This document shows, in pieces, positions 1-64,000 of a stretch of 64,000 nt of DNA. Source of the DNA: Bacteroidetes bacterium MED-G20 (lineage in GTDB: Bacteria; Bacteroidota; Bacteroidia; Flavobacteriales_D; Parvicellaceae); contig CAJJCR010000010.1 of NCBI GenBank assembly GCA_905182745.1, positions 31,724 through 95,723 of the forward strand, in the 5' to 3' direction. The notes beneath the pieces were generated by a model, which was given only the letters and a program-made list of their open reading frames with translations, was not told the origin of the DNA and ran no database searches. The stretch's first letter is position 1. Each line of letters opens with the position of its first letter. The position numbers and the translations under genes are program-made.

Positions 1-524
1 ATATTGATGAAAGCCAATATTAAAATTGGCAATTATGTTTAAAAAAACATCTTTTTTAATTAAATGTTCAAAAAACATAAAATACTCTAATCCTGTTCCA
101 AAATAGTCGGAGGACCAAAATGCTTGTGTTCCGGATACAACTTGTCCTCTATAAATATTACACCTAAAATAAGGACCTATTCCGTGACCAATTTTTGTGT
201 TTCTTTTATCCATTATCCACTTGCTTTTATTAACACTAATTAAAAAATTATTTAAACTTAACATTGGATTTTTATAGGATGGAGAAAACTTAGAATGGAC
301 TCTGTAAAAGTTGTTTTCCGAAATTGTCATTTGATAATCGATGAGAACCCCAAATTTTTCTTCATATTTTGAGTCAAATAGCGTTGAAATTGAACTTATT
401 GGATTGCTCCATCCAATGGAAATTGCATGTGATAAGTCATTATTTTCATCTTTATTATTTATTTGAGCAAAAACTTGAGAATAATCCTAATAGTATAAAT
501 AATACATAATAGAAACTTATACAT
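1..524 (-). CDS. Partial outer-membrane/secreted protein, frameshifted near its signal peptide
   Basis: Not in the ORF track because it runs off the left edge. The reverse strand is open from about 488 to position 1 and encodes ~160 residues beginning DYSQVFAQINNKDENN, with alternating aromatic and polar stretches and Gly/Tyr pairs as in small Bacteroidota beta-barrel proteins. The ATG at 522-524 opens another frame (MYKFLLCIIYTI), which reads as the front half of a signal peptide; a single-base shift near 485-492 would join it to SQVFAQ, a plausible cleavage site. The start overlaps the stop of the upstream Rieske-like gene by one base (TAATG), so the two are probably co-transcribed. I recognise no specific family; the C-terminus lies outside the window. 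Confidence 0.45.
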
Positions 525-963
525 TAATTAAAATATGAATTTGGTTGGATGTAACATTCAAAACTAGTTTGGTAATTTTTCAGGGAATAGCTAGCAGGAC
601 CTTGAATTACTAGTCCGTCAAAGAGTTGATATCTGACTACTGTCACATGCACATTCAACGAAAGAGTTAGTAGAATCTACTGTTGCTTTTCCACATGGAT
701 TTTCGGAGTTGATAGGTACAGTGCCTGTCGTATGCACTAAATTGATCATAAGATTGTCTGTAGATGATTATTCCTCTTACTTCCCCCTGTTATATATGCC
801 CAGCCACCAATTGAATTTAATGAAGAATAACTAGGCAAAGAAATATTTATGTATTGGTCTACATATACGTATGGAACTATATTTTGATTTTTGTACAACT
901 ATTTATAGAAATTATACAAAAACATATCAAGAGATTTTTAAATTTGATAATTATTTTATTCAT
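524..963 (-). CDS. Rieske-like lipoprotein, broken by several frameshifts
   Basis: Missed by the ORF track because no single frame exceeds the cut-off. On the reverse strand the ATG at 961-963 gives MNKIIIKFKNLLICFCIISINSC, a lipoprotein signal peptide with a lipobox-like Cys. After a frame change comes NIVPYVYVDQYINISLPSY, then SIGGWAYITGG, then GIIIYRQSYDQFSAYDRHC, then SENPCGKATVDS, then YQLFDGLVIQGPASYSLKNY, each separated by a one-base shift. This order matches the small Rieske-fold lipoproteins common in Bacteroidota, which keep the fold and cysteine pairs but usually lack complete Rieske cluster ligands. The classical CxH...CxxH pairs are not evident here either. Expected length is ~145 residues. 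At least four shifts are needed, so this is either error-rich sequence or a pseudogene. Confidence 0.6.
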
Positions 964-1317
964 GAATAATTTAGTTTTAAAATCTACTGTAGTTTTTCTA
1001 ATAGTTATCATTAGTAAATAAGTATTCACTCTCAAAACAAGGGTGAGTTGGTAGGTTCAAATAAACATTCTATTAATCAAAATTACAAAATACCTGGAAA
1101 TAACAACGAAGTTGTTGAAGGTCTTTCTTACAGTGATTTAAAAAGACAGCAAAATTACAACATTAAAGTACCAAGAAAATTCTAGAAAAGATTTGTTAAA
1201 AAGCCATTATTAAAACAAACAAAACCCACTAGAAAAAGAATGAAGCAAACTTTGAAAAAATCTCAAAGTTTGTTAGCAGGTAAAGCCCGTGGCATCAACT
1301 TGGCAAGTTTGGGTTAA
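962..1317 (+). CDS. Small basic exported protein, unrecognised, frame-disrupted
   Basis: The ATG at 962 gives a hydrophobic leader (MNNLVLKSTVVFLIVIIS) that stops at 1018-1020. One base over, the frame continues with SIHSQNKGELVG, a run containing VVEGLSYSDLKRQQNYNIKVPRK, an in-frame TAG at 1183-1185, and a Lys/Arg-rich tail ending KARGINLASLG before TAA at 1315-1317. The continuity of a signal-like leader, an SQ-type cleavage region and a basic tail suggests one gene with a shift and a miscalled codon. Its start shares the palindrome CATG with the divergent Rieske-like gene, which is unusual and may mean that one start is wrong or that bases are missing. No family recognised. Confidence 0.33.
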
Positions 1318-1467
1318 TAGGAATAAAACTTTATCTCAACGTAAGGAAAACAAAAATGAGGATTAAACTTTTTGAATTTAAATTGTCTAAATGTTAAAAA
1401 TTCGTTAATTATTGTTTAATTTGTGAAACGATTATTCGTTACGTTCAAGTTTTAAAGATAACAGACT

Positions 1468-4400
1468 ATGCTTAGAAAAATATTTTTATTATCCGTATCT
1501 CTTTTTAGTTTATGCTTTGTTAGTTATGCTCAGCCTCAAGGAGGAAGTGTAAAAGGTAAGGTTTTTGATGAATTGAAAGATGGTTTTCCATTTGTTAATG
1601 TCGCACTTTTTCAAAATGGAAATATAAGGGGAGGTGCAACTACTGATTTCGATGGTGTTTTTAAGATTAGTAATATTTCTGCTGGATCCTATACTCTTGA
1701 AATTAAATTTGTAGGATATCAAACTTACAGACTTGAAGGTTTGATTGTTAAGGGTGGAAAATTATTGCCATTATCCCCAATATATTTAAAAGAAGCAACA
1801 GAGCTTTTAAAGGAAGTGGAAATTGTTAGTTATAAAGTTCCTTTAATTGATAAAGACGGAGGTGCTTCTGGTGGAACTGTTACAAGAGAGGATTTAGCTA
1901 GAATGCCAGGAAGGTCTGCTGGTTCTATTGCAAGTACTGTTGGTGGTGTACAATCGGATGCTAATGGTAACATTACATCTGTAAGAGGTTCTAGAGATGA
2001 TGCAACTTTTTATTATATTGATGGAATTAAAGTTAGAGGTTCTACTAATTTACCTAAATCTGCTATTGAAGAAGTAAGTGTAATGACAGGTGGGGTTCCT
2101 GCAAATTTTGGAGATGCAACAGGTGGTATAATATCTATTACTACAAGAGGAGCTTCAAGAACTTATTTTGGAGGAATTGAAGTAGTAAGTTCTGGTTTGC
2201 TTTAAATGAAAATGTTTATGGATTAGACAATAATGGATTCAATCTTTTAGAAGGTACTTTTTCAGGTCCATTACTTATGAAAAAAGACAGTACTGGAAAG
2301 AAAACAGATCCTATTCTTAGGATTCTTTGTTTCTGGAAACTTTAACCATGTCTTAGACCCAAGACCTCTTGCTGGTGATCAATATAGACTTAAGCCAGCA
2401 TACAAAGATTCGCTAATAGATCCTTCTAAAATGGGGCCATTAAGACCAACTGGTTTGGGCTTTGGTGCCTATTACAATACAGATTTTTTGACCGATGATG
2501 CTTTCGAAAAAGTTAAGTATCGTCAAAATGTAGATAGAACTACTGCTTCTCTCGCCGGTAAAATAGATGTTAATGCTGGTCCAAATATGAATATCTCATT
2601 TGGAGCTTCTGGTTCTTATTCAGATCGTAATGGAGCTTCTTGGGAAAGTTCGCTTATGAATTACTGATAATTTAGCCAATTATAGAGATTTTGACTGGAG
2701 AGCTTATGGAAAATTTACCCAACGTTTTCAAAATGTAGCTGAAGATGCTAACTCTCAAACTGGGGTTAAAAATGCTTACTATACTATAATGGTGGATTAT
2801 TCAAGAAACTATGGTTGGGTAGAAGACAATGTCCATGGAGATAATTATTTTAATTATGGTCATATTGGAAATTTGATATTGCTAAAACACCTTCTTATGA
2901 GTTTTCAGACTTTGATGGAAATGGAGTTTTAGATCTTGTTCAAACTGGTGTTAATGACGATTCCATTGTTTTCACCCCCTCTAGCTACTAATGCAGATAT
3001 GGCTGCAATAACAACTCAGTACTTTTCTCTTTACGACGATGTTGCTGGAAATTACGAAAATATAACTCAACTATTAGACGGAGGTGCTCTTTTGAATGGA
3101 AGAAGACCAACCAATGTTTATGGACTTTGGCAAAATATTGGATATGGATATAATGGATCCAACCAATCAGATAATTCTCAGTTTAGGATAACTGCTGTTG
3201 GTTCTGCAGATATTGGAGACCATGCTCTTTCTTTGGGTTTTGAATACGAGCAAAGAACAGATAGATATTTTGGAGTAGCACCTATAGGGCTCTGGGGTTG
3301 ATGAGGCAGCTTGCTAACTCTCATACGGATTATGGTAGAGGAATTGACGAAAGCCAACCTATATATAACAACTTTGGTTCGTTTACTCAAATAAGCTTTG
3401 AAACTTTAAATACAGCACCAGGAGCTTATTCTGGTTCAGATCCTCAATCATTTTTTGATTACAATTTAAGAAATAGCCTAGGTTTAGATCCAAATGGCAC
3501 TGACTTTATCAATATTGATGCAATGGATCCTTCTGAGTTTAGTTTAGATATGTTCAGTGCAGATGAATTATTAAACTCTGGAAATAACTACGTAACCTAC
3601 TACGGCTACGATCATAAGGTGATAAAATTTCTGGAAGGCCTAGTTTTGATGATTTCTTTAACAAAAAAGATCAATATGGTAATTACACTAGACCAATTGG
3701 TGCATTTGAACCAATTTACATTGCGGGTTATATTATGGACAAGTTCGCTTTTGATGATTTAATATTTAATGTTGGAGTCAGAGTAGATAGATTTGATGCA
3801 AATCAACAAATTTTAAAAGACGATTTTTCTTTATACCCTACAAGAACTGTTGGAGAGGTTAGTGATATTAATGGACAGTCCGTAACCCATCCTACAAATA
3901 TTCCTTCAACTGCTACAGTTTATATAAATGATATTGAAGACCCAACAACTTTAATGGGTTATAGAGAAGGGAATCAATGGTATACTTCTAATGGTGTAGC
4001 TGTAAACGATTTAGAGTCTATTACGCCAAGTGGTTATGTTGTTCCTCAGCCATACTTATCCCAAGGAGTTTCTACGGACGACGATGTTAGTTCTAATGCA
4101 TTTGAAGATTACAAACCTCAAATTAACATTATGCCTAGAATTGCATTTTCTTTTCCTATTTCAGATGAAGCTCTGTTTTTTGCTCATTACGATGTTTTAA
4201 CAAAAAGACCAACTACAGGTAATAGATTAAATCCAATAGATTATTTTTATTTACAAACTGGAAATATTGGAACTGTAAATAATCCTAGTCTTCTTCCTGA
4301 AAAAACAATCGATTATGAAATTGGATTTCAGCAAGTTCTTAATATTAGGTCTTCCTTAAAAATATCGGGTTTTTACAGAGAGCAAAGAAACCAAGTGGCT

Positions 4401-5186
4401 TTAGTTAACAAAATTGGTGCTTATCCTCAAACTTACTCTACGTGGGGAAATATAGATTTTGGAACTATTAAAGGTTTAACAGTTGCTTATGATTTAAGAA
4501 GAACTGGTAATATGTCAATGAGAGCATCTTATACATTACAGTTTGCTGATGGAACAGGGTCTAATCCATACGCTGCACAAAATTTGATTGCTTCTGATCA
4601 ACCAAACTTAAGAACAATTTACCCATATACGTATGACCAAAGACACCAAATTATTACAGCTATTGATTATAGATATGGTTCTGGTTCTAGTTACGATGGT
4701 CCTAGAATTGCAGGAAAAGAAATTTTTAAAAATACTGGACTAAACTTAGTAGCAAATTTTGCTTCTGGAATGCCATACTCCAGACAACAAAGAATAACAG
4801 GTGCTGCTTTAATTTCTAATCCTGTTCCTATTTTAGAGGGAGAACCCTTAGGATCTAGAAAGCCTTGGAATTTTAGAGGAGATCTTCAAATTGATAGAAA
4901 TATTAGTTTAGAGTTTGGCAATGGAGAATCTAAAAAGAAAACAGCTAATCTTAATGTATACCTGTTAATGACCAATGTGTTTAATACTTTAAATATTACC
5001 AATGTTTACCGAGCTACTGGAAATGCTGGAGATGATGGCTATTTAAATGCTGCAAGATTCCAAACATCTATTAGTACTCAAAATAACGAAGAAGTTTTTA
5101 GATATTATTACGCTATGAAGGCCAATAATCCATATAATTTTGGAATACCTAGACAAATAAGGTTGGGTGTAAAATTAGATTTTTAA
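1468..5186 (+). CDS. TonB-dependent outer-membrane receptor with carboxypeptidase-like N-terminal domain (frameshifted)
   Basis: A ~1240-residue receptor split over ORFs 1468-2205, 2431-2667, 2936-3301, 3298-3762 and 3735-5186, plus short linking frames. In order: signal peptide (MLRKIFLLSVSLFSLCFVSYAQ), a CarboxypepD_reg-like beta-sandwich (residues ~28-105, GKVFDELKDGFPFVNVALF), a TonB plug (SVRGSRDDATFYYIDGIKV, then FGDATGGIISITTRG), and a long barrel ending in IPRQIRLGVKLDF with a terminal Phe as in outer-membrane barrels. It would sit in the outer membrane and import or bind a ligand using TonB energy. The linking frames are also coding: DNLANYRDFDWRAYGKFTQR lies between ORFs near 2670-2730. 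Breaks fall near 2200, 2325, 2662, 2870, 2980, 3298, 3640 and 3740. It leads the surface module; the substrate is unknown. Confidence 0.88.
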
Positions 5187-5206
5187 TAAAATATTATAAA
5201 AAGTAT

Positions 5207-8200
5207 ATGAGACAATATTTAATATTATTATTTATTAGCACATTATTAATTGCTAATCCTACTTATGCATGGAACGATCCTGCTAATTCTGGAAAAAAAT
5301 CCAACAAAAATAATTCTTTGGTATCAAGAGCTGCTAATTGTACCCCTGCTACCGGAAAGAAATTTCTTGAATTTAACAATGTATCTGCCTTAATAGAAAC
5401 GGGTGGTTCTATGTGGCAAGACAGGTCTAGAAGTGATGCAGCATACGAAGTCCCTAAAGGTTCTGGAGAGACTGTTATATATGCTGGTGCTTTATGGATG
5501 GGTGGAACAGATCCTAATAATCAATTAAGAATTGCAGCATTAACTTTTAGAAATGGAAACGATTTTTGGGCAGGGCCTCTTTCAGTAGATGGAGGTGGTT
5601 CTTTTGATATAACTCAAGGAACTTTAGACTGGGGATTTGCAGATATTTCACCAGAAGTTTGTATGGAGTACGACAACTTTTACATTACTGAAAGACAAAA
5701 TATAGAGCTTTTTAATGCTTGGTACGAATGTTCTTCTGACCCAAATTGTGACGCTGGTCTTGAATATCCTGATTACCAAGTACCATCTAGCATTTTAGAA
5801 TGGCCTGGTAATTTTAATAACGACTTAGACTTAAACCAATCTTATGATTTTAATTTAGCTCCTTTTTATGATAGAAATAGTGATGGTATTTATAATCCTG
5901 TAGATGGTGATTATCCATGGTATGATTTATCTGGACAGATAGATTGTAGAACTAGTAGAAGAGTAACCTTGTACGGAGATTTTAATATGTGGTGGGTTTT
6001 TAACGACAAAGGAAATATTCATACAGAAACTGGTGCGGATCCTATAGGAATGGAAATTAAAGGCTCAAGCATTTGCTTTTGCTACCAACGATGAAGTTAA
6101 CTCTATGACTTTTTATAATTACGAACTTATAAATAGAAGTTACTATACCTTAAACAATACTTATTTTGCTATTTGGGTAGATTCTGATATTGGTTGTTCT
6201 GAAGATGATTACGTTGGTTGTGATGTTCAAAGAGGTTTGAGCTACCAATACAATGCTGATGCAAATGATGATGGATGTCAATATGCTATTCCAGGTTATA
6301 CTCCTGCTATTGGAGTTGACTTTTTTGAAGGTCCTTATCAAGATAATGACGGAGTTGATAATCCGTTGACATCTGATGTTTCCTCTGCTAAAAATCTTGG
6401 TGGCATTCCTTATCAAGGACTAGGTATAGGTTATGGAGATGGTGTCATTGACAATGAAAGATTTGGTATGAAAAGGTTTGTTTATTTTGATAGAACACTT
6501 AATTCTACAATTTATGGGGATCCAAACACAGGGGTTGATTTTTATAATTATATGCTTGGTTTTTGGAAAGATAATACACCATTTGTTTATGGAGGAACTG
6601 GAAATGCTTCTGATGCAAATGCAACTTCATTAGTTACCAATTACTGTTTCCCTGGAGATAGTGATCCATTAAATTGGGGTACAGTTTCTGCCGGTGGCGG
6701 ATCTACTGTTCCTTTTGATTACTGGTCTGAACAATATCCTACAGGTACTGGTAGCACACCAAATCCGCAGGGAGATAGAAGGTTCGTCCAGGCAGCAGGC
6801 CCATTTGTTTTAGAGCCAGGTGCTTTAAATAATATTACAACAGGAGTAGTTTATGCAAGAGCACAATCTCCTGATCCTTTTCAATCAGTTGAGTTAGTTC
6901 GTAAGGCAGATGACAAGGCCCAGGCTTTGTTTGATAATTGTTTTAGGATTTTGAATGGTCCAGATTCTCCGGAGATGTCTATTCAGGAGTTGGATAAGGA
7001 GTTGATACTGTATTTGAATAAGACAGATAAAGTAGAGTCTTATGAGGAAGTGGATCCAAATATTCTTATTTATGTTACAGATGTAGAAGAAGCAAAATAC
7101 CGTTTTCAAGGTTATCAGGTATACCAAGTTAAAGACGGATCAGTAGATCCATCTCTTTTAGGGGATCCAAATCAGGCTAGGTTGATTGCCCAGTGTGATG
7201 TTAAGGATGGAGTTGGTCAGTTGGTTAATTTTAATTTTGATGAAGATTTATTAGCGGCAGTACCGACTTCTATGGTAAATGGATCTGACGATGGCATACT
7301 GCATTCTTTTCAGGTATTGAATGATGCCTTTGCCCAGGGAGATGTTAGGTTAATCAATCATAAGAAATATTATTTCATGGTTCTTTCCTATGGTTATAAT
7401 AATTACCAGCCTTATGATCCTTCTAATAGTGCTTTAGGTGGTCAGCAGTTGCCCTATAAGGCAGGAAGAAAGACGGTTAGTGGAGGATCGATTACTTCTT
7501 ATGTTGGTATTCCTCATATACCTAGTTCTGAGGCTGGCGGAACGATACAGTTGGCAGCATATGGAAGTGGTCCACAGATTACAAGGGTAGAGGGTAGAGG
7601 CAATGGCTATAATTTGGTAGAGTTAACGCCTGAGAGTGAAGCTGATATAGTATCTAATATTTATCCAAAACGAGTTACTTATAAGAACGGGAAAGGTCCT
7701 GTTGCGGTTAAGATAATAGATCCTTTGAATGTACAAAAAGGAGATTATCAGCTTTGGGTAAATCCTCAGGACACAGTAGATTTAGATGAATCGTACTGGA
7801 TGTTGGTAAGGAATTATGAAGATCAGAGCGATACTATTATATCTATTCAGAGTATAACTGTGGGTAATGAGCAGTTAATACCTCAGTGGGGTTTATCGGT
7901 AAATATTGAGTATTACAATCCTTACGATGCATCGATAGGTAAGAATTTTCCAGAGTTGTTATTTTCTAGTGTAGAGTTTGCAGATTCTTCGAAGCAGTGG
8001 ATTGCCGGTGTCCCAGATCAGGATGGATCTTCGCCAAGAAACTGGATACGTTCGGGAACATCTGAGGAGAGTCAAGATTATGCTGCCTATTCTAGCAAGT
8101 GTGATGATCCTTATATATACAATGATTTTATAGGAGTTGACGATGCAGAAGTGTATGAGAAGGTGATTGAAGGCGTGTGGGCACCATATAGGTTGGTTGC

Positions 8201-9561
8201 AGCCGGTGATTGTAACCACCAGCCAGTAACTGCAGGTGGTGACTGGGCAGATAATGCATATGAGACACCACAAGTTGCACCAGATGACAATGCTCAAATG
8301 ACATTGGCTACAACAAGGGATCAATCAGATTTAAAGTATTTACCGTCTATAGATGTAGTAATTACAGCAGATAAGAGTAAGTGGACTAGGTGTCCTGTGT
8401 TGGAGACACAGGATAATCCTTCTCTGTCTTGGGATCAGTCTGGACAAGTAAATCAGTCTATGGGTAATAAGTATGGTAATGGTACGTCTGTAGCAAGGGT
8501 GTATAAGCAATATCCAAAGTGGAAGCCTTCGGTAGATAAGGAAGGTAATCCATCGACAAGTCCTGGAAGTGTTAGTAATCCTACGGTATCGAATGATCCA
8601 AATGATCCAAATTATATTTGTGGATATGGTATGGGCTGGTTTCCTGGGTATGCAATAGATGTAACCACTGGTGAGAGGTTGAATATAGCTTTTGGAGAAG
8701 ACAGTTGGTTGGGTAACCATGGCGGGAATGATATGATGTTTAATCCATCTGCTTCGGAGCAATTAGGATTTGGAGGGTTTGGGAGATTATGTTGGAGGAG
8801 GAAAGCATTTTATATATGTTTTCAGGAACTCAGCAAAGTACAGTGCAACGGATGATCCTGGTAGTATGGTTGGATATGACCATGGTGCTTTTTTCATGGA
8901 GAAGTTTCAGAAGTCAAGTTTCAGGCCAGATATGTTAAAGATATGGAAGTCATGTGCTTGGGTAGGATATCCTATACTGAATGGAGATTATAATACGCAG
9001 TATTTGGAGGTAGCACCAACAGATCCGAGTTCGTTTATAGCGACAGATGTGCGGGTAAAATTAAGAGTGGCGAGTCAGTACCAGTATATGAATACTAAGG
9101 ATGGTAATGGAGATGGGATAAGAGATAATGGTACGTCTAATCCTTCCAATACTAGTGGTTCAGAAAACAGTTGGAATCCACTGTATGAGTTTAGTACGGA
9201 TGATATTGCGGTGACAACCAATAGTGATTCAGCAGCGTTAGAGGCATGTGAAATATTAAATGTGGTGCCTAATCCATATTATGCATATTCCAATTATGAG
9301 TTTGACAAGTTGGATAATGTAGTAAAGATTGTGAACTTACCAGACGTTTGTACGGTGAAGATATACACAGTAAGCGGAACGTTGGTAAGATCTTATAGTA
9401 AGGATAGTCCGGTGACGTCTATAGATTGGGATTTAAAGAATTTTGCAGGTATACCAATAGCAAGTGGAGTTTATTTGATACATATCAATATTCCGGGAGT
9501 ATGTGAAAAGGTATTGAAATGGTTTGGGGTGATAAGACCTCCAGATTTGGATCAATTTTAA
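5207..9561 (+). CDS. Large exported T9SS-type surface protein, copy A
   Basis: About 1450 residues in ORFs 5207-6094, 6105-8855 and 8770-9561. A signal peptide (MRQYLILLFISTLLIANPTYA) precedes a mature region starting WNDP, then a SRAANCTPATG element. Asp-rich, calcium-site-like stretches follow (DRNSDGIYNPVDGDYPW, DNDGVDNP, GDGVIDNERFG). The C-terminal ~100 residues (VVPNPYYAYSNYEFDKLDN ... VKIYTVSGTLVRSYS ... GIPIASGVYLIHI) resemble the FlgD-like/T9SS type A C-terminal sorting fold, so cell-surface delivery is inferred. Compared with copy B it has one extra G near 6062 (aaaggctc against aagctc) and one near 8781 (tttgggag against tttggag); these two alone explain both frame breaks. From position 6900 the DNA is nearly identical to copy B. 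Function unknown. Confidence 0.84.
6900..9553 (+). repeat. Long direct repeat, copy 1 (3' part of surface protein A)
   Basis: From the shared CGTAAGGCAGATGA to CCAGATTTGGAT, this ~2.65 kb segment aligns with 12312-14963 at an offset of 5412, dropping to 5411 after the extra G near 8781. By eye it is nearly identical, with scattered mostly silent changes and a divergent island at about 7060-7175. Codon choice inside differs from the 5' part of the same gene: TTG, AGG, CAG and AAG are frequent here, where TTA, AGA, CAA and AAA dominate upstream. The repeats are in the same orientation, separated by ~2.76 kb, so they could recombine to delete or amplify the intervening PorV-like gene. Confidence 0.9.
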
Positions 9562-9579
9562 TTAAATTATTAATAGATT

Positions 9580-10636
9580 ATGATTTACAATAAAATAAAT
9601 TTTTTTTTACTACTGTTTTTGTCCTTTAATATTGCTTTTGCTGGTAATGAAGACAGAGCTGGTTCTGCTGGTGCTACAGAGATGTTAGTTAACCCATGGG
9701 CAAGAAGTTCAGCATGGGGTTCTGCAGGTGTTTCATCTGTCAATGGATTAGAAGCCATGTTTCTAAATGTTGCAGGTTTGGCGTATGCAGATAAAACTGA
9801 AATTCAATTTTCAAGAACAAACTGGCTAGGCTCAATTACTGGTATTGGACTAAATGCTGCAGGTTTAGCTCAAAGAGTTGGTGAATCTGGTGTAATTGGT
9901 CTTTCTTTTACTAGTATGAATTATGGAGATTTACAAATTACAACTACAGAACTTCCAGAAGGTGGAATAGGTACATTCAACCCATCTTCTACGAACTTCA
10001 ATTTAGCTTATGCAAAGAAATTTTCACAATCTATAAGTGGAGGGTTGAATTTAAAAATAGTTTCACAATCTATAGCAAATGCCAGAGCCCAAGGAGTTGC
10101 TATTGATGCTGGCATAAGATATGTTACAGGTGATCAAGAGCATATTAAATTTTCTATTAGTCTAAAAAATGTTGGTCCTCCAATGTCTTTTTCTGGAGAT
10201 GGTTTATCTTTAGATATGCTAAACCCATCAACTAGTATTTCTATAGGTATGCAACAAAGAGTAGCTAGTTACGAGCTTCCATCTCAACTAAATATAGGCG
10301 CTTCTTATGATTTTAATTTTAACGAAAATCAAATATTGACAGTTGCTGGTTCTTTCTCTGCAAACTCATTTTCAAAAGATCAATTTAGAGGAGGTGTAGA
10401 ATATACTCTAAAAACAGAAAAAGCATCTTTCACATTAAGAGGGGGGTTTGTATATGAAGAATCTCTGTTTAATTCTGTACAAGTCTCAACAGCTCTTTCT
10501 GGTCCCAAGCGGCGGGTTTTCCTTTAACTTTCCGTTTGGTGAAAGTGGTTCTGATATTGGAATAGATTATGCTTACAGGCAATCTATTTTGGGTGGAGTT
10601 CACAGTGTTGGTGCAAGAATAAACATTAGTGAATAA
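9580..10636 (+). CDS. PorV/PorQ-family outer-membrane protein (one frameshift)
   Basis: Signal peptide (MIYNKINFFLLLFLSFNIAFA) followed by the family's N-terminal pattern: GSAGATEMLVNPWARSSAWG, then GLEAMFLNVAGLAYADKTE. The rest is Gly/Asn-rich amphipathic beta strands, as in FadL-like 14-strand barrels. PorV is the T9SS shuttle that carries cargo at the outer membrane and PorQ is a relative. ORF 9580-10527 breaks at ggtcccaagc (~10503); removing one C restores SGPSGGFSFNFPFGESG and runs into ORF 10448-10636, giving 352 residues. The stop overlaps the GTG start of copy B, and the gene lies 18 bases after copy A, so it is inferred to serve these two proteins. Confidence 0.86.
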
Positions 10637-13600
10637 TTCTAAAGCATCATTTTTAATATTACTTATTTTATCCTGTCTTAATTCTTTTGCTTGGCAAGAT
10701 CCATCTGTAGCTATTACCATCTAATTCTTCATCTTCTTTGCTCTCAAGAGCAGCTAATTGCACACCTGCCAGTGGAAGAAAATTTCTTGAATACAATAAC
10801 GTCTCTGCCTTAATTGAAACTGGTGGTTCTATGTGGCTGGATCGTTCTAGAGGGAAAAACGCTTATGAGGTCCCAAAAGGTTCTGGCAATACGTTGGTTT
10901 ATATTGGTGCTTTATGGATGGGTGGAATGGACGTTAATAATCAACTAAAAATTGCAGCTTTAAGATATAGAATAGGAAATGATTTCTGGGCAGGGCCTCT
11001 TTCTACAAACCCAGGTACTGCCGATATTACAAATGGTAAATTAGACTACGGTCCAGCAGAAATTGATGCTGACGATTGTTCTAAATGGGATCAGTTTTTT
11101 ATAACAAAAAGAAGTGAAATAGAGCTTTTTAATGCTTGGTACGAATGTTCTTCTGATCCAAATTGTGATGCTAATTTTGAATACCCAAATTACCAAATAC
11201 CAGAAAGTATATTAGAATGGGGTAATGCTACCCATGGAAATTTAGCAAAAAATCAAGACTTTTATTTAGCTCCTTACTACGAAAGACCTGAAGGCAATAT
11301 TGGTTATGACCCTATAAACGATGGTGATTATCCATGGTATGATTTATCTGGACAGATAGATTGTAGAACAAGTAGAAGAGTAACTTATATGGAGATTTTA
11401 ATATGTGGTGGATTTTTAACGATAAAGGGAATATTCATACAGAAACTGGTGGAGACCCCATAGGGATGGAGATTAGAGCTCAAGCATTTGCTTTTGCTAC
11501 CAACGATGAAGTTAACTCTATGACATTTTATAATTACGAACTTATTAATAGATCAACCCAAACACTTACTAATACGTATTTTGGTGTTTATTTAGATTCT
11601 GACATAGGCTGTTCATTTGATGATTACGTTGGGTGTGATGTGCAGAGAGGCTTAGGCTATTGTTACAACGGTAATTCTGTTGATGCTATTGGTTGTGGTT
11701 CTTGGACAACTCCTATTGGTCCAAATCCACCTGCTATTGGAGTTGATTTTTTTGAAGGTCCTTATCAAGACAACGACGGAGTTGATAATCCATTGACCCC
11801 TAATATTTCACTTGCATTAAGTCAGGGTGGTATACCTTACAAGGGTTTAGGAGTAGGTTATGGAGATGGTGTTATTGACAATGAAAGATTTGGTATGAGA
11901 AGATTTGTTTATTACGATGGACAACTTCCTCAGAATTCGTTTGGTGATCCTCAAACAGCAATTCAATACTATAACTATATGAGAGGTTTGTGGAGAGATG
12001 GAACCAGATTTGTTTATGGTGCTTCAGGAAATATTTCTAGCACAGGTTCTTTAGTCAATGTATCAACTGACTACTGTTTTCCTGGAGATAGTGATCCTCT
12101 ACATTGGGGAACAGCTGGAGTTGTAACAAACTTTGAGTGGAGTGAGCAATTTCCTGCTCCTGGTATTTCTGCCAACGTTGTTGGTGACAGAAGGTTTGTT
12201 CAGTCAGCTGGTCCGTTTGTTTTAGAGCCAGGCGCTTTAAATAATATCACTTTTGGAGTAGTTTATGGTAGAGCTTTTGATGGGGATCCATTTAGTTCTG
12301 TTTTAGAAGTCCGTAAGGCAGATGATAAGGCCCAGGCTTTGTTTGATAATTGTTTTAGGATTTTGAATGGTCCAGATTCTCCGGAGATGTCTATCCAGGA
12401 GTTGGACAAGGAGTTGATACTGTATTTGAATAAGACAGATAAAGTAGAGTCTTATGAAGAAGTGGATCCTATTATTCTTTCTTACGGTTTTTCTGAAGAA
12501 GAAGCAAAATACCGTTTTCAAGGTTACCAAGTATACCAAGTTAAAGATATAAGTGTTGGTCCATCAGAACTTACAGATCCAAATCAGGCGAGGTTGATAG
12601 CCCAGTGTGATGTTAAGGATGGAGTTGGTCAGTTGGTTAATTTTAATTTTGATGAAGATTTATTAGCGGCAGTACCGACTTCTATGGTAAATGGATCTGA
12701 CGATGGCATACTGCATTCTTTTCAGGTATTGAATGATGCCTTTGCCCAGGGAGATGTTAGGTTAATAAATCATAAGAAATATTATTTCATGGTTCTTTCC
12801 TATGGTTATAATAATTACCAGCCTTATGATCCTTCCAATAGTGCTTTAGGTGGTCAGCAGTTGCCCTATAAGGCAGGAAGAAAGACGGTTAGTGGAGGAG
12901 CGATTACGTCTTATGTTGGTATTCCTCATATACCTACTTCGGAGGCTGGCGGAACGATACAATTGGCAGCATATGGAAGTGGTCCACAGATTACAAGGGT
13001 AGAGGGTAGAGGCAATGGCTATAATTTGGTAGAGTTAACGCCTGAGAGTGAATCAGATATAGTATCTAATGTTTATCCAAAACGAGTTACTTATAAGAAC
13101 GGGAAAGGTCCTGTTTCGGTTAAGATAATAGACCCGTTGAATGTACAAAAAGGAGATTATCAGCTTTGGGTAAATCCTCAGGACACAGTAGATTTAGATG
13201 AATCGTACTGGATGTTGGTAAGGAATTATGAAGATCAGAGCGATACTATTATATCTATTCAGAGTATAACTGTTGGTAATGAGCAGTTAATACCTCAGTG
13301 GGGTTTATCAGTAAATATTGAGTACTACAATCCTTACGATGCATCGATAGGTAAGAATTTTCCAGAGTTGTTATTTTCTAGTGTAGAGTTTGCAGATTCT
13401 TCTAAGCAGTGGATTACCGGTGTGCCAGATCAGGATGGATCTTCGCCAAGAAACTGGATACGTTCGGGAACATCTGAGGAGAGTCAAGATTATGCTGCCT
13501 ATTCTAGTAAGTGTGATGATCCTTATATATACAATGATTTTATAGGAGTTGACGATGCAGAGGTGTATGAGAAGGTGATTGAAGGCGTGTGGGCACCATA

Positions 13601-14972
13601 TAGGTTGGTTGCAGCCGGTGATTGTAACCACCAGCCAGTAACTGCAGGTGGTGACTGGGCAGATAATGCATATGAGACACCACAAGTTGCACCGGATGAC
13701 AATGCTCAAATGACATTGGCAACCACAAGGGATCAATCAGATTTAAAGTATTTACCGTCTATAGATGTAGTAATTACGGCAGATAAGAGCAAGTGGACAA
13801 GATGTCCTGTTTTAGAGACTCAGGACAATCCTTCTCTGTCTTGGGACCAGTCTGGACAAGTAAATCAGTCTATGGGTAACAAGTATGGTAATGGTACGTC
13901 TGTAGCAAGGGTATATAAGCAATATCCAAAGTGGAAGCCTTCGGTAGATAAGGAAGGTAATCCATCGACAAGTCCTGGAAGTGTTAGTAATCCTACGGTA
14001 TCGAATGATCCAAATGATCCAAATTATATTTGTGGATATGGTATGGGCTGGTTTCCTGGGTATGCAATAGATGTAACCACTGGTGAGAGGTTGAATATAG
14101 CTTTTGGAGAAGACAGTTGGTTGGGTAACCATGGCGGGAATGATATGATGTTTAACCCATCTGCTTCGGAGCAATTAGGATTTGGAGGGTTTGGAGATTA
14201 TGTTGGAGGAGGAAAGCATTTTATATATGTTTTCAGGAACTCAGCAAAGTACAGTGCAACGGATGATCCTGGTAGTATGGTTGGATATGACCATGGTGCT
14301 TTTTTCATGGACAAGTTTCAGAAGTCAAGTTTCAGGCCAGATATGTTAAAGATATGGAAGTCATGTGCTTGGGTAGGATATCCTATACTGAATGGAGATT
14401 ATAATACGCAGTATTTGGAGGTAGCACCAACAGATCCGAGTTCGTTTATAGCGACAGATGTGCGGGTAAAATTAAGAGTGGCGAGTCAGTACCAGTATAT
14501 GAATACTAAGGATGGTAATGGAGATGGGATAAGAGATAATGGTACGTCTAATCCTTCCAATACTAGTGGTTCAGAAAACAGTTGGAATCCACTGTATGAG
14601 TTTAGTACGGATGATATTGCGGTGACAACCAATAGTGATTCAGCAGCGTTAGAGGCGTGTGATATATTAAATGTGGTGCCTAATCCATATTATGCATATT
14701 CTAATTATGAGTTTGACAAGTTGGACAATGTGGTAAAGATTGTGAATTTGCCGGATGTATGTACCGTGAAGATATATACGGTTAGCGGTACTTTGGTTAG
14801 GTCATATAGTAAGGATAGCCCGGTGACGTCTATAGATTGGGATTTAAAGAATTTTGCAGGTATACCAATAGCAAGTGGAGTTTATTTGATACATATCAAT
14901 GTCCCTGGAGTATGTGAAAAGGTATTGAAATGGTTTGGGGTGATAAGACCTCCAGATTTGGATAGTTTCTAG
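10629..14972 (+). CDS. Large exported T9SS-type surface protein, copy B
   Basis: Paralogue of copy A, ~1447 residues. The ORF track starts it at 10738, but an upstream GTG at 10629 gives a signal peptide (MNNSKASFLILLILSCLNSFA) and a WQDP mature start matching copy A; a one-base shift near 10723 joins it to SNSSSSLLSRAANC. A second shift near 11386 (agtaacttatatgg against agtaaccttgtacgg in copy A) separates ORFs 10738-11463 and 11403-14972; the two shifts cancel in length. The N-terminal ~560 residues are clearly related to but diverged from copy A; from 12312 on they are almost the same. It ends with the same T9SS-like C-terminal domain and the tail VIRPPDLDSF. It starts within the PorV-like gene's end, so translation is probably coupled. 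Confidence 0.84.
12312..14963 (+). repeat. Long direct repeat, copy 2 (3' part of surface protein B)
   Basis: Partner of 6900-9553. It begins at the same codon (CGTAAGGCAGATGA) where the divergent, A-ending-codon 5' part stops, and ends a few bases before the stop codon, where the copies differ (GATAGTTTCTAG against GATCAATTTTAA). The divergent island corresponds to about 12472-12587. The copy lacks the extra G of copy 1, so its reading frame is intact. Confidence 0.9.
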
Positions 14973-14990
14973 AGTAATTTTTTATATTTG
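14957..14990 (+). promoter_or_regulatory. Bacteroidota-type promoter for greA
   Basis: TATATTTG at 14983-14990 fits the -7 consensus TAnnTTTG exactly, and TTTG at 14957-14960 lies 22 bases upstream, close to the usual 19-21 spacing for the -33 element. Predicted transcription start is near 14996, ~50 bases before the greA ATG. The -33 element falls inside the last codons of surface protein B. Confidence 0.5.
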
Positions 14991-15004
14991 TATAAATATT
15001 TATT

Positions 15005-15027
15005 ATCCGCTGATGGCGGATTTCTTT
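15005..15027 (+). terminator. Hairpin with T-rich tail between surface module and greA
   Basis: ATCCGC-TGATG-GCGGAT forms a six-pair stem with a five-base loop, followed by TTCTTTG. It is a plausible intrinsic terminator for the surface-protein operon ending at 14972. It lies downstream of the predicted greA promoter, so it would also sit in the greA 5' leader and could act as an attenuator; see findings. The T tract is short and interrupted. Confidence 0.45.
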
Positions 15028-15044
15028 GTCAAAAAATTCATCCT

Positions 15045-15518
15045 ATGTCAGAAATTAGTTATTACACAGAAGAAGGTTTAAGTAATTTAAAGAAAGAAAT
15101 TAAAAATTTGGAGTCCGTAGAAAGACCTAAAATTTCTCAACAAATAGCAGAAGCTAGAGACAAAGGAGATCTTTCTGAAAATGCCGAATACGATGCTGCT
15201 AAAGAAGCTCAAGGTATGCTTGAAGCTAGAATCTCAAAACTAAAAAATAAATTTGCTAACGCAAGATTAATTGATGATAGCGAAATTGACGATAGTAAGG
15301 TATTTATACTTTCAACAGTAAAAATAAAGAATATTAAGAATTCCATGCAAATGTCTTACACTTTAGTTGCTGAAAATGAAGCAGACATAAGAGCTGGTAA
15401 AATTTCCGTTGATTCTCCTATTGGAAAAGGCTTATTGGGAAAGGAAGTAGGTCAAATTGCAGATATTAGTACACCAGCAGGAATTATGGAATTTGAAATA
15501 GTTTCCATCCAGCGTTGA
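15045..15518 (+). CDS. greA: Transcription elongation factor GreA
   Basis: GreA rescues backtracked RNA polymerase by stimulating cleavage of the 3' RNA end. The 157 residues starting MSEISYYTEEGLSNLKKEIK match the family's usual ~158. The N-terminal coiled coil carries the acidic tip (GDLSENAEYDAAKEAQ) that reaches the polymerase active site, and the C-terminal FKBP-like domain contains SPIGKGLLGKEVGQIADI. The ORF track start at 14988 is too early; it adds a non-family leader that crosses the hairpin, so I use the ATG at 15045. The stop overlaps the HIT gene's ATG (TGATG), indicating coupling. Confidence 0.95.
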   Translation: MSEISYYTEEGLSNLKKEIKNLESVERPKISQQIAEARDKGDLSENAEYDAAKEAQGMLEARISKLKNKFANARLIDDSEIDDSKVFILSTVKIKNIKNSMQMSYTLVAENEADIRAGKISVDSPIGKGLLGKEVGQIADISTPAGIMEFEIVSIQR

Positions 15519-15913
15519 TGGAAGATTCTATTTTCACCAAAATAATTAACGGTGTCATTCCATCTTATAAAATTGCAGAAGATGATAATTTCATAGCCTT
15601 TCTAGATGTTAATCCATTGCAAGAAGGACATACACTGGTAGTTCCAAAAATACAAATTGATTATATCTATGACCTCCCTGATGATATTTTATCAGAGTTG
15701 TTTATTTTCTCTAAAATAGTCGCTAAAAAAATTGAAAATGTAATTAAATGTGAAAGAATTGGAATAGCTGTTGTTGGTTTAGAAGTTCCCCACGCACATC
15801 TTCATTTAATTCCAATTAATGAAATATCTGACATGAATTTTCAAACTCCAAGAAAAATTTTTTCTAAAGTAGATTTTGAAAAAACTACTAATAAAATCTT
15901 AGAGTCTAACTAG
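15518..15913 (+). CDS. HIT-family nucleotide phosphohydrolase/transferase
   Basis: 131 residues with the histidine triad HAHLHL near residue 95 in the context VPHAHLHLIPIN, and the family opening SIFTKIINGVIPSYKIAEDD. HIT proteins of the Hint/HinT branch hydrolyse purine nucleotide phosphoramidates in the cytosol. The Zn-binding Cys pair seen in some members is absent. The start is the ATG that shares its A with the greA stop; the TTG used in the ORF track is one codon earlier. The 3' end overlaps convergent ruvC by 8 bases. Confidence 0.92.
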   Translation: MEDSIFTKIINGVIPSYKIAEDDNFIAFLDVNPLQEGHTLVVPKIQIDYIYDLPDDILSELFIFSKIVAKKIENVIKCERIGIAVVGLEVPHAHLHLIPINEISDMNFQTPRKIFSKVDFEKTTNKILESN

Positions 15914-16457
15914 ATCTTTTAGGATTGTTTTTTAAAAAATCTTTCCACCCAGTATAGTTACTAGTTTTTTCGTGAGTATTCTGAAAATAGTGACAAATAG
16001 CAACAGCAATCCCATCCGTTGCATCAAATTCTTTGGGAAGTGTTTTTAATTTCAAAACTGTTTGAATCATTTTAGCAACTTGATCTTTACTTGAAGCTCC
16101 GTTACCAGTGATGGACTGCTTGACTTTTCTTGGAGAGTATTCTTCAATTGGTAGTCCTTTTACAAGGCTAGCTGCCATAGCGACGCCCTGAGCTCTCCCT
16201 AGTTTAAGCATAGATTGTACATTTTTCCCAAAAAAAGGAGCTTCTACAGCAACTTCATCAGGATGGTATTCTTCAATTAAATGTGTGATGCTCTCAAATA
16301 TTTTTTTTAGCTTCAACTGATGATTCTCAAGTTTAGACATTCTCACAACTCCTGTACTTATCAAAGTCATTTTTTTATTCGTAATGCCTATTAACCCATA
16401 ACCAAGAATATTAGTGCCAGGATCTATACCTAAAATTATTTTATCGAAGTCTTTCAA
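15906..16457 (-). CDS. ruvC: Holliday junction resolvase RuvC
   Basis: Endonuclease that resolves four-way junctions with RuvAB. The 183 residues show the RNase H-like fold: first catalytic Asp in ILGIDPGTNILGYGLI (about residue 12), Glu in EVAVEAPFFGKNVQS, and the C-terminal pair in KEFDATDGIAVAICHYF. YSPRKVKQSITGNGASSKDQV is the family's DNA-contact segment. Full length for the family. No ruvA or ruvB nearby. It converges on the HIT gene with overlapping stops, and its start overlaps the predicted start of the divergent membrane protein by ~44 bases. Confidence 0.95.
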   Translation of the reverse strand: MKDFDKIILGIDPGTNILGYGLIGITNKKMTLISTGVVRMSKLENHQLKLKKIFESITHLIEEYHPDEVAVEAPFFGKNVQSMLKLGRAQGVAMAASLVKGLPIEEYSPRKVKQSITGNGASSKDQVAKMIQTVLKLKTLPKEFDATDGIAVAICHYFQNTHEKTSNYTGWKDFLKNNPKRSS

Positions 16458-17427
16458 GGATTTTTACTTAAGTAGTTCTAAATACTATTCTAAAAATACT
16501 TTTTTTATTTCATTATTGGTTTTTGTTTTTGCAATTGCATACATATTAACAAGTATTGAAAGTCAAAAAAATCTAATATCATTAGTTGCTAAAGATTTTT
16601 CAACTACCATTATACCTTATTTTATATTAATTTTTCTCTTACAGTTTGTAAATTGGACCCTTGAAGCATTGAAGTTTTATTTCCTTTTACCTGATTCTAA
16701 AGATCTATCCTTTAATCAAGTATTAAAATCTGTATATGTTGGAAATCTAACTGCAATTGTTACTCCTAAAAGATTAGGTAATTTTATAGGAAGAAATTGG
16801 ATTCTTAAAGACAAAGCTCAACAGGTGATAATTTCAACTATTTCTGGAAATTTTTATCAGCTTTTCATTACTATAATAATGGCTTTTTGTTCATTTTTAT
16901 ATTTGTATTTTTTTAAAACACAATTTCTTTTAGAACTAAAATATTATTTTTTATTATTAGTTTTTTTTTACTCATTTCTCTTATTTTTTATAGGCTACAC
17001 TATATTTAATAATGATTGGCACCCAATAGTCAATAAATTAAAACTGGTTAAATATTTCAATATCTCTACAGATCATTTAACTAGCATTAGCTCTTTTAAA
17101 AGAATAAAAGTTTTATTTTTTGCAATGTCTAGATATTGGATTTTTATTTTTCAGTATTATCTCCTACTCAAAGGATTTAATATAACTGTAGATTTTTTAG
17201 ATGTAATAATTCTAGTTGGTCTTTTATTTGGAACGGTTACCTTCCTACCATCATTTGCACCAGGAAACCTAGGGACTAGAGAAGCATTGTCCATCTTTAT
17301 TCTTGGAGGAAGTGCTCTTGGAATTAAGTTTGCTTTAGTTTCCTTTTTAGTATGGTCTGTAAATGTTGCATTTTCGGCTTTAATTGGTGCTGGCTTTTTG
17401 TTTACTTCCAAAACCATAAAATGGTAA
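16414..17427 (+). CDS. Flippase-like integral membrane protein (LPG synthase TM-domain family)
   Basis: Up to 337 residues with about eight hydrophobic segments, beginning after TFFISLLVFVFAIAYIL. The segment FLPSFAPGNLGTREALSIFIL matches the conserved motif of the lysylphosphatidylglycerol-synthase TM/UPF0104 family, whose members act as lipid flippases or membrane anchors in envelope biogenesis. No synthase domain is fused, so aminoacyl transfer is not implied. The start is uncertain: ATG 16414 lies inside divergent ruvC, and no later ATG precedes the first TM segment; a non-ATG start near 16460 is possible. The gene overlaps the downstream glycosyltransferase by 7 bases, suggesting a common pathway. 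Confidence 0.75.
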   Translation: MPGSIPKIILSKSFKDFYLSSSKYYSKNTFFISLLVFVFAIAYILTSIESQKNLISLVAKDFSTTIIPYFILIFLLQFVNWTLEALKFYFLLPDSKDLSFNQVLKSVYVGNLTAIVTPKRLGNFIGRNWILKDKAQQVIISTISGNFYQLFITIIMAFCSFLYLYFFKTQFLLELKYYFLLLVFFYSFLLFFIGYTIFNNDWHPIVNKLKLVKYFNISTDHLTSISSFKRIKVLFFAMSRYWIFIFQYYLLLKGFNITVDFLDVIILVGLLFGTVTFLPSFAPGNLGTREALSIFILGGSALGIKFALVSFLVWSVNVAFSALIGAGFLFTSKTIKW

Positions 17428-18515
17428 TTCTTTATTGTCTATTCATATTGTATCTATGTTTAATGTTCATCTCGATAATTGGATTTATAAGAACAACTAA
17501 AGCTTTGAAAAGTGAAGATTCAGATGCTTTTATAACATTAATTATATCCTATAGAAATGAAGAATATAGAATTCAAAATTTGTTAGCTTCTTTAGAGAGT
17601 CAAAAAGATATTTCATCCGTTAGTAAAATAATATTTGTAGACGATCATTCAACAGATTCCACTAGAAAAAATATTAATAATTGGATTTCAAAACAAGACT
17701 TAAATTGTGAATCTCTTTTTTTAGATAAATACCATGGAAAAAAAAGAGCAATTGATTTAGGTGTGCAAAATAGCTCTTCAGAATTTGTAATGATTATGGA
17801 TGCTGATATATCGTTTAAAGATGTTTTTTTTGCTTCAATCAAAAAGAATATAGATTTAAGTCATGATCTATATTTAACTTCAGTGGTTGAAAAAAATGGA
17901 ATTGTATGGTCTAGAATTTTGTCTTATAGTATAAGTGTAATATCCATTGGTATGGCCAATTTAGGAATTCCAACTTTAGCCAATGGCGCAGGTTTAATCT
18001 TTAGAAGAAAATCCTATAATGAATTAATGCCATTCTCCTCTAATTTTAATATTTCATCTGGAGACGACATGTATTTACTTAATAGTTTTTTATCTAATAA
18101 AAAATCTATCAAAACTATATTCAACAGTAATTTATTTATCGAAACACAAGGCTCTAGAGATCTTCAAGATATGGTTGAAAGATCGTTAAGATGGTCGGGG
18201 AAAATGAAAATGAAAGGATTGTTAACTACTAAATTAGTTGGGTTGCTTGTTGTTGTATGTAACCTTTTAATAATTCCACTTACAGCTTTAAGTATTTTTA
18301 AATTTCAGTGGATGTTTTTTTCACTTTTATTATTGAAACTATTGCCTGATTTATTGGTTATAATTATTGGATCTTTTTTTTATAAAGAGAATAAATTATG
18401 GAAATATTCTTTGCCAATGTTTTTATTATATCCGTTGATACTTGTTTTAATAATACTCTTGCAAGCTACAAAGTATAAAGTAAAGTGGAAAGAAAGAGAT
18501 TTATTAAATATTTGA
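17421..18515 (+). CDS. Membrane-anchored family 2 glycosyltransferase
   Basis: 364 residues from the ATG at 17421, just before the upstream stop; the ORF track's extra 23 residues are out of character for the family. One N-terminal TM helix (VILYCLFILYLCLMFISII), then a GT-A domain: LIISYRNEEYRIQNLLASL, the nucleotide-binding Asp in FVDDHSTDSTR, and the DxD-like MDADISF. SSGDDMYLLN and the RSLRWSGKMK segment fit the acceptor/base region (ED and QxxRW-like motif) of processive or polyprenyl-linked GT2 enzymes. Two to three TM helices follow at the C-terminus. It probably adds sugars to a lipid or envelope glycan; donor and acceptor unknown. Confidence 0.85.
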   Translation: MVILYCLFILYLCLMFISIIGFIRTTKALKSEDSDAFITLIISYRNEEYRIQNLLASLESQKDISSVSKIIFVDDHSTDSTRKNINNWISKQDLNCESLFLDKYHGKKRAIDLGVQNSSSEFVMIMDADISFKDVFFASIKKNIDLSHDLYLTSVVEKNGIVWSRILSYSISVISIGMANLGIPTLANGAGLIFRRKSYNELMPFSSNFNISSGDDMYLLNSFLSNKKSIKTIFNSNLFIETQGSRDLQDMVERSLRWSGKMKMKGLLTTKLVGLLVVVCNLLIIPLTALSIFKFQWMFFSLLLLKLLPDLLVIIIGSFFYKENKLWKYSLPMFLLYPLILVLIILLQATKYKVKWKERDLLNI

Positions 18516-18800
18516 ACTTATAGTTTCAATAAATTCTTTCTCTTCAATTACTCCAGATTTTCTCCATTTTATCTCACCTTGCTTAAATAAAATGAAAGTT
18601 GGAATTCCTCTTACTTGAAATTTCCCAGCAACTTTTTCGTTGTTGTCAACATTTATTTTTAGAATTTTAATATCATCTCCAAAATGTTTTTTAATTGATT
18701 TCAATGTTGGATTCATCATTTTACATGGATTGCACCAATCTGCATGAAAATCTACCAATACTGGTTTGTCTCCTTTTATTATTTCTTGAAAAGTAGCCAA
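18504..18800 (-). CDS. Thioredoxin
   Basis: 98 residues of thioredoxin fold with no signal peptide. The active site is WCNPCKM (a CNPC variant of the usual CGPC), and the cis-Pro loop is RGIPTFILF. It acts as a cytosolic dithiol reductase. It starts 8 bases after the MBL-rhodanese gene on the same strand, which suggests a role in reducing persulfides or rhodanese intermediates produced by that enzyme. Its stop overlaps the convergent glycosyltransferase by 12 bases. Confidence 0.92.
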   Translation of the reverse strand: MATFQEIIKGDKPVLVDFHADWCNPCKMMNPTLKSIKKHFGDDIKILKINVDNNEKVAGKFQVRGIPTFILFKQGEIKWRKSGVIEEKEFIETISSNI

Positions 18801-18808
18801 ATCTCTCT

Positions 18809-20201
18809 TTAGTTTTGTAAAATTTCCAACGACGTATTGTTTGAGATAGAACCGAATCCACCTTCAACATCAATTGTATTATCAAATCCGTTTTTCTTTA
18901 AAATAGAACATGCTATCATACTTCTGTAGCCTCCAGCACAATGGATATAATATTTCAAAGATTTATTTAAAGATTTATTATCAGAATCTATTAAAGCAAG
19001 TGGTATATGTTCTGAGTTTTTTAAATATCCATTATTTCTTTCCCCAACTTGTCTAACGTCCAATATATTAATCTTGTCATTTATAGATTTTTCAAACTCT
19101 TTTGCACTCTTAGAATCTATTGTATCGATTGGATTGCTTGAACTCAGCCACGTCTTAAATCCTCCCTTTAAGTAACCAAGACAGTTGTCAAAACCTACTC
19201 TTGATAATCTCATGATTGCTTCTTTTGCTTGACCTTCTTCACAAACCAATAATATTTTCATGTTTATATCCTTTAAAACAGCTCCAACCCAAGGTGCAAA
19301 TCCACCATTCAAGCCAATAAATATTGAGCCAGGAACAAACCCATTTTTAAAAACATTTTGATTTCTTACATCCAGAATTATTGTATTTTCTTTGGAAGAT
19401 AAATTAATAAATTTTTCCAATTCTAGTGTAATTAATCCTCTGTCTAAAACTTTATCAAAATCTAAATAACCCTTTTGGTTTAATTTTACATTTGATGGAA
19501 AATAGGTTGGGGGTTCTGGTAAATTATCTGTCAACTCTCCCACAAAACCTTCTTTTAGAAAACGTTCCATTTAAAGCATAATTTATTTTTTTTTGATTCT
19601 CTTGAGTATCTACGGTTTCCTTCATCATATTTTTACCACATGCAGAACCTGCTCCATGACCTGGATAAACTAATATATCATCAGGAAGTGGTTTTATTCT
19701 ATTGTTTACAGACTCATATAAAATCCCAGCCAATTCTTCTTTAGAAACGCCCATATATCGTTGAGCAACATCTGGAATTCCAACATCTCCTAAAAACAAA
19801 GTATCACCAGTGAAAATACAGTGTTCTTTTCCATTTTCATCTTTTAGAATATAGGATGTACTTTCTAAAGTATGACCAGGTGTATGTATTGCAGTTATGG
19901 TAACTGCTCCAATTTTAAATACCTGATTGTCTTGCGCTATAATTGATTCAAAATTTGGATCTGCTTGTGGTCCATAAACTATTTTTGCACCAGTTTTATT
20001 AGCAAGGGTTAAATGGCCACTTATAAAATCTGCATGAAAATGAGTTTCAAAAACATATTTAATCTTGGAATTGGAATCTTCTGCTAGCTTTAAATAGTTA
20101 GAAATTTCTCTTAATGGATCTATTACAGCAGCTTCACCATTGCTTTCTATAAAATAAGCACCTTGAGACAGACAACTAGTATAAATTTGTTCTACTTTCA
20201 T
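18809..20201 (-). CDS. MBL-fold hydrolase fused to two rhodanese domains (persulfide dioxygenase-like), one frameshift
   Basis: The ORF track gives two ORFs, 19524-20201 and 18809-19570, but together they form the known ~463-residue MBL-rhodanese protein. N-terminal MBL domain: HFHADFISGH, HTPGHTLES, TGDTLF and YPGHGAGSACG, the metal ligands and tail typical of ETHE1/persulfide dioxygenases. First rhodanese domain with LLVCEEGQAKEA, second with YIHCAGGYRSMIA, both keeping the active Cys. At about 19568 the reverse strand reads AATGGAACG; removing one G joins NYALN to ERFLKEGF. Total length is 1 modulo 3, as expected for one inserted base. The likely role is sulfane-sulfur handling with the downstream thioredoxin. 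Confidence 0.85.
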
Positions 20202-20243
20202 ATGGTAAAATTAGTTATACTCTTTTGATTACCCAACAGATTA

Positions 20244-20275
20244 TTGCTTAAATCACTTCTTTAGTATTAAATTTG
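20244..20275 (+). promoter_or_regulatory. Promoter for lgt operon
   Basis: TAAATTTG at 20268-20275 matches TAnnTTTG, with TTG at 20244-20246 after a 21-base spacer. The predicted start lies at or just before the lgt ATG (20280), so the transcript may be leaderless or lgt may begin slightly downstream. Confidence 0.42.
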
Positions 20276-20279
20276 TAAA

Positions 20280-21347
20280 ATGATTAGTAATTTTTATTTG
20301 TATATATCTTGGAATGTTGATCCTGCACTCTATGATGGTTTTATTACCCTTAGATACTACAGTTTATTTTTTGCACTTTCATTCATAATAGGATTTCAAA
20401 TAGTAAAAAAAATGTTTGACAACGAATCTGCTCCTGAGCAGTGGATGGATAAGCTGCTTGTTTATACAGTTATAGGTACTATTCTAGGAGCTAGACTAGG
20501 ACATGTTATTTTTTACGAACCCAATTATTATTTAGAAAATATTTCCGAAATATTAATGGTATGGAAAGGTGGATTGGCTAGCCACGGAGCAGCAGTTGCG
20601 CTAATAATATCTATGTGGATTTTCTCTAAAAAAGTCACCCACAAAAAAACTATGTGGACCATGGATAAATTGGTGGTTGCCGTTGCTTTAGCTGCAGGTT
20701 TTATAAGAGTAGGAAATTTAATGAATTCTGAAATTGTTGGAGTAAGAACAGAAAGTGAGTCAGGTTTTTTTTACGAGTATAAAGCTAAGAATCAAATAGC
20801 AAGTTTTTTTAGCGTAGAGAGTGAAAAAATTCATCTAGATGAAACATCGATAGACACAACAATAAACGATATTAAATATTCACAATTAAAGGTAAGTGTT
20901 CCTCTTGGTAATAAAAAAATGAATCCTTATTATTCTGAAGCTTTCTCAAATGCATTTAATTTTCAAGCAATTGATTCTGATGCAGATTTTTTCTCTTCTA
21001 ATGATAAAAATGATTTTATAGTTAGCTCTACCAATGAATTAATTCTCCCAATTTATATCATCCCAAGAATTCCTACGCAGTTGTATGAGGCAATCTCCTA
21101 CTGGCTTATTTTTTGTTTTTTATTTTGGGGCTATTGGAAAAGAGATTGGTATTTATATTCTGGAAAGTTATTTGGTGCATTTTTCACACTTTTATTCGCC
21201 TCTAGATTTATTGTCGAATTCTTTAAAGAACATCAAACATTGGAAAATAGTTCGCTGTTAACCATGGGACAATACTTAAGCATTCCCTTAGTTGGAGTTG
21301 GCTTATATTTTTGGATTAAATCAAAAAAAATTGATACGCACAAATAA
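20280..21347 (+). CDS. lgt: Prolipoprotein diacylglyceryl transferase
   Basis: Transfers diacylglycerol from phosphatidylglycerol to the lipobox Cys of prolipoproteins at the inner membrane. The sequence shows the family order: N-terminal LRYYSLFFALSFIIGFQI, GARLGHVIFYEP, GGLASHGAAVA (the conserved His), RVGNLMNSEIVG, PTQLYEAISYW and the C-terminal ASRFIVEFFKE. Length is 355 residues against ~270-290 in E. coli; the excess is a soluble insert of about 90 residues (from TESESGFFYEYK) between RVGNLMNSE and the PTQLYEA segment. First gene of a tight four-gene plus-strand group. Confidence 0.94.
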   Translation: MISNFYLYISWNVDPALYDGFITLRYYSLFFALSFIIGFQIVKKMFDNESAPEQWMDKLLVYTVIGTILGARLGHVIFYEPNYYLENISEILMVWKGGLASHGAAVALIISMWIFSKKVTHKKTMWTMDKLVVAVALAAGFIRVGNLMNSEIVGVRTESESGFFYEYKAKNQIASFFSVESEKIHLDETSIDTTINDIKYSQLKVSVPLGNKKMNPYYSEAFSNAFNFQAIDSDADFFSSNDKNDFIVSSTNELILPIYIIPRIPTQLYEAISYWLIFCFLFWGYWKRDWYLYSGKLFGAFFTLLFASRFIVEFFKEHQTLENSSLLTMGQYLSIPLVGVGLYFWIKSKKIDTHK

Positions 21348-21960
21348 TATTACTGTAAAATACGGTGAAATAGAGATTAAATTTCCAAATATAAATTTGG
21401 ATTATGGTGGTCAGTTGCTAATCATAGGAAAAAGTGGTTCAGGTAAAACAAGTTTACTTAATGTTTTAGGAGGACTATTGTCTGCTGAAAGCGGAAATAT
21501 ATTGGTTAATGATATAGATCTTTTTAGTTTGTCCAACAAAAAAAGAGATAAATTTCGAGGGCAACAAATTGGATTTGTATTTCAAACCCCTCATTTTATA
21601 AAGTCTCTCTCTGTTAATGACAATTTAAAGTTTTCACAATACATGTCTTCTAAAATAAATCAATCTAAAATTGATATGCTTTTAAAAAAGGTGGATTTAA
21701 ACCATTTAAAAAACGCTTCAATTCAAAATCTAAGCGAAGGTGAAAAACAAAGAATTTCGATAATAAGAGCACTGGTAAATCAACCATCTATCATTTTTGC
21801 AGACGAGCCAACTTCTGCTTTGGACGACAATTCATGTAATAATGTGGTTGATTTATTAACCAATTTATCTCGGGAAAATAATACTACTCTTGTAATAGTA
21901 ACTCACGATAATAGAATTAAAGATAAGTTTCCCAATCAAATAAATTTAAATGATTTTTAA
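21331..21960 (+). CDS. ABC transporter ATP-binding protein (LolD/MacB type)
   Basis: About 209 residues with a complete nucleotide-binding domain: Walker A GKSGSGKTS, Q-loop VFQTPHFI, signature NLSEGEKQRISI, Walker B IIFADEPTSALD and switch His in VTHDN. LolD/MacB ATPases power FtsX-fold permeases that extract lipoproteins or drive periplasmic conformational work rather than classical transport. I prefer the TTG at 21331 (MIRTNNITVKYGEI), since the ORF-track start at 21292 lies deep within lgt. It overlaps the permease gene by 11 bases. Confidence 0.9.
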   Translation: MIRTNNITVKYGEIEIKFPNINLDYGGQLLIIGKSGSGKTSLLNVLGGLLSAESGNILVNDIDLFSLSNKKRDKFRGQQIGFVFQTPHFIKSLSVNDNLKFSQYMSSKINQSKIDMLLKKVDLNHLKNASIQNLSEGEKQRISIIRALVNQPSIIFADEPTSALDDNSCNNVVDLLTNLSRENNTTLVIVTHDNRIKDKFPNQINLNDF

Positions 21961-23200
21961 GTTAGCCTGGAGAAATATTATAACTAGACCTCTTTCAAGT
22001 GGTCTTTCTGCAGTTTTACTCAGTTCATCAATAATGGTAATTGTTTTATCAATGCTTACCATGAAACAAATGAAATCTAAGTTTAATGAAAATGCAAATA
22101 AGATAGATTTAGTAGTTGGGGCGAAAGGCAGTAGACTTCAGTCAGTATTATGTAATGTTTTCCATATAGATTATCCCAACGGTAATATAAAGCTCAAAGA
22201 AGTTGATTTCCTCTTCAAACATCCTTTTGTGAAAAGTGCAATACCAATTTCGCTTGGGGATTCTTATAAAAAACATAGAATAATTGGAACAAATCCAAAT
22301 TTCATTACCCAGATATACAATGGATCAATTTCAAAAGGAAATTTTTTTAATAAACCTTTAGAAGTAGTAATTGGTGCCAATGTTGCAGCAAAATTAAAAT
22401 TAGATATTGGTGACTCTTTTAGTGGGAGTCATGGAATAGAAGAATCAACCCACGATCATGAAGATTTTCCGTACAGAGTAGTAGGTATTCTTTCACCAAC
22501 AGGAGAAATTATTGATCAGTTGATAGTAACTTCTTTAGAAAGTGTTTGGCAAGTTCATCCTCATAATGATAAAAAAGGTTCTTTTGATTTAAAAACTGCT
22601 GAAGAACACGACCATCACTCTCATGATCACAAATCAGAAGTTTATGAAAATAATAAGGAGGTAACAGCAGTTTTAGTAAATTACAATTCACCTAGAGCAA
22701 AATTTTCAATTCCAGGAATTGTCAATCAAAAAAATGCATTGATAGGGGCAGAACCAGCCATTGAAATCAAACAACTTTTAGATCTTATAGAACCTGCTGT
22801 AAACGTTATTTACGTCTTGTCACTATTTATTTTCGGGCTTTCTCTTTTTAGTATTGTTGTTACATTATTAAATTCGATGAAAGACAGAAAGTATGAAATA
22901 TCTATGATGAGAGTTGGAGGAGCTAGTGTTAGATTAATTTTTATTTCTATAATTTTAGAGGGTTTCTTTATTGGGCTATTAGGGAGTATTTCAGGATTGA
23001 TATTGGGACATTCAATCATGGGAATTATGGCTAGATTTTTAAATCTTAAGTACAATTATCAATTTTCAGGTTTGGTATTTGATAGCCTAGAATTAGTTTT
23101 GCTTATTGTGACAATACTAATTGGAATGACCGCGGCAATATTCCCTGCACTAGCAGCCTACAGACTTGATATATCAAAGACATTAAAAAATAAAACATGA
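21950..23200 (+). CDS. FtsX-family ABC permease with His-rich periplasmic loop
   Basis: 416 residues in the MacB/LolC topology: an N-terminal TM helix (LSAVLLSSSIMVIVLSML), a large periplasmic domain, then three C-terminal helices with the FtsX domain (MKDRKYEISMMRVGGASVR). The periplasmic domain carries two histidine clusters, ESTHDHEDFP (about residue 166) and EEHDHHSHDHKSE (about residue 222), which could bind Zn or another transition metal. It overlaps the ATPase gene upstream and the DUF3299-like gene downstream (4 bases), so the three work together. The transported or extracted substrate is unknown. Confidence 0.88.
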   Translation: MIFKLAWRNIITRPLSSGLSAVLLSSSIMVIVLSMLTMKQMKSKFNENANKIDLVVGAKGSRLQSVLCNVFHIDYPNGNIKLKEVDFLFKHPFVKSAIPISLGDSYKKHRIIGTNPNFITQIYNGSISKGNFFNKPLEVVIGANVAAKLKLDIGDSFSGSHGIEESTHDHEDFPYRVVGILSPTGEIIDQLIVTSLESVWQVHPHNDKKGSFDLKTAEEHDHHSHDHKSEVYENNKEVTAVLVNYNSPRAKFSIPGIVNQKNALIGAEPAIEIKQLLDLIEPAVNVIYVLSLFIFGLSLFSIVVTLLNSMKDRKYEISMMRVGGASVRLIFISIILEGFFIGLLGSISGLILGHSIMGIMARFLNLKYNYQFSGLVFDSLELVLLIVTILIGMTAAIFPALAAYRLDISKTLKNKT

Positions 23201-23637
23201 GAAACAAAATAATTTTAGCTACCACTTTTTTTTTATTTTTTATGGGTAATATTTATAGTCAAAATATCATTACTTGGGAGCTTTTGAAAAATGTAGAGTT
23301 TGATGAGATTTGGTCTGAAGAATTTCAGGCTTATTATATGGTGCCAAAGTTTTCGGAATCCGTTAAAGAAATGGACGGCAAAGAAGTCCAAATTAGAGGC
23401 TTTATAATTCCGGTGGATATTGTTCAAGACTATTATGTGCTTTCTGCCAACCCATATAGTTCTTGTTTCTTTTGCGGTCAGGCTGGTCCTGAATCTGTAA
23501 TGGAGATTCAAATGATTAAAAAATATGAAGGGTTAAGAATGGACCAGGTAATAACTTATAAGGGCACTTTAAAATTAAACGTGGATGACATTTACCAATT
23601 GAATTATATTCTAGAGGATGCAGAAATAATAGAGTAG
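23197..23637 (+). CDS. Exported DUF3299-like protein
   Basis: 146 residues with a signal peptide (MRNKIILATTFFLFFMGNIYSQ). The core GKEVQIRGFIIPVD, then NPYSSCFFCGQAGPESVMEI, matches the DUF3299 layout of an OB-like strand pair followed by a conserved potential ligand loop; here the loop holds SCFFCG, a CxxC pair. DUF3299 genes are often adjacent to MacB-like ABC permeases, and several such clusters have been tied to metal homeostasis, as I recall. It begins by an ATGA overlap with the permease. Its stop abuts the stop of convergent waaA with no spacer (TAGTTA). Confidence 0.68.
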   Translation: MRNKIILATTFFLFFMGNIYSQNIITWELLKNVEFDEIWSEEFQAYYMVPKFSESVKEMDGKEVQIRGFIIPVDIVQDYYVLSANPYSSCFFCGQAGPESVMEIQMIKKYEGLRMDQVITYKGTLKLNVDDIYQLNYILEDAEIIE

Positions 23638-24867
23638 TTAAACCAATTTTTGAATTTCATTCCAAACGATTTCTGTAGCTCCTTTATTCTCTTTTATAAT
23701 TTCTTTGGCTTTTTTCTTTTTTTTCTCTAATTCAGCTTTATTTCCAATTAACTTTGAAATAATATTTTTTAGATCTTTAGAATCGTGGATAGTCTCTGCA
23801 ATCTCTTCTTTAAGCATTAAATTAGCTTCTGGATACTTGTCAATATTGGGGCCAAATAAAAGAAAGTTTCCCTTTGCTGCTGCCTCTAAGATGTTGTGTA
23901 GTTTGCCAGAGAACCCTCCTCCAATAAAGGCAATATCGCTATAGTTGTAAAGATCTGCAAGAATTCCAATTTGATCAACAATTAATACTTTAGGTATCGG
24001 TTTCTTTAAATCAATTTTCGAGTATAGTAAAGCTTCATTTCCAAATAATTTTTTTGTTTTTAAGATTTTATTTTCTTTAATCTCATGTGGAGTTATTATC
24101 CAATTAACATTGTCTATCTTCTTAATTATTTCTGCAGTTATTTTTTCTTCTTTTTCCCATGAGGAACCTAAAATAACACATGGGGACTTTATATCTAAAA
24201 CTAAATTTGATTCAACTTCATTAAAGGTGTCAAATCTAGTATCTCCAGAATATTTAAAATTAGAAAATCCATTTTTTTCTAATATTTCTTCAGATGAATG
24301 ATCTGCAGTTAATATCAAACTCATGGACTGAAGTATTTTTTTAGCAGATTTTCCTAGCATATTAAAATACCAATGGTTCTTTCTAAATTTGGAAGAAAAT
24401 ACCAAAGAAGGAATTTTTCTATTATTACATTCACTGATTAAATTGAGCCATAGGTCATACTTCACAAAAATTAAAATACTTGGTTTAATAAAATCTATAA
24501 TTTTTTTTGAATTTCTTTTTTTATCAAAAGGCAAATAGAATTTATGAAAATTTTTATTTTCAAAATTATAGTTGTCATAACCAGATGGGCTAAAAAACGA
24601 CATGACCACTTGGTTGTTTTTTTGATTTAAAATTTCTCTAACCATAGAACTTGCCATAACAGCTTCGCCGTGGGAAGCAGCATGAATCCAAAAAGTTTTT
24701 TTATCGGAATTTAAATTGGATAAGTTTTTTTGCCAATTTTTTTGGCCTTTTATTGATTTTTTGGATTTATTTTTTCCAAAAAAAGCAGAAGCTTTTATGT
24801 AAATAGACAATAGCTCAATAGCAATTTGATAATGAAATAAACCCATTTTAATTGTAGTAAAATTCAT
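23638..24867 (-). CDS. waaA: 3-deoxy-D-manno-octulosonic acid (Kdo) transferase
   Basis: 409 residues, usual for the family. WaaA/KdtA adds Kdo from CMP-Kdo to lipid A precursors at the inner face of the cytoplasmic membrane. Seen: a hydrophobic N-terminus, the catalytic Glu in HAASHGEAVMASSMV, SFFSPSGYDNY, and the C-terminal GT-B nucleotide site in FIGGGFSGKLHNILEAAAKG. This indicates a Gram-negative envelope with Kdo-type lipopolysaccharide. It overlaps the preceding outer-membrane gene by 20 bases and shares transcription with it. Confidence 0.94.
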   Translation of the reverse strand: MNFTTIKMGLFHYQIAIELLSIYIKASAFFGKNKSKKSIKGQKNWQKNLSNLNSDKKTFWIHAASHGEAVMASSMVREILNQKNNQVVMSFFSPSGYDNYNFENKNFHKFYLPFDKKRNSKKIIDFIKPSILIFVKYDLWLNLISECNNRKIPSLVFSSKFRKNHWYFNMLGKSAKKILQSMSLILTADHSSEEILEKNGFSNFKYSGDTRFDTFNEVESNLVLDIKSPCVILGSSWEKEEKITAEIIKKIDNVNWIITPHEIKENKILKTKKLFGNEALLYSKIDLKKPIPKVLIVDQIGILADLYNYSDIAFIGGGFSGKLHNILEAAAKGNFLLFGPNIDKYPEANLMLKEEIAETIHDSKDLKNIISKLIGNKAELEKKKKKAKEIIKENKGATEIVWNEIQKLV

Positions 24868-25609
24868 TGGGATCCTTTCTTAAAACTGGGAAAAACCATC
24901 CTGCTCTTAATCCAAGATACACATCAAATTTATTATCAGTATAAGGCCCCATTAAATCAATTTGATAATCCCTCATTCCTCTGTTAAATCCTTCTATAAT
25001 CTCTATCCCAACTGTGAAATTTACCAGTTTGTTGTTGCTCATGTTTTGGTAGCCAATATATTGTTTCAATAATACCCCAACTGTGAGTCTATCATAGTAT
25101 TTTAAATATTCCTTTTTGAGTTGAGGAATTAGATTTTCTTGATTTTCAATTCTTATTTTATGATACATAGATCCAATACCCCCTTTTAGCAAAATTCCAG
25201 AATTTGGATTTGGTCCAATAAGATTTAAGACTTTTCCAAAATCTAAACTAATTAATCCTCCTCTATGATACATTAGAAATAGATTTTCTTCACCGTACTG
25301 GTTAATAATCCATCCTTGATCATTTATTAAGTGATCTAAGACGCTTGTGTTTTTAACATTTTCACTATGAATAAAATTATAATTTAATTCGAAAGTTTGA
25401 TTTCTTTTATTTTTCCACCCAATTGAAAGTCCAATATTAGAATTTATCCCATAGTTTTCTGCTAAATCCCCCTTAGGAGACTGCACAGCTAGGCTAAATC
25501 TTACAAAAGGGAAATAAATAACAGAATCTTTATTTATTTGACATGTTCCATTAGGCAATAATAATATTGAAAATAGTAAAATGACAAGTACTTTATTTAA
25601 CAGTGTCAA
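24848..25609 (-). CDS. Predicted outer-membrane beta-barrel protein, unrecognised
   Basis: 253 residues; N-terminal signal peptide (MTLLNKVLVILLFSILLLPNG, cut before CQIN), possibly a lipoprotein since a Cys follows. Alternating strands (VRFSLAVQSPKGDLAENYGINSN, KFDVYLGLRAGWFFPVL) look like an outer-membrane barrel. The start is a TTG at 25607-25609; no ATG lies nearby, and the hydrophobic leader fits this start. It is expressed from the predicted minus-strand promoter 27 bases upstream and is coupled to waaA. No specific family recognised. Confidence 0.65.
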   Translation of the reverse strand: MTLLNKVLVILLFSILLLPNGTCQINKDSVIYFPFVRFSLAVQSPKGDLAENYGINSNIGLSIGWKNKRNQTFELNYNFIHSENVKNTSVLDHLINDQGWIINQYGEENLFLMYHRGGLISLDFGKVLNLIGPNPNSGILLKGGIGSMYHKIRIENQENLIPQLKKEYLKYYDRLTVGVLLKQYIGYQNMSNNKLVNFTVGIEIIEGFNRGMRDYQIDLMGPYTDNKFDVYLGLRAGWFFPVLRKDPNEFYYN

Positions 25610-25635
25610 CTTTAAGAAGTATTAATTTGAAAAAT

Positions 25636-25643
25636 CAAATATA
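25636..25643 (-). promoter_or_regulatory. -7 element for the outer-membrane protein and waaA
   Basis: The reverse strand reads TATATTTG, an exact TAnnTTTG. No clear TTG lies 19-21 bases upstream, so the -33 element is weak. The implied transcription start is about 20 bases before the TTG start codon. Confidence 0.4.
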
Positions 25644-25647
25644 AGAA

Positions 25648-25678
25648 TTGCCATAAATCTAGGATATAGTTATATTCG
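25648..25678 (+). promoter_or_regulatory. Promoter for nucleotide-sugar operon
   Basis: TTG at 25648-25650, a 20-base spacer, then TATATTCG at 25671-25678 (one mismatch to TAnnTTTG). The predicted start near 25684 leaves a ~14-base leader before the aminotransferase ATG. It is back to back with the minus-strand element. Confidence 0.42.
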
Positions 25679-25697
25679 CAATTGTTAATTTATAGAG

Positions 25698-26841
25698 ATG
25701 AGCGAAAATAATTTAAATATTCAAATGGTTGACCTAAAAAGTCAATATATGAAGATCAAGCCTCAAGTAGATCAAGCTATAAATGATGTTTTGAGTTCTA
25801 CACAATTCATAAATGGAGAACATGTCAAATCTTTTCAAAATGAATTAGCTGCTTATCTTGATGTAAAACATGTTATTACTTGCGCAAATGGAACAGATGC
25901 GCTTCAAATATCTATGATGGCTCTTGGCTTAAAGCCTGGAGATGAGATAATAACTCCATCTTTCACTTACATAGCTACTACAGAAGTAATAGGGCTTTTA
26001 GGGTTAAAACCTGTGTTTGTGGATTGTAATCCTGAAAATTTTAATATTTCTGTTGATGAAGTAGAAAAGGCAATTACTAAAAAAACCAAAGCCATTGTTC
26101 CAGTTCATCTTTTTGGACAGTCGTCTGATATGAAGTCTATTATGAGTTTGGCCAAGAAATACAATCTTTTTGTAATTGAAGACAATGCTCAAGCAATCGG
26201 TAGTGATTATTTAGGATTTAACCAACCTCAAAAAACAGGAACTATAGGAAATATTGGATGTACTAGTTTTTTCCCCTCTAAAAATTTAGGGTGTTTTGGT
26301 GATGGCGGTGCAATGATGACTAACGATGATGAGTTAGCAAAAAAACTTCGAATGATAGCTAATCATGGACAAAGTAAAAGATATTACCATGATATAGTTG
26401 GGTGTAACTCAAGATTAGATAATATTCAGGCTGCAGTACTAAGAATTAAGCTCAAAGAACTTGATCAATACATTTTAAACAGACAGAAAGCCGCAAATTA
26501 TTACGATCAAAATTTAAAGGACTTAGATCAACTTACACTTCCATTCAGAAACTTAGATTCTAATCATGTTTTTCATCAATATACTTTAAAGCTAGATGAC
26601 TCTATATGTAAGAGATGAATTAATCCAATATTTAGCGGATAAAAACATTCCGGCAATGGTATATTATCCAGTACCTGCTCATAGGCAAAAAATGTTTTCC
26701 AAAATCCCGAATTCTTGTGGAAATATGAAAGTTACCAATTGGCTTTCATCCAGAGTATTTTCATTGCCAATGCATACAGAACTTTCTACTTTGCAACAAG
26801 ACTATATAATTGAAAATATTTCTAATTTTTTAAATAAATAA
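25698..26841 (+). CDS. wbpE: DegT/DnrJ/EryC1-family sugar aminotransferase (one frameshift)
   Basis: PLP-dependent transamination of a 3-keto-UDP-sugar, inferred as WbpE/WlbC in the diacetamido-uronate route because the oxidoreductase and acetyltransferase partners lie downstream. Seen: QMVDLKSQYMKIKPQVDQAI, GTDALQISMMALGLKPGDEI, and the PLP lysine in TSFFPSKNLGCFGDGGA. ORFs 25698-26618 and 26596-26841 join near 26605, where the first frame ends SICKR and the second continues VRDELIQYLADKNIPAMVYY. Combined length is 1 modulo 3, so one extra base explains it; the product is ~380 residues, normal for the family. First gene of the operon. Confidence 0.86.
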
Positions 26842-26847
26842 TAAATA

Positions 26848-28170
26848 ATGAAAATAGCTGTAATTGGAACTGGATATGTAGGTTTAGTAACTGGGACTTG
26901 CTTAGCAGAAACAGGAAATATAGTTACTTGTGTGGATATTGATGAACAAAAAGTCCATAAATTGAAAAATGGAAAAATTCCAATTTATGAGCCTAATCTT
27001 AACAACTTTTTCCAAAGGAATATTGCTCAAAAAAGATTGTTTTTTACAACTCAATTAGAAGAAGGAATAAAAGATGCACAATTAATATTTTTAGCACTTC
27101 CAACACCTCCTGGTGACGATGGTTCTGCAGACTTAAGCTATATTCTTTCGGTAGCCAAAGACCTTGGAAAGATTATTAAGAATTATAAAGTAATTATTGA
27201 CAAAAGTACAGTTCCAGTTGGCACAGCTGAAAAAGTTACTAAAGTAATTAGAGAAAATTCTAGTGTGGATTTTGATGTGGTTTCAAATCCTGAATTTTTA
27301 AGAGAAGGTTTTGCAGTAGAAGATTTTATGAAACCAGAAAGAGTTGTGGTTGGAACAAGAAGTGAAAAAGCGAAAAAGTTAATGGAGGAATTATATCAGC
27401 CATTTGTTAGACAAGGAAATCCTATACTATTTATGGATGAAAAATCAGCAGAGCTTACCAAGTATGCCTCCAATTCTTTTCTTGCTACAAAAATAACTTT
27501 CATGAACGAGATTGCCAATTATTGCGAAATGATTGGTGCAGATGTGGATATGGTTAGAAAAGGAATGGGAACAGATTCTAGAATTGGTAAAAGATTTTTA
27601 TTTCCTGGTATTGGCTATGGAGGGAGCTGTTTTCCAAAAGACGTTAAAGCATTAAAAAAAGCTGGTCAAATTGAAAATTATCAGTTTAAAATAATAGATG
27701 CAGTAATGAAAGTTAACGACATCCAAAAAATGAGCTTGGTTAAGAAAGTAAAATCTTATTTTGGAGAGGACCTAAAAGGAAAAAGATTTGCATTATGGGG
27801 ACTTGCTTTTAAACCAGAGACGGACGATATAAGAGAAGCTCCATCCTTGTCCATTATCAAAGAATTAACTGATTCTGGAGCCGAAATTGTCTCCTATGAT
27901 CCTGAAGCAATGGATAATGTTCGAGATTTGCTTGGAGATAAAATCCAATATTCTAAAAATGGTTTAGATGCTTTAAAAGATGTAGATGCATTATTAATTG
28001 CAACTGAATGGTCTGCTTTTCGAAATCCCGATTTTAATTTAATGCATTCTTTAATGAAAAGCCCAATAATATTTGATGGCAGAAATTTGTACTCTTTAGA
28101 GTCCATGGAAAAGAAAAACTTTTATTACCAAAGTGTTGGTAGAAAAGTAATTAATAATTTAAATAAATGA
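26848..28170 (+). CDS. ugd: UDP-glucose 6-dehydrogenase
   Basis: 440 residues. Oxidises UDP-glucose to UDP-glucuronate with two NAD+. Seen: Rossmann motif [28 protein letters not shown], the domain-linking helix around [20 protein letters not shown], the catalytic Cys in [14 protein letters not shown], and the C-terminal [17 protein letters not shown]. The GSCFPKD form separates it from the second dehydrogenase in this operon, which has GGHCIGVDP. Its product feeds the next gene (UDP-glucuronate decarboxylase), with which it overlaps by four bases (ATGA). Confidence 0.94.
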
Positions 28171-29154
28171 AAAGGGTATTAATTACTGGAGCAGCTGGGT
28201 TTTTAGGTTCGCATCTTTGCGAAAGGTTTTTAAATGAAAACTTTTTTGTAATTGGTATGGATAATTTCATTACAGGCTCTTCAAAAAATATTGACTTATT
28301 TAAAACCCATAATAACTTCAAATTTATTGAACATGATGTATCAAAATATGTTCAAATTGATGGGGATTTAGATTTTATTCTTCATTTTGCATCTCCTGCA
28401 AGCCCTATAGATTATTTAAAAATACCTATCCAAACTTTGAAAGTAGGCTCTTTAGGAACTCATAATTTATTAGGTTTAGCCAAAGCAAAAAAAGCTACTA
28501 TTTTAGTTGCTTCTACAAGTGAGGTTTATGGCGATCCGCTTGTTCATCCACAAAATGAAAGCTACTTTGGAAATGTAAATCCTATTGGTCCTAGAGGAGT
28601 TTACGATGAGGCTAAAAGATTCCAAGAAGCTATTACTATGGCCTATCATAGATTCCATAATTTAGATACTAAGATTGTAAGAATTTTCAACACTTATGGC
28701 CCTAGAATGAGATTGAACGATGGCAGAGTTTTGCCAGCATTTATAGGACAATCTTTAAGAAATGAGGATTTGACTATTTTTGGAGATGGTTCTCAAACTA
28801 GATCCTTTTGCTATGTAGATGATTTGATTGAAGGAATTTATAGGCTTTTACATAGTGATTATAATTATCCGATTAACCTTGGAAATCCCAACGAAATTAC
28901 CATTAAAGATTTTGCTAATGAAATTGTACAATTTAACTGGAAAAAATCAAAATATTATATTTAAAGAATTACCTGAAAATGACCCTTTAAAAAGAAAACC
29001 AGATATAGATCTGGCAAAGAAGATATTAAACTGGGAACCTAAAATCCATAGAAATGAAGGTTTGAAATTAACTTATGATTACTTTTGTAGCCTATCAGTT
29101 GAGGAATTAAATAAGAAAGACCATCAAAATTTCGAATCTTACAACAACTATTAA
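28167..29154 (+). CDS. uxs: UDP-glucuronate decarboxylase (UDP-xylose synthase), one frameshift
   Basis: Extended SDR that converts UDP-glucuronate to UDP-xylose. Seen: [44 protein letters not shown], the catalytic YxxxK in [12 protein letters not shown], and [19 protein letters not shown], all close to Uxs rather than RmlB or GalE. ORFs 28167-28964 and 28828-29154 join near 28932: caatttaactgg with one T removed reads [15 protein letters not shown], leading into the Uxs C-terminus ([18 protein letters not shown]). Joined product ~328 residues. It shares one base with the next gene (TAATG). Confidence 0.88.
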
Positions 29155-29720
29155 TGAATTATTTCGCACATCCTACAGCAGTAATTGATGAAAATGTAAA
29201 AATTGGCAATGAATCTAAGATTTGGCATTTTAGCCATATTATGAGTAATTCAGCAATTGGAATAGGTTGTAATATAGGTCAAAACGTAGTGGTTTCTCCT
29301 TATGTAGAATTAGGCAATAATGTAAAAGTTCAAAATAATGTATCAATCTATACAGGTGTAGTTTGTGAGGATAATGTATTTTTAGGTCCATCTATGGTTT
29401 TTACAAATATTCTAAATCCTAGAAGTGCGATTGTTAGAAGAGATGCATATGTTAAAACTTTGGTAAAGAAAGGAGCTTCTATTGGTGCAAATGCTACAAT
29501 TATTTGCGGTAATAGTATTGGTGAATATGCTCTTATAGGAGCAGGAACTGTTGTTACTAAGCCAGTTAAGCCCTATGCTTTAGTAGTTGGAAACCCTGGC
29601 AAACAAATTGGATGGGTCAGCGAGTATGGTCATAGATTAGAGTTTGTTTCTGGAAAAGCCACATGCCCAGAGTCGTTAAAGTCTTATGAACTAAAAAATG
29701 AATTCTATAAAAGAGATTAA
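29154..29720 (+). CDS. wbpD: Hexapeptide-repeat N-acetyltransferase of diacetamido-uronate synthesis
   Basis: 188 residues of left-handed beta-helix repeats. YFAHPTAVIDENVKIGNESK, IWHFSHIMSNSAIG, FTNILNPRSAI and AGTVVTKPVKPYALVVGNPG match WbpD/WlbB, which acetylates the 3-amino group of UDP-GlcNAc3NA using acetyl-CoA. The His in WHFSHIM corresponds to the proposed catalytic site. It follows the decarboxylase with a one-base overlap and precedes the Gfo/Idh oxidoreductase by 3 bases; that partnership is the main reason for the specific assignment. Confidence 0.88.
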   Translation: MNYFAHPTAVIDENVKIGNESKIWHFSHIMSNSAIGIGCNIGQNVVVSPYVELGNNVKVQNNVSIYTGVVCEDNVFLGPSMVFTNILNPRSAIVRRDAYVKTLVKKGASIGANATIICGNSIGEYALIGAGTVVTKPVKPYALVVGNPGKQIGWVSEYGHRLEFVSGKATCPESLKSYELKNEFYKRD

Positions 29721-29723
29721 ATA

Positions 29724-30743
29724 ATGGATAAAATTAAGTTTGGAATAATTGGAGCTGGTCATATTGGTAAAAGACATGCAGAAATGGTATTAAGAAATAC
29801 AAATTGTGAACTTACTGCTATTTGTGATGTTTTACCCAAAGAAAGTTTAGCATTAGAACCTTACGATGTTCCATATTACAATGATTATTTAAAAATGCTT
29901 AACTCACATCAAGAAATAGATGTTGTTTGTGTTTGTACTCCAAATGGTTCACATTCTGATATTTCTATTTCTGTTTTGAAACACGACAAACACGTTGTAA
30001 TAGAAAAACCAATTGGACTAACTGTAGCCAATTGTGAAAAAGTGATTTTTAATGCACTTCAAAGAAACAAACATGTATTTGCTGTCATGCAAAACAGATA
30101 TTCTCCCCCAAGCGAATGGATCAAAGAAATTATTGAAACTAAAAAATTAGGAGATATATTTATGGTTCAAGTAAACTGTTTTTGGAATAGAGACGATAGG
30201 TATTATAAAAAAGGAGGATGGAAAGGAACGCAAGACTTGGATGGTGGTACACTTTTTACGCAATTTTCACATTTCATAGATATCATGTATTGGTTGTTTG
30301 GAGACATAGAAAATATTCAAGGGAAATTTGAGGACTTTACCCACCAAGAATCTACAGATTTTGAGGACTCAGGAATAGTTTCTTTTGATTTTAAAAAAGG
30401 TGGTATGGGCTGTTTGAATTATTCTACAGCAGTTTGGAACTCCAACTTGGAAAGCAGTATGACAGTTATTGGAAGTAAAGGAAGTATTAAGATTGGAGGT
30501 CAGTATATGAATGAAATTGAATATTGCAATATAAAAGATTATAAAATGCCCGAGCTAGCACCTTCTAATCCCCCAAATGATTATGGTCCTTATAAAGGAA
30601 GTGCAGCAAACCATCATTATATTATTGAAAATGTTGTAGAGACACTAAGAGGACAAAATGTAGCCACCACCAATGTTTTGGAAGGATTAAAAGTAGTAGA
30701 AATTATAGAAAAAATTTATAAACTTAGAGATAGTCAAAAATGA
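29724..30743 (+). CDS. wbpB: Gfo/Idh/MocA oxidoreductase (UDP-GlcNAcA 3-dehydrogenase type)
   Basis: 339 residues. N-terminal Rossmann fold FGIIGAGHIGKRHAEMV, the CTPNGSHSDI segment, and the family signature EKPIGLTVANCEKVI; the C-terminal domain has GGTLFTQFSHFIDIMYWLFG with the likely catalytic His. WbpB/WlbA oxidises C3 of UDP-GlcNAc-uronate, producing the keto sugar used by the aminotransferase. Related Gfo/Idh enzymes act on other sugars, so the substrate is inferred from its neighbours. The end overlaps the next dehydrogenase (ATGA). Confidence 0.88.
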   Translation: MDKIKFGIIGAGHIGKRHAEMVLRNTNCELTAICDVLPKESLALEPYDVPYYNDYLKMLNSHQEIDVVCVCTPNGSHSDISISVLKHDKHVVIEKPIGLTVANCEKVIFNALQRNKHVFAVMQNRYSPPSEWIKEIIETKKLGDIFMVQVNCFWNRDDRYYKKGGWKGTQDLDGGTLFTQFSHFIDIMYWLFGDIENIQGKFEDFTHQESTDFEDSGIVSFDFKKGGMGCLNYSTAVWNSNLESSMTVIGSKGSIKIGGQYMNEIEYCNIKDYKMPELAPSNPPNDYGPYKGSAANHHYIIENVVETLRGQNVATTNVLEGLKVVEIIEKIYKLRDSQK

Positions 30744-32035
30744 AAATTTACAATAAATTAATTGCTAAAGAAGAAAAAATTGCTGTTGTTGGGTTAGGAT
30801 ACGTAGGTCTTCCAATTGCATTAGAATTTGCCAAAATAACTAACGTTATAGGGTTTGACATTAACCCAGAAAGGGTTTCTATGATGAAAAATAAAATTGA
30901 CCCTAGTAATGAGTTAGTTTCAACTGATTTTGACAATTGTTCAATAGAGTTTACTCATAAAATTGAAGATTTAAAAGAAGCCAAGTTTTTTATAGTCGCT
31001 GTACCAACACCAATTGATCAAAGTAAAGAACCCAATATTAAGCCATTACTTTCGGCAAGTGAAACTGTTGGAAAGGTTCTTAAAAAGGGAGATTATGTGG
31101 TATATGAATCTACAGTATATCCAGGATGCACAGAGGAAGATTGTATTCCTGTTTTGGAAAAATTGAGTGGTTTGAAGTTTGTAAAGGACTTTAAAGTAGG
31201 TTACTCCCCTGAAAGAATTAATCCAGGAGATAAAGTTCATACTCTTTCTAGTATTGTAAAAGTCTCCTCTGGATGCGATGAAGAATCTTCAGAAGAAATT
31301 GCCAAAACCTATGAGTTAGTTGTTTCTGCTGGTGTACATAGAGCTTCATCTATAAAAGTAGCGGAGGCTGCTAAAATTATTGAAAACACTCAAAGAGATG
31401 TAAATATTGCTTTGATCAATGAACTTTCTGTAATATTCAATAGGATGAATATAAATACTTACGAAGTATTAGAAGCTGCAGGAACTAAGTGGAATTTTTT
31501 GAATTTTCGGCCTGGCCTTGTTGGTGGTCATTGTATTGGAGTTGATCCATATTATCTCACGCACAAAGCCAAGGAACTTGGCTACCATGCACAAATAATC
31601 AACTCTGGAAGAGCGGTTAACGATTCTATGGGGGCTTATGTTGGTAGAACAGTTGCTAAAAAAGTTATAGCTTCAGGAACTCCAATGCAAGAAGCTCGAG
31701 TTTTGGTTATGGGAGCTACTTTTAAGGAAGATGTTTCTGATATAAGAAATTCTAAAGTAGTAGATGTAATCAACGAATTAAAATCTTTTTCTTGCCATGT
31801 TGAAGTCGTTGATCCTCATGCAAATTCTGGTGAATTAGTGGAAGAATATGGTTTTGATTTAGTACCTAAAACAAGTGGAATTTACCACTCTGTAATTGTT
31901 GCAGTAAATCATCAAGAGTACACTCTTTTAGATGAAAATTACTTTGCTTCTATTCTTTCTGAAAAAGGAGTTTTAGTAGATTTAAAAGGTGTTTTTAGAA
32001 ATAAAATTCAAAAACTAAATTATTGGACATTGTAA
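30740..32035 (+). CDS. wbpA: UDP-N-acetylhexosamine 6-dehydrogenase (WbpA/TviB type)
   Basis: 431 residues of the nucleotide-sugar dehydrogenase family: VVGLGYVGLPIALEFAK, VYESTVYPGCTEEDCIPVL, KWNFLNFRPGLVGGHCIGVDP with the catalytic Cys, and MGATFKEDVSDIRNSKV. The GGHCIGVDPYYL form is typical of UDP-GlcNAc/GalNAc dehydrogenases rather than UDP-glucose enzymes. With WbpB, WbpE and WbpD it completes a route from UDP-GlcNAc to UDP-2,3-diacetamido-2,3-dideoxy-glucuronate. GlcNAc against GalNAc specificity cannot be decided by eye. Confidence 0.88.
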   Translation: MKIYNKLIAKEEKIAVVGLGYVGLPIALEFAKITNVIGFDINPERVSMMKNKIDPSNELVSTDFDNCSIEFTHKIEDLKEAKFFIVAVPTPIDQSKEPNIKPLLSASETVGKVLKKGDYVVYESTVYPGCTEEDCIPVLEKLSGLKFVKDFKVGYSPERINPGDKVHTLSSIVKVSSGCDEESSEEIAKTYELVVSAGVHRASSIKVAEAAKIIENTQRDVNIALINELSVIFNRMNINTYEVLEAAGTKWNFLNFRPGLVGGHCIGVDPYYLTHKAKELGYHAQIINSGRAVNDSMGAYVGRTVAKKVIASGTPMQEARVLVMGATFKEDVSDIRNSKVVDVINELKSFSCHVEVVDPHANSGELVEEYGFDLVPKTSGIYHSVIVAVNHQEYTLLDENYFASILSEKGVLVDLKGVFRNKIQKLNYWTL

Positions 32036-33087
32036 TGGATTATAAAAAAATCATACTTATAACAGGTGGTGCTGGCTTTATTGGCTCCCATGTGGTTAGA
32101 AAAATGATTAATCAATACCCTGAATACTTTATAGTTAATTTAGATAAATTAACCTATGCAGGTAACTTAAATAATCTAAAGGATATTGAAAATAAATCCA
32201 ATTATAAATTTGAAAATATTGATATTAATAACGAAGATGCCGTTCAAATTTTATTTGAAAAATATTTATTTGATGGGGTAATTCATTTAGCTGCCGAATC
32301 TCATGTAGATCGTTCTATTTCAAATCCTGCTGAATTTGTGGCTACCAATGTCATTGGGACTTTAAATTTATTAAACACCTGTAGAAAAAATTGGAAAAGT
32401 TTTGAAAATAAATGTTTTTATCATATTTCCACCGATGAGGTATATGGTTCTTTAGGAGAAACAGGATTTTTTTACGAGACTACTTCTTACGATCCAAGGA
32501 GTCCTTACTCCGCATCCAAAGCAAGCTCCGACCATCTTGTTAGGGCATATGGTCATACCTATGGCTTGCCAATTAAAATTTCAAATTGCAGTAATAATTA
32601 TGGTTCTCATCAGTTTCCAGAAAAACTTATCCCATTAATTATAAATAATATTCAAAATAAAAAGTCTCTTCCAATATATGGAAAAGGAGAAAATGTAAGA
32701 GATTGGCTTTGGGTAGAAGACCATGCTAATGCTATCGATTTAATTTTTCAAAAAGGAAGGATTGGCGAAACTTATAATATTGGTGGTCATAACGAGTGGA
32801 AGAATATTGATTTGGTTAACCTGTTATGTGACATAATGGATAATAGACTTTCTAACTCTAAGGGAGAATCTAGAAAGCTTATAACTTATGTAAAAGACAG
32901 AGCTGGGCACGATTTGAGATATGCTATTGACGCTACAAAAATTCAAAAAGAGTTAGGGTTTACTCCATCGGTAACCTTTGAAGAAGGACTGGCCAATACA
33001 GTAGATTGGTATTTAAATAACAAAGAATGGTTAGATAATGTTACAAGCGGATCTTATCAAAACTATTACCGTCAATATTATAATTAA
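32035..33087 (+). CDS. rfbB: dTDP-glucose 4,6-dehydratase
   Basis: About 350 residues from ATG 32035 (MDYKKIILITGGAGFIGSH), which shares its A with the preceding stop; the ORF-track start four codons earlier lies inside that gene. SDR motifs: HLAAESHVDRSI, STDEVYGSLGETGFF with the catalytic Asp-Glu pair, SPYSASKASSDHL (YxxxK), and NNYGSHQFPEKLIP. It forms dTDP-4-keto-6-deoxyglucose, the branch point to rhamnose and other deoxysugars. No rfbA, rfbC or rfbD is in the window, so the pathway must be completed elsewhere. Confidence 0.92.
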   Translation: MDYKKIILITGGAGFIGSHVVRKMINQYPEYFIVNLDKLTYAGNLNNLKDIENKSNYKFENIDINNEDAVQILFEKYLFDGVIHLAAESHVDRSISNPAEFVATNVIGTLNLLNTCRKNWKSFENKCFYHISTDEVYGSLGETGFFYETTSYDPRSPYSASKASSDHLVRAYGHTYGLPIKISNCSNNYGSHQFPEKLIPLIINNIQNKKSLPIYGKGENVRDWLWVEDHANAIDLIFQKGRIGETYNIGGHNEWKNIDLVNLLCDIMDNRLSNSKGESRKLITYVKDRAGHDLRYAIDATKIQKELGFTPSVTFEEGLANTVDWYLNNKEWLDNVTSGSYQNYYRQYYN

Positions 33088-33839
33088 TGGGTTTATTTAG
33101 TCGTATTTTTCCTAAAAAAGAATTAACCATTGAGCCTGTAGATCTAAGCTTTTTGTCAAACGATATTCATTCCCATTTAATCCCTGGTATCGATGATGGA
33201 TCTCCTGATATGGAGACTACAATAATATTGCTTAAAAAATTTATTGATTTAGGATATAAAAAAGTAATAACCACCCCACATATAATGAGTGATTATTATA
33301 AAAACACGCCAGAAATAATACTTTCTGGATTAGATAAAGTTAAAGCAGAAATAATAAACAATAACTTAGATATTGAAATCGAAGCTGCTGCAGAATATAA
33401 TTTGGAACCAGAGTTTGAAGACTTATTAGAAAAAAACAATTTACTTACGTTTGGACCTGAAAAGTATCTTCTTTTCGAACTATCTTTTTTTGATGAACCT
33501 CCTAGAGTAAACGAAATTATTTGGAAAATGAGAGAAAAGGGAGTTTCACCAGTTCTTGCTCATGTAGAACGTTATGCTTACTGGCATAAAGATTACGACA
33601 AAATAGAAGAAATGATTAACAGAGGCGTAAAGCTTCAATTAAATATTGGGTCTATAACAGGAGCTTATGGTCCTGAAGTAAAAAAAGTTGCTGATAGACT
33701 AATAAAAGATAAAGTCATTGATTTTGTTGGTAGTGATTGCCATCACGAACAGCACCTAGAAATGATTACTCATGCGTGTAGACTGCCTATTTTTCATTCT
33801 CTAGTTCAGCAAGAACAAATTTTAAATAAATCATTATAG
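33087..33839 (+). CDS. CpsB/YwqE-type protein-tyrosine phosphatase (PHP fold)
   Basis: 250 residues. Metal-binding motifs of PHP-type tyrosine phosphatases: DIHSHLIPGIDDGSPDME, TTPHIM, EAAAEYNLE, LAHVERY and VGSDCHHE. These enzymes dephosphorylate the tyrosine kinase (Wzc/CpsD type) that controls polysaccharide chain length and export. The position at the end of the nucleotide-sugar operon supports a capsule or exopolysaccharide role, but no cognate kinase is in the window. Its start overlaps the rfbB stop by one base, and its stop overlaps convergent fabD by six bases. Confidence 0.92.
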   Translation: MGLFSRIFPKKELTIEPVDLSFLSNDIHSHLIPGIDDGSPDMETTIILLKKFIDLGYKKVITTPHIMSDYYKNTPEIILSGLDKVKAEIINNNLDIEIEAAAEYNLEPEFEDLLEKNNLLTFGPEKYLLFELSFFDEPPRVNEIIWKMREKGVSPVLAHVERYAYWHKDYDKIEEMINRGVKLQLNIGSITGAYGPEVKKVADRLIKDKVIDFVGSDCHHEQHLEMITHACRLPIFHSLVQQEQILNKSL

Positions 33840-34718
33840 TATAGTAGCACTTGAAGTAGGAATAGACCTATCTACTTTTTTAAATAATCCTTGCAACACT
33901 TTTCCTGGTCCAACTTCAATTACTTCAATATTTTTATTTTCTAAAATATTCTTCATTGACTGGGTCCATTTTACAGGCGCAGTTAATTGTGCAATTAAGT
34001 TGGCTTTTATTTGTTCAGCATCTATTACAGCTTCGCCACTTACATTTTGGTAAATTGGACATATTGGATTACTAAATAAAGTATGATCAATTGCATTTTT
34101 TAATTCGTTTTTTGCAGATTCCATTAAAGGAGAATGGAACGCTCCTCCAACAGGTAATTTTATTGCTCTTCTTGCTCCAGCAGCTGTTAGTTTTTCAATT
34201 GCTATGTCAATGGCATTCATTTCACCAGAAATCACAAGCTGTCCAGGGCAATTGTAATTTGCTGGAACTACTGTCCCTTCAATAGTACTACAAATCTCTT
34301 CAACAATATTATCTTTAAGACCTAAAATTGCAGCCATTGTGGATGGCTTTTCTTCACAGGATTTTTGCATTGCCAATGCTCTTTTATGAACTAAAGTTAA
34401 ACCATCTTCAAACGAAAGACATTTATTTGCCACTAAAGCTGAAATTTCACCCAGTGAATGTCCAGCTACCATATCTGGTTTAAAATTTTCACCTAAAGTG
34501 ATAGCAAGAATTACTGAATGTAAGAATATAGCAGGTTGGGTAACTTTTGTTTGTTTCAGCTCCTGATCTGTTCCATGGAACATAATATCTGAAATATTGA
34601 AACCTAAAATGTCATTGGATTTTAGAAATAAATTTTTTGCAGACTTATTTGAGTCAAATAAATCTTTTCCCATTCCTGAAAATTGGGCTCCTTGACCAGG
34701 AAAAACATATGCTTTCAT
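33834..34718 (-). CDS. fabD: Malonyl-CoA:ACP transacylase
   Basis: 294 residues. Loads malonyl groups onto acyl carrier protein for fatty acid synthesis. Seen: AYVFPGQGAQFSGMGKDL, the nucleophile Ser in GHSLGEISAL, QKSCEEKPSTMAAILG containing the oxyanion region, and the catalytic His in GGAFHSPLMESAKNEL. No other fab genes are adjacent, a common arrangement in Bacteroidota. It is followed closely by nothing on its own strand and ends in overlap with the phosphatase gene. Confidence 0.96.
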   Translation of the reverse strand: MKAYVFPGQGAQFSGMGKDLFDSNKSAKNLFLKSNDILGFNISDIMFHGTDQELKQTKVTQPAIFLHSVILAITLGENFKPDMVAGHSLGEISALVANKCLSFEDGLTLVHKRALAMQKSCEEKPSTMAAILGLKDNIVEEICSTIEGTVVPANYNCPGQLVISGEMNAIDIAIEKLTAAGARRAIKLPVGGAFHSPLMESAKNELKNAIDHTLFSNPICPIYQNVSGEAVIDAEQIKANLIAQLTAPVKWTQSMKNILENKNIEVIEVGPGKVLQGLFKKVDRSIPTSSATIL

Positions 34719-34726
34719 AATATTAA

Positions 34727-35440
34727 TTAATCTCTATTTCCAAAAAGTCTTAGCAACATTAAAAATAGATTGATAAAATCCAAGTACAACGTTAGAGCTC
34801 CTAAAACCATCATTTTTTGAGCTGTTTCGGACCCTTGGTCAATTTGATTTCCAATATTTTTAATCTTTTGCACATCATAAGCAGTTAGACCTGTAAATAC
34901 TAAAACTCCAATTATTGAAATAATGTAATCCATTAACGAACTTCCAATAAACATATTTACAATACTTGCTACAACAATTCCTACTACACCCATCATTAAT
35001 AAACTACCCATTTTTGTTAAATCTGTTTTGGTTGTATAACCAGTAAGGGCCATAATGCCAAAAGTCAATGCACTAATAAAAAACGTAGTTGCGATTGAGG
35101 AAGTTGAGTAAATAGCAAAAATGGTACTTAAGCTAATTCCAGTTAGTGTTGAATAAAGAATAAATATTCCTAATAAAAATTTCACACTGTATTTATTAAA
35201 TCCAAATCCTATTAACATTACTAATCCTAATGGAGCAAGTGTTGAAACCCATCCAAAAGTTGTTAATCCCCCTTCATAACCAATTATATAGTGTTTCATT
35301 TCTTCACTTGCAAACCATACAGCAGAAATACCTGAAATTATAAGGGCTGTAAACATTAAAGAAAAAACATTAGCCACAAAACTGCTCGTATAGGTTCTAG
35401 ACTTAGATTTGGTATAATTATTTATTTTTATTGGTTCCAT
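34727..35440 (-). CDS. Bax inhibitor-1/YccA-family membrane protein
   Basis: 237 residues with seven hydrophobic segments after a short polar N-terminus. The C-terminal part (GLTAYDVQKIKNIGNQ, then DFINLFLMLLRLFGNRD) is the BI-1/YccA/YbhL signature. Members are inner-membrane proteins; YccA modulates FtsH proteolysis and others leak calcium. Function here is inferred only at family level. It lies 8 bases upstream of fabD on the same strand and 19 bases after the MerR gene, so the M23-MerR-BI1-fabD group is probably one transcript. Confidence 0.9.
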   Translation of the reverse strand: MEPIKINNYTKSKSRTYTSSFVANVFSLMFTALIISGISAVWFASEEMKHYIIGYEGGLTTFGWVSTLAPLGLVMLIGFGFNKYSVKFLLGIFILYSTLTGISLSTIFAIYSTSSIATTFFISALTFGIMALTGYTTKTDLTKMGSLLMMGVVGIVVASIVNMFIGSSLMDYIISIIGVLVFTGLTAYDVQKIKNIGNQIDQGSETAQKMMVLGALTLYLDFINLFLMLLRLFGNRD

Positions 35441-35459
35441 ATTGTAACTTAAACTTTAA

Positions 35460-35804
35460 TTAAAGCTGTTCTTTTAGTTTCAGCAAAAATGATTTTATTT
35501 TCACCATTTTATCCAATATTAATTTCTGATTTTTTAGTTCTGAAATATCAGCTTTTAAAACATCTTTAGCTCCATTTAATGTATAACCCCTTTCCTTTAC
35601 TAAGTGGTAAATTAAATGACAATTCTTGACGTCTTCCTTGGTGAATTGACGATTTCCTTTATTATTTTTTTTTGGTTTGAGTATTTCAAACTCTTTTTCC
35701 CAAAATCTAATAAGAGATGTGTTGACATTAAGCATTTTAGCTAATTCACCTATACTATAATATATCTTTGGAGATTTATCAATATCAAAATTAATAAAAT
35801 CCAT
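35460..35804 (-). CDS. MerR-family transcriptional regulator
   Basis: 114 residues. Winged helix-turn-helix YYSIGELAKMLNVNTSLIRFW followed by EKEFEILKPKKNNKGNRQFT and an extended helix (GYTLNGAKDVLKADISEL). It lacks Cys-rich metal sites and any ligand domain, so the signal is unknown. An M23 peptidase-MerR pair next to alaS is a familiar arrangement in Bacteroidota, as I recall. It starts one base after the M23 gene ends. Confidence 0.92.
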   Translation of the reverse strand: MDFINFDIDKSPKIYYSIGELAKMLNVNTSLIRFWEKEFEILKPKKNNKGNRQFTKEDVKNCHLIYHLVKERGYTLNGAKDVLKADISELKNQKLILDKMVKIKSFLLKLKEQL

Positions 35805-35805
35805 T

Positions 35806-36774
35806 TTATAGAGATTGAGTTGGGCGAGAAGAAATCTCTATCACTTTATCGTACTCCTCAGGACTTAAATCATTAAAAAAGAAATTAACTGGGTTAATTT
35901 GTCTTTTATTTTTGAAAACTTCGTAATGAAGATGCGGTCCAGTAGATTGACCAGTATTTCCAACATAACCTATATGGTCTCCTCTTTTTACTTTTTGACC
36001 TTTTTTACACTTGAATTTACTACAATGCGCATATCTTGTTTTGTATCCATAGCCATGATTAATTAAAATGGTTTTTCCATAGCCACCTGTCCATCCAACT
36101 TTTTCAATTACACCATCGCCAGTTGCATATATTTCAGTCCCAATTGGAGCTGTGAAATCCATTCCTTTATGCATTTTAAGAATTTTATATATAGGATGCA
36201 TTCTCATGCCAAATCCAGAAGCAATTCTAGTTAAATCTCTATTGTTGATAGGTTGAATACTTGGTATTGCCTTGAGCATTTTTTGCTTTTCCTTGGTAAT
36301 TTCAAAAACCTCATCAAAAGATTTGGATTGAGAAGAAAGTTTTTTCTCAATTAGTTCTAATTTTTGAACTATTTCGACCACCAATTCGCCGTACTCAATA
36401 TTTTCATATTTTTTGAATTTGATTGGATTTCCACCTGTTCCAAGTTTTCTTTTGTGATCTGGGTAAGGATCGGCCTCAAAAATAGCTCTATAAATATTAT
36501 CATCTTTGTTTTGAATGTCGTTAAGAACTTCAAGAATAAGGTTAAGATCTTTATTGAAAACGGATATTTCTTGTCTTAAACTTTGGTTTTCTTTTGCGGC
36601 TTCTTTTTGTATAAATGATTTGATATTATAAAACGAAAATGAAAGTATTAAAACAGAAACAACTACAGATGCAATTAAATAATAAGAAAGTCTCTTAAAC
36701 TTATCCCATAGGGTTAAGTTTATCTTTTCATAATTTAGAGTATTTGGATTGTATTTGTAATTCGTATTTTTCAA
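35806..36774 (-). CDS. M23-family (LytM) metallopeptidase, membrane-anchored
   Basis: 322 residues. One TM segment (LIASVVVSVLILSFSFYN, about residues 33-50), a coiled-coil-like region (KENQSLRQEISVFNKDLN to residue ~165), then a full LytM domain: SGFGMRMHPIYKI, HKGMDF with two Zn ligands, and GPHLHYEVF with the third. It faces the periplasm and cuts peptidoglycan cross-bridges or activates amidases. The start is a TTG (MKNTNYKYNPNT), the only one that fits the leader; no ATG precedes it in frame. Divergent from the CapA gene across 96 bases. Confidence 0.94.
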   Translation of the reverse strand: MKNTNYKYNPNTLNYEKINLTLWDKFKRLSYYLIASVVVSVLILSFSFYNIKSFIQKEAAKENQSLRQEISVFNKDLNLILEVLNDIQNKDDNIYRAIFEADPYPDHKRKLGTGGNPIKFKKYENIEYGELVVEIVQKLELIEKKLSSQSKSFDEVFEITKEKQKMLKAIPSIQPINNRDLTRIASGFGMRMHPIYKILKMHKGMDFTAPIGTEIYATGDGVIEKVGWTGGYGKTILINHGYGYKTRYAHCSKFKCKKGQKVKRGDHIGYVGNTGQSTGPHLHYEVFKNKRQINPVNFFFNDLSPEEYDKVIEISSRPTQSL

Positions 36775-36870
36775 ATTGTACTAAATTTACGCGAATTTAA
36801 TCATTTTTATTTTAAGTTATATACATCTTCTTAACCCAGTTTTGTTGAGAACAAATCAAAAACTAATATC

Positions 36871-37971
36871 ATGAATTCTATTTATATCATTTTCACATTT
36901 TTATTATTTAGTTCATTTTCTTTAAAGCAATCCTATTCGAGCTATAATAGCCACTTTACAAAACTTTATCAAAATGATACTCTCCAAAAAAAGAAAGATA
37001 CCATAAATTTAATTGCAGTTGGGGATATTATGATGGGTACCAATTTCCCAAATAAAAGCTATTTACCCAATAAAGATGGAGCAGATTTATTTAAGAACGT
37101 TGAAAGTTTTTTAAATAAAGGAGATATCACTTTTGGTAATTTGGAGGGAGTTATTGGCAATGGGGGAATTCCTAAATCTTGTAATAATCCAAAATATTGT
37201 TATACTTTTCGAATGCCAGAACATTATATTTCTAATATTAAAAATGCAGGATTTGACTTGTTAAGTATCGCAAATAATCACGCGAATGATTTTGGCTCGG
37301 AAGGCAGAAAGAAAACTGCATCAGTTTTAAAAACTGCTGAAATAAATTTCGCAGGTTCATTGGATAAGCCGTACACAGTTTTTACCAAAAAAAATATTAA
37401 GTATGGGTTTCTTTCAACTGCTCCAAATAGTGGTTGCTTTAATATGAAAAATTATTCTAAAGTAGTGGAGTATGTAAAGTATTTGGATTCACTATGTGAT
37501 ATTGTTATTGTTTCTTTTCATTCCGGAGCAGAAGGTTATAAAGCAATTCATACTCCAAGAGTTGATGAGATTTTCTTAGGAAATAACAGAGGGAGTGTTT
37601 ATGAATTTGCTCATTTATGTATTGATGCAGGTGCTGATGTTCTTCTAGGCCACGGCCCTCATGTTACAAGAGCAGTTGAATTATATAAAAATAGATTTAT
37701 TACTTATAGTATGGGGAATTTCTGTACTTATGCCCGGTTCAATTTAAAAGGGCCATGTGGTGTTGCTCCAATTTTTGATCTTAGTTTAAATTCTAAAGGT
37801 GAGTTTATTGCTGCAAAAGTAATTTCTATAAAGCAAGTAGGAGAAGGAATTCCATTAGTTGATTCTTCCAAAGGTGCTTGGCAATATGTAGAAAGCCTAT
37901 CCAAAGAAGATTTTCCAGAATCAGCTTTAATTTTTAGTGAAAAACAGAGTGTTATAACAAAAGCACCCTAA
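36871..37971 (+). CDS. CapA-family exported protein (poly-gamma-glutamate synthesis type)
   Basis: 366 residues with a signal-like leader (MNSIYIIFTFLLFSSFSLKQ). Metallophosphatase-like CapA motifs: AVGDIMMGTNFP, FGNLEGVIG, SIANNHANDFG, VSFHSGAEGYKAI and LGHGPHVTRAVE. CapA/PgsA proteins take part in poly-gamma-glutamate capsule assembly, but the fold also serves other polymers, and no capB or capC is present here. Single-gene unit between the M23 gene and alaS. The extracellular or periplasmic location is inferred from the leader. Confidence 0.88.
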   Translation: MNSIYIIFTFLLFSSFSLKQSYSSYNSHFTKLYQNDTLQKKKDTINLIAVGDIMMGTNFPNKSYLPNKDGADLFKNVESFLNKGDITFGNLEGVIGNGGIPKSCNNPKYCYTFRMPEHYISNIKNAGFDLLSIANNHANDFGSEGRKKTASVLKTAEINFAGSLDKPYTVFTKKNIKYGFLSTAPNSGCFNMKNYSKVVEYVKYLDSLCDIVIVSFHSGAEGYKAIHTPRVDEIFLGNNRGSVYEFAHLCIDAGADVLLGHGPHVTRAVELYKNRFITYSMGNFCTYARFNLKGPCGVAPIFDLSLNSKGEFIAAKVISIKQVGEGIPLVDSSKGAWQYVESLSKEDFPESALIFSEKQSVITKAP

Positions 37972-38083
37972 AAATATTTTCCTACTATTTATTATGATAA
38001 AAAGGCACTAAAATTCTATAATCATTAAAATAGTATATTTAAAATAAATAACTTTACTCTTAATTAATACCACACAATAATTT

Positions 38084-40717
38084 ATGAATTCAAAAGATAT
38101 AAGAGCCGCTTTTTTTTCATTTTTTAAGGCTAAAAATCATAGTATTGAAAAATCTGCACCTATGGTGGTTAAGGATGACCCAACTCTTATGTTTACCAAT
38201 GCAGGTATGAATCAATTCAAAGATATTTTTCTTGAGTTTGAGATTCCTAAAAATAAAAGAGTTGCCAATACCCAAAAATGTCTAAGAGTTTCAGGAAAAC
38301 ACAACGATTTGGAAGAGGTTGGTGTTGACACTTACCATCATACAATGTTTGAAATGTTGGGTAATTGGTCTTTTGGAGATTATTTCAAGAAAGAGGCAAT
38401 TCAATGGTCTTGGGAACTTTTTATAGAAGTTTATAAAATAGACAAAAGCAAGCTGTATGTCACTGTTTTTCAAGGGGATGAAGAAGATGGAACCAGCTTT
38501 GATAAAGAATCGTATGAATTTTGGGAAAATTTACTTTCTAGCGATAGAATATTAAAATTTGGGAAAAAAGATAATTTTTGGGAAATGGGTACTCAAGGTC
38601 CATGTGGTCCAAGTTCTGAAATTCATATTGATTTAAGAAATGATGAAGAAATTCTTCAAATACCTGGGAAAGACTTGGTAAATAAAGACCATCCTCAAGT
38701 TGTTGAATTATGGAATCTTGTTTTTATGGAGTACAATAGAAATTCTGATGGTTCATTAGCTCCTTTAAAAAATAAGCATGTTGATACTGGAATGGGATTG
38801 GAAAGACTGGCTATGGTTCTTCAGAATAAGAATAGCAACTATGATACAGATGTTTTTAAACCAATAATTGATTCTTTAGAGTCTATCGCTAATAAAAAAT
38901 ATCTATCTAGCAATTTAGATAACTCAGAAAATAAAGTAAACATTGCTTTTAGGGTAATTGTAGATCATCTGAGAGCAGTTTCTTTTTCAATTACAGATGG
39001 TCAGTTGCCATCCAATACTGGTGCTGGATATGTAATAAGGAGAATTTTAAGACGAGCAATTAGGTACGGTTATCAGTTTTTGGATTTAAAGGAGCCATTT
39101 ATTTATCAGTTAGTTCCCTCACTCGTAAATAATTTTGAAGGTGTATTTCAGGAGATAAGTCTTCAGAAAGATTTTATTAAAAAGATAATCCAAGAAGAAG
39201 AAATATCTTTTTTCAGGACCTTAAGTTCTGGTATCAAAAGAATGGAAGAAATTGTTAAGAGTCAAAAAAAACAACTAAAAAATACTATAAGCGGTCAATT
39301 GGCTTTTGAATTGTATGATAGATATGGGTTTCCTTTAGATCTTACTGAACTCATTGCATCTGAAAATAAGCTAAAAATAGATATTGTAGAATTTGATAAA
39401 TGTCTCAATGAACAAAAAAACAGATCTAAAATTGATGCTGTTAAACAGTACGGAGACTGGATAGTTTTAAAGCAAGATGATGTACAAGAATTTGTTGGAT
39501 ATGACCATTTAGATGCAAAAATCATTATTACCAAATACCGTTCATTAGTGGTTAAAGGAAAAACAAAATTTCAATTAATATTTAATTTAACTCCCTTTTA
39601 TCCCGAGGGTGGAGGTCAAGTTGGAGATACTGGTTTTATTGAAGACAGTCAAGGAAAGGTTCATATAAAGGATACTAAAAAAGAAAATGGGGTTATAGTT
39701 CATTATGTAGATGGGTTACCAAAGAATTTGAATTCTTCTTTCCATGGGAAAGTAGATAAAGAAAGAAGAGCTAAAATCTCTAAAAATCATTCTGCAACTC
39801 ATTTGTTGCACCACGCTCTTAGAGAAGTTTTAGGTGCTCATGTTGAACAAAAAGGATCTCTTGTCAACGAAAATTATTTAAGATTTGATTTTTCTCATTT
39901 TTCAAAGTTAAATTCTCAAGATATAGAACTAATAGAACAAAAAGTTAAGAAGCAAATTAGAGAAGCTAATCCTTTGATTGAAGAACGAAATATCCCAATG
40001 GAAATGGCCAAACAAAAGGGAGCAATTATGTTATTTGGGGAAAAGTATGGAGATTCAGTAAGAGTGATTCAATTTGGGAAATCTATAGAGTTATGTGGAG
40101 GAATACATGTTTCAAACAGTGCAAATATTGGAAATTTTAAAATCTCCTCAGAAAGCTCTATTTCCTCAGGAATAAGAAGAATTGAGGCTCTTTGTGATGA
40201 AAAAGCGGATGAAGTAATTAGTAATAAATTAAACGAGTATGAAGCAATTTCAAAGTTGTTAAAATATCCTCAAGAATTGTTGTCTACTGTAGAGCTGCTT
40301 CAATCAAATAATCAATCTCTACAAAAAAAGTTAGATTCCTATAATTTAGTAAGATTAAAAGAAGTTAAAAAACAATTGTTGTCCAATAGAAAAGAATTAG
40401 ATTCCTTTTCTATTATTGAAGATCAATCAGATTTATCTGCTGACGAAATGAAACAAATCATTTTTGAAATAAAAGCAGAAATGAAAAATTTAGTTGTTCT
40501 TTTATTAAGCAATCAAAACAATAAACCATTTATATCATTAATGATTTCAGAAGATTTAGTCAAGTCCAAAAATTGGAATGCTGGCTTAATTATTAGAGAG
40601 CTTGCAAAAGAAATTAACGGGGGAGGCGGTGGACAACCATTCTTTGCCACTGCAGGAGGGTCGGATGTGAATGGCCTTAAGAGTGTAACTCTAAAAGCTA
40701 GAGAAATATTTAGATAA
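38084..40717 (+). CDS. alaS: Alanine-tRNA ligase
   Basis: 877 residues, full length and unbroken. Aminoacylation domain: MNSKDIRAAFFSFFKAKNHS, TFTNAGMNQFKD-type segment (LMFTNAGMNQFKD), GPCGPSSEIH and GAGYVIRRILRRAIRYG. Editing domain: NHSATHLLHHALR and CGGIHVSNSANIG (the Zn-binding HxxxH and CxxxH). The C-terminal C-Ala domain ends NGGGGGQPFFATAGG. A 112-base AT-rich spacer precedes it, with TAACTTTA as a poor -7 candidate. Its stop overlaps the response regulator's stop within TTAGATAA. Confidence 0.97.
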   Translation: MNSKDIRAAFFSFFKAKNHSIEKSAPMVVKDDPTLMFTNAGMNQFKDIFLEFEIPKNKRVANTQKCLRVSGKHNDLEEVGVDTYHHTMFEMLGNWSFGDYFKKEAIQWSWELFIEVYKIDKSKLYVTVFQGDEEDGTSFDKESYEFWENLLSSDRILKFGKKDNFWEMGTQGPCGPSSEIHIDLRNDEEILQIPGKDLVNKDHPQVVELWNLVFMEYNRNSDGSLAPLKNKHVDTGMGLERLAMVLQNKNSNYDTDVFKPIIDSLESIANKKYLSSNLDNSENKVNIAFRVIVDHLRAVSFSITDGQLPSNTGAGYVIRRILRRAIRYGYQFLDLKEPFIYQLVPSLVNNFEGVFQEISLQKDFIKKIIQEEEISFFRTLSSGIKRMEEIVKSQKKQLKNTISGQLAFELYDRYGFPLDLTELIASENKLKIDIVEFDKCLNEQKNRSKIDAVKQYGDWIVLKQDDVQEFVGYDHLDAKIIITKYRSLVVKGKTKFQLIFNLTPFYPEGGGQVGDTGFIEDSQGKVHIKDTKKENGVIVHYVDGLPKNLNSSFHGKVDKERRAKISKNHSATHLLHHALREVLGAHVEQKGSLVNENYLRFDFSHFSKLNSQDIELIEQKVKKQIREANPLIEERNIPMEMAKQKGAIMLFGEKYGDSVRVIQFGKSIELCGGIHVSNSANIGNFKISSESSISSGIRRIEALCDEKADEVISNKLNEYEAISKLLKYPQELLSTVELLQSNNQSLQKKLDSYNLVRLKEVKKQLLSNRKELDSFSIIEDQSDLSADEMKQIIFEIKAEMKNLVVLLLSNQNNKPFISLMISEDLVKSKNWNAGLIIRELAKEINGGGGGQPFFATAGGSDVNGLKSVTLKAREIFR

Positions 40718-41885
40718 CTGCAGGAACATATTTTTTAATATCCTCTAATTTAATATCTTTTTCAGATAGAATTATTAATCTTTCTATTACATTTCTAAGT
40801 TCTCTTATATTTCCTGTCCAATTCATTTTTATAAGTTCATCAATTGCCTTCTTAGAAATTTCTTTTTCTTTAATACCATGTTCTTTACAAATTTTCTCGA
40901 TGAAATAGTCGCAAAGCATAGGAATATCTTCTATTCTATCTTTAAGCGATGGTACTTTAATTGGGATAACATTTAGACGATGAAATAAATCTTCTCTAAA
41001 ATTCCCATTCTCTATTTCTTTTTTAAGATTTTTATTTGTTGCAGCTATTATTCTAGGGTTTACAGAAATTGATTTATTTCCTCCAACTCTGGTTATTTTG
41101 TTTTCTTGGAGAGCTCTTAGAACTTTAGATTGGGCTGAAAGACTCATGTCGCCAATCTCGTCTAGAAATAATGTTCCATTAATAGCCTGTTCAAATTTTC
41201 CTATTTTTTGTTTATGGGCAGATGTGAAAGAACCTTTTTCATGGCCAAATAATTCACTTTCGATTAATTCAGATGGAATTGCTGCACAGTTTATTTCCAC
41301 AAATAAATTTTTATTTCTACTACTTTTTTCATGAATCTGATTGGCAACCAATTCTTTTCCTGTTCCATTAGACCCAGTTATTAAGACCCTTGCATTTGAA
41401 TTTGCAACTTTAGTTATTAGTTCTAGTATAGATTGTATTTCCGGGCTTTGGCCAATTATTTCAGATTTAGATTTTATTTTCCTTTTTAAAATAGTGTTTT
41501 CTCTTTTTAGATGAATATTATCTAATGCGTTTCTAACACAAGTCAGAACTCTATTTAAATCTAATGGTTTTTCAATGTAATCAAAAGCTCCAATTTTCAA
41601 AGTCTTTACAGCTGTTTCAATATCCCCATGCCCGCTAATCATAACAATAGGAGATAAGATATTGTTTCCCACTATTTTTTTAAGTGTTTCTATTCCATCA
41701 ATTTTGGGCATTTTTATGTCACAAAATATTAAATCAAAGTTTTTTTCCTCTGCCATTTTATATCCCTCAATACCATCTTGAGCGGTTTCAACTAGGTATT
41801 TTTCAAACTCTAAGATTTCTTTTAAAGTTGTTCTAATTGAACGCTCATCATCTATGATTAGAATTTTCTTCAATTTTTCAACCAT
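40710..41885 (-). CDS. NtrC-type response regulator, sigma-54 AAA+ without obvious DNA-binding domain
   Basis: 391 residues. Receiver domain (residues ~7-120): phospho-acceptor in LIFCDIKMPKIDG and Lys in DYIEKPLDLNR. AAA+ domain: Walker A GSNGTGKELVA, sigma-54 contact loop GSFTSA (GAFTGA in the classic form), Walker B GTLFLDEIGDM, and the arginine region NWTGNIRELRNVIERL. The sequence ends soon after, at KYVPAVI, so the C-terminal Fis-type HTH is missing or reduced. No histidine kinase lies next to it. It overlaps the exporter permease gene by 16 bases, a hint of joint expression. Confidence 0.9.
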   Translation of the reverse strand: MVEKLKKILIIDDERSIRTTLKEILEFEKYLVETAQDGIEGYKMAEEKNFDLIFCDIKMPKIDGIETLKKIVGNNILSPIVMISGHGDIETAVKTLKIGAFDYIEKPLDLNRVLTCVRNALDNIHLKRENTILKRKIKSKSEIIGQSPEIQSILELITKVANSNARVLITGSNGTGKELVANQIHEKSSRNKNLFVEINCAAIPSELIESELFGHEKGSFTSAHKQKIGKFEQAINGTLFLDEIGDMSLSAQSKVLRALQENKITRVGGNKSISVNPRIIAATNKNLKKEIENGNFREDLFHRLNVIPIKVPSLKDRIEDIPMLCDYFIEKICKEHGIKEKEISKKAIDELIKMNWTGNIRELRNVIERLIILSEKDIKLEDIKKYVPAVI

Positions 41886-43183
41886 TTAAAAAGATCTGAA
41901 TAACTCGCTTTCTTTCCATAAGATAAAATTCCTTTTCTATAGATTTTTCCTGATAGCCAAGTAGTACCAATAAAAGTAATAGTCAATAAAAATAAACTAA
42001 GAATAATTTCCCATACTTCAACACTACTATCGCCAATCCCCATTGCAATTCTTACTATCATTATAATTGGGGATGTAAATGGTATTTCACTTAGCCAAAA
42101 AGCCAAAGACGAAGAAGGGTCATCAATAACTTTACTAGCCATTAGAATTGCAAATACCATGGGTATAGTTAGTGGTAAAAGAAACTGTTGTGTATCTGCT
42201 TCCTCATCTACTGCTGCCCCTATAGCTGCCATTAATCCACTGTATAATAAATACCCTCCCAAAAAGAACAATATGAAAAACACAATTAAATAAGACCACT
42301 GAACTTCGTTAATTATAAATTGAATGGCTTCGTTATTTGGATCAATTTTGAAACTATTTTTTACTAATTCATCGTTCATCTGAAGCGATGGGTTTAACTT
42401 ATCTTTTATTAGAAGAGGAATGATGGTTATAGACATAATCATGGTAACTATTGCCCAAATAATAAATTGAGTAATTCCAACTAGCCCAACGCCAATAATT
42501 TTAGCCATCATTAGTTCAAATGAAGAAACCGAGGATATTATTACTTCAACTATTCTATTTGTTTTTTCTTCAATTACTCCTCTCATTACCTGAACAGAGT
42601 AAAGAAAAATAAATCCATAAATAAAAAACGCGAGAGCTATACCTACAAACGCTTTTCTTTGAATATTTCTATTCTCTTTATTTTCAATATCAACAACATC
42701 CAAATTAATTTTAGTTTTAATGGATTTATAGGTGGAAATATCAATATTATTGAAATTAACACGATATAGTTCTATTGCTTCATTTATAATACTTGAAAGA
42801 TGTTTTTGAACACCGGTGGACGGTATTTCCTTGTACAAACACTTAGCCGTCATAGAGTTTGTTTTAATTAAATTAACCGGCAAATACACCAATAAATCTA
42901 GCTGGTCGTCTTTTTTAAAAATTTCTTGAATTTCGTTGTAGTCTTTTCCATTTGGCGCCCATTGTAGGTGGTATTTATCAGAATTTCTTAAAATACTATC
43001 GAATAAATGTGATTCATCTACTACTAGAATTTCATATTTTTCTTTGTTTTCTTGAGATAGGTAGCTAGTTAATAAAACAAATCCAAAAATCAGTAAGGGA
43101 CCTAAAAAACTCATTAAAATGAATGTTTTCTTTTTCACTCTAGTGAGATATTCTCTAGAAATTATTAATCCAATTTTACTCAT
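41870..43183 (-). CDS. ABC-2 type permease (NatB-like)
   Basis: 437 residues: N-terminal helix (FILMSFLGPLLIFGFVLLTS), a ~150-residue external domain, then five hydrophobic segments, starting with the long one at KAFVGIALAFFIYGFIFLYSV. The motif VMRGVIEEKTNRIVEVIISSVS is the hallmark of the NatB/ABC-2 family of Na+ or drug exporters. It pairs with the ATPase encoded just upstream (8-base overlap). The transported substrate cannot be told from sequence. Confidence 0.9.
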   Translation of the reverse strand: MSKIGLIISREYLTRVKKKTFILMSFLGPLLIFGFVLLTSYLSQENKEKYEILVVDESHLFDSILRNSDKYHLQWAPNGKDYNEIQEIFKKDDQLDLLVYLPVNLIKTNSMTAKCLYKEIPSTGVQKHLSSIINEAIELYRVNFNNIDISTYKSIKTKINLDVVDIENKENRNIQRKAFVGIALAFFIYGFIFLYSVQVMRGVIEEKTNRIVEVIISSVSSFELMMAKIIGVGLVGITQFIIWAIVTMIMSITIIPLLIKDKLNPSLQMNDELVKNSFKIDPNNEAIQFIINEVQWSYLIVFFILFFLGGYLLYSGLMAAIGAAVDEEADTQQFLLPLTIPMVFAILMASKVIDDPSSSLAFWLSEIPFTSPIIMIVRIAMGIGDSSVEVWEIILSLFLLTITFIGTTWLSGKIYRKGILSYGKKASYSDLFKWLKN

Positions 43184-44102
43184 CTGTCGTTGCTTTTATA
43201 AAAACATCATTGATGCTTGGGATTTTTTTATTGATTTCTAATATTTCAACGTGGTCAACTATTCCTTTAATAAATTTATTAATAGTAAAATCATTTAATA
43301 ATTTGATTTCTGCTTTATTAATATTTCCATTTAAACTTATATGATTTATGAGTTCCCATCCACCCCAGACAGCATTGGTAAAATTCATTTGGTTGCCATC
43401 ATATATAATAGTCCATAAATTTTCTTCGTAATTTTTTTTAATTTCATTAATACTTCCTTGTAGTATTTTTTTGGAGTGATTGATAATGGCAACCTCCTCG
43501 CAAATTTCTTCCACAGAATTCATGTCATGGGTTGATAAAATAATACTCGTATTATTTTTCTTAAGTTCAAGTATTTCATTTTTTATTAAAAGACTATTAA
43601 CCGGATCTAATCCACTTAATGGTTCATCTAAAATCAAAACTTTAGGTTCGTGTAATACGGTGGTAATAAATTGAATTTTTTGAGCCATTCCTTTGGAAAG
43701 ATCTTCCACTTTCTTGTTCCACCAATTTTCTGCACCAAGTTTCTCAAACCAATAACTTAATTTTTGCTTTGCATCTTTTTTTGAAAGTCCTTTTAGTTGA
43801 GCAAGATATAGAACTTGTTCACCAACTTTCATTTTTTTATACAATCCTCTTTCTTCTGGAAGATAGCCAATGGAGTGAATATGTTTTCTTGATAAAAGTT
43901 CACCGGCAAACTTTACCACTCCTTGATCTGGTTCTAGTATTTGATTGATAATTCTAATTAAAGTAGTCTTACCCGCACCATTTGGTCCTAAAAGTCCAAA
44001 AATTTTGGACTCACCAATTGAAAGGTTGATATTATCTAACGCTTTGTGGTCAGAATAGGATTTGTGAAGTCCCTGAATTTCAATTATATTTTTTGATGAC
44101 AT
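43176..44102 (-). CDS. ABC transporter ATP-binding protein (NatA-like)
   Basis: 308 residues: Walker A GPNGAGKTTLIRI, Q-loop YLPEERGLYKKM, signature DLSKGMAQKIQF, Walker B VLILDEPLSGLDP and switch His in LSTHDMNSVEE. The ~80-residue C-terminal extension after IINHSKKILQGS fits the DUF4162 tail of NatA-type ATPases. It powers the adjacent permease. It starts 12 bases after dnaJ ends, so it may be read through from the chaperone genes. Confidence 0.93.
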   Translation of the reverse strand: MSSKNIIEIQGLHKSYSDHKALDNINLSIGESKIFGLLGPNGAGKTTLIRIINQILEPDQGVVKFAGELLSRKHIHSIGYLPEERGLYKKMKVGEQVLYLAQLKGLSKKDAKQKLSYWFEKLGAENWWNKKVEDLSKGMAQKIQFITTVLHEPKVLILDEPLSGLDPVNSLLIKNEILELKKNNTSIILSTHDMNSVEEICEEVAIINHSKKILQGSINEIKKNYEENLWTIIYDGNQMNFTNAVWGGWELINHISLNGNINKAEIKLLNDFTINKFIKGIVDHVEILEINKKIPSINDVFIKATTDE

Positions 44103-44114
44103 TTATATCGAAAA

Positions 44115-45234
44115 TCAAGCAAAACGATTTTTCATCCGGTCAAAAAAGTTTTTGGTTTGATTTTGTTTAGGCTTGAAGTTATCACTTTCATTTAATTTTA
44201 GCAATAATTCTTTTTCTTCTTTAGAAATTTTTTGAGGTGTAAACACTTGAATATTCACAATCATATCTCCTCTTCCGTATCCATTCACATCTGGAATGCC
44301 CTTAGACCTTAATCTCAAATTTTTGCCACTTTGTGTCCCTGAGTGGAATTTTAATTTTAGCTTTTCCACTAACCATTGGAATTTCAATAGTTTTTCCAAT
44401 TACCGCATCTGAAAATGTAATTCCAAGTTGGTATAGTAAATCAGTTCCGTTTCTTACTAAGTGCTCGTGCTCTATTTCTTCAATTGCAATAATTAAATCA
44501 CCTGCGACACCACCTCCCGGTGCCTCATTGCCTTTTCCTTGCATACTCAATTGCATTCCTTCCTCAACTCCCGCAGGAATTTCTATTTCAATAATAGTTT
44601 CTTTTTTTTCTAAACCAGTTGCGTCTACTCCGGCTGGTCTTTTGGAAATCATTTGTCCTGAGCCTTTGCAATTCGGGCATGTTGATGCTGTTTGCATTGC
44701 ACCAAGAATAGTATTGGTAACTCTAGTAACTTGACCTGTTCCTCTGCAACTAGAACAGTTTGTGAATTCAACACCTTCCGCAGCAACTAACTTATTTACC
44801 TTTATTTTCTTTTGAACACCATTTACTATATCTTCTAAAGAAAGCCTTAATTTAACTCTAAGATTAGAACCTTTTCGAACTCTTCTTCCACCGCCACCTC
44901 GACCAAATCCACCGCCGCCACTAAAGGATGATCCGAAAATATCTCCAAAATGATCAAAAATATCATCCATAGACATTCCCCCGCCGCCGCCGCCAAATCC
45001 CTGACCACCTTCAAATGCAGCATGGCCAAACTGGTCATATTGCTGTCTTTTTTGTGCATTACTTAAGATTTCATATGCTTCTGCGGCCTCTTTGAAGCTT
45101 TGTTCAGCTGCACTATTTCCTGGATTTTTATCAGGATGGTATTTTATGGCTAACTTTCTGTAAGCTTTTTTTATTTCACTTTCAGAAGCATTTTTAGAAA
45201 GGTTTAGTGTTTCGTAATAATCTTTTTTACTCAT
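44115..45234 (-). CDS. dnaJ: Chaperone DnaJ (one frameshift)
   Basis: J domain (DYYETLNLSKNASESEIKKA, HPDKNPG carrying HPD), a Gly-rich linker (GGGGGMSMDDIFDHF), a zinc domain reduced to two CxxC pairs in view (CSSCRGTGQV, CPNCKGSGQM), and C-terminal substrate domains. Two rather than four CxxCxGxG repeats suggests a short zinc-finger form. ORF 44302-45234 runs out of frame near 44335; ORF 44115-44399 supplies GTQSGKNLRLRSKGIPDVN. Total length is 1 modulo 3, consistent with one extra base. It acts with DnaK (absent here) and GrpE, encoded 11 bases upstream. Confidence 0.9.
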
Positions 45235-45245
45235 TTTAAAGCTAT

Positions 45246-45770
45246 TTATTCTCCTACTACTACTTTGGCAAATCTTATTACTTTTTCATTTAAGGTATAT
45301 CCCTTTTCAATAACATCCATAACTTTGCCTTTCATTTTGTTTTTCGTTGCAGGTATTTTAGTAATAGCTTCATGTATATCAGGATCAAAGCTCTTACCTA
45401 TTGACTCCATAGGCCTCAAACCTTGATTTTTTAAGGTTTTATATATTTTATTGTGTATCAACTCAAACCCTTCTTTTATAGTAGATATTTCTTCCACTTT
45501 TTCATTATTTGCTATTGCTCTCTCAAAGTCATCTAAAATTGGGATGATTTCTTTCAAAACATTTTCACTTGCGTTGGTAATAATGTCTATTTTTTCTCTG
45601 GCAGTTCTTTTTCTGTAATTCTCAAACTCTGAATACAATCTAACGTACTTGTCTTTGAAATCAATATTAATTTCCTTAACAACGCTATCTGCAGAAGACT
45701 CTTTAGTTGAATCTACTTTTATTTCTTCTTGTAATTCCTCTTTTAATTTTTTCTTATTCTTTGACTTCAT
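45246..45770 (-). CDS. grpE: Nucleotide exchange factor GrpE
   Basis: 174 residues. A charged, disordered N-terminus (KSKNKKKLKEELQEEIKVDS), a long coiled coil (LYSEFENYRKRTAREKID), then the conserved DDFERAIAN, NQGLRPMESIGKSFDPDIHEA and the beta-wing GYTLNEKVIRFAKVVVGE. It releases ADP from DnaK. First gene of grpE-dnaJ, preceded by a predicted promoter. Confidence 0.95.
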   Translation of the reverse strand: MKSKNKKKLKEELQEEIKVDSTKESSADSVVKEINIDFKDKYVRLYSEFENYRKRTAREKIDIITNASENVLKEIIPILDDFERAIANNEKVEEISTIKEGFELIHNKIYKTLKNQGLRPMESIGKSFDPDIHEAITKIPATKNKMKGKVMDVIEKGYTLNEKVIRFAKVVVGE

Positions 45771-45810
45771 TTCAAATAAATATTTTGTAATTGTCTTGCA
45801 AATTACGAAC

Positions 45811-45818
45811 CAAATGTA
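45811..45818 (-). promoter_or_regulatory. -7 element for grpE-dnaJ
   Basis: The reverse strand reads TACATTTG, an exact TAnnTTTG, ~40 bases before the grpE ATG. No TTG is seen at the right distance upstream, so the -33 box is weak; a second, poorer candidate (ACACTTTG) lies just upstream. No CIRCE inverted repeat was seen. Confidence 0.4.
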
Positions 45819-45869
45819 AAATACGACAAAGTGTCATATTTCATATTTAGTCAATAGTTAGTAATCTTA

Positions 45870-46403
45870 TTAAAGTGATTTTACCAACTTATCAATTTGT
45901 TGGTGAAGTGCAATTCCTCTTAGGTTTTTTGATATTATTCTACCTTCCGAATCTATCAAAAAATTGTATGGAATTCCTCTTACGCCATAGGCGGTTGCGC
46001 TCTGACTTGCCCACCCGTTAAGATCGCTGACATGTTCTTTCCAGATTAATTTATCTTTTAAAATTGCATTTTCCCATGCAGACTTATTTTTATCCAAAGA
46101 AACACTGTAAATTTTAAAGCCTTTTGCATCTTTAAATTTGCTTTTTGAATATTTATTGTATGCAGCAACTATATTAGGATTTTCTCTTCTGCATGGTCCA
46201 CACCAGGAAGCCCAAAAGTCAATTAAAACAATATTGCCTTTTAAAGAGGATAGTTTAATATTATCGCCATTTGGGTTTTTCAAATCTAAATCTGGTGCAA
46301 TGTTTCCAATATTCAATCCTGGTTTATCTTGATCTGTAGTCTGAGCTACAAAGTTACCAGTGCAAATTAAAATGCTTAGAATAATAAAATTTAAAGTTTT
46401 CAT
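45870..46403 (-). CDS. TlpA/ResA-like exported thioredoxin-fold protein
   Basis: 177 residues with a signal peptide (MKTLNFIILSILICTGNFVAQ). Redoxin fold: IGNIAPDLDLKNPNGDNIKL, the active site DFWASWCGPCRRENP (CGPC), and cis-Pro in GVRGIPYNFLIDSEG. It works in the periplasm as a disulfide reductase or in cytochrome maturation; substrate unknown. Lies 25 bases after murA on the same strand, so it is probably the last gene of DUF4290-murA-tlpA. Confidence 0.9.
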   Translation of the reverse strand: MKTLNFIILSILICTGNFVAQTTDQDKPGLNIGNIAPDLDLKNPNGDNIKLSSLKGNIVLIDFWASWCGPCRRENPNIVAAYNKYSKSKFKDAKGFKIYSVSLDKNKSAWENAILKDKLIWKEHVSDLNGWASQSATAYGVRGIPYNFLIDSEGRIISKNLRGIALHQQIDKLVKSL

Positions 46404-46428
46404 ATTTATTTCTAATTAATATGTTAAC

Positions 46429-47739
46429 TTAATCAATTCTCTTTATCTGAGCTCCTAGGTTAAGTAACCTTTCTTCAATATTTTCATAACCCCTATCAAT
46501 TTGTTCAATATTAAGGACGGTGCTTTTACCTTCGGCGGACAAAGCTGCTATTAAAAGTGAAACACCAGCTCGTATATCTGGAGAAGTCATTTTAATTCCT
46601 TTTAAAGATGCTTTCCTGTCTAATCCAATTACTGTAGCTCTATGAGGGTCACATAATATAATTTGTGCACCCATATCAATTAGTTTGTCTACAAAAAACA
46701 ATCTGCTTTCAAACATTTTTTGGTGAATTAAAACACTGCCTCTTGCCTGAGTTGCTGTCACTAGAATTATACTTAATAAATCTGGTGTAAATCCTGGCCA
46801 TGGAGCATCTGAAATTGTCATAATAGAACCATCAATAAAAGATTCTATTTCGTAATTTTCTTGTGATGGTATAAATATATCATCTCCTTTTCTCTCCAGC
46901 TTAATACCTAATTTCCTAAATACGCTGGGAATCATCCCTAGTTTCTGGTAGGCAACGTTTTTAATTAGTATTTCTGATTGAGTCATGGCAGCCAATCCAA
47001 TAAAACTCCCAATTTCTATCATGTCTGGAAGAATCGTATGAGAACATCCATCTAGCTTTTCAACACCATTAATTCTAATTTTATTAGAACCAAGACCAGT
47101 TATATTAGCTCCCATACTGTTGAGCATTTCACAAAGTTGTTGAATATATGGTTCACAAGCAGCGTTGTAAATGGTCGTCTCTCCTTTGGCTAAAACAGCT
47201 GCCATAACGATATTTGCTGTCCCGGTTACTGAAGCTTCGTCTAGCAACATATAGGTGCCTTGAAGGCCATTTGGTGAATGTGCTTTGTAAAAATTGGTAT
47301 CTTTATCGAAGTCAAACTCTGCACCAAGATTTTGAAATCCTATAAAATGTGTATCTAACCTTCTTCTGCCAATTTTATCTCCTCCAGGTTTTGGAATATA
47401 ACCTTTGCCAAACCTAGCTAAAAGTGGCCCAACTACCATAATAGAACCTCTCAGGCTTGCGCCTTTCTTTTTAAAGTCATCAGAGGTCATTATATCTACA
47501 TCTACCTCATCTGCTTTGAAGCTGTAAGAGCCTTTTTTGAGTTTTTTTATTTTAACTCCTAAAGTTGATAGTAAATCAATGAGTTTATTAACATCAATTA
47601 TATCAGGAATATTATTAATAATTACTTCTTTTTCGGTTAATAAAACTGCATTAATAACCTGAAGAGCTTCATTTTTAGCTCCCTGTGGAGTTATCTCTCC
47701 TTTAAGTTTTTTGCCTCCAATTATTTCAAAAGCTCCCAT
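46429..47739 (-). CDS. murA: UDP-N-acetylglucosamine 1-carboxyvinyltransferase MurA, Asp active-site form
   Basis: 436 residues. First committed step of peptidoglycan synthesis: transfer of enolpyruvate from PEP to UDP-GlcNAc. Seen: GGKKLKGEITPQGAKNEALQ with the catalytic Lys-Asn pair, RGSIMVVGPLLARFGKG, and PGGDKIGRRRLDTH. In E. coli the corresponding loop reads PGGCTIG with Cys115; here it is Asp121, the variant known to make MurA insensitive to fosfomycin in mycobacteria, Chlamydia and Borrelia. Overlaps the DUF4290 gene by 14 bases. Confidence 0.96.
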   Translation of the reverse strand: MGAFEIIGGKKLKGEITPQGAKNEALQVINAVLLTEKEVIINNIPDIIDVNKLIDLLSTLGVKIKKLKKGSYSFKADEVDVDIMTSDDFKKKGASLRGSIMVVGPLLARFGKGYIPKPGGDKIGRRRLDTHFIGFQNLGAEFDFDKDTNFYKAHSPNGLQGTYMLLDEASVTGTANIVMAAVLAKGETTIYNAACEPYIQQLCEMLNSMGANITGLGSNKIRINGVEKLDGCSHTILPDMIEIGSFIGLAAMTQSEILIKNVAYQKLGMIPSVFRKLGIKLERKGDDIFIPSQENYEIESFIDGSIMTISDAPWPGFTPDLLSIILVTATQARGSVLIHQKMFESRLFFVDKLIDMGAQIILCDPHRATVIGLDRKASLKGIKMTSPDIRAGVSLLIAALSAEGKSTVLNIEQIDRGYENIEERLLNLGAQIKRID

Positions 47740-48382
47740 TGTACTTTCTTCGGTTTTTATTTTTTGGATAGTTCTTACTGTTGTTTGTTTTCTTTTTCTT
47801 GAATGCTTTTACAATATCATTAGTATCTCTAAGTTTGTCAGAAGTGATAGTTAATTTACCTTCCGAAAGATCTTCTAACTGCTTAATGATTAAACCGTCG
47901 CTCACTGAATCTCTGTTCCACTGAAGATAAGACGTCTTAAGAAGATTAGCAATATGTTTCACCAGTTTTTCTTTATCTGTTCCCTCTTTAAGTTCTGTAG
48001 CTGCTTTCACCATGTCTTCCATTATTTTCCCATAGTGCTTAAATTTTATTGCATTACTTGGATATGGAACTTCTTCTGGTTTTGATTGATAAAGTTCTTT
48101 CTCTGGTTTTTTGTATGGAGATTCTACGTCAAGTTCAAAATTTGCTATTATATGAAGATGAGCCCATAGTTTTTGAGCATGCTCCTCACTATTATTGTTA
48201 TTTTTTGTGTTTGGATTTATTAAATCCATGACTTTAACAATAACATTTACACATTTTTGTCTCTCATCTTTGTCCTCAATTTTTATGGCGTGTTCCACCA
48301 TTTTATGAATATTCCTTCCATATTCAGGTATTGCTAATTTTTCCATTTCTGTGTTGTATCCCAACTCTAGTGTTGATCTCAT
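47726..48382 (-). CDS. DUF4290 protein
   Basis: 218 residues. The N-terminus (STLELGYNTEMEKLAIPEYG, then RNIHKMVEHAIKIEDKDERQ) is the DUF4290 signature, a family largely confined to Bacteroidota and commonly placed directly before murA. All-alpha, no signal peptide or TM helices, and a Lys/Asn-rich C-terminal tail (KKKTNNSKNYPKNKNRRKYN), perhaps nucleic-acid or partner binding. Function unknown. Has its own promoter and overlaps murA, implying a link with envelope synthesis. Confidence 0.88.
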   Translation of the reverse strand: MRSTLELGYNTEMEKLAIPEYGRNIHKMVEHAIKIEDKDERQKCVNVIVKVMDLINPNTKNNNNSEEHAQKLWAHLHIIANFELDVESPYKKPEKELYQSKPEEVPYPSNAIKFKHYGKIMEDMVKAATELKEGTDKEKLVKHIANLLKTSYLQWNRDSVSDGLIIKQLEDLSEGKLTITSDKLRDTNDIVKAFKKKKTNNSKNYPKNKNRRKYNGSF

Positions 48383-48407
48383 AATAAAATTGTGTGAAAT
48401 TCTGCTT

Positions 48408-48437
48408 CAAATGTAGCAATTTAACGGAACAATACAA
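48408..48437 (-). promoter_or_regulatory. Promoter for DUF4290-murA
   Basis: The reverse strand has TTG (48435-48437), a 19-base spacer and TACATTTG (48408-48415), a full match to the Bacteroidota consensus. It sits in the 61 bases between the helicase gene's stop and DUF4290, ~25 bases before the start codon. Confidence 0.6.
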
Positions 48438-48443
48438 TCAATT

Positions 48444-50714
48444 TTAAATCAATTGAAGTTTGGCAAATTTTAATAACAATTGTTTTTGACCTGCGCTAGG
48501 AAAATAAACTGTAGCTTTTGTATTTGGAAAATCACCATTTAGTTCAACCACTTTTCCTTTCCCAAATCGTTCATGAACTACTTGATCTCCAATTTTTATT
48601 TTTAAAATATCCTGTTCTTTATTGTAACTAGCACTATTATAGTTGTTACTTACTTTTTTAAGATGGGCCAATGGTTTACTAAATTTATTTTTTAATGGCT
48701 GCGATGAAGATTTTGAAAAACTTTTTTTGAAAGGTTCAGAAGTTCTTTTTCTTGAAAAGGTATGGTCGATATATTTTGGATCTAGTTCTTCCAAAAATCT
48801 ACTTGGCTCACACTGTATCAAATTCCCCCACCTAAATCTAGTTACAGCGTAAGATAAAGTCAAGTTTGCTTTTGCTCTTGTAACTGCAACATAAAACAAT
48901 CTTCTTTCTTCTTCTAGATCAGGTTTTGAATTTTTTGCCAACATTGAGGGGAATAAATCTTCTTCCATTCCAACAACATGTATATTAGAAAATTCTAATC
49001 CTTTGCAGCATGAATAGTCATTAAAGAAACTTTATTAATATCATCCTTCTTCCCCCTTATCTGCATCAGTTAGTAAGTGCAACATCAATTAAAAAATCTC
49101 CTAGTGCAACAAGTGAATCTTCCTCGGAGTTTTTGGAGAATTCTTGAATTCCATTTAATAGTTCTTGAACATTTTCAAATCGGACAATTCCCTCTGGAGT
49201 TCTATCGACTACTTAAATCTCTAATTAATCCTGTGTTTTTAGCTATTTCTAAGGCTAGCTCATATGCATCAGATTTATTTAATCTAGAGTTGTAATTTAA
49301 GATCATAGAGGTGAATTGATCTAGCTTGCTTCTTGTTCCGCTATTAACTTCAAATCCAAATAGATCTGGATCTTTCAAAACAGCCCAAAGAGAAACATCT
49401 CTTTCGTTGGCACATATTATTGCTTTATTTATGGTTGTATGACCAATTCCTCTTTTAGGATAATTAATGATTCTTTTGAGGGCTTCTTCATCATTCAAAT
49501 TAGCCGATAATCTGTAATAGGCTAATAAGATCTTTAATTTCTTTTCTTTGATAAAAAGACAAGCCACCATAAATTTTATACGGTATGTTTAATTTTCTTA
49601 AAGCTTCTTCAAAAGATCTCGATTGTGCATTTGTTCTGTAAAGAATAGCAAAATTTTTATAGGAAATACTTTGTGAAACTGAACTGTCAAAAATGCTGTT
49701 AGCTATCACTTTTCCTTCTTCATTGTCAGAATAACTTTTTACTATTTTTATTTTACTTCCAGTTATATTTTCTGTCCATACATTTTTTTTAATCTTGATC
49801 TTTATTGATTCTTATTATGCTATTTGCAGCCTCTACAATGTTTTTAGTAGATCTATAATTCTGTTCCAATTTAAACATTTGATAGTCTGGGTAATCTTTT
49901 CTAAAGTTTAATATATTTTTAATATTTGCTCCTCTAAAGGAATAGATTGACTGAGCATCATCTCCCACAACACAAATGTTTTCAAAGCGTGCTGCTAGAG
50001 ATTTTATTATTAAATACTGAGCATGGTTGGTATCTTGGTATTCGTCTACTAGAATGTATTTGAACTTGTCTTGGTATTTATAGAGAACTTCAGGGTTTTG
50101 TTTTATAAAACATTTGTTTTAAATAATAAGTCGTCAAAGTCCATAGCAGAAGCTCTAAAACATCTTTGACTGTAAGTCATATATATATCGCCAATTTGTG
50201 GTCTTCCAGTAGATCGATCAGTTGATTTTATCTCACTGTCATTTATGTAGTTTTCTGGACCAATTAAACTAGTTTTTTGCAGCAGAAATTCTGTTGTATA
50301 TAATGCCAGCTTTGTAAAGTTTGTCGTCTAATTTTTTTTCTTTTACAATCGTTTTAATTAAGCTTTTGGCATCTTGCGTATCATAAATTGTAAAATTGGA
50401 AGGAAATCCGATTTTTTCGTGTTCAATTCTAAGAATTCTAGCAAAAACAGAATGAAAGGTCCCCATCCAAATATTTCTAGAGTTTTCTGAACCAACCATT
50501 GTTGAGATTCGCTCTTTCATTTCTTGGGCCGCCTTGTTTGTAAAGGTTAAAGAAAGAATATTAAATGGATCAATTCCATTTTCTATTAAATATGCAATTC
50601 TATGAGTCAACACTTTTGTTTTCCAGATCCAGCACCAGCAATCACCATTATTGGGCCATTAATTACTTTTGTTGCTTCAGTTTGAGATTTATTGAGTCCT
50701 TGAAGTACGTCCAT
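48444..50714 (-). CDS. pcrA: UvrD/PcrA-type DNA helicase (multiple frameshifts)
   Basis: One ~757-residue gene scattered over ORFs 50269-50613, 49500-49709, 49202-49570 and 48444-48968, plus uncovered frames. The true start is the ATG at 50712-50714 ([20 protein letters not shown]) followed by the Walker A region VIAGAGSGK, where a shift interrupts GKT. Then [15 protein letters not shown] (motif Ia), [19 protein letters not shown] (motif IV), [19 protein letters not shown] (motif VI), and a Tudor-like C-terminus ([18 protein letters not shown]). It unwinds DNA 3'-5' in repair and replication restart. At least five single-base shifts are needed, with a net length change of zero modulo 3; I regard them as errors since the domain order is complete. 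Confidence 0.85.
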
Positions 50715-50853
50715 TTTTTGTTGTTCCAATTAATATTGAAAATTAATAATTTTTTTGTTTTGTAAATAACAATAATTTTAGCTATATCCACACAATAAAT
50801 AAATAATAAATAACTCTCAGTAAATAAACATTTTAAAAATAATCGATGATGTA

Positions 50854-50883
50854 TTGGATTTTTAAGATATTCTCATACCTTTG
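50854..50883 (+). promoter_or_regulatory. Promoter of the str-S10 ribosomal supercluster
   Basis: TTG at 50854-50856, exactly 19 bases, then TACCTTTG at 50876-50883: a full match to the Bacteroidota housekeeping promoter. Predicted start near 50889, giving a short A-rich leader (AATAAATAAAATAAA) with no Shine-Dalgarno before rpsL. Confidence 0.68.
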
Positions 50884-50912
50884 CAAGCCGAAAAATCAAT
50901 AAATAAAATAAA

Positions 50913-51290
50913 ATGCCAACGATTCAGCAGTTAGTAAGAAAGGGTAGACAAACTAAGGTAAAAGTTAGTAAATCTATTGCATTAAATTCTTGTCCACAGA
51001 GGAGAGGAGTGTGTGTTAGAGTATACACTACCACACCAAAAAAACCCAACTCTGCAATGAGAAAAGTTGCGAGAGTTAGACTTACCAATGGAAAAGAAGT
51101 TAATGCTTATATCGGCGGTGAAGGACATAATTTACAAGAACATAGTATTGTTCTAGTTAGAGGAGGAAGAGTTAAAGATCTACCAGGAGTTAGATACCAT
51201 ATAGTTAGAGGAGCTTTGGATACAGCAGGTGTAGAAGGAAGATCACAGAGAAGATCTAAATATGGTACTAAAAAAGTTAAAAAGAAATAA
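50913..51290 (+). CDS. rpsL: 30S ribosomal protein S12
   Basis: 125 residues, decoding-centre protein of the small subunit. [15 protein letters not shown] opening, [19 protein letters not shown] with Lys43, and [13 protein letters not shown] with Lys88; both positions are the streptomycin-sensitive wild type. First gene of the cluster, directly after the predicted promoter. Confidence 0.98.
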
Positions 51291-51297
51291 CTATTAG

Positions 51298-51765
51298 ATG
51301 AGAAGAAGAACAGCAAAAAAGCACATTATTTTACCAGATCCTAAGTTTAAGGATACTGAGGTAACAAAATTTGTAAATAGTCTTATGGTAGATGGTAAGA
51401 AAAATATTGCTTTCAATATTTTTTATGATTCTATAGCTATAGTTTCCGAAAAATCTTCGGAGGACGGTTTAGAGATATGGAAAAAAGCAGTAGCAAATAT
51501 TACTCCTGCTGTTGAAGTTAAAAGTAGAAGAGTAGGTGGAGCAACATTCCAAATTCCAACACCAGTAAGGGATAGCAGAAAAAGATCCTTAGCAATTAAA
51601 TGGCTAATTGGTTTTTCTCAGAAAAGAAATGAAAAGACCATGAGTGAGAAATTAGCAGGAGAAATCTTGGCAGCATCCAAAGAAGAAGGAGCTGCATTTA
51701 AGAAAAAAGAAGACGTTCATAGAATGGCAGAAGCCAATAAAGCATTTTCACATTTCAGGTTTTAG
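51298..51765 (+). CDS. rpsG: 30S ribosomal protein S7
   Basis: 155 residues, 16S rRNA head-domain nucleator. [39 protein letters not shown] and the C-terminal [18 protein letters not shown] match the bacterial family. Lies 7 bases after rpsL and 5 bases before fusA. Confidence 0.98.
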
Positions 51766-51770
51766 TAGAC

Positions 51771-53874
51771 ATGGCAAGAGATTTAAAATATACAAGAAAT
51801 ATAGGAATTGCAGCACACATAGATGCTGGTAAAGACCACTACTACCGAAAGAATTCTGTATTATGGAGGCGTTAGTCATAAAATTGGAGAAGTACACGAT
51901 GGTGCTGCCACAATGGACTGGATGGAGCAAGAGCAAGAAAGAGGTATTACTATTACTTCTGCTGCAACTACACTTAATTGGAATTACAGGGAGCAAGATA
52001 CCATGTTAATATTATTGATACCCCAGGACACGTTGATTTCACTGTTGAAGTTAACAGATCTTTAAGAGTCTTAGATGGTTTAGTATTTTTGATTTAGTGC
52101 AGTTGATGGTGTTGAGCCTCAATCCGAGACTAACTGGAGATTAGCTAATAATTACAATGTTCCTAGAATTGGATTTGTTAATAAAATGGATCGTCAAGGT
52201 GCTGATTTTCTAAATGTTTGTAAGCAGGTTAAAGAAATGTTAGGAAGTCATGCTTTGCCATTACAAATAAATATTGGTTCTGAAGATGATTTTAAAGGTG
52301 TTGTTGATTTGATTAATTTCAAAGGGATTGTCTGGAACGAAGACGATATGGGTATGACATTTAAAGAAATTGAAATACCAGCAGACATTATTGATGAAGC
52401 TAGAGCTCTAAGAGGAGAATTATTGGAAGCAGTTGCTGAATTTGACGATAATTTACTTGAAAAATACTTTGAAGATGAAAATTCTTTGACAGAGAGAGAA
52501 ATTTTGGACGCTTTAAGAGAAGCAACAATTGCAGGAAAGGTTGTTCCTATGATGTGCGGTTCCGCTTTTAAAAATAAAGGTGTTCAAACAATGTTAGATA
52601 TGGTAATGGAAATTCTTCCTTCTCCCATGGATATAGAAGCTATTACTGGAACAGACCCATATTCTGGAGAAGAAATTTCTAGACAACCATCTGTTAATGA
52701 GCCTTTTAGTTCATTAGCTTTCAAAATTGCTACTGATCCTTTTGTTGGTAGACTTTGTTTTACGAGAGCTTATTCTGGTAAGTTAAATTCTGGTTCTTAT
52801 GTCTATAATACTAGAACTTCCAAAAAAGAAAGAATTTCTAGAATTTTTCAAATGCATGCCAATAAGCAGAATCAGATTCCGTCCTTAGATGCTGGAGATA
52901 TTGGCGCATTGGTTGGATTTAAAGATATTAAGACTGGAGATACTCTTTGCGATGAGAAAAAGCATATAATTTTAGAATCAATGGACTTTCCAGAACCAGT
53001 AATTGGTTTGGCAATCGAGCCTAAGACCCAAGCTGACGTTGACAAACTTGGATTAGCTCTTTCAAAATTAGTAGAAGAGGATCCAACTTTTAGGGTGAAA
53101 ACAGACGAAGATTCTGGCCAGACTATCATTTCTGGAATGGGAGAATTACATTTAGATATTATTTTAGATCGTTTAAGAAGAGAGTTTAAAGTCGAATGTA
53201 ATCAAGGTGCTCCTCAAGTTGCTTATAAAGAAGCAATTAGTTCATCTTCTGAACACAGAGAAGTCTATAAAAAGCAATCTGGTGGTAGAGGTAAATTTGC
53301 TGATATAGTATTTACTATTGAGCCTGGAGATGCAGAAAAGCCTGGTTTAATTTTTACCAATAAAATTAAAGGTGGTAATATTCCTAAAGAGTATATTCCA
53401 TCTGTTGAAAAAGGTTTTAAAGATGCTATGAATAATGGTGTTTTAGCCGGGTATCCAATTGATAATATGCAAATAACCTTAACTGATGGTTCTTTCCATG
53501 CGGTTGATTCAGATGCTCTTTCTTTCGAACTTTGTGCAAAGATGGCTTACAGAGCTTCACTTCCAAAGTGTAATCCGGTTATATTAGAGCCAATGATGAA
53601 AATTGAGGTAGTAACACCTGAGACTAACATGGGGGACGTTGTTGGAGATTTAAATAGAAGAAGAGGTCTTATTGAAGGAATGGATGATAGGGCAGGTTCT
53701 AAAGTAGTTAAAGCAAAAGTTCCTCTTTCTGAAATGTTTGGATATGTAACCCAATTAAGAACAATTACTTCAGGAAGAGCAACTTCAAGTATGGAATTTT
53801 CTCACTATTCAGATGCTCCTAAGAGTATTTCTGAGGATGTAATTGCTAAATCTAAAGGTGAAGTAACAGCTTAA
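51771..53874 (+). CDS. fusA: Elongation factor G (N-terminal frameshifts)
   Basis: Translocase GTPase of ~700 residues. The real start is ATG 51771 ([21 protein letters not shown]). G1 is broken at ggtaaagacc, where one A too many separates AHIDAGK from [12 protein letters not shown]. Two more shifts occur near 52003 (before [12 protein letters not shown]3) and 52091 (LDGLVF to [11 protein letters not shown]). From 52186 ORF 562 aa is intact, with NKMD (G4) just before it and all later domains, ending SKGEVTA. Net length is 1 modulo 3. EF-G is essential, so these are almost certainly sequence errors. No tuf follows; rpsJ comes next. Confidence 0.95.
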
Positions 53875-53885
53875 CAAAAATCAAT

Positions 53886-54191
53886 ATGAGTCAAAAAATA
53901 AGAATAAAATTAAAATCATACGACCACAACTTAGTAGATAAATCAGCTGAGAAAATTGTTAAGACAGTTAAGACAACTGGTGCTATTGTAAGTGGACCAA
54001 TTCCACTTCCAACTCACAAAAGAATTTACACAGTTTTGAGATCTCCTCACGTAAATAAAAAATCGAGAGAGCAATTTCAGCTTTGTGCTTACAAAAGATT
54101 AATGGATATCTATAGTTCTTCTTCTAAAACTATAGATGCACTAATGAAATTAGAGCTTCCCAGTGGAGTGGATGTAGAAATTAAAGTATAA
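53886..54191 (+). CDS. rpsJ: 30S ribosomal protein S10
   Basis: 101 residues. [39 protein letters not shown] and the C-terminal SGVDVEIKV are diagnostic. It is the first gene of the S10 block but sits 11 bases after fusA, so the str and S10 operons are continuous. S10 (NusE) also acts in transcription antitermination. Confidence 0.98.
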
Positions 54192-54205
54192 ATATAAATA
54201 TCAAG

Positions 54206-54820
54206 ATGGCTGGTATCATAGGAAAAAAAATAGGGATGACTAGCGTTTATAGTGCCGAGGGTAAAAATTTACCATGCACAATTATTGAGGCAGGACCATG
54301 TGTCGTTACTCAAATAAAAACGCAAGAAAAGGATGGATACGAATCTGTTCAATTAGGTTTTGAAGACAAAAAGGAGAAAAATACTCCCAAGTCTATGCTA
54401 GGTCACTTTAGTAAAGCAAAAACCACTCCCAAAAGAAAAATTGTTGAGTTTAAAGGTTTAAACGAAGTAAATCTTGGCGATTCTGTTACTGTAGATCAAT
54501 TTCAGGAAGGTGAATTTGTAGATGTTGTAGGAACTTCTAAAGGAAAAGGTTTTCAAGGAGTTGTCAAAAGACACAATTTTGGTGGTGTTGGACAAGCAAC
54601 TCATGGCCAGCACAACAGGATGAGAGCTCCTGGTTCTATTGGTGCTGCTTCATATCCTGCGAGAGTTTTTAAGGGCATGAAAATGGGTGGAAGAATGGGA
54701 GGAGATAGAGTGAAATCTATAAATCTTGAAGTTCTAAAGATAGTTCCAGAAAAGAATTTATTAATTGTAAAAGGATCAGTTCCCGGTTCTAAAGGATCTT
54801 ATTTAATAGTTGAGAAATAA
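54206..54820 (+). CDS. rplC: 50S ribosomal protein L3
   Basis: 204 residues. [19 protein letters not shown] at the N-terminus and [16 protein letters not shown], then [16 protein letters not shown], the loop reaching the peptidyl transferase region. It shares its last base with the rplD start (TAATGG). Confidence 0.98.
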
Positions 54821-55449
54821 TGGAGATTAAAGTTTTAAATAAAGAAGGTAAAGCGACTTCTAAAAAAGTTTCATTAACCAAAGAAATATTTGCAATAGAG
54901 CCTAATGATCATGCAATTTATTTGGATGTTAAGCAATATCTTGCAAACCAAAGACAAGGTACTCATCAATCTAGAGAGAGAGCAGATATTGCAGGAAGTA
55001 CAAGAAAAATTAAAAAGCAAAAAGGTACGGGTACGGCTAGAGCAGGTTCCATTAAGAACCCTTTATTTAGGGGTGGTGGTCGTGTTTTTGGTCCAAGACC
55101 AAAGTCATACAGCTTCAAACTAAATAAAAAATTAAAAGTTCTTGCAAGAAAGTCAGCGCTTACTTACAAAGCTAAAGAAGATAGCATACTTGTTTTGGAC
55201 GATTTATCTTTTAAGACACCTAAAACAAAAGATTTTCTTTCTGTTCTTAAAAATTTGAAAATAGATGGCGATAAATCTCTTTTTGTTACCAGTGAGAAAG
55301 ATCAAAATACTTTCTTGTCATCCAGAAATTTAAATAATGCTAAAGTTATAACTGCTGATAAACTTAATACGTACGATATTCTTTATTCGCACAAGTTGAT
55401 AATTTCAGAAAATGCTTTTGATCAAATTGAAAAACTATTTAAGGTATAA
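54820..55449 (+). CDS. rplD: 50S ribosomal protein L4
   Basis: 209 residues. The exit-tunnel loop RKIKKQKGTGTARAGSIKNP and GGGRVFGPRPKSYSFKLNKK are conserved. One-base overlap with rplC; L4 can regulate the S10 operon in some bacteria, but no leader element is visible here. Confidence 0.98.
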   Translation: MEIKVLNKEGKATSKKVSLTKEIFAIEPNDHAIYLDVKQYLANQRQGTHQSRERADIAGSTRKIKKQKGTGTARAGSIKNPLFRGGGRVFGPRPKSYSFKLNKKLKVLARKSALTYKAKEDSILVLDDLSFKTPKTKDFLSVLKNLKIDGDKSLFVTSEKDQNTFLSSRNLNNAKVITADKLNTYDILYSHKLIISENAFDQIEKLFKV

Positions 55450-55451
55450 TT

Positions 55452-55748
55452 ATGGAAAATATTATTATAAAACCCATATTAACAGAAAAAATGGCAGATT
55501 TAGGTGAGAAACTTAATCGTTATGGTTTCGAAGTTAAAACTGATGCCAATAAAATACAGATTAAAAAAGCTGTAGAGAGTGCTTATGGTGTGAGTGTTAA
55601 AGCGGTAAATACTATGAAGCAAGGTGGTGGTAAAAGAAAAATGAAATATACAAACCAAGGCGTTTCTTTTCAGAGAACAAGATTGTTTAAAAAAGCTATT
55701 GTTACTCTTCACGAAGGAGACACTATTGATTTATATGAAAATATTTAA
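55452..55748 (+). CDS. rplW: 50S ribosomal protein L23
   Basis: 98 residues. IIIKPILTEKMADLGEKLNR, then FEVKTDANKIQIKKAVES, the fold that docks trigger factor and SRP at the tunnel exit. Two bases after rplD. Confidence 0.97.
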   Translation: MENIIIKPILTEKMADLGEKLNRYGFEVKTDANKIQIKKAVESAYGVSVKAVNTMKQGGGKRKMKYTNQGVSFQRTRLFKKAIVTLHEGDTIDLYENI

Positions 55749-55767
55749 AGACTAGAAAAGAACTAAA

Positions 55768-56592
55768 ATGAGCTTGAAAAAATTTAAACCGACTTCACCA
55801 GGGCAAAGACATAAAGTTGTAAGTGATTACAGTGAAGTAACTGCTAGTAAGCCCGAAAAGGCATTAACTAAAGGTTCTAGTAAAAGTGGTGGTAGAAATA
55901 ACTCCGGTAAAATGACCATGAGATATATTGGAGGTGGCCACAAAAGAAGGTATAGAATTGTCGATTTTAAAAGAAATAAATACGATATACCTGCAAAAGT
56001 TCATTCTATAGAGTACGATCCAAATCGTTCTGCAAGAATTGCATTGTTGTTTTATGCTGACGGAGAGAAAAGATATATTCTAGCTCCTGATGGGCTAAAG
56101 GTTGGTCAAACTGTTTTGTCAGGTTCAAAAGCATCACCAGAATTAGGTAATGCTATGTTTCTAAAAGATATTCCATTAGGTACTATTATTCACAACATTG
56201 AAATGACTCCGGGTAGAGGTGGGGCTATTGCTAGAAGTGCTGGATCTTTTGCTCAGTTAAATGCTAGAGATGGAAAATATGCAATTATTAAATTACCATC
56301 TGGAGAAATTAGAATGGTTTTAATTACGTGCATTGCCACCATTGGTTCTGTATCAAATTCTGAAAACAGTCTTCAAGTTTCTGGTAAAGCCGGAAGAAAA
56401 AGATGGTTGGGAAGACGTCCTAGAGTTAGGGGTGTTGTAATGAATCCTGTTGATCATCCAATGGGTGGTGGAGAAGGAAAATCATCTGGAGGTCATCCAA
56501 GATCAAGAAAGGGTCTTCCAGCTAAAGGGTACAAAACAAGAAGTAAAACTAAATCTTCTAATAGATTTATCATTGATAGAAAAAAGAAATAA
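55768..56592 (+). CDS. rplB: 50S ribosomal protein L2
   Basis: 274 residues, full length. [36 protein letters not shown] and the peptidyl-transferase-proximal [20 protein letters not shown] with the conserved His. No breaks. Confidence 0.98.
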
Positions 56593-56595
56593 ATA

Positions 56596-56862
56596 ATGTC
56601 TAGATCATTAAAAAAACCGCCATTTGTTCATTATAAATTAATGAAAAGAGTTGAAGAAGCTAAAGAGTCTTCTAAAAAAACTGTTATCAAAACATGGTCG
56701 AGAGCATCAACAATTACTCCAGACTTTGTAAATCTAACTATTGCAGTTTACAACGGAATGAAATTTATCCCAGTATTTGTAACAGAAAATATGGTTGGTC
56801 ACAAGTTAGGAGAATTTGCTCCAACAAGAAACTTTAGAGGTCACGGAGGGAAGAGAAAATAA
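56596..56862 (+). CDS. rpsS: 30S ribosomal protein S19
   Basis: 88 residues. [40 protein letters not shown] and [20 protein letters not shown]. Three bases after rplB. Confidence 0.98.
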
Positions 56863-56884
56863 TTAAAGTTTTAAAAACTTAGAT

Positions 56885-57277
56885 ATGGGTGCAAGAAAAA
56901 GAAATAGTTCAGAAAAAATAAAAGATTCGAGAAAAACTCAAGCTTTGGCCAAGCTAAACAGTTGTCCTACATCTCCTAGAAAAATGAGATTAGTTGCTGA
57001 TTTAGTTCGTGGTGAAGATGTTTATAAGGCTTTAAATATTCTAAAATTTAGCCCAAAGCATGCTTCTAGAAATTTAGAAAAGCTTCTTTTGTCGGCGATT
57101 AATAACTGGGAGCAAAAGAACGATGGTGAAGATGCCACATCTGCAAATTTGGTAGTTAAAAGCATCAATGTAGATAGTGCGAGGATGTTAAAAAGAATTC
57201 AAGCTGCTCCTCAGGGAAGAGCTCATAGGATTAGAAAAAGATCTAATCATGTTACATTAATAATTGATAAAGCTTAA
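56885..57277 (+). CDS. rplV: 50S ribosomal protein L22
   Basis: 130 residues. [20 protein letters not shown] and the tunnel hairpin [20 protein letters not shown]-like segment ([20 protein letters not shown]). Short N-terminal extension rich in Lys/Ser ([19 protein letters not shown]), common in Bacteroidota. Confidence 0.97.
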
Positions 57278-57286
57278 ACATAAAGC

Positions 57287-57979
57287 ATGGGACAAAAAAC
57301 AAACCCTATAGGTAATAGATTAGGTTTCATTAAAGGTTGGGATTCCAATTGGTATGGAGGAAAAGATTATTCTGCTAAGTTGGTAGAAGATGAGAAAATT
57401 AGAAAATACTTAAATGTAAGATTACAAAAAGCAAGTATCTCTAAAATTATCATTGAGCGAACTTTAAAGTTAATTACTATAACTATTAATACTGCGAGGC
57501 CGGGAGTAATCATAGGTAAAGCAGGATCAGAAGTAGATAAGCTTAAAGAAGAGTTGAAAAAACTTACTGCCAAAGAGGTACAGATTAATATTTTTGAAAT
57601 AAAAAGACCGGAACTAGATGCAAAATTAGTTGGAGACAGTATAGCTAGACAAATTGAAGCAAGAATTTCTTTTAGGAGAGCAATTAAAATGTCTATTGCT
57701 TCCACCATGAGAATGGGTGCAGAAGGTATAAAAGTTAAAATTTCTGGGAGGTTAAATGGTGCAGAAATGGCAAGGAGTGAAATGTATAAAGATGGAAGAA
57801 TTCCTCTTCATACACTTCGTGCAGATGTTGACTATTCTCTTTCAGAAGCATTAACAACCTATGGGTTAATTGGAATAAAGGTTTGGATTTGTAATGGTGA
57901 AGTTTACGGAAAAAGAGATTTATCTCCCAACTTTGGAATGAGCAGTAGAAAATCAAACAACGATAAAAGAAAAAGATAA
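57287..57979 (+). CDS. rpsC: 30S ribosomal protein S3
   Basis: 230 residues. [21 protein letters not shown] domain with [17 protein letters not shown], and the C-terminal [20 protein letters not shown]. The Lys/Arg tail ([12 protein letters not shown]) is short. Confidence 0.98.
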
Positions 57980-57989
57980 TTAGAATATT

Positions 57990-58409
57990 ATGTTACAACC
58001 TAAGAAGACCAAACATAGAAAGCAACAAAAAGGTAAAATCAAGGGCAATGCTCAAAGAGGACACCAAATTGCTTTTGGATCCTTTGGGATAAAATCTTTA
58101 GACGAAGGTTTTCTCACATCTAGACAAATTGAAGCTGCTCGTATTGCTGTAACAAGGCATATGAAAAGAGAAGGTCAGGTTTGGATAAGAATATTTCCAG
58201 ACAAGCCTATCACCAACAAACCTGCCGAAGTAAGAATGGGTAAAGGTAAAGGAGCTTTAGATCATTGGGTAGCTGTCATAAGACCTGGAAGAGTTTTGTT
58301 TGAAACGGATGGAGTTTCTTATGAAGTTGCCAAAGAAGCTTTAAGACTAGCTTCTCAAAAGCTGCCGTTAAAAACAAAGTTTGTTGTAAGAAATGATTAC
58401 GAAATTTAA
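57990..58409 (+). CDS. rplP: 50S ribosomal protein L16
   Basis: 139 residues. [40 protein letters not shown] and [20 protein letters not shown]. Ten bases after rpsC. Confidence 0.98.
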
Positions 58410-58420
58410 AAGTATTTAAG

Positions 58421-58636
58421 GTGAAAAGTAAAGAATTTAATATAAAATTAAATGGTTTATCTAACGAAGAGCTTAATGAAATGCTAACCAACACACAGGG
58501 TGAGTTAAATAAGCTAAAGATGAATCATAAAACAGCAGAACTAGAAAATCCTCTTGAGATAAGATTTGTAAGAAGAAATGTATCTAGAATAAATACAGAA
58601 ATCAAAAAAAGAGAATTACAACAAAGTACCAACTAA
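58421..58636 (+). CDS. rpmC: 50S ribosomal protein L29
   Basis: 71 residues of two helices: [20 protein letters not shown] and [20 protein letters not shown]. The start codon is GTG (58421); this and the TTG/GTG starts elsewhere in the window fit an organism that does not depend on Shine-Dalgarno pairing. Confidence 0.95.
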
Positions 58637-58641
58637 TTGAT

Positions 58642-58893
58642 ATGAGAAATTTAAGAAAAGAAAGAGTAGGTTTAGTAACGAGTTCAAAAATGGATAAGTC
58701 TATTGTTGTCATGGTTGAACGTAGAGAAAAACATCCTAAGTATGGAAAGTTTCTCAAAAAAAGTTCCTCATTTGTAGCTCACGATGAGAAAAATGAGTGT
58801 AATGAAGGTGATACTGTTAAAATAATGGAAACCAGACCATTAAGTAAGAGAAAGAATTGGAGATTAATAGAAATACTTGAAAAAGCTAAATAA
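58642..58893 (+). CDS. rpsQ: 30S ribosomal protein S17
   Basis: 83 residues, OB fold: [40 protein letters not shown] and [20 protein letters not shown]. Five bases after rpmC. Confidence 0.98.
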
Positions 58894-58899
58894 CTAAAA

Positions 58900-59268
58900 A
58901 TGGTACAACAAGAAAGTAGATTATTGGTTGCTGATAACAGTGGAGCTAAAGAGGTGTTGGTTATTAGAGTCCTTGGTGGAACAAAAAGAAGATATGCTTC
59001 AATTGGAGATCAAGTTGTGATTACTGTTAAGGATGCCACACCTGCAGGAAATGTGAAAAAAGGACAAGTCTCTAGAGCAGTAGTTGTTAGAACAAAAAAA
59101 GAAGTTAGAAGAAACGATGGGTCTTACATTAGATTTGACAACAATGCAGTTGTTTTATTGAGTGATACTGGGGAAATGAGAGGAACAAGAATTTTTGGCC
59201 CAGTAGCAAGAGAATTAAGAGAAAAACAATTTATGAAAATAGTGTCTTTGGCACCAGAAGTACTGTAA
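58900..59268 (+). CDS. rplN: 50S ribosomal protein L14
   Basis: 122 residues: [39 protein letters not shown] and [20 protein letters not shown]. Standard length for the family. Confidence 0.98.
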
Positions 59269-59278
59269 TAAAATAGTA

Positions 59279-59605
59279 ATGCAAAAGAAATTTAAAATTA
59301 AAAAAGGGGATACAGTTAAGGTAATTGCTGGCGCTGCCCTTGGACAACAGGGAGTTATCCTTGATGTAGATTACGTAAAACAAAGAGTTTTTATTCAAGG
59401 TCTTACAGTAGTAAATAAAAAACACGTAAAGCCTCAAACAGATAAAGCTAACCCTGATGGAGGAATTCTTGAAAAGGATAGAAGTATACATATTTCGAAC
59501 GTAATGTTTGTCCATAACGGAGAAACTACAAAGATTGGTAGAAAAATGGATGAAAATAATAAACTCGTTAGGTTTGCAAGAAAAACAGGGGAGGAAATAG
59601 TATGA
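59279..59605 (+). CDS. rplX: 50S ribosomal protein L24
   Basis: 108 residues with a KOW motif: [20 protein letters not shown] then [18 protein letters not shown]. First gene in the spc part whose stop overlaps the next start (rplE, 4 bases). Confidence 0.97.
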
Positions 59606-60150
59606 GTTACACGCCAAGATTGAAGGATAAATACACGAATGAGATAGTTCCTGTAATGAAAGAGAAGTTTCAATATAAGTCTTTAATGGAAGTTCCTAAA
59701 GTAGAAAAGATTGTTATTAGCCAAGGTGTTGGTGAAGCAGTTTCAGATAGAAAATTAATCGAAAATGCGGTTAATGATCTTACGGAAATTGCTGGACAAA
59801 AGGCGCTTATTGTTAATTCTAAAAAGGATGTTTCTAATTTTAAATTAAGAAAAGGAATGCCCATTGGGACTAAAGTTACTCTTAGAAAAGATAAGATGTA
59901 TGAGTTTTTAGATAGACTTATTTCTGTTGCCTTACCTAGAACAAGAGATTTTAGAGGTGTAAAGTCCAATGGAGATGGTAGAGGAAACTTTACTATTGGA
60001 GTAAAGGAGAGTATTATTTTTCCAGAAATAGATATTGATAAAGTTAAAAAGATATTAGGAATGGATATCACTATTGTTACATCAGCAAGAACTACTGAAG
60101 AAGGTAAAGCATTGTTGGTAGAGTTTGGATTTCCATTTGAAAAAAAATAA
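59602..60150 (+). CDS. rplE: 50S ribosomal protein L5
   Basis: 182 residues: [56 protein letters not shown] and a C-terminal GFPFEKK. Contacts 5S rRNA and the P-site tRNA. Confidence 0.98.
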
Positions 60151-60162
60151 AGAATAAAAGAT

Positions 60163-60450
60163 ATGGCTAAAGAATCAATGAAAGCTAAAGAGCGAAAAAG
60201 AGAAAAACTTGCCGCTCAGTACAGTGAAAGAAGAAAAGTTTTAAGAAAAGCTCAAAGTGAAGGCGATTGGGAAGCAATGTTTAAACTTCAGAAACTTCCA
60301 AAAAATTCAATGGGTGTTAGAAAACATAATAGATGTCAATTAACTGGGAGACCAAGAGGTTATATGAGACAGTTTGGGATTTCTAGAGTTACTTTTAGAG
60401 AAATGGCAGTAGCTGGCAAAATACCAGGTATAACAAAAGCAAGCTGGTAA
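60163..60450 (+). CDS. rpsN: 30S ribosomal protein S14
   Basis: 95 residues in the ORF track; the family start is probably [20 protein letters not shown] as given. Contains [20 protein letters not shown] and [18 protein letters not shown]. This is the long zinc-independent form: the CxxC pairs of the short form are absent. Confidence 0.97.
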
Positions 60451-60471
60451 ATAATAATTAAAAAAGAGAAA

Positions 60472-60870
60472 ATGGTAACAGATGCTATATCAGATTATTT
60501 AACAAGATTAAGAAACGCCATAAGTGCTAAGCATAAAGTGGTAGAAATTCCTGGATCTAATGTTAAGAAGGCAATTACTCAGATTCTAATGGATCAGGGA
60601 TATATCTTAAATTTTAAAGAAATTAAGGATGAAAAGCAAGGAATTATTAAAATTGCTTTGAAATATAATAACAAAACTAAAGATTCTGCTATTATGAATT
60701 TAACTAGAATTAGTAAACCAGGTTTAAGAAAGTATACTGGGGTTGATTCTATGCCAAGAGTTTTGAACGGATTGGGTATTGCAATTATATCTACATCTAA
60801 GGGTTTAATTACAGATAAAGAAGCGAGAAAACATAATGTAGGGGGAGAAATCCTTTGTTACATTGACTAA
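60472..60870 (+). CDS. rpsH: 30S ribosomal protein S8
   Basis: 132 residues: [40 protein letters not shown], and [20 protein letters not shown], then ILCYID. S8 often represses spc translation in other bacteria; no operator is evident here. Confidence 0.98.
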
Positions 60871-60880
60871 ATTTTAAGAA

Positions 60881-61435
60881 ATGTCAAGAATAGGAAATGC
60901 GCCAATTACAGTACCTGAGGGAGTCGAGATAAATATTTCAGCTGAAAATCAAGTTAGTGTTAAGGGTAAATTAGGAGAGCTTACACAGGATGTTAATCCT
61001 TTGATAAAAATTGTTTTGGAAGATAAAACAATTACTCTCTCACGACCAAATGATGAAAAAGATACAAGATCAATTCACGGATTATATCGGTCATTAATAT
61101 TTAATATGATATTTGGAGTGTCAGAAGGTTATGTGATTGAGCAAGAATTAGTAGGAGTTGGATATAGAGCCAAAGCACAAGGACAAAATTTAGAATTGTC
61201 ATTAGGATATTCACATCCAATAATCTTTCAACTTCCCCAGGAGGTTAAGTTGACTGCAATTACTGAAAAAGGAAAAAATCCACTCATTAAATTGGAATCA
61301 TTTGATAAACAACTAATTGGTCAAGTAGCAGCTAAAATAAGATCTTTCAGAAAACCAGAACCTTATAAAGGAAAAGGCGTATTATTCAAAGGTGAAGTGA
61401 TTAGAAGAAAAGCAGGTAAAACGGCAGCAAAATAA
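60881..61435 (+). CDS. rplF: 50S ribosomal protein L6
   Basis: 184 residues: MSRIGNAPITVPEGVEINIS, GVGYRAKAQGQNLELSLGYS and FRKPEPYKGKGVLFKGEVIR. Two repeated domains of the family are both complete. Confidence 0.98.
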   Translation: MSRIGNAPITVPEGVEINISAENQVSVKGKLGELTQDVNPLIKIVLEDKTITLSRPNDEKDTRSIHGLYRSLIFNMIFGVSEGYVIEQELVGVGYRAKAQGQNLELSLGYSHPIIFQLPQEVKLTAITEKGKNPLIKLESFDKQLIGQVAAKIRSFRKPEPYKGKGVLFKGEVIRRKAGKTAAK

Positions 61436-61446
61436 TTTATTAAGAA

Positions 61447-61800
61447 ATGAGTAATTTAAAATCAAATAGAAGAGCAAGGATTAAAAAAAGAATCCGTAAG
61501 AATATTTCTGGTACATCTACTAGACCTAGATTAAGTGTTTTTAGAAGTAATAAGCAAATATATGCTCAAGTTATTGATGATGTAAAGGGAGTTACAATAA
61601 CTTCAGCTTCATCTCATGTTAAGGACAGTACTCAAAAAGTAAATAAAACCGATCAAGCAAAATCAATTGGTAAAGAGATTGCTGAAAATGCTACAAAAGC
61701 AGGTATCAAAGAAGTGGTTTTTGATAGAAACGGTTATTTATATCATGGTAGAGTAAAAGCATTGGCTGAGTCTGCTAGAGAAAACGGATTAAAATTTTAA
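61447..61800 (+). CDS. rplR: 50S ribosomal protein L18
   Basis: 117 residues: [40 protein letters not shown] and [20 protein letters not shown]. Binds 5S rRNA. Confidence 0.98.
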
Positions 61801-61809
61801 AAAAGAAGT

Positions 61810-62325
61810 ATGATTGAATCAGGAAAATCAGTAAGAGCAACAGACGTTGAATTAAAAGATAGATTAGTAGCCATCAACAGAGTAACTAAAGTTACTAAGG
61901 GTGGTAGACATTTTAGTTTTTCAGCAATTGTTGTTGTTGGTGACGAACAAAGCATAGTCGGTCATGGACTTGGAAAAGCCAACGAAGTAACCGAAGCAAT
62001 TTCTAAAGCTGTTGAGGAAGCGAAAAAGAATTTACGTAGAGTTGCGGTGATAAATGACACATTACCACATACAATAAAAGCAAAATATTCTGGAGCTCAG
62101 GTATTTTTAAAACCTGCATCTGAGGGTACTGGAGTTATTGCTGGTGGTGCTATGCGTGCTGTTTTGGAAAGTGCTGGTATCAAAAATGTACTAGCTAAGT
62201 CTCAAGGATCTTCAAATCCACATAACGTTGTTAAGGCTACGATTAAAGCTTTGTTATCATTAAGAGATGCGAATAGTGTTGCACATCAAAGAGGTGTGAG
62301 TTTGGAAAAAGTTTTTAACGGATAA
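61810..62325 (+). CDS. rpsE: 30S ribosomal protein S5
   Basis: 171 residues: [20 protein letters not shown] with the dsRNA-binding-like fold, [20 protein letters not shown], and [38 protein letters not shown]. Involved in decoding fidelity. Confidence 0.98.
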
Positions 62326-62336
62326 GAAAGTTCATA

Positions 62337-62513
62337 ATGGCAAAGATTAAAGTAACACAAGTAAAAAGCGCAATTAATAGACCTCAGAGACAGAAGTTAA
62401 CTCTTCAGGCATTGGGTTTGGGTAAGTTAAATAGAACTGTTGAGCATGAAGCCACTCCACAAATTTTAGGTATGGTAAAGAAAGTTGAACATATGGTTAA
62501 AATTGTTAAATAA
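62337..62513 (+). CDS. rpmD: 50S ribosomal protein L30
   Basis: 58 residues, below the ORF-track cut-off. From ATG 62337: MAKIKVTQVKSAINRPQRQK, LTLQALGLGKLNRTVEHEAT, ending MVKIVK before TAA 62511-62513. Position between rpsE and rplO is the standard spc order. Confidence 0.97.
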   Translation: MAKIKVTQVKSAINRPQRQKLTLQALGLGKLNRTVEHEATPQILGMVKKVEHMVKIVK

Positions 62514-62532
62514 TTTAAATAACTAAGTAATT

Positions 62533-63003
62533 ATGAAATTACATACTTTAAAACCTGCAGAGGGTTCAACAAAAGCTAAGAAAAGAGTTGGTAGAGGTCA
62601 AGGTTCAGGACACGGTGGTACTTCAACTAGAGGACACAAAGGTGCTAAATCAAGATCTGGTTATAAGTCTAAAATTGGATTTGAAGGTGGACAAATGCCA
62701 TTGCAAAGAAGAGTTCCTAAGTTTGGCTTTAAGAATATTAACCGTGTTGAATACAAAGGTATAAATTTGGATACTCTTCAAATTATTGTTGAAAAAAATA
62801 AGCTAAAGATTATCACTCCAGAAACAATTGTTGAAAATGGTCTTGCTAATAAAAAAGATTTAATTAAAATTCTTGGTAGAGGAGAGTTGAAAACCAAAGT
62901 AAATATTACTGCTCACGGTTTTTCAGCAAAAGCTAAATCTACAATTGAAGAGTTAGGTGGTAAAGCTGAATTAATTGAACAAAAGAAAGAAAAAGTTGAA
63001 TGA
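62533..63003 (+). CDS. rplO: 50S ribosomal protein L15
   Basis: 156 residues: MKLHTLKPAEGSTKAKKRVG, GRGQGSGHGGTSTRGHKGAK and GFEGGQMPLQRRVPKFGFKN. Its TGA overlaps the secY ATG (ATGA). Confidence 0.98.
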   Translation: MKLHTLKPAEGSTKAKKRVGRGQGSGHGGTSTRGHKGAKSRSGYKSKIGFEGGQMPLQRRVPKFGFKNINRVEYKGINLDTLQIIVEKNKLKIITPETIVENGLANKKDLIKILGRGELKTKVNITAHGFSAKAKSTIEELGGKAELIEQKKEKVE

Positions 63004-64000
63004 AAAATCTAATTAAAACTTTAAAGGAAATCTGGGCTGTTGACGAATTAAAGAAGCGTATCTTATATACACTTGGTTTAATTTTGGTCTACAGAATAGG
63101 ATCTTTTATTGTCCTCCCTGGGATTGATGCTGACAGATTAGCATCTTCTACCTCAGGAGATAATAGTATTCTAAACTTAATTAACATGTTTGCGGGTGGT
63201 GCATTTTCAAGAGCATCTATAATGGCTCTAGGAATAATGCCTTATATTTCTGCATCTATTGTCATGCAATTATTAGGTATGGCAGTTCCTACTTTTCAAC
63301 GTCTTCAAAGAGAAGGAGAGAGTGGAAGGAAGAAGATTAATCAATATACAAGACTTTTAACTATTGCAATATGTTTATTCCAGGCTCCTAGTTATATGGG
63401 CGCATATGTTCCTGCTGAAGCAAGATTGAACGATTCTTTCTTATGGTGGTTTCAAGTAACAGCAATTTTAACTGCTGGGACAATGTTTGTTACATGGCTC
63501 GGAGAAAGAATTACCGATAGAGGAATTGGTAATGGTATTTCTTTAATAATTACTATTGGGATTATTGCAGGTTTACCTGGTGCATTTTTTCAAGAATTGG
63601 GTGCGAAAATTTACGACGGTGGTCTTGTAATCTTACTAGTCGAATTAGTGGTTCTTCTAATGGTTATTCTTATTACGATATTGTTAGTGCAAGGAACAAG
63701 AAGAATACCAGTCCATACTGCTAAAAGAGTAATTGGTAGGGGATCTAAACAAGCCTTAGCCGGAGGACAAAGAAGTTATATTCCTCTTAAAATTAATCAA
63801 GCTGGTGTTATGCCAATTATATTTGCTCAAGCTCTTATGTTTTTACCTTCGTTAATTTTTCAAAATAGTTCATTTGGAGCTACATTCTCAAATATTCAAG
63901 GGTTTTGGTACAATGCAGTATTTTTTCTAATGATTGTGATTTTTACTTATTTTTATACAGCTATTATGATGAATCCAAATCAAATGGCTGACGAATTAAA
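63000..64000 (+). CDS. secY: Preprotein translocase subunit SecY (3' end outside window)
   Basis: The ATG at 63000-63002 overlaps the rplO stop. About 333 residues are visible: MKNLIKTLKEIWAVDELKKR, GLILVYRIGSFIVLPGID, IMALGIMPYISASIVMQLL, RLQREGESGRKKINQYTR, GERITDRGIGNGISLIITIG and RRIPVHTAKRVIGRGSKQAL. These are helices 1-8 and the cytoplasmic loops that meet SecA and the ribosome. SecY forms the inner-membrane channel with SecE and SecG, and delivers the exported proteins found at the left of the window to the periplasm. Confidence 0.97.
   Translation, partial: MKNLIKTLKEIWAVDELKKRILYTLGLILVYRIGSFIVLPGIDADRLASSTSGDNSILNLINMFAGGAFSRASIMALGIMPYISASIVMQLLGMAVPTFQRLQREGESGRKKINQYTRLLTIAICLFQAPSYMGAYVPAEARLNDSFLWWFQVTAILTAGTMFVTWLGERITDRGIGNGISLIITIGIIAGLPGAFFQELGAKIYDGGLVILLVELVVLLMVILITILLVQGTRRIPVHTAKRVIGRGSKQALAGGQRSYIPLKINQAGVMPIIFAQALMFLPSLIFQNSSFGATFSNIQGFWYNAVFFLMIVIFTYFYTAIMMNPNQMADEL

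Follow-up and report, generated by a model that had tools for sequence, protein, structure and literature searches.

Several described systems resemble parts of the locus reported here. In the H. pylori pairs homA/homB and babA/babB, the 5′ segment follows the gene and the 3′ segment follows the strain, and gene conversion has been invoked (PMC2795765). Long-lasting concerted evolution in prokaryotes has been described for 26 genes as full-length cases, with partial ones left as future work (PMC6053082). Through GC-biased gene conversion, recombining bacterial DNA gains synonymous G+C, a gain for which optimal codons are no explanation (PMC4450053). T9SS cargo served by a PorV-type shuttle includes PorZ and PorU, and shuttle–cargo pairs are described from F. 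johnsoniae (PMC12618676).

We analysed a stretch of 64,000 nucleotides (the window) from a marine bacterium whose assembly (G000) has 18 contigs, 1.25 Mb and 69% completeness; its nearest named relatives are marine Flavobacteriales MAGs. The gene order is TonB-dependent-receptor-like gene (TBDR), surface-protein gene copy A, PorV-family gene, copy B and GreA (Table 1). The homogenised part, or tail, makes up the last two-thirds of each surface gene, and the front parts, or heads, differ. Comparisons among related sequences make it likely that this arrangement reflects segmental concerted evolution by gene conversion after an old duplication, with a shift toward G-ending codons as a probable by-product.

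Results

Layout of the locus and the boundary between head and tail

Table 1. Coordinates of features at the surface-protein locus, in window positions.
Feature	Position	Strand	Basis
TonB-dependent-receptor-like gene (CarboxypepD_reg + Plug), indel-split in the assembly	1468..5186	+	Pfam; 73-93% identity with intact G001 gene
Copy A head, A-type, unhomogenised, background codons, indel near 6062	5207..6899	+	groups with other species' A heads
Homogenised tail of copy A (the cassette); G-ending codons; indel near 8781	6900..9561	+	groups with same-genome copy B
Unhomogenised island in copy A tail, background codons	7050..7163	+	identity and codon usage
GIPHIP codons, copy A; homogenisation start in other families' pairs	7506..7523	+	G001A residues 773-779
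PorV/PorQ-family gene between the copies, indel near 10506	9580..10636	+	Pfam PF19572; intact G001 orthologue passes NF033709
Copy B head, B-type, unhomogenised; indels near 10710 and 11384	10629..12311	+	groups with other species' B heads
Copy B homogenised tail (cassette), G-ending codons	12312..14972	+	identity, codon usage, trees
Unhomogenised island in copy B tail	12462..12575	+	identity and codon usage
GreA, conserved flank on the right of the locus	15045..15518	+	Pfam; neighbour kept in relatives

The start codon of copy B (about 10629), which overlaps the PorV stop, was assigned by eye. Single-base indels were found in copy A, copy B, the PorV-like gene and the TBDR gene of this assembly. 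Because the orthologues in G001, a genome of the same genus in six contigs, lack them, these indels are probably sequencing errors. Across 1468–5186 and 5207–11463 the genes are broken by many of these indels, and the assembly looks unpolished. The ends of G000 contigs C9 and C16 (L051 and L057) share near-identical stretches and are probably redundant contig ends.

The sequence CGTAAGGCAGATGA was found at both 6900 (copy A) and 12312 (copy B). At this codon, identity between the copies rose from about 70–75% to about 97%, a sharp jump that bears out the boundary given in the preliminary description. Calculated per 60 columns, identity was about 45–90% up to 6899/12311 and mostly 95–100% thereafter, and the DNA match over the whole cassette was 96%. 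The cassette is a mosaic: a 114-base island within it is diverged and carries background codons, and synonymous A/B differences cluster near 8366–8435 and 9291–9408. At its level of completeness, G000 contained no additional silent or expressed copy that carries a different head. This genome carried two tail copies only, and the earlier claim that the cassette had spread across a gene family in the genome was thus not upheld.

Heads follow the gene lineage and tails follow the genome

The same tandem pair was present in G001, intact and with the same boundary codon. Within G001, the A and B tails were 98–100% identical; between species, tails were about 80% identical, and heads were also about 80% identical, each head matching its counterpart of the same type (A–A, B–B). 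In trees from families f1, f9 and f8, heads clustered by gene lineage and tails by genome. Tail dS between copies was 0.01 in G001 and 0.13 in G000, compared with 1.19–1.25 between species. These low values indicate that synonymous sites were homogenised too, which mere protein conservation would not explain. The trees and dS values, which cover several genera, thus argue for the homogenisation by gene conversion that had been proposed from the window. Head dS between A and B (0.86–1.05) was lower than the between-species value for heads (1.2 and more), suggesting that some conversion also occurred in the heads, with amino-acid differences preserved by selection.

In eight more genomes of the genus (G003 to G010), contigs ended inside the cassette, as expected for a near-identical repeat. 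Frameshifts split the heads of both surface-gene copies in G016 (L024). The many indels in the window's assembly might raise the suspicion that the second tail was created by the assembler or by polishing, and a misassembled second copy had been named beforehand as a possible refutation. However, the intact G001 pair, the breaks of fragmented assemblies at the repeat, and a pair in G225 whose copies are separated by 2.66 Mb within a single contig of 3.5 Mb all speak against an artefact, which we regard as scarcely credible.

Most of the family has a single copy, in the order TBDR, surface gene, PorV and GreA. The second copy lies between PorV and GreA in the window's genus (g1), g7 and g6, and the sister genus g9 has one A-type copy at the locus. 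Both the tail tree and the TBDR tree placed g9 as sister of g1, and the tail tree matched the species order.

We also considered whether each genome had independently undergone one recent tail duplication or domain swap, as a single replacement and not as repeated conversion. In any one genome the two processes would look alike, and the tails of G001 and G242 are indeed almost identical. Nevertheless, the state recurs in every checkable genome of the genus and in several families, and the differences between the two G000 tails fall in patches of unequal age. Replacement repeated in this way would be conversion under another name, and we judge one-off events to be quite improbable.

Homogenised tails are enriched in G-ending codons

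Among two-fold purine codons, 17–27% were G-ending in the heads compared with 70% in the cassette, in both copies, a shift seen for each of Leu, Arg, Gln, Lys and Glu. C did not rise: the C-ending fraction at two-fold pyrimidine sites was 0.13–0.15 in the tail and 0.22–0.24 in the head. For copy A, the likelihood change point fell at 6891 (2-LL support 6864–6915, LLR 37), in agreement with the earlier observation that the codon-usage boundary coincides with the identity boundary. For copy B, read from 11403 onward, it was at 12135 (12111–12333). In copy A of G001, the change-point model placed the codon step at 9518, compared with an identity boundary at 9527. In copy B of G016, the step lay near that pair's own, later homogenisation start and away from the cassette start.

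We then compared codon usage among relatives, taking backgrounds from sampled genome stretches. In single-copy relatives, tail codon usage equalled that of the neighbours, and neither g9 nor other unhomogenised relatives had a codon step. The G-ending fraction rose in the tail by a mean of +0.115 in seven homogenised lineages (p=0.0002, lineages not fully independent) against 35 controls, namely nine other pairs (−0.002; including the weakly homogenised G175) and 26 genomes without a known pair (0.008). The change in C-ending codons across lineages was not significant (p=0.09), and these codons were flat or lower in the g1 and g7 tails. As the step is absent without homogenisation and the G rise accompanies it, the codon step goes with conversion rather than with an imported module. 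Since C did not rise in the window's genus, ordinary GC-biased conversion falls short as a full explanation.

The switch of codon usage and identity at the same codon would also fit a foreign cassette, that is, a tail that reached one gene from a donor with G-ending codons and from there the other; the preliminary description had likewise considered an acquired cassette. Against this, g9 is sister of g1 in the tail tree as in the TBDR tree, the unhomogenised island within the tail keeps native codons, and other lineages have gained G within their own homogenised tails. Given the match of the tail tree to the species order, the missing step in unhomogenised relatives and the way the step tracks homogenisation, the idea of acquisition was abandoned; we consider a foreign origin very improbable.

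The association between homogenisation and G-ending codons has exceptions. The tail of G040 was homogenised without a rise of the G-ending fraction. All open reading frames with z>6 in the sampled stretches carried repeats; in G000 and G001, however, numerous near-identical repeats elsewhere had background codons, and a rule that every repeat gains G was therefore rejected. Two repeat-bearing genes can be mentioned here. A surface-protein gene on the minus strand of G000 contig C14 (L055:15414–18878) contains near-identical repeats of ~86 residues, and its codons too are often G-ending (0.42) and seldom C-ending (0.11). A gene for a surface-type protein on the minus strand of G001 contig C3 (L081:12644–18880) contains large near-identical repeats and shows the same codon shift, with a G-ending fraction of 0.38 and a C-ending fraction of 0.12.

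Other bacteria have G-rich recombination signals, Chi among them, and the shift is strand-specific, so the step could in principle derive from such a motif, or from translational selection, instead of from a bias of conversion. However, no G-rich motif was enriched once codon usage was accounted for, which led us to reject a Chi-like motif. Codon optimisation for expression was rejected as well, because ribosomal protein genes sit at background; moreover, head and tail belong to one gene with one expression level. The run of ribosomal protein genes at 53886–63003 of the window (L2 at 55768–56592) served as a codon-usage reference. Taken together, a translational or motif-based origin of the step appears rather unlikely. 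Adenine mutagenesis as in diversity-generating retroelements was also rejected, as four-fold sites showed no fall of A. Polarising A/B differences with outgroups gave an apparent excess of T>C, which we distrust because third positions are near saturation.

Homogenised tails recur in other families of the order

The unnamed surface-protein family was present in 202 of the 215 genomes of the order, and is thus nearly universal there. Paralog pairs with a homogenised tail were also found in other families: in tandem in G240, 39 kb apart on opposite strands in G242, in the distant G225 copies described above, and in G040 and G202. Per 50 residues, the pairs of these five genomes were about 40–85% identical in the head and 85–100% identical in the tail. 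The f9 and f8 pairs each comprised two head lineages, with tails clustering by genome. Pairs in G226, G054, G215, G022, G037, G108 and G012 had no such homogenised block.

Change-point fits placed the start of homogenisation, in G001A residues, at 774 (G240), 745 (G242), 779 (G225), 773 (G040) and 774 (G202), and at 775 in the weaker G175 pair. Apart from 745, all of these starts (five of six) fell at the motif GIPHIP, in a span of no more than seven residues. In g1 the start is residue 569, and GIPHIP lies about 205 residues into the window's cassette. We tentatively suggest that sustained conversion in these bacteria favours G on the coding strand specifically, a bias that can be read from codons, and that the tail starting at GIPHIP is a module which families have independently kept identical. 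If so, codon usage would reveal long-term conversion tracts, and the module would be one held identical between diverged, even unlinked, paralogs in several families.

Head conservation and predicted protein properties

Between species, head dN was 0.088 for A and 0.048 for B, compared with 0.11 for the tail. The heads are under strong purifying selection (dN 0.05–0.09), and A and B represent two conserved orthologous types. The proposal of an exchangeable-head surface antigen with a diversifying head therefore fails, since the heads are not diversifying and their dN is below that of the tail.

The surface protein, of about 1,400 aa, matched no Pfam family, and a sequence search found no solved relative. 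Its C-terminus matched the T9SS sorting domain TIGR04183 weakly (20.2 bits, cut-off 23) and weakly resembled PorZ and PorU. The predicted tail structure (mean pLDDT 82) matched PorZ (5m11) with E 2e-5 over about 116 columns, and the head model (pLDDT 84.5) had no more than weak structural matches, to carbohydrate-enzyme sandwich domains (TM 0.2–0.3). Sequence and models suggest a protein that is exported by the T9SS and partners both a PorV-family barrel and a TonB-type receptor. The T9SS anchoring suggested earlier is consistent with the T9SS-like C-terminus and the PorV-family gene in the operon. That roughly 680 C-terminal residues are kept identical in paralogs hints at a docking part common to both; in the most plausible picture, two specialised heads would sit on a tail that has to fit one shared export and docking partner.

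Discussion

Concerted evolution of the tail would have begun from the single-copy block of TBDR, surface protein, PorV-like gene and GreA, the probable ancestral state in the family. A second copy of the surface gene then probably arose by duplication between PorV and GreA, in the lineage that includes the window's genus. Conversion between the copies would have overwritten the tails repeatedly, while the heads diverged and were then conserved as two types. Selection might keep the heads different and purge conversions that cross into them, and both tails may have to suit the same export and docking partners, namely one PorV-like barrel and perhaps the TBDR. The G-ending shift would be a slow by-product of sustained conversion, arising from a bias in the base that is kept. 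The locus offers a natural gene-conversion experiment in bacteria: a converted part is set against an unconverted part of one gene, single-copy relatives provide the controls, and neither expression nor position confounds the measurement of conversion bias.

The likeness to homA/homB and babA/babB lies in outer-membrane paralogs with concerted evolution of the tail only. Those pairs concern one species and have a polymorphic middle segment, whereas the pattern here crosses genera and is seen in several families, with conserved heads and a shifted codon usage in the tail. As in the long-lasting cases of concerted evolution, paralogs from one genome have long stayed closer to each other than to their counterparts in other species, but here the tail alone is concerted and not the full length. 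In agreement with GC-biased conversion, homogenised tails are richer in G-ending codons than controls, and not via optimal codons; that process, however, predicts G and C alike, while C does not rise in g1 and g7 and the effect lies inside one gene. With its PorZ/PorU-like C-terminal domain, as judged from sequence and model, and a PorV/PorQ-family gene in the operon, the protein resembles T9SS cargo, but it differs in belonging to an unnamed family that has a length of about 1,400 aa and matches nothing in Pfam, and in its sorting-domain score under the cut-off. As far as the open-licence literature was searched, two features are new: the repeated occurrence, in several families and unlinked copies included, of homogenisation from almost the same start, and the coupling of the G-ending shift to homogenisation.
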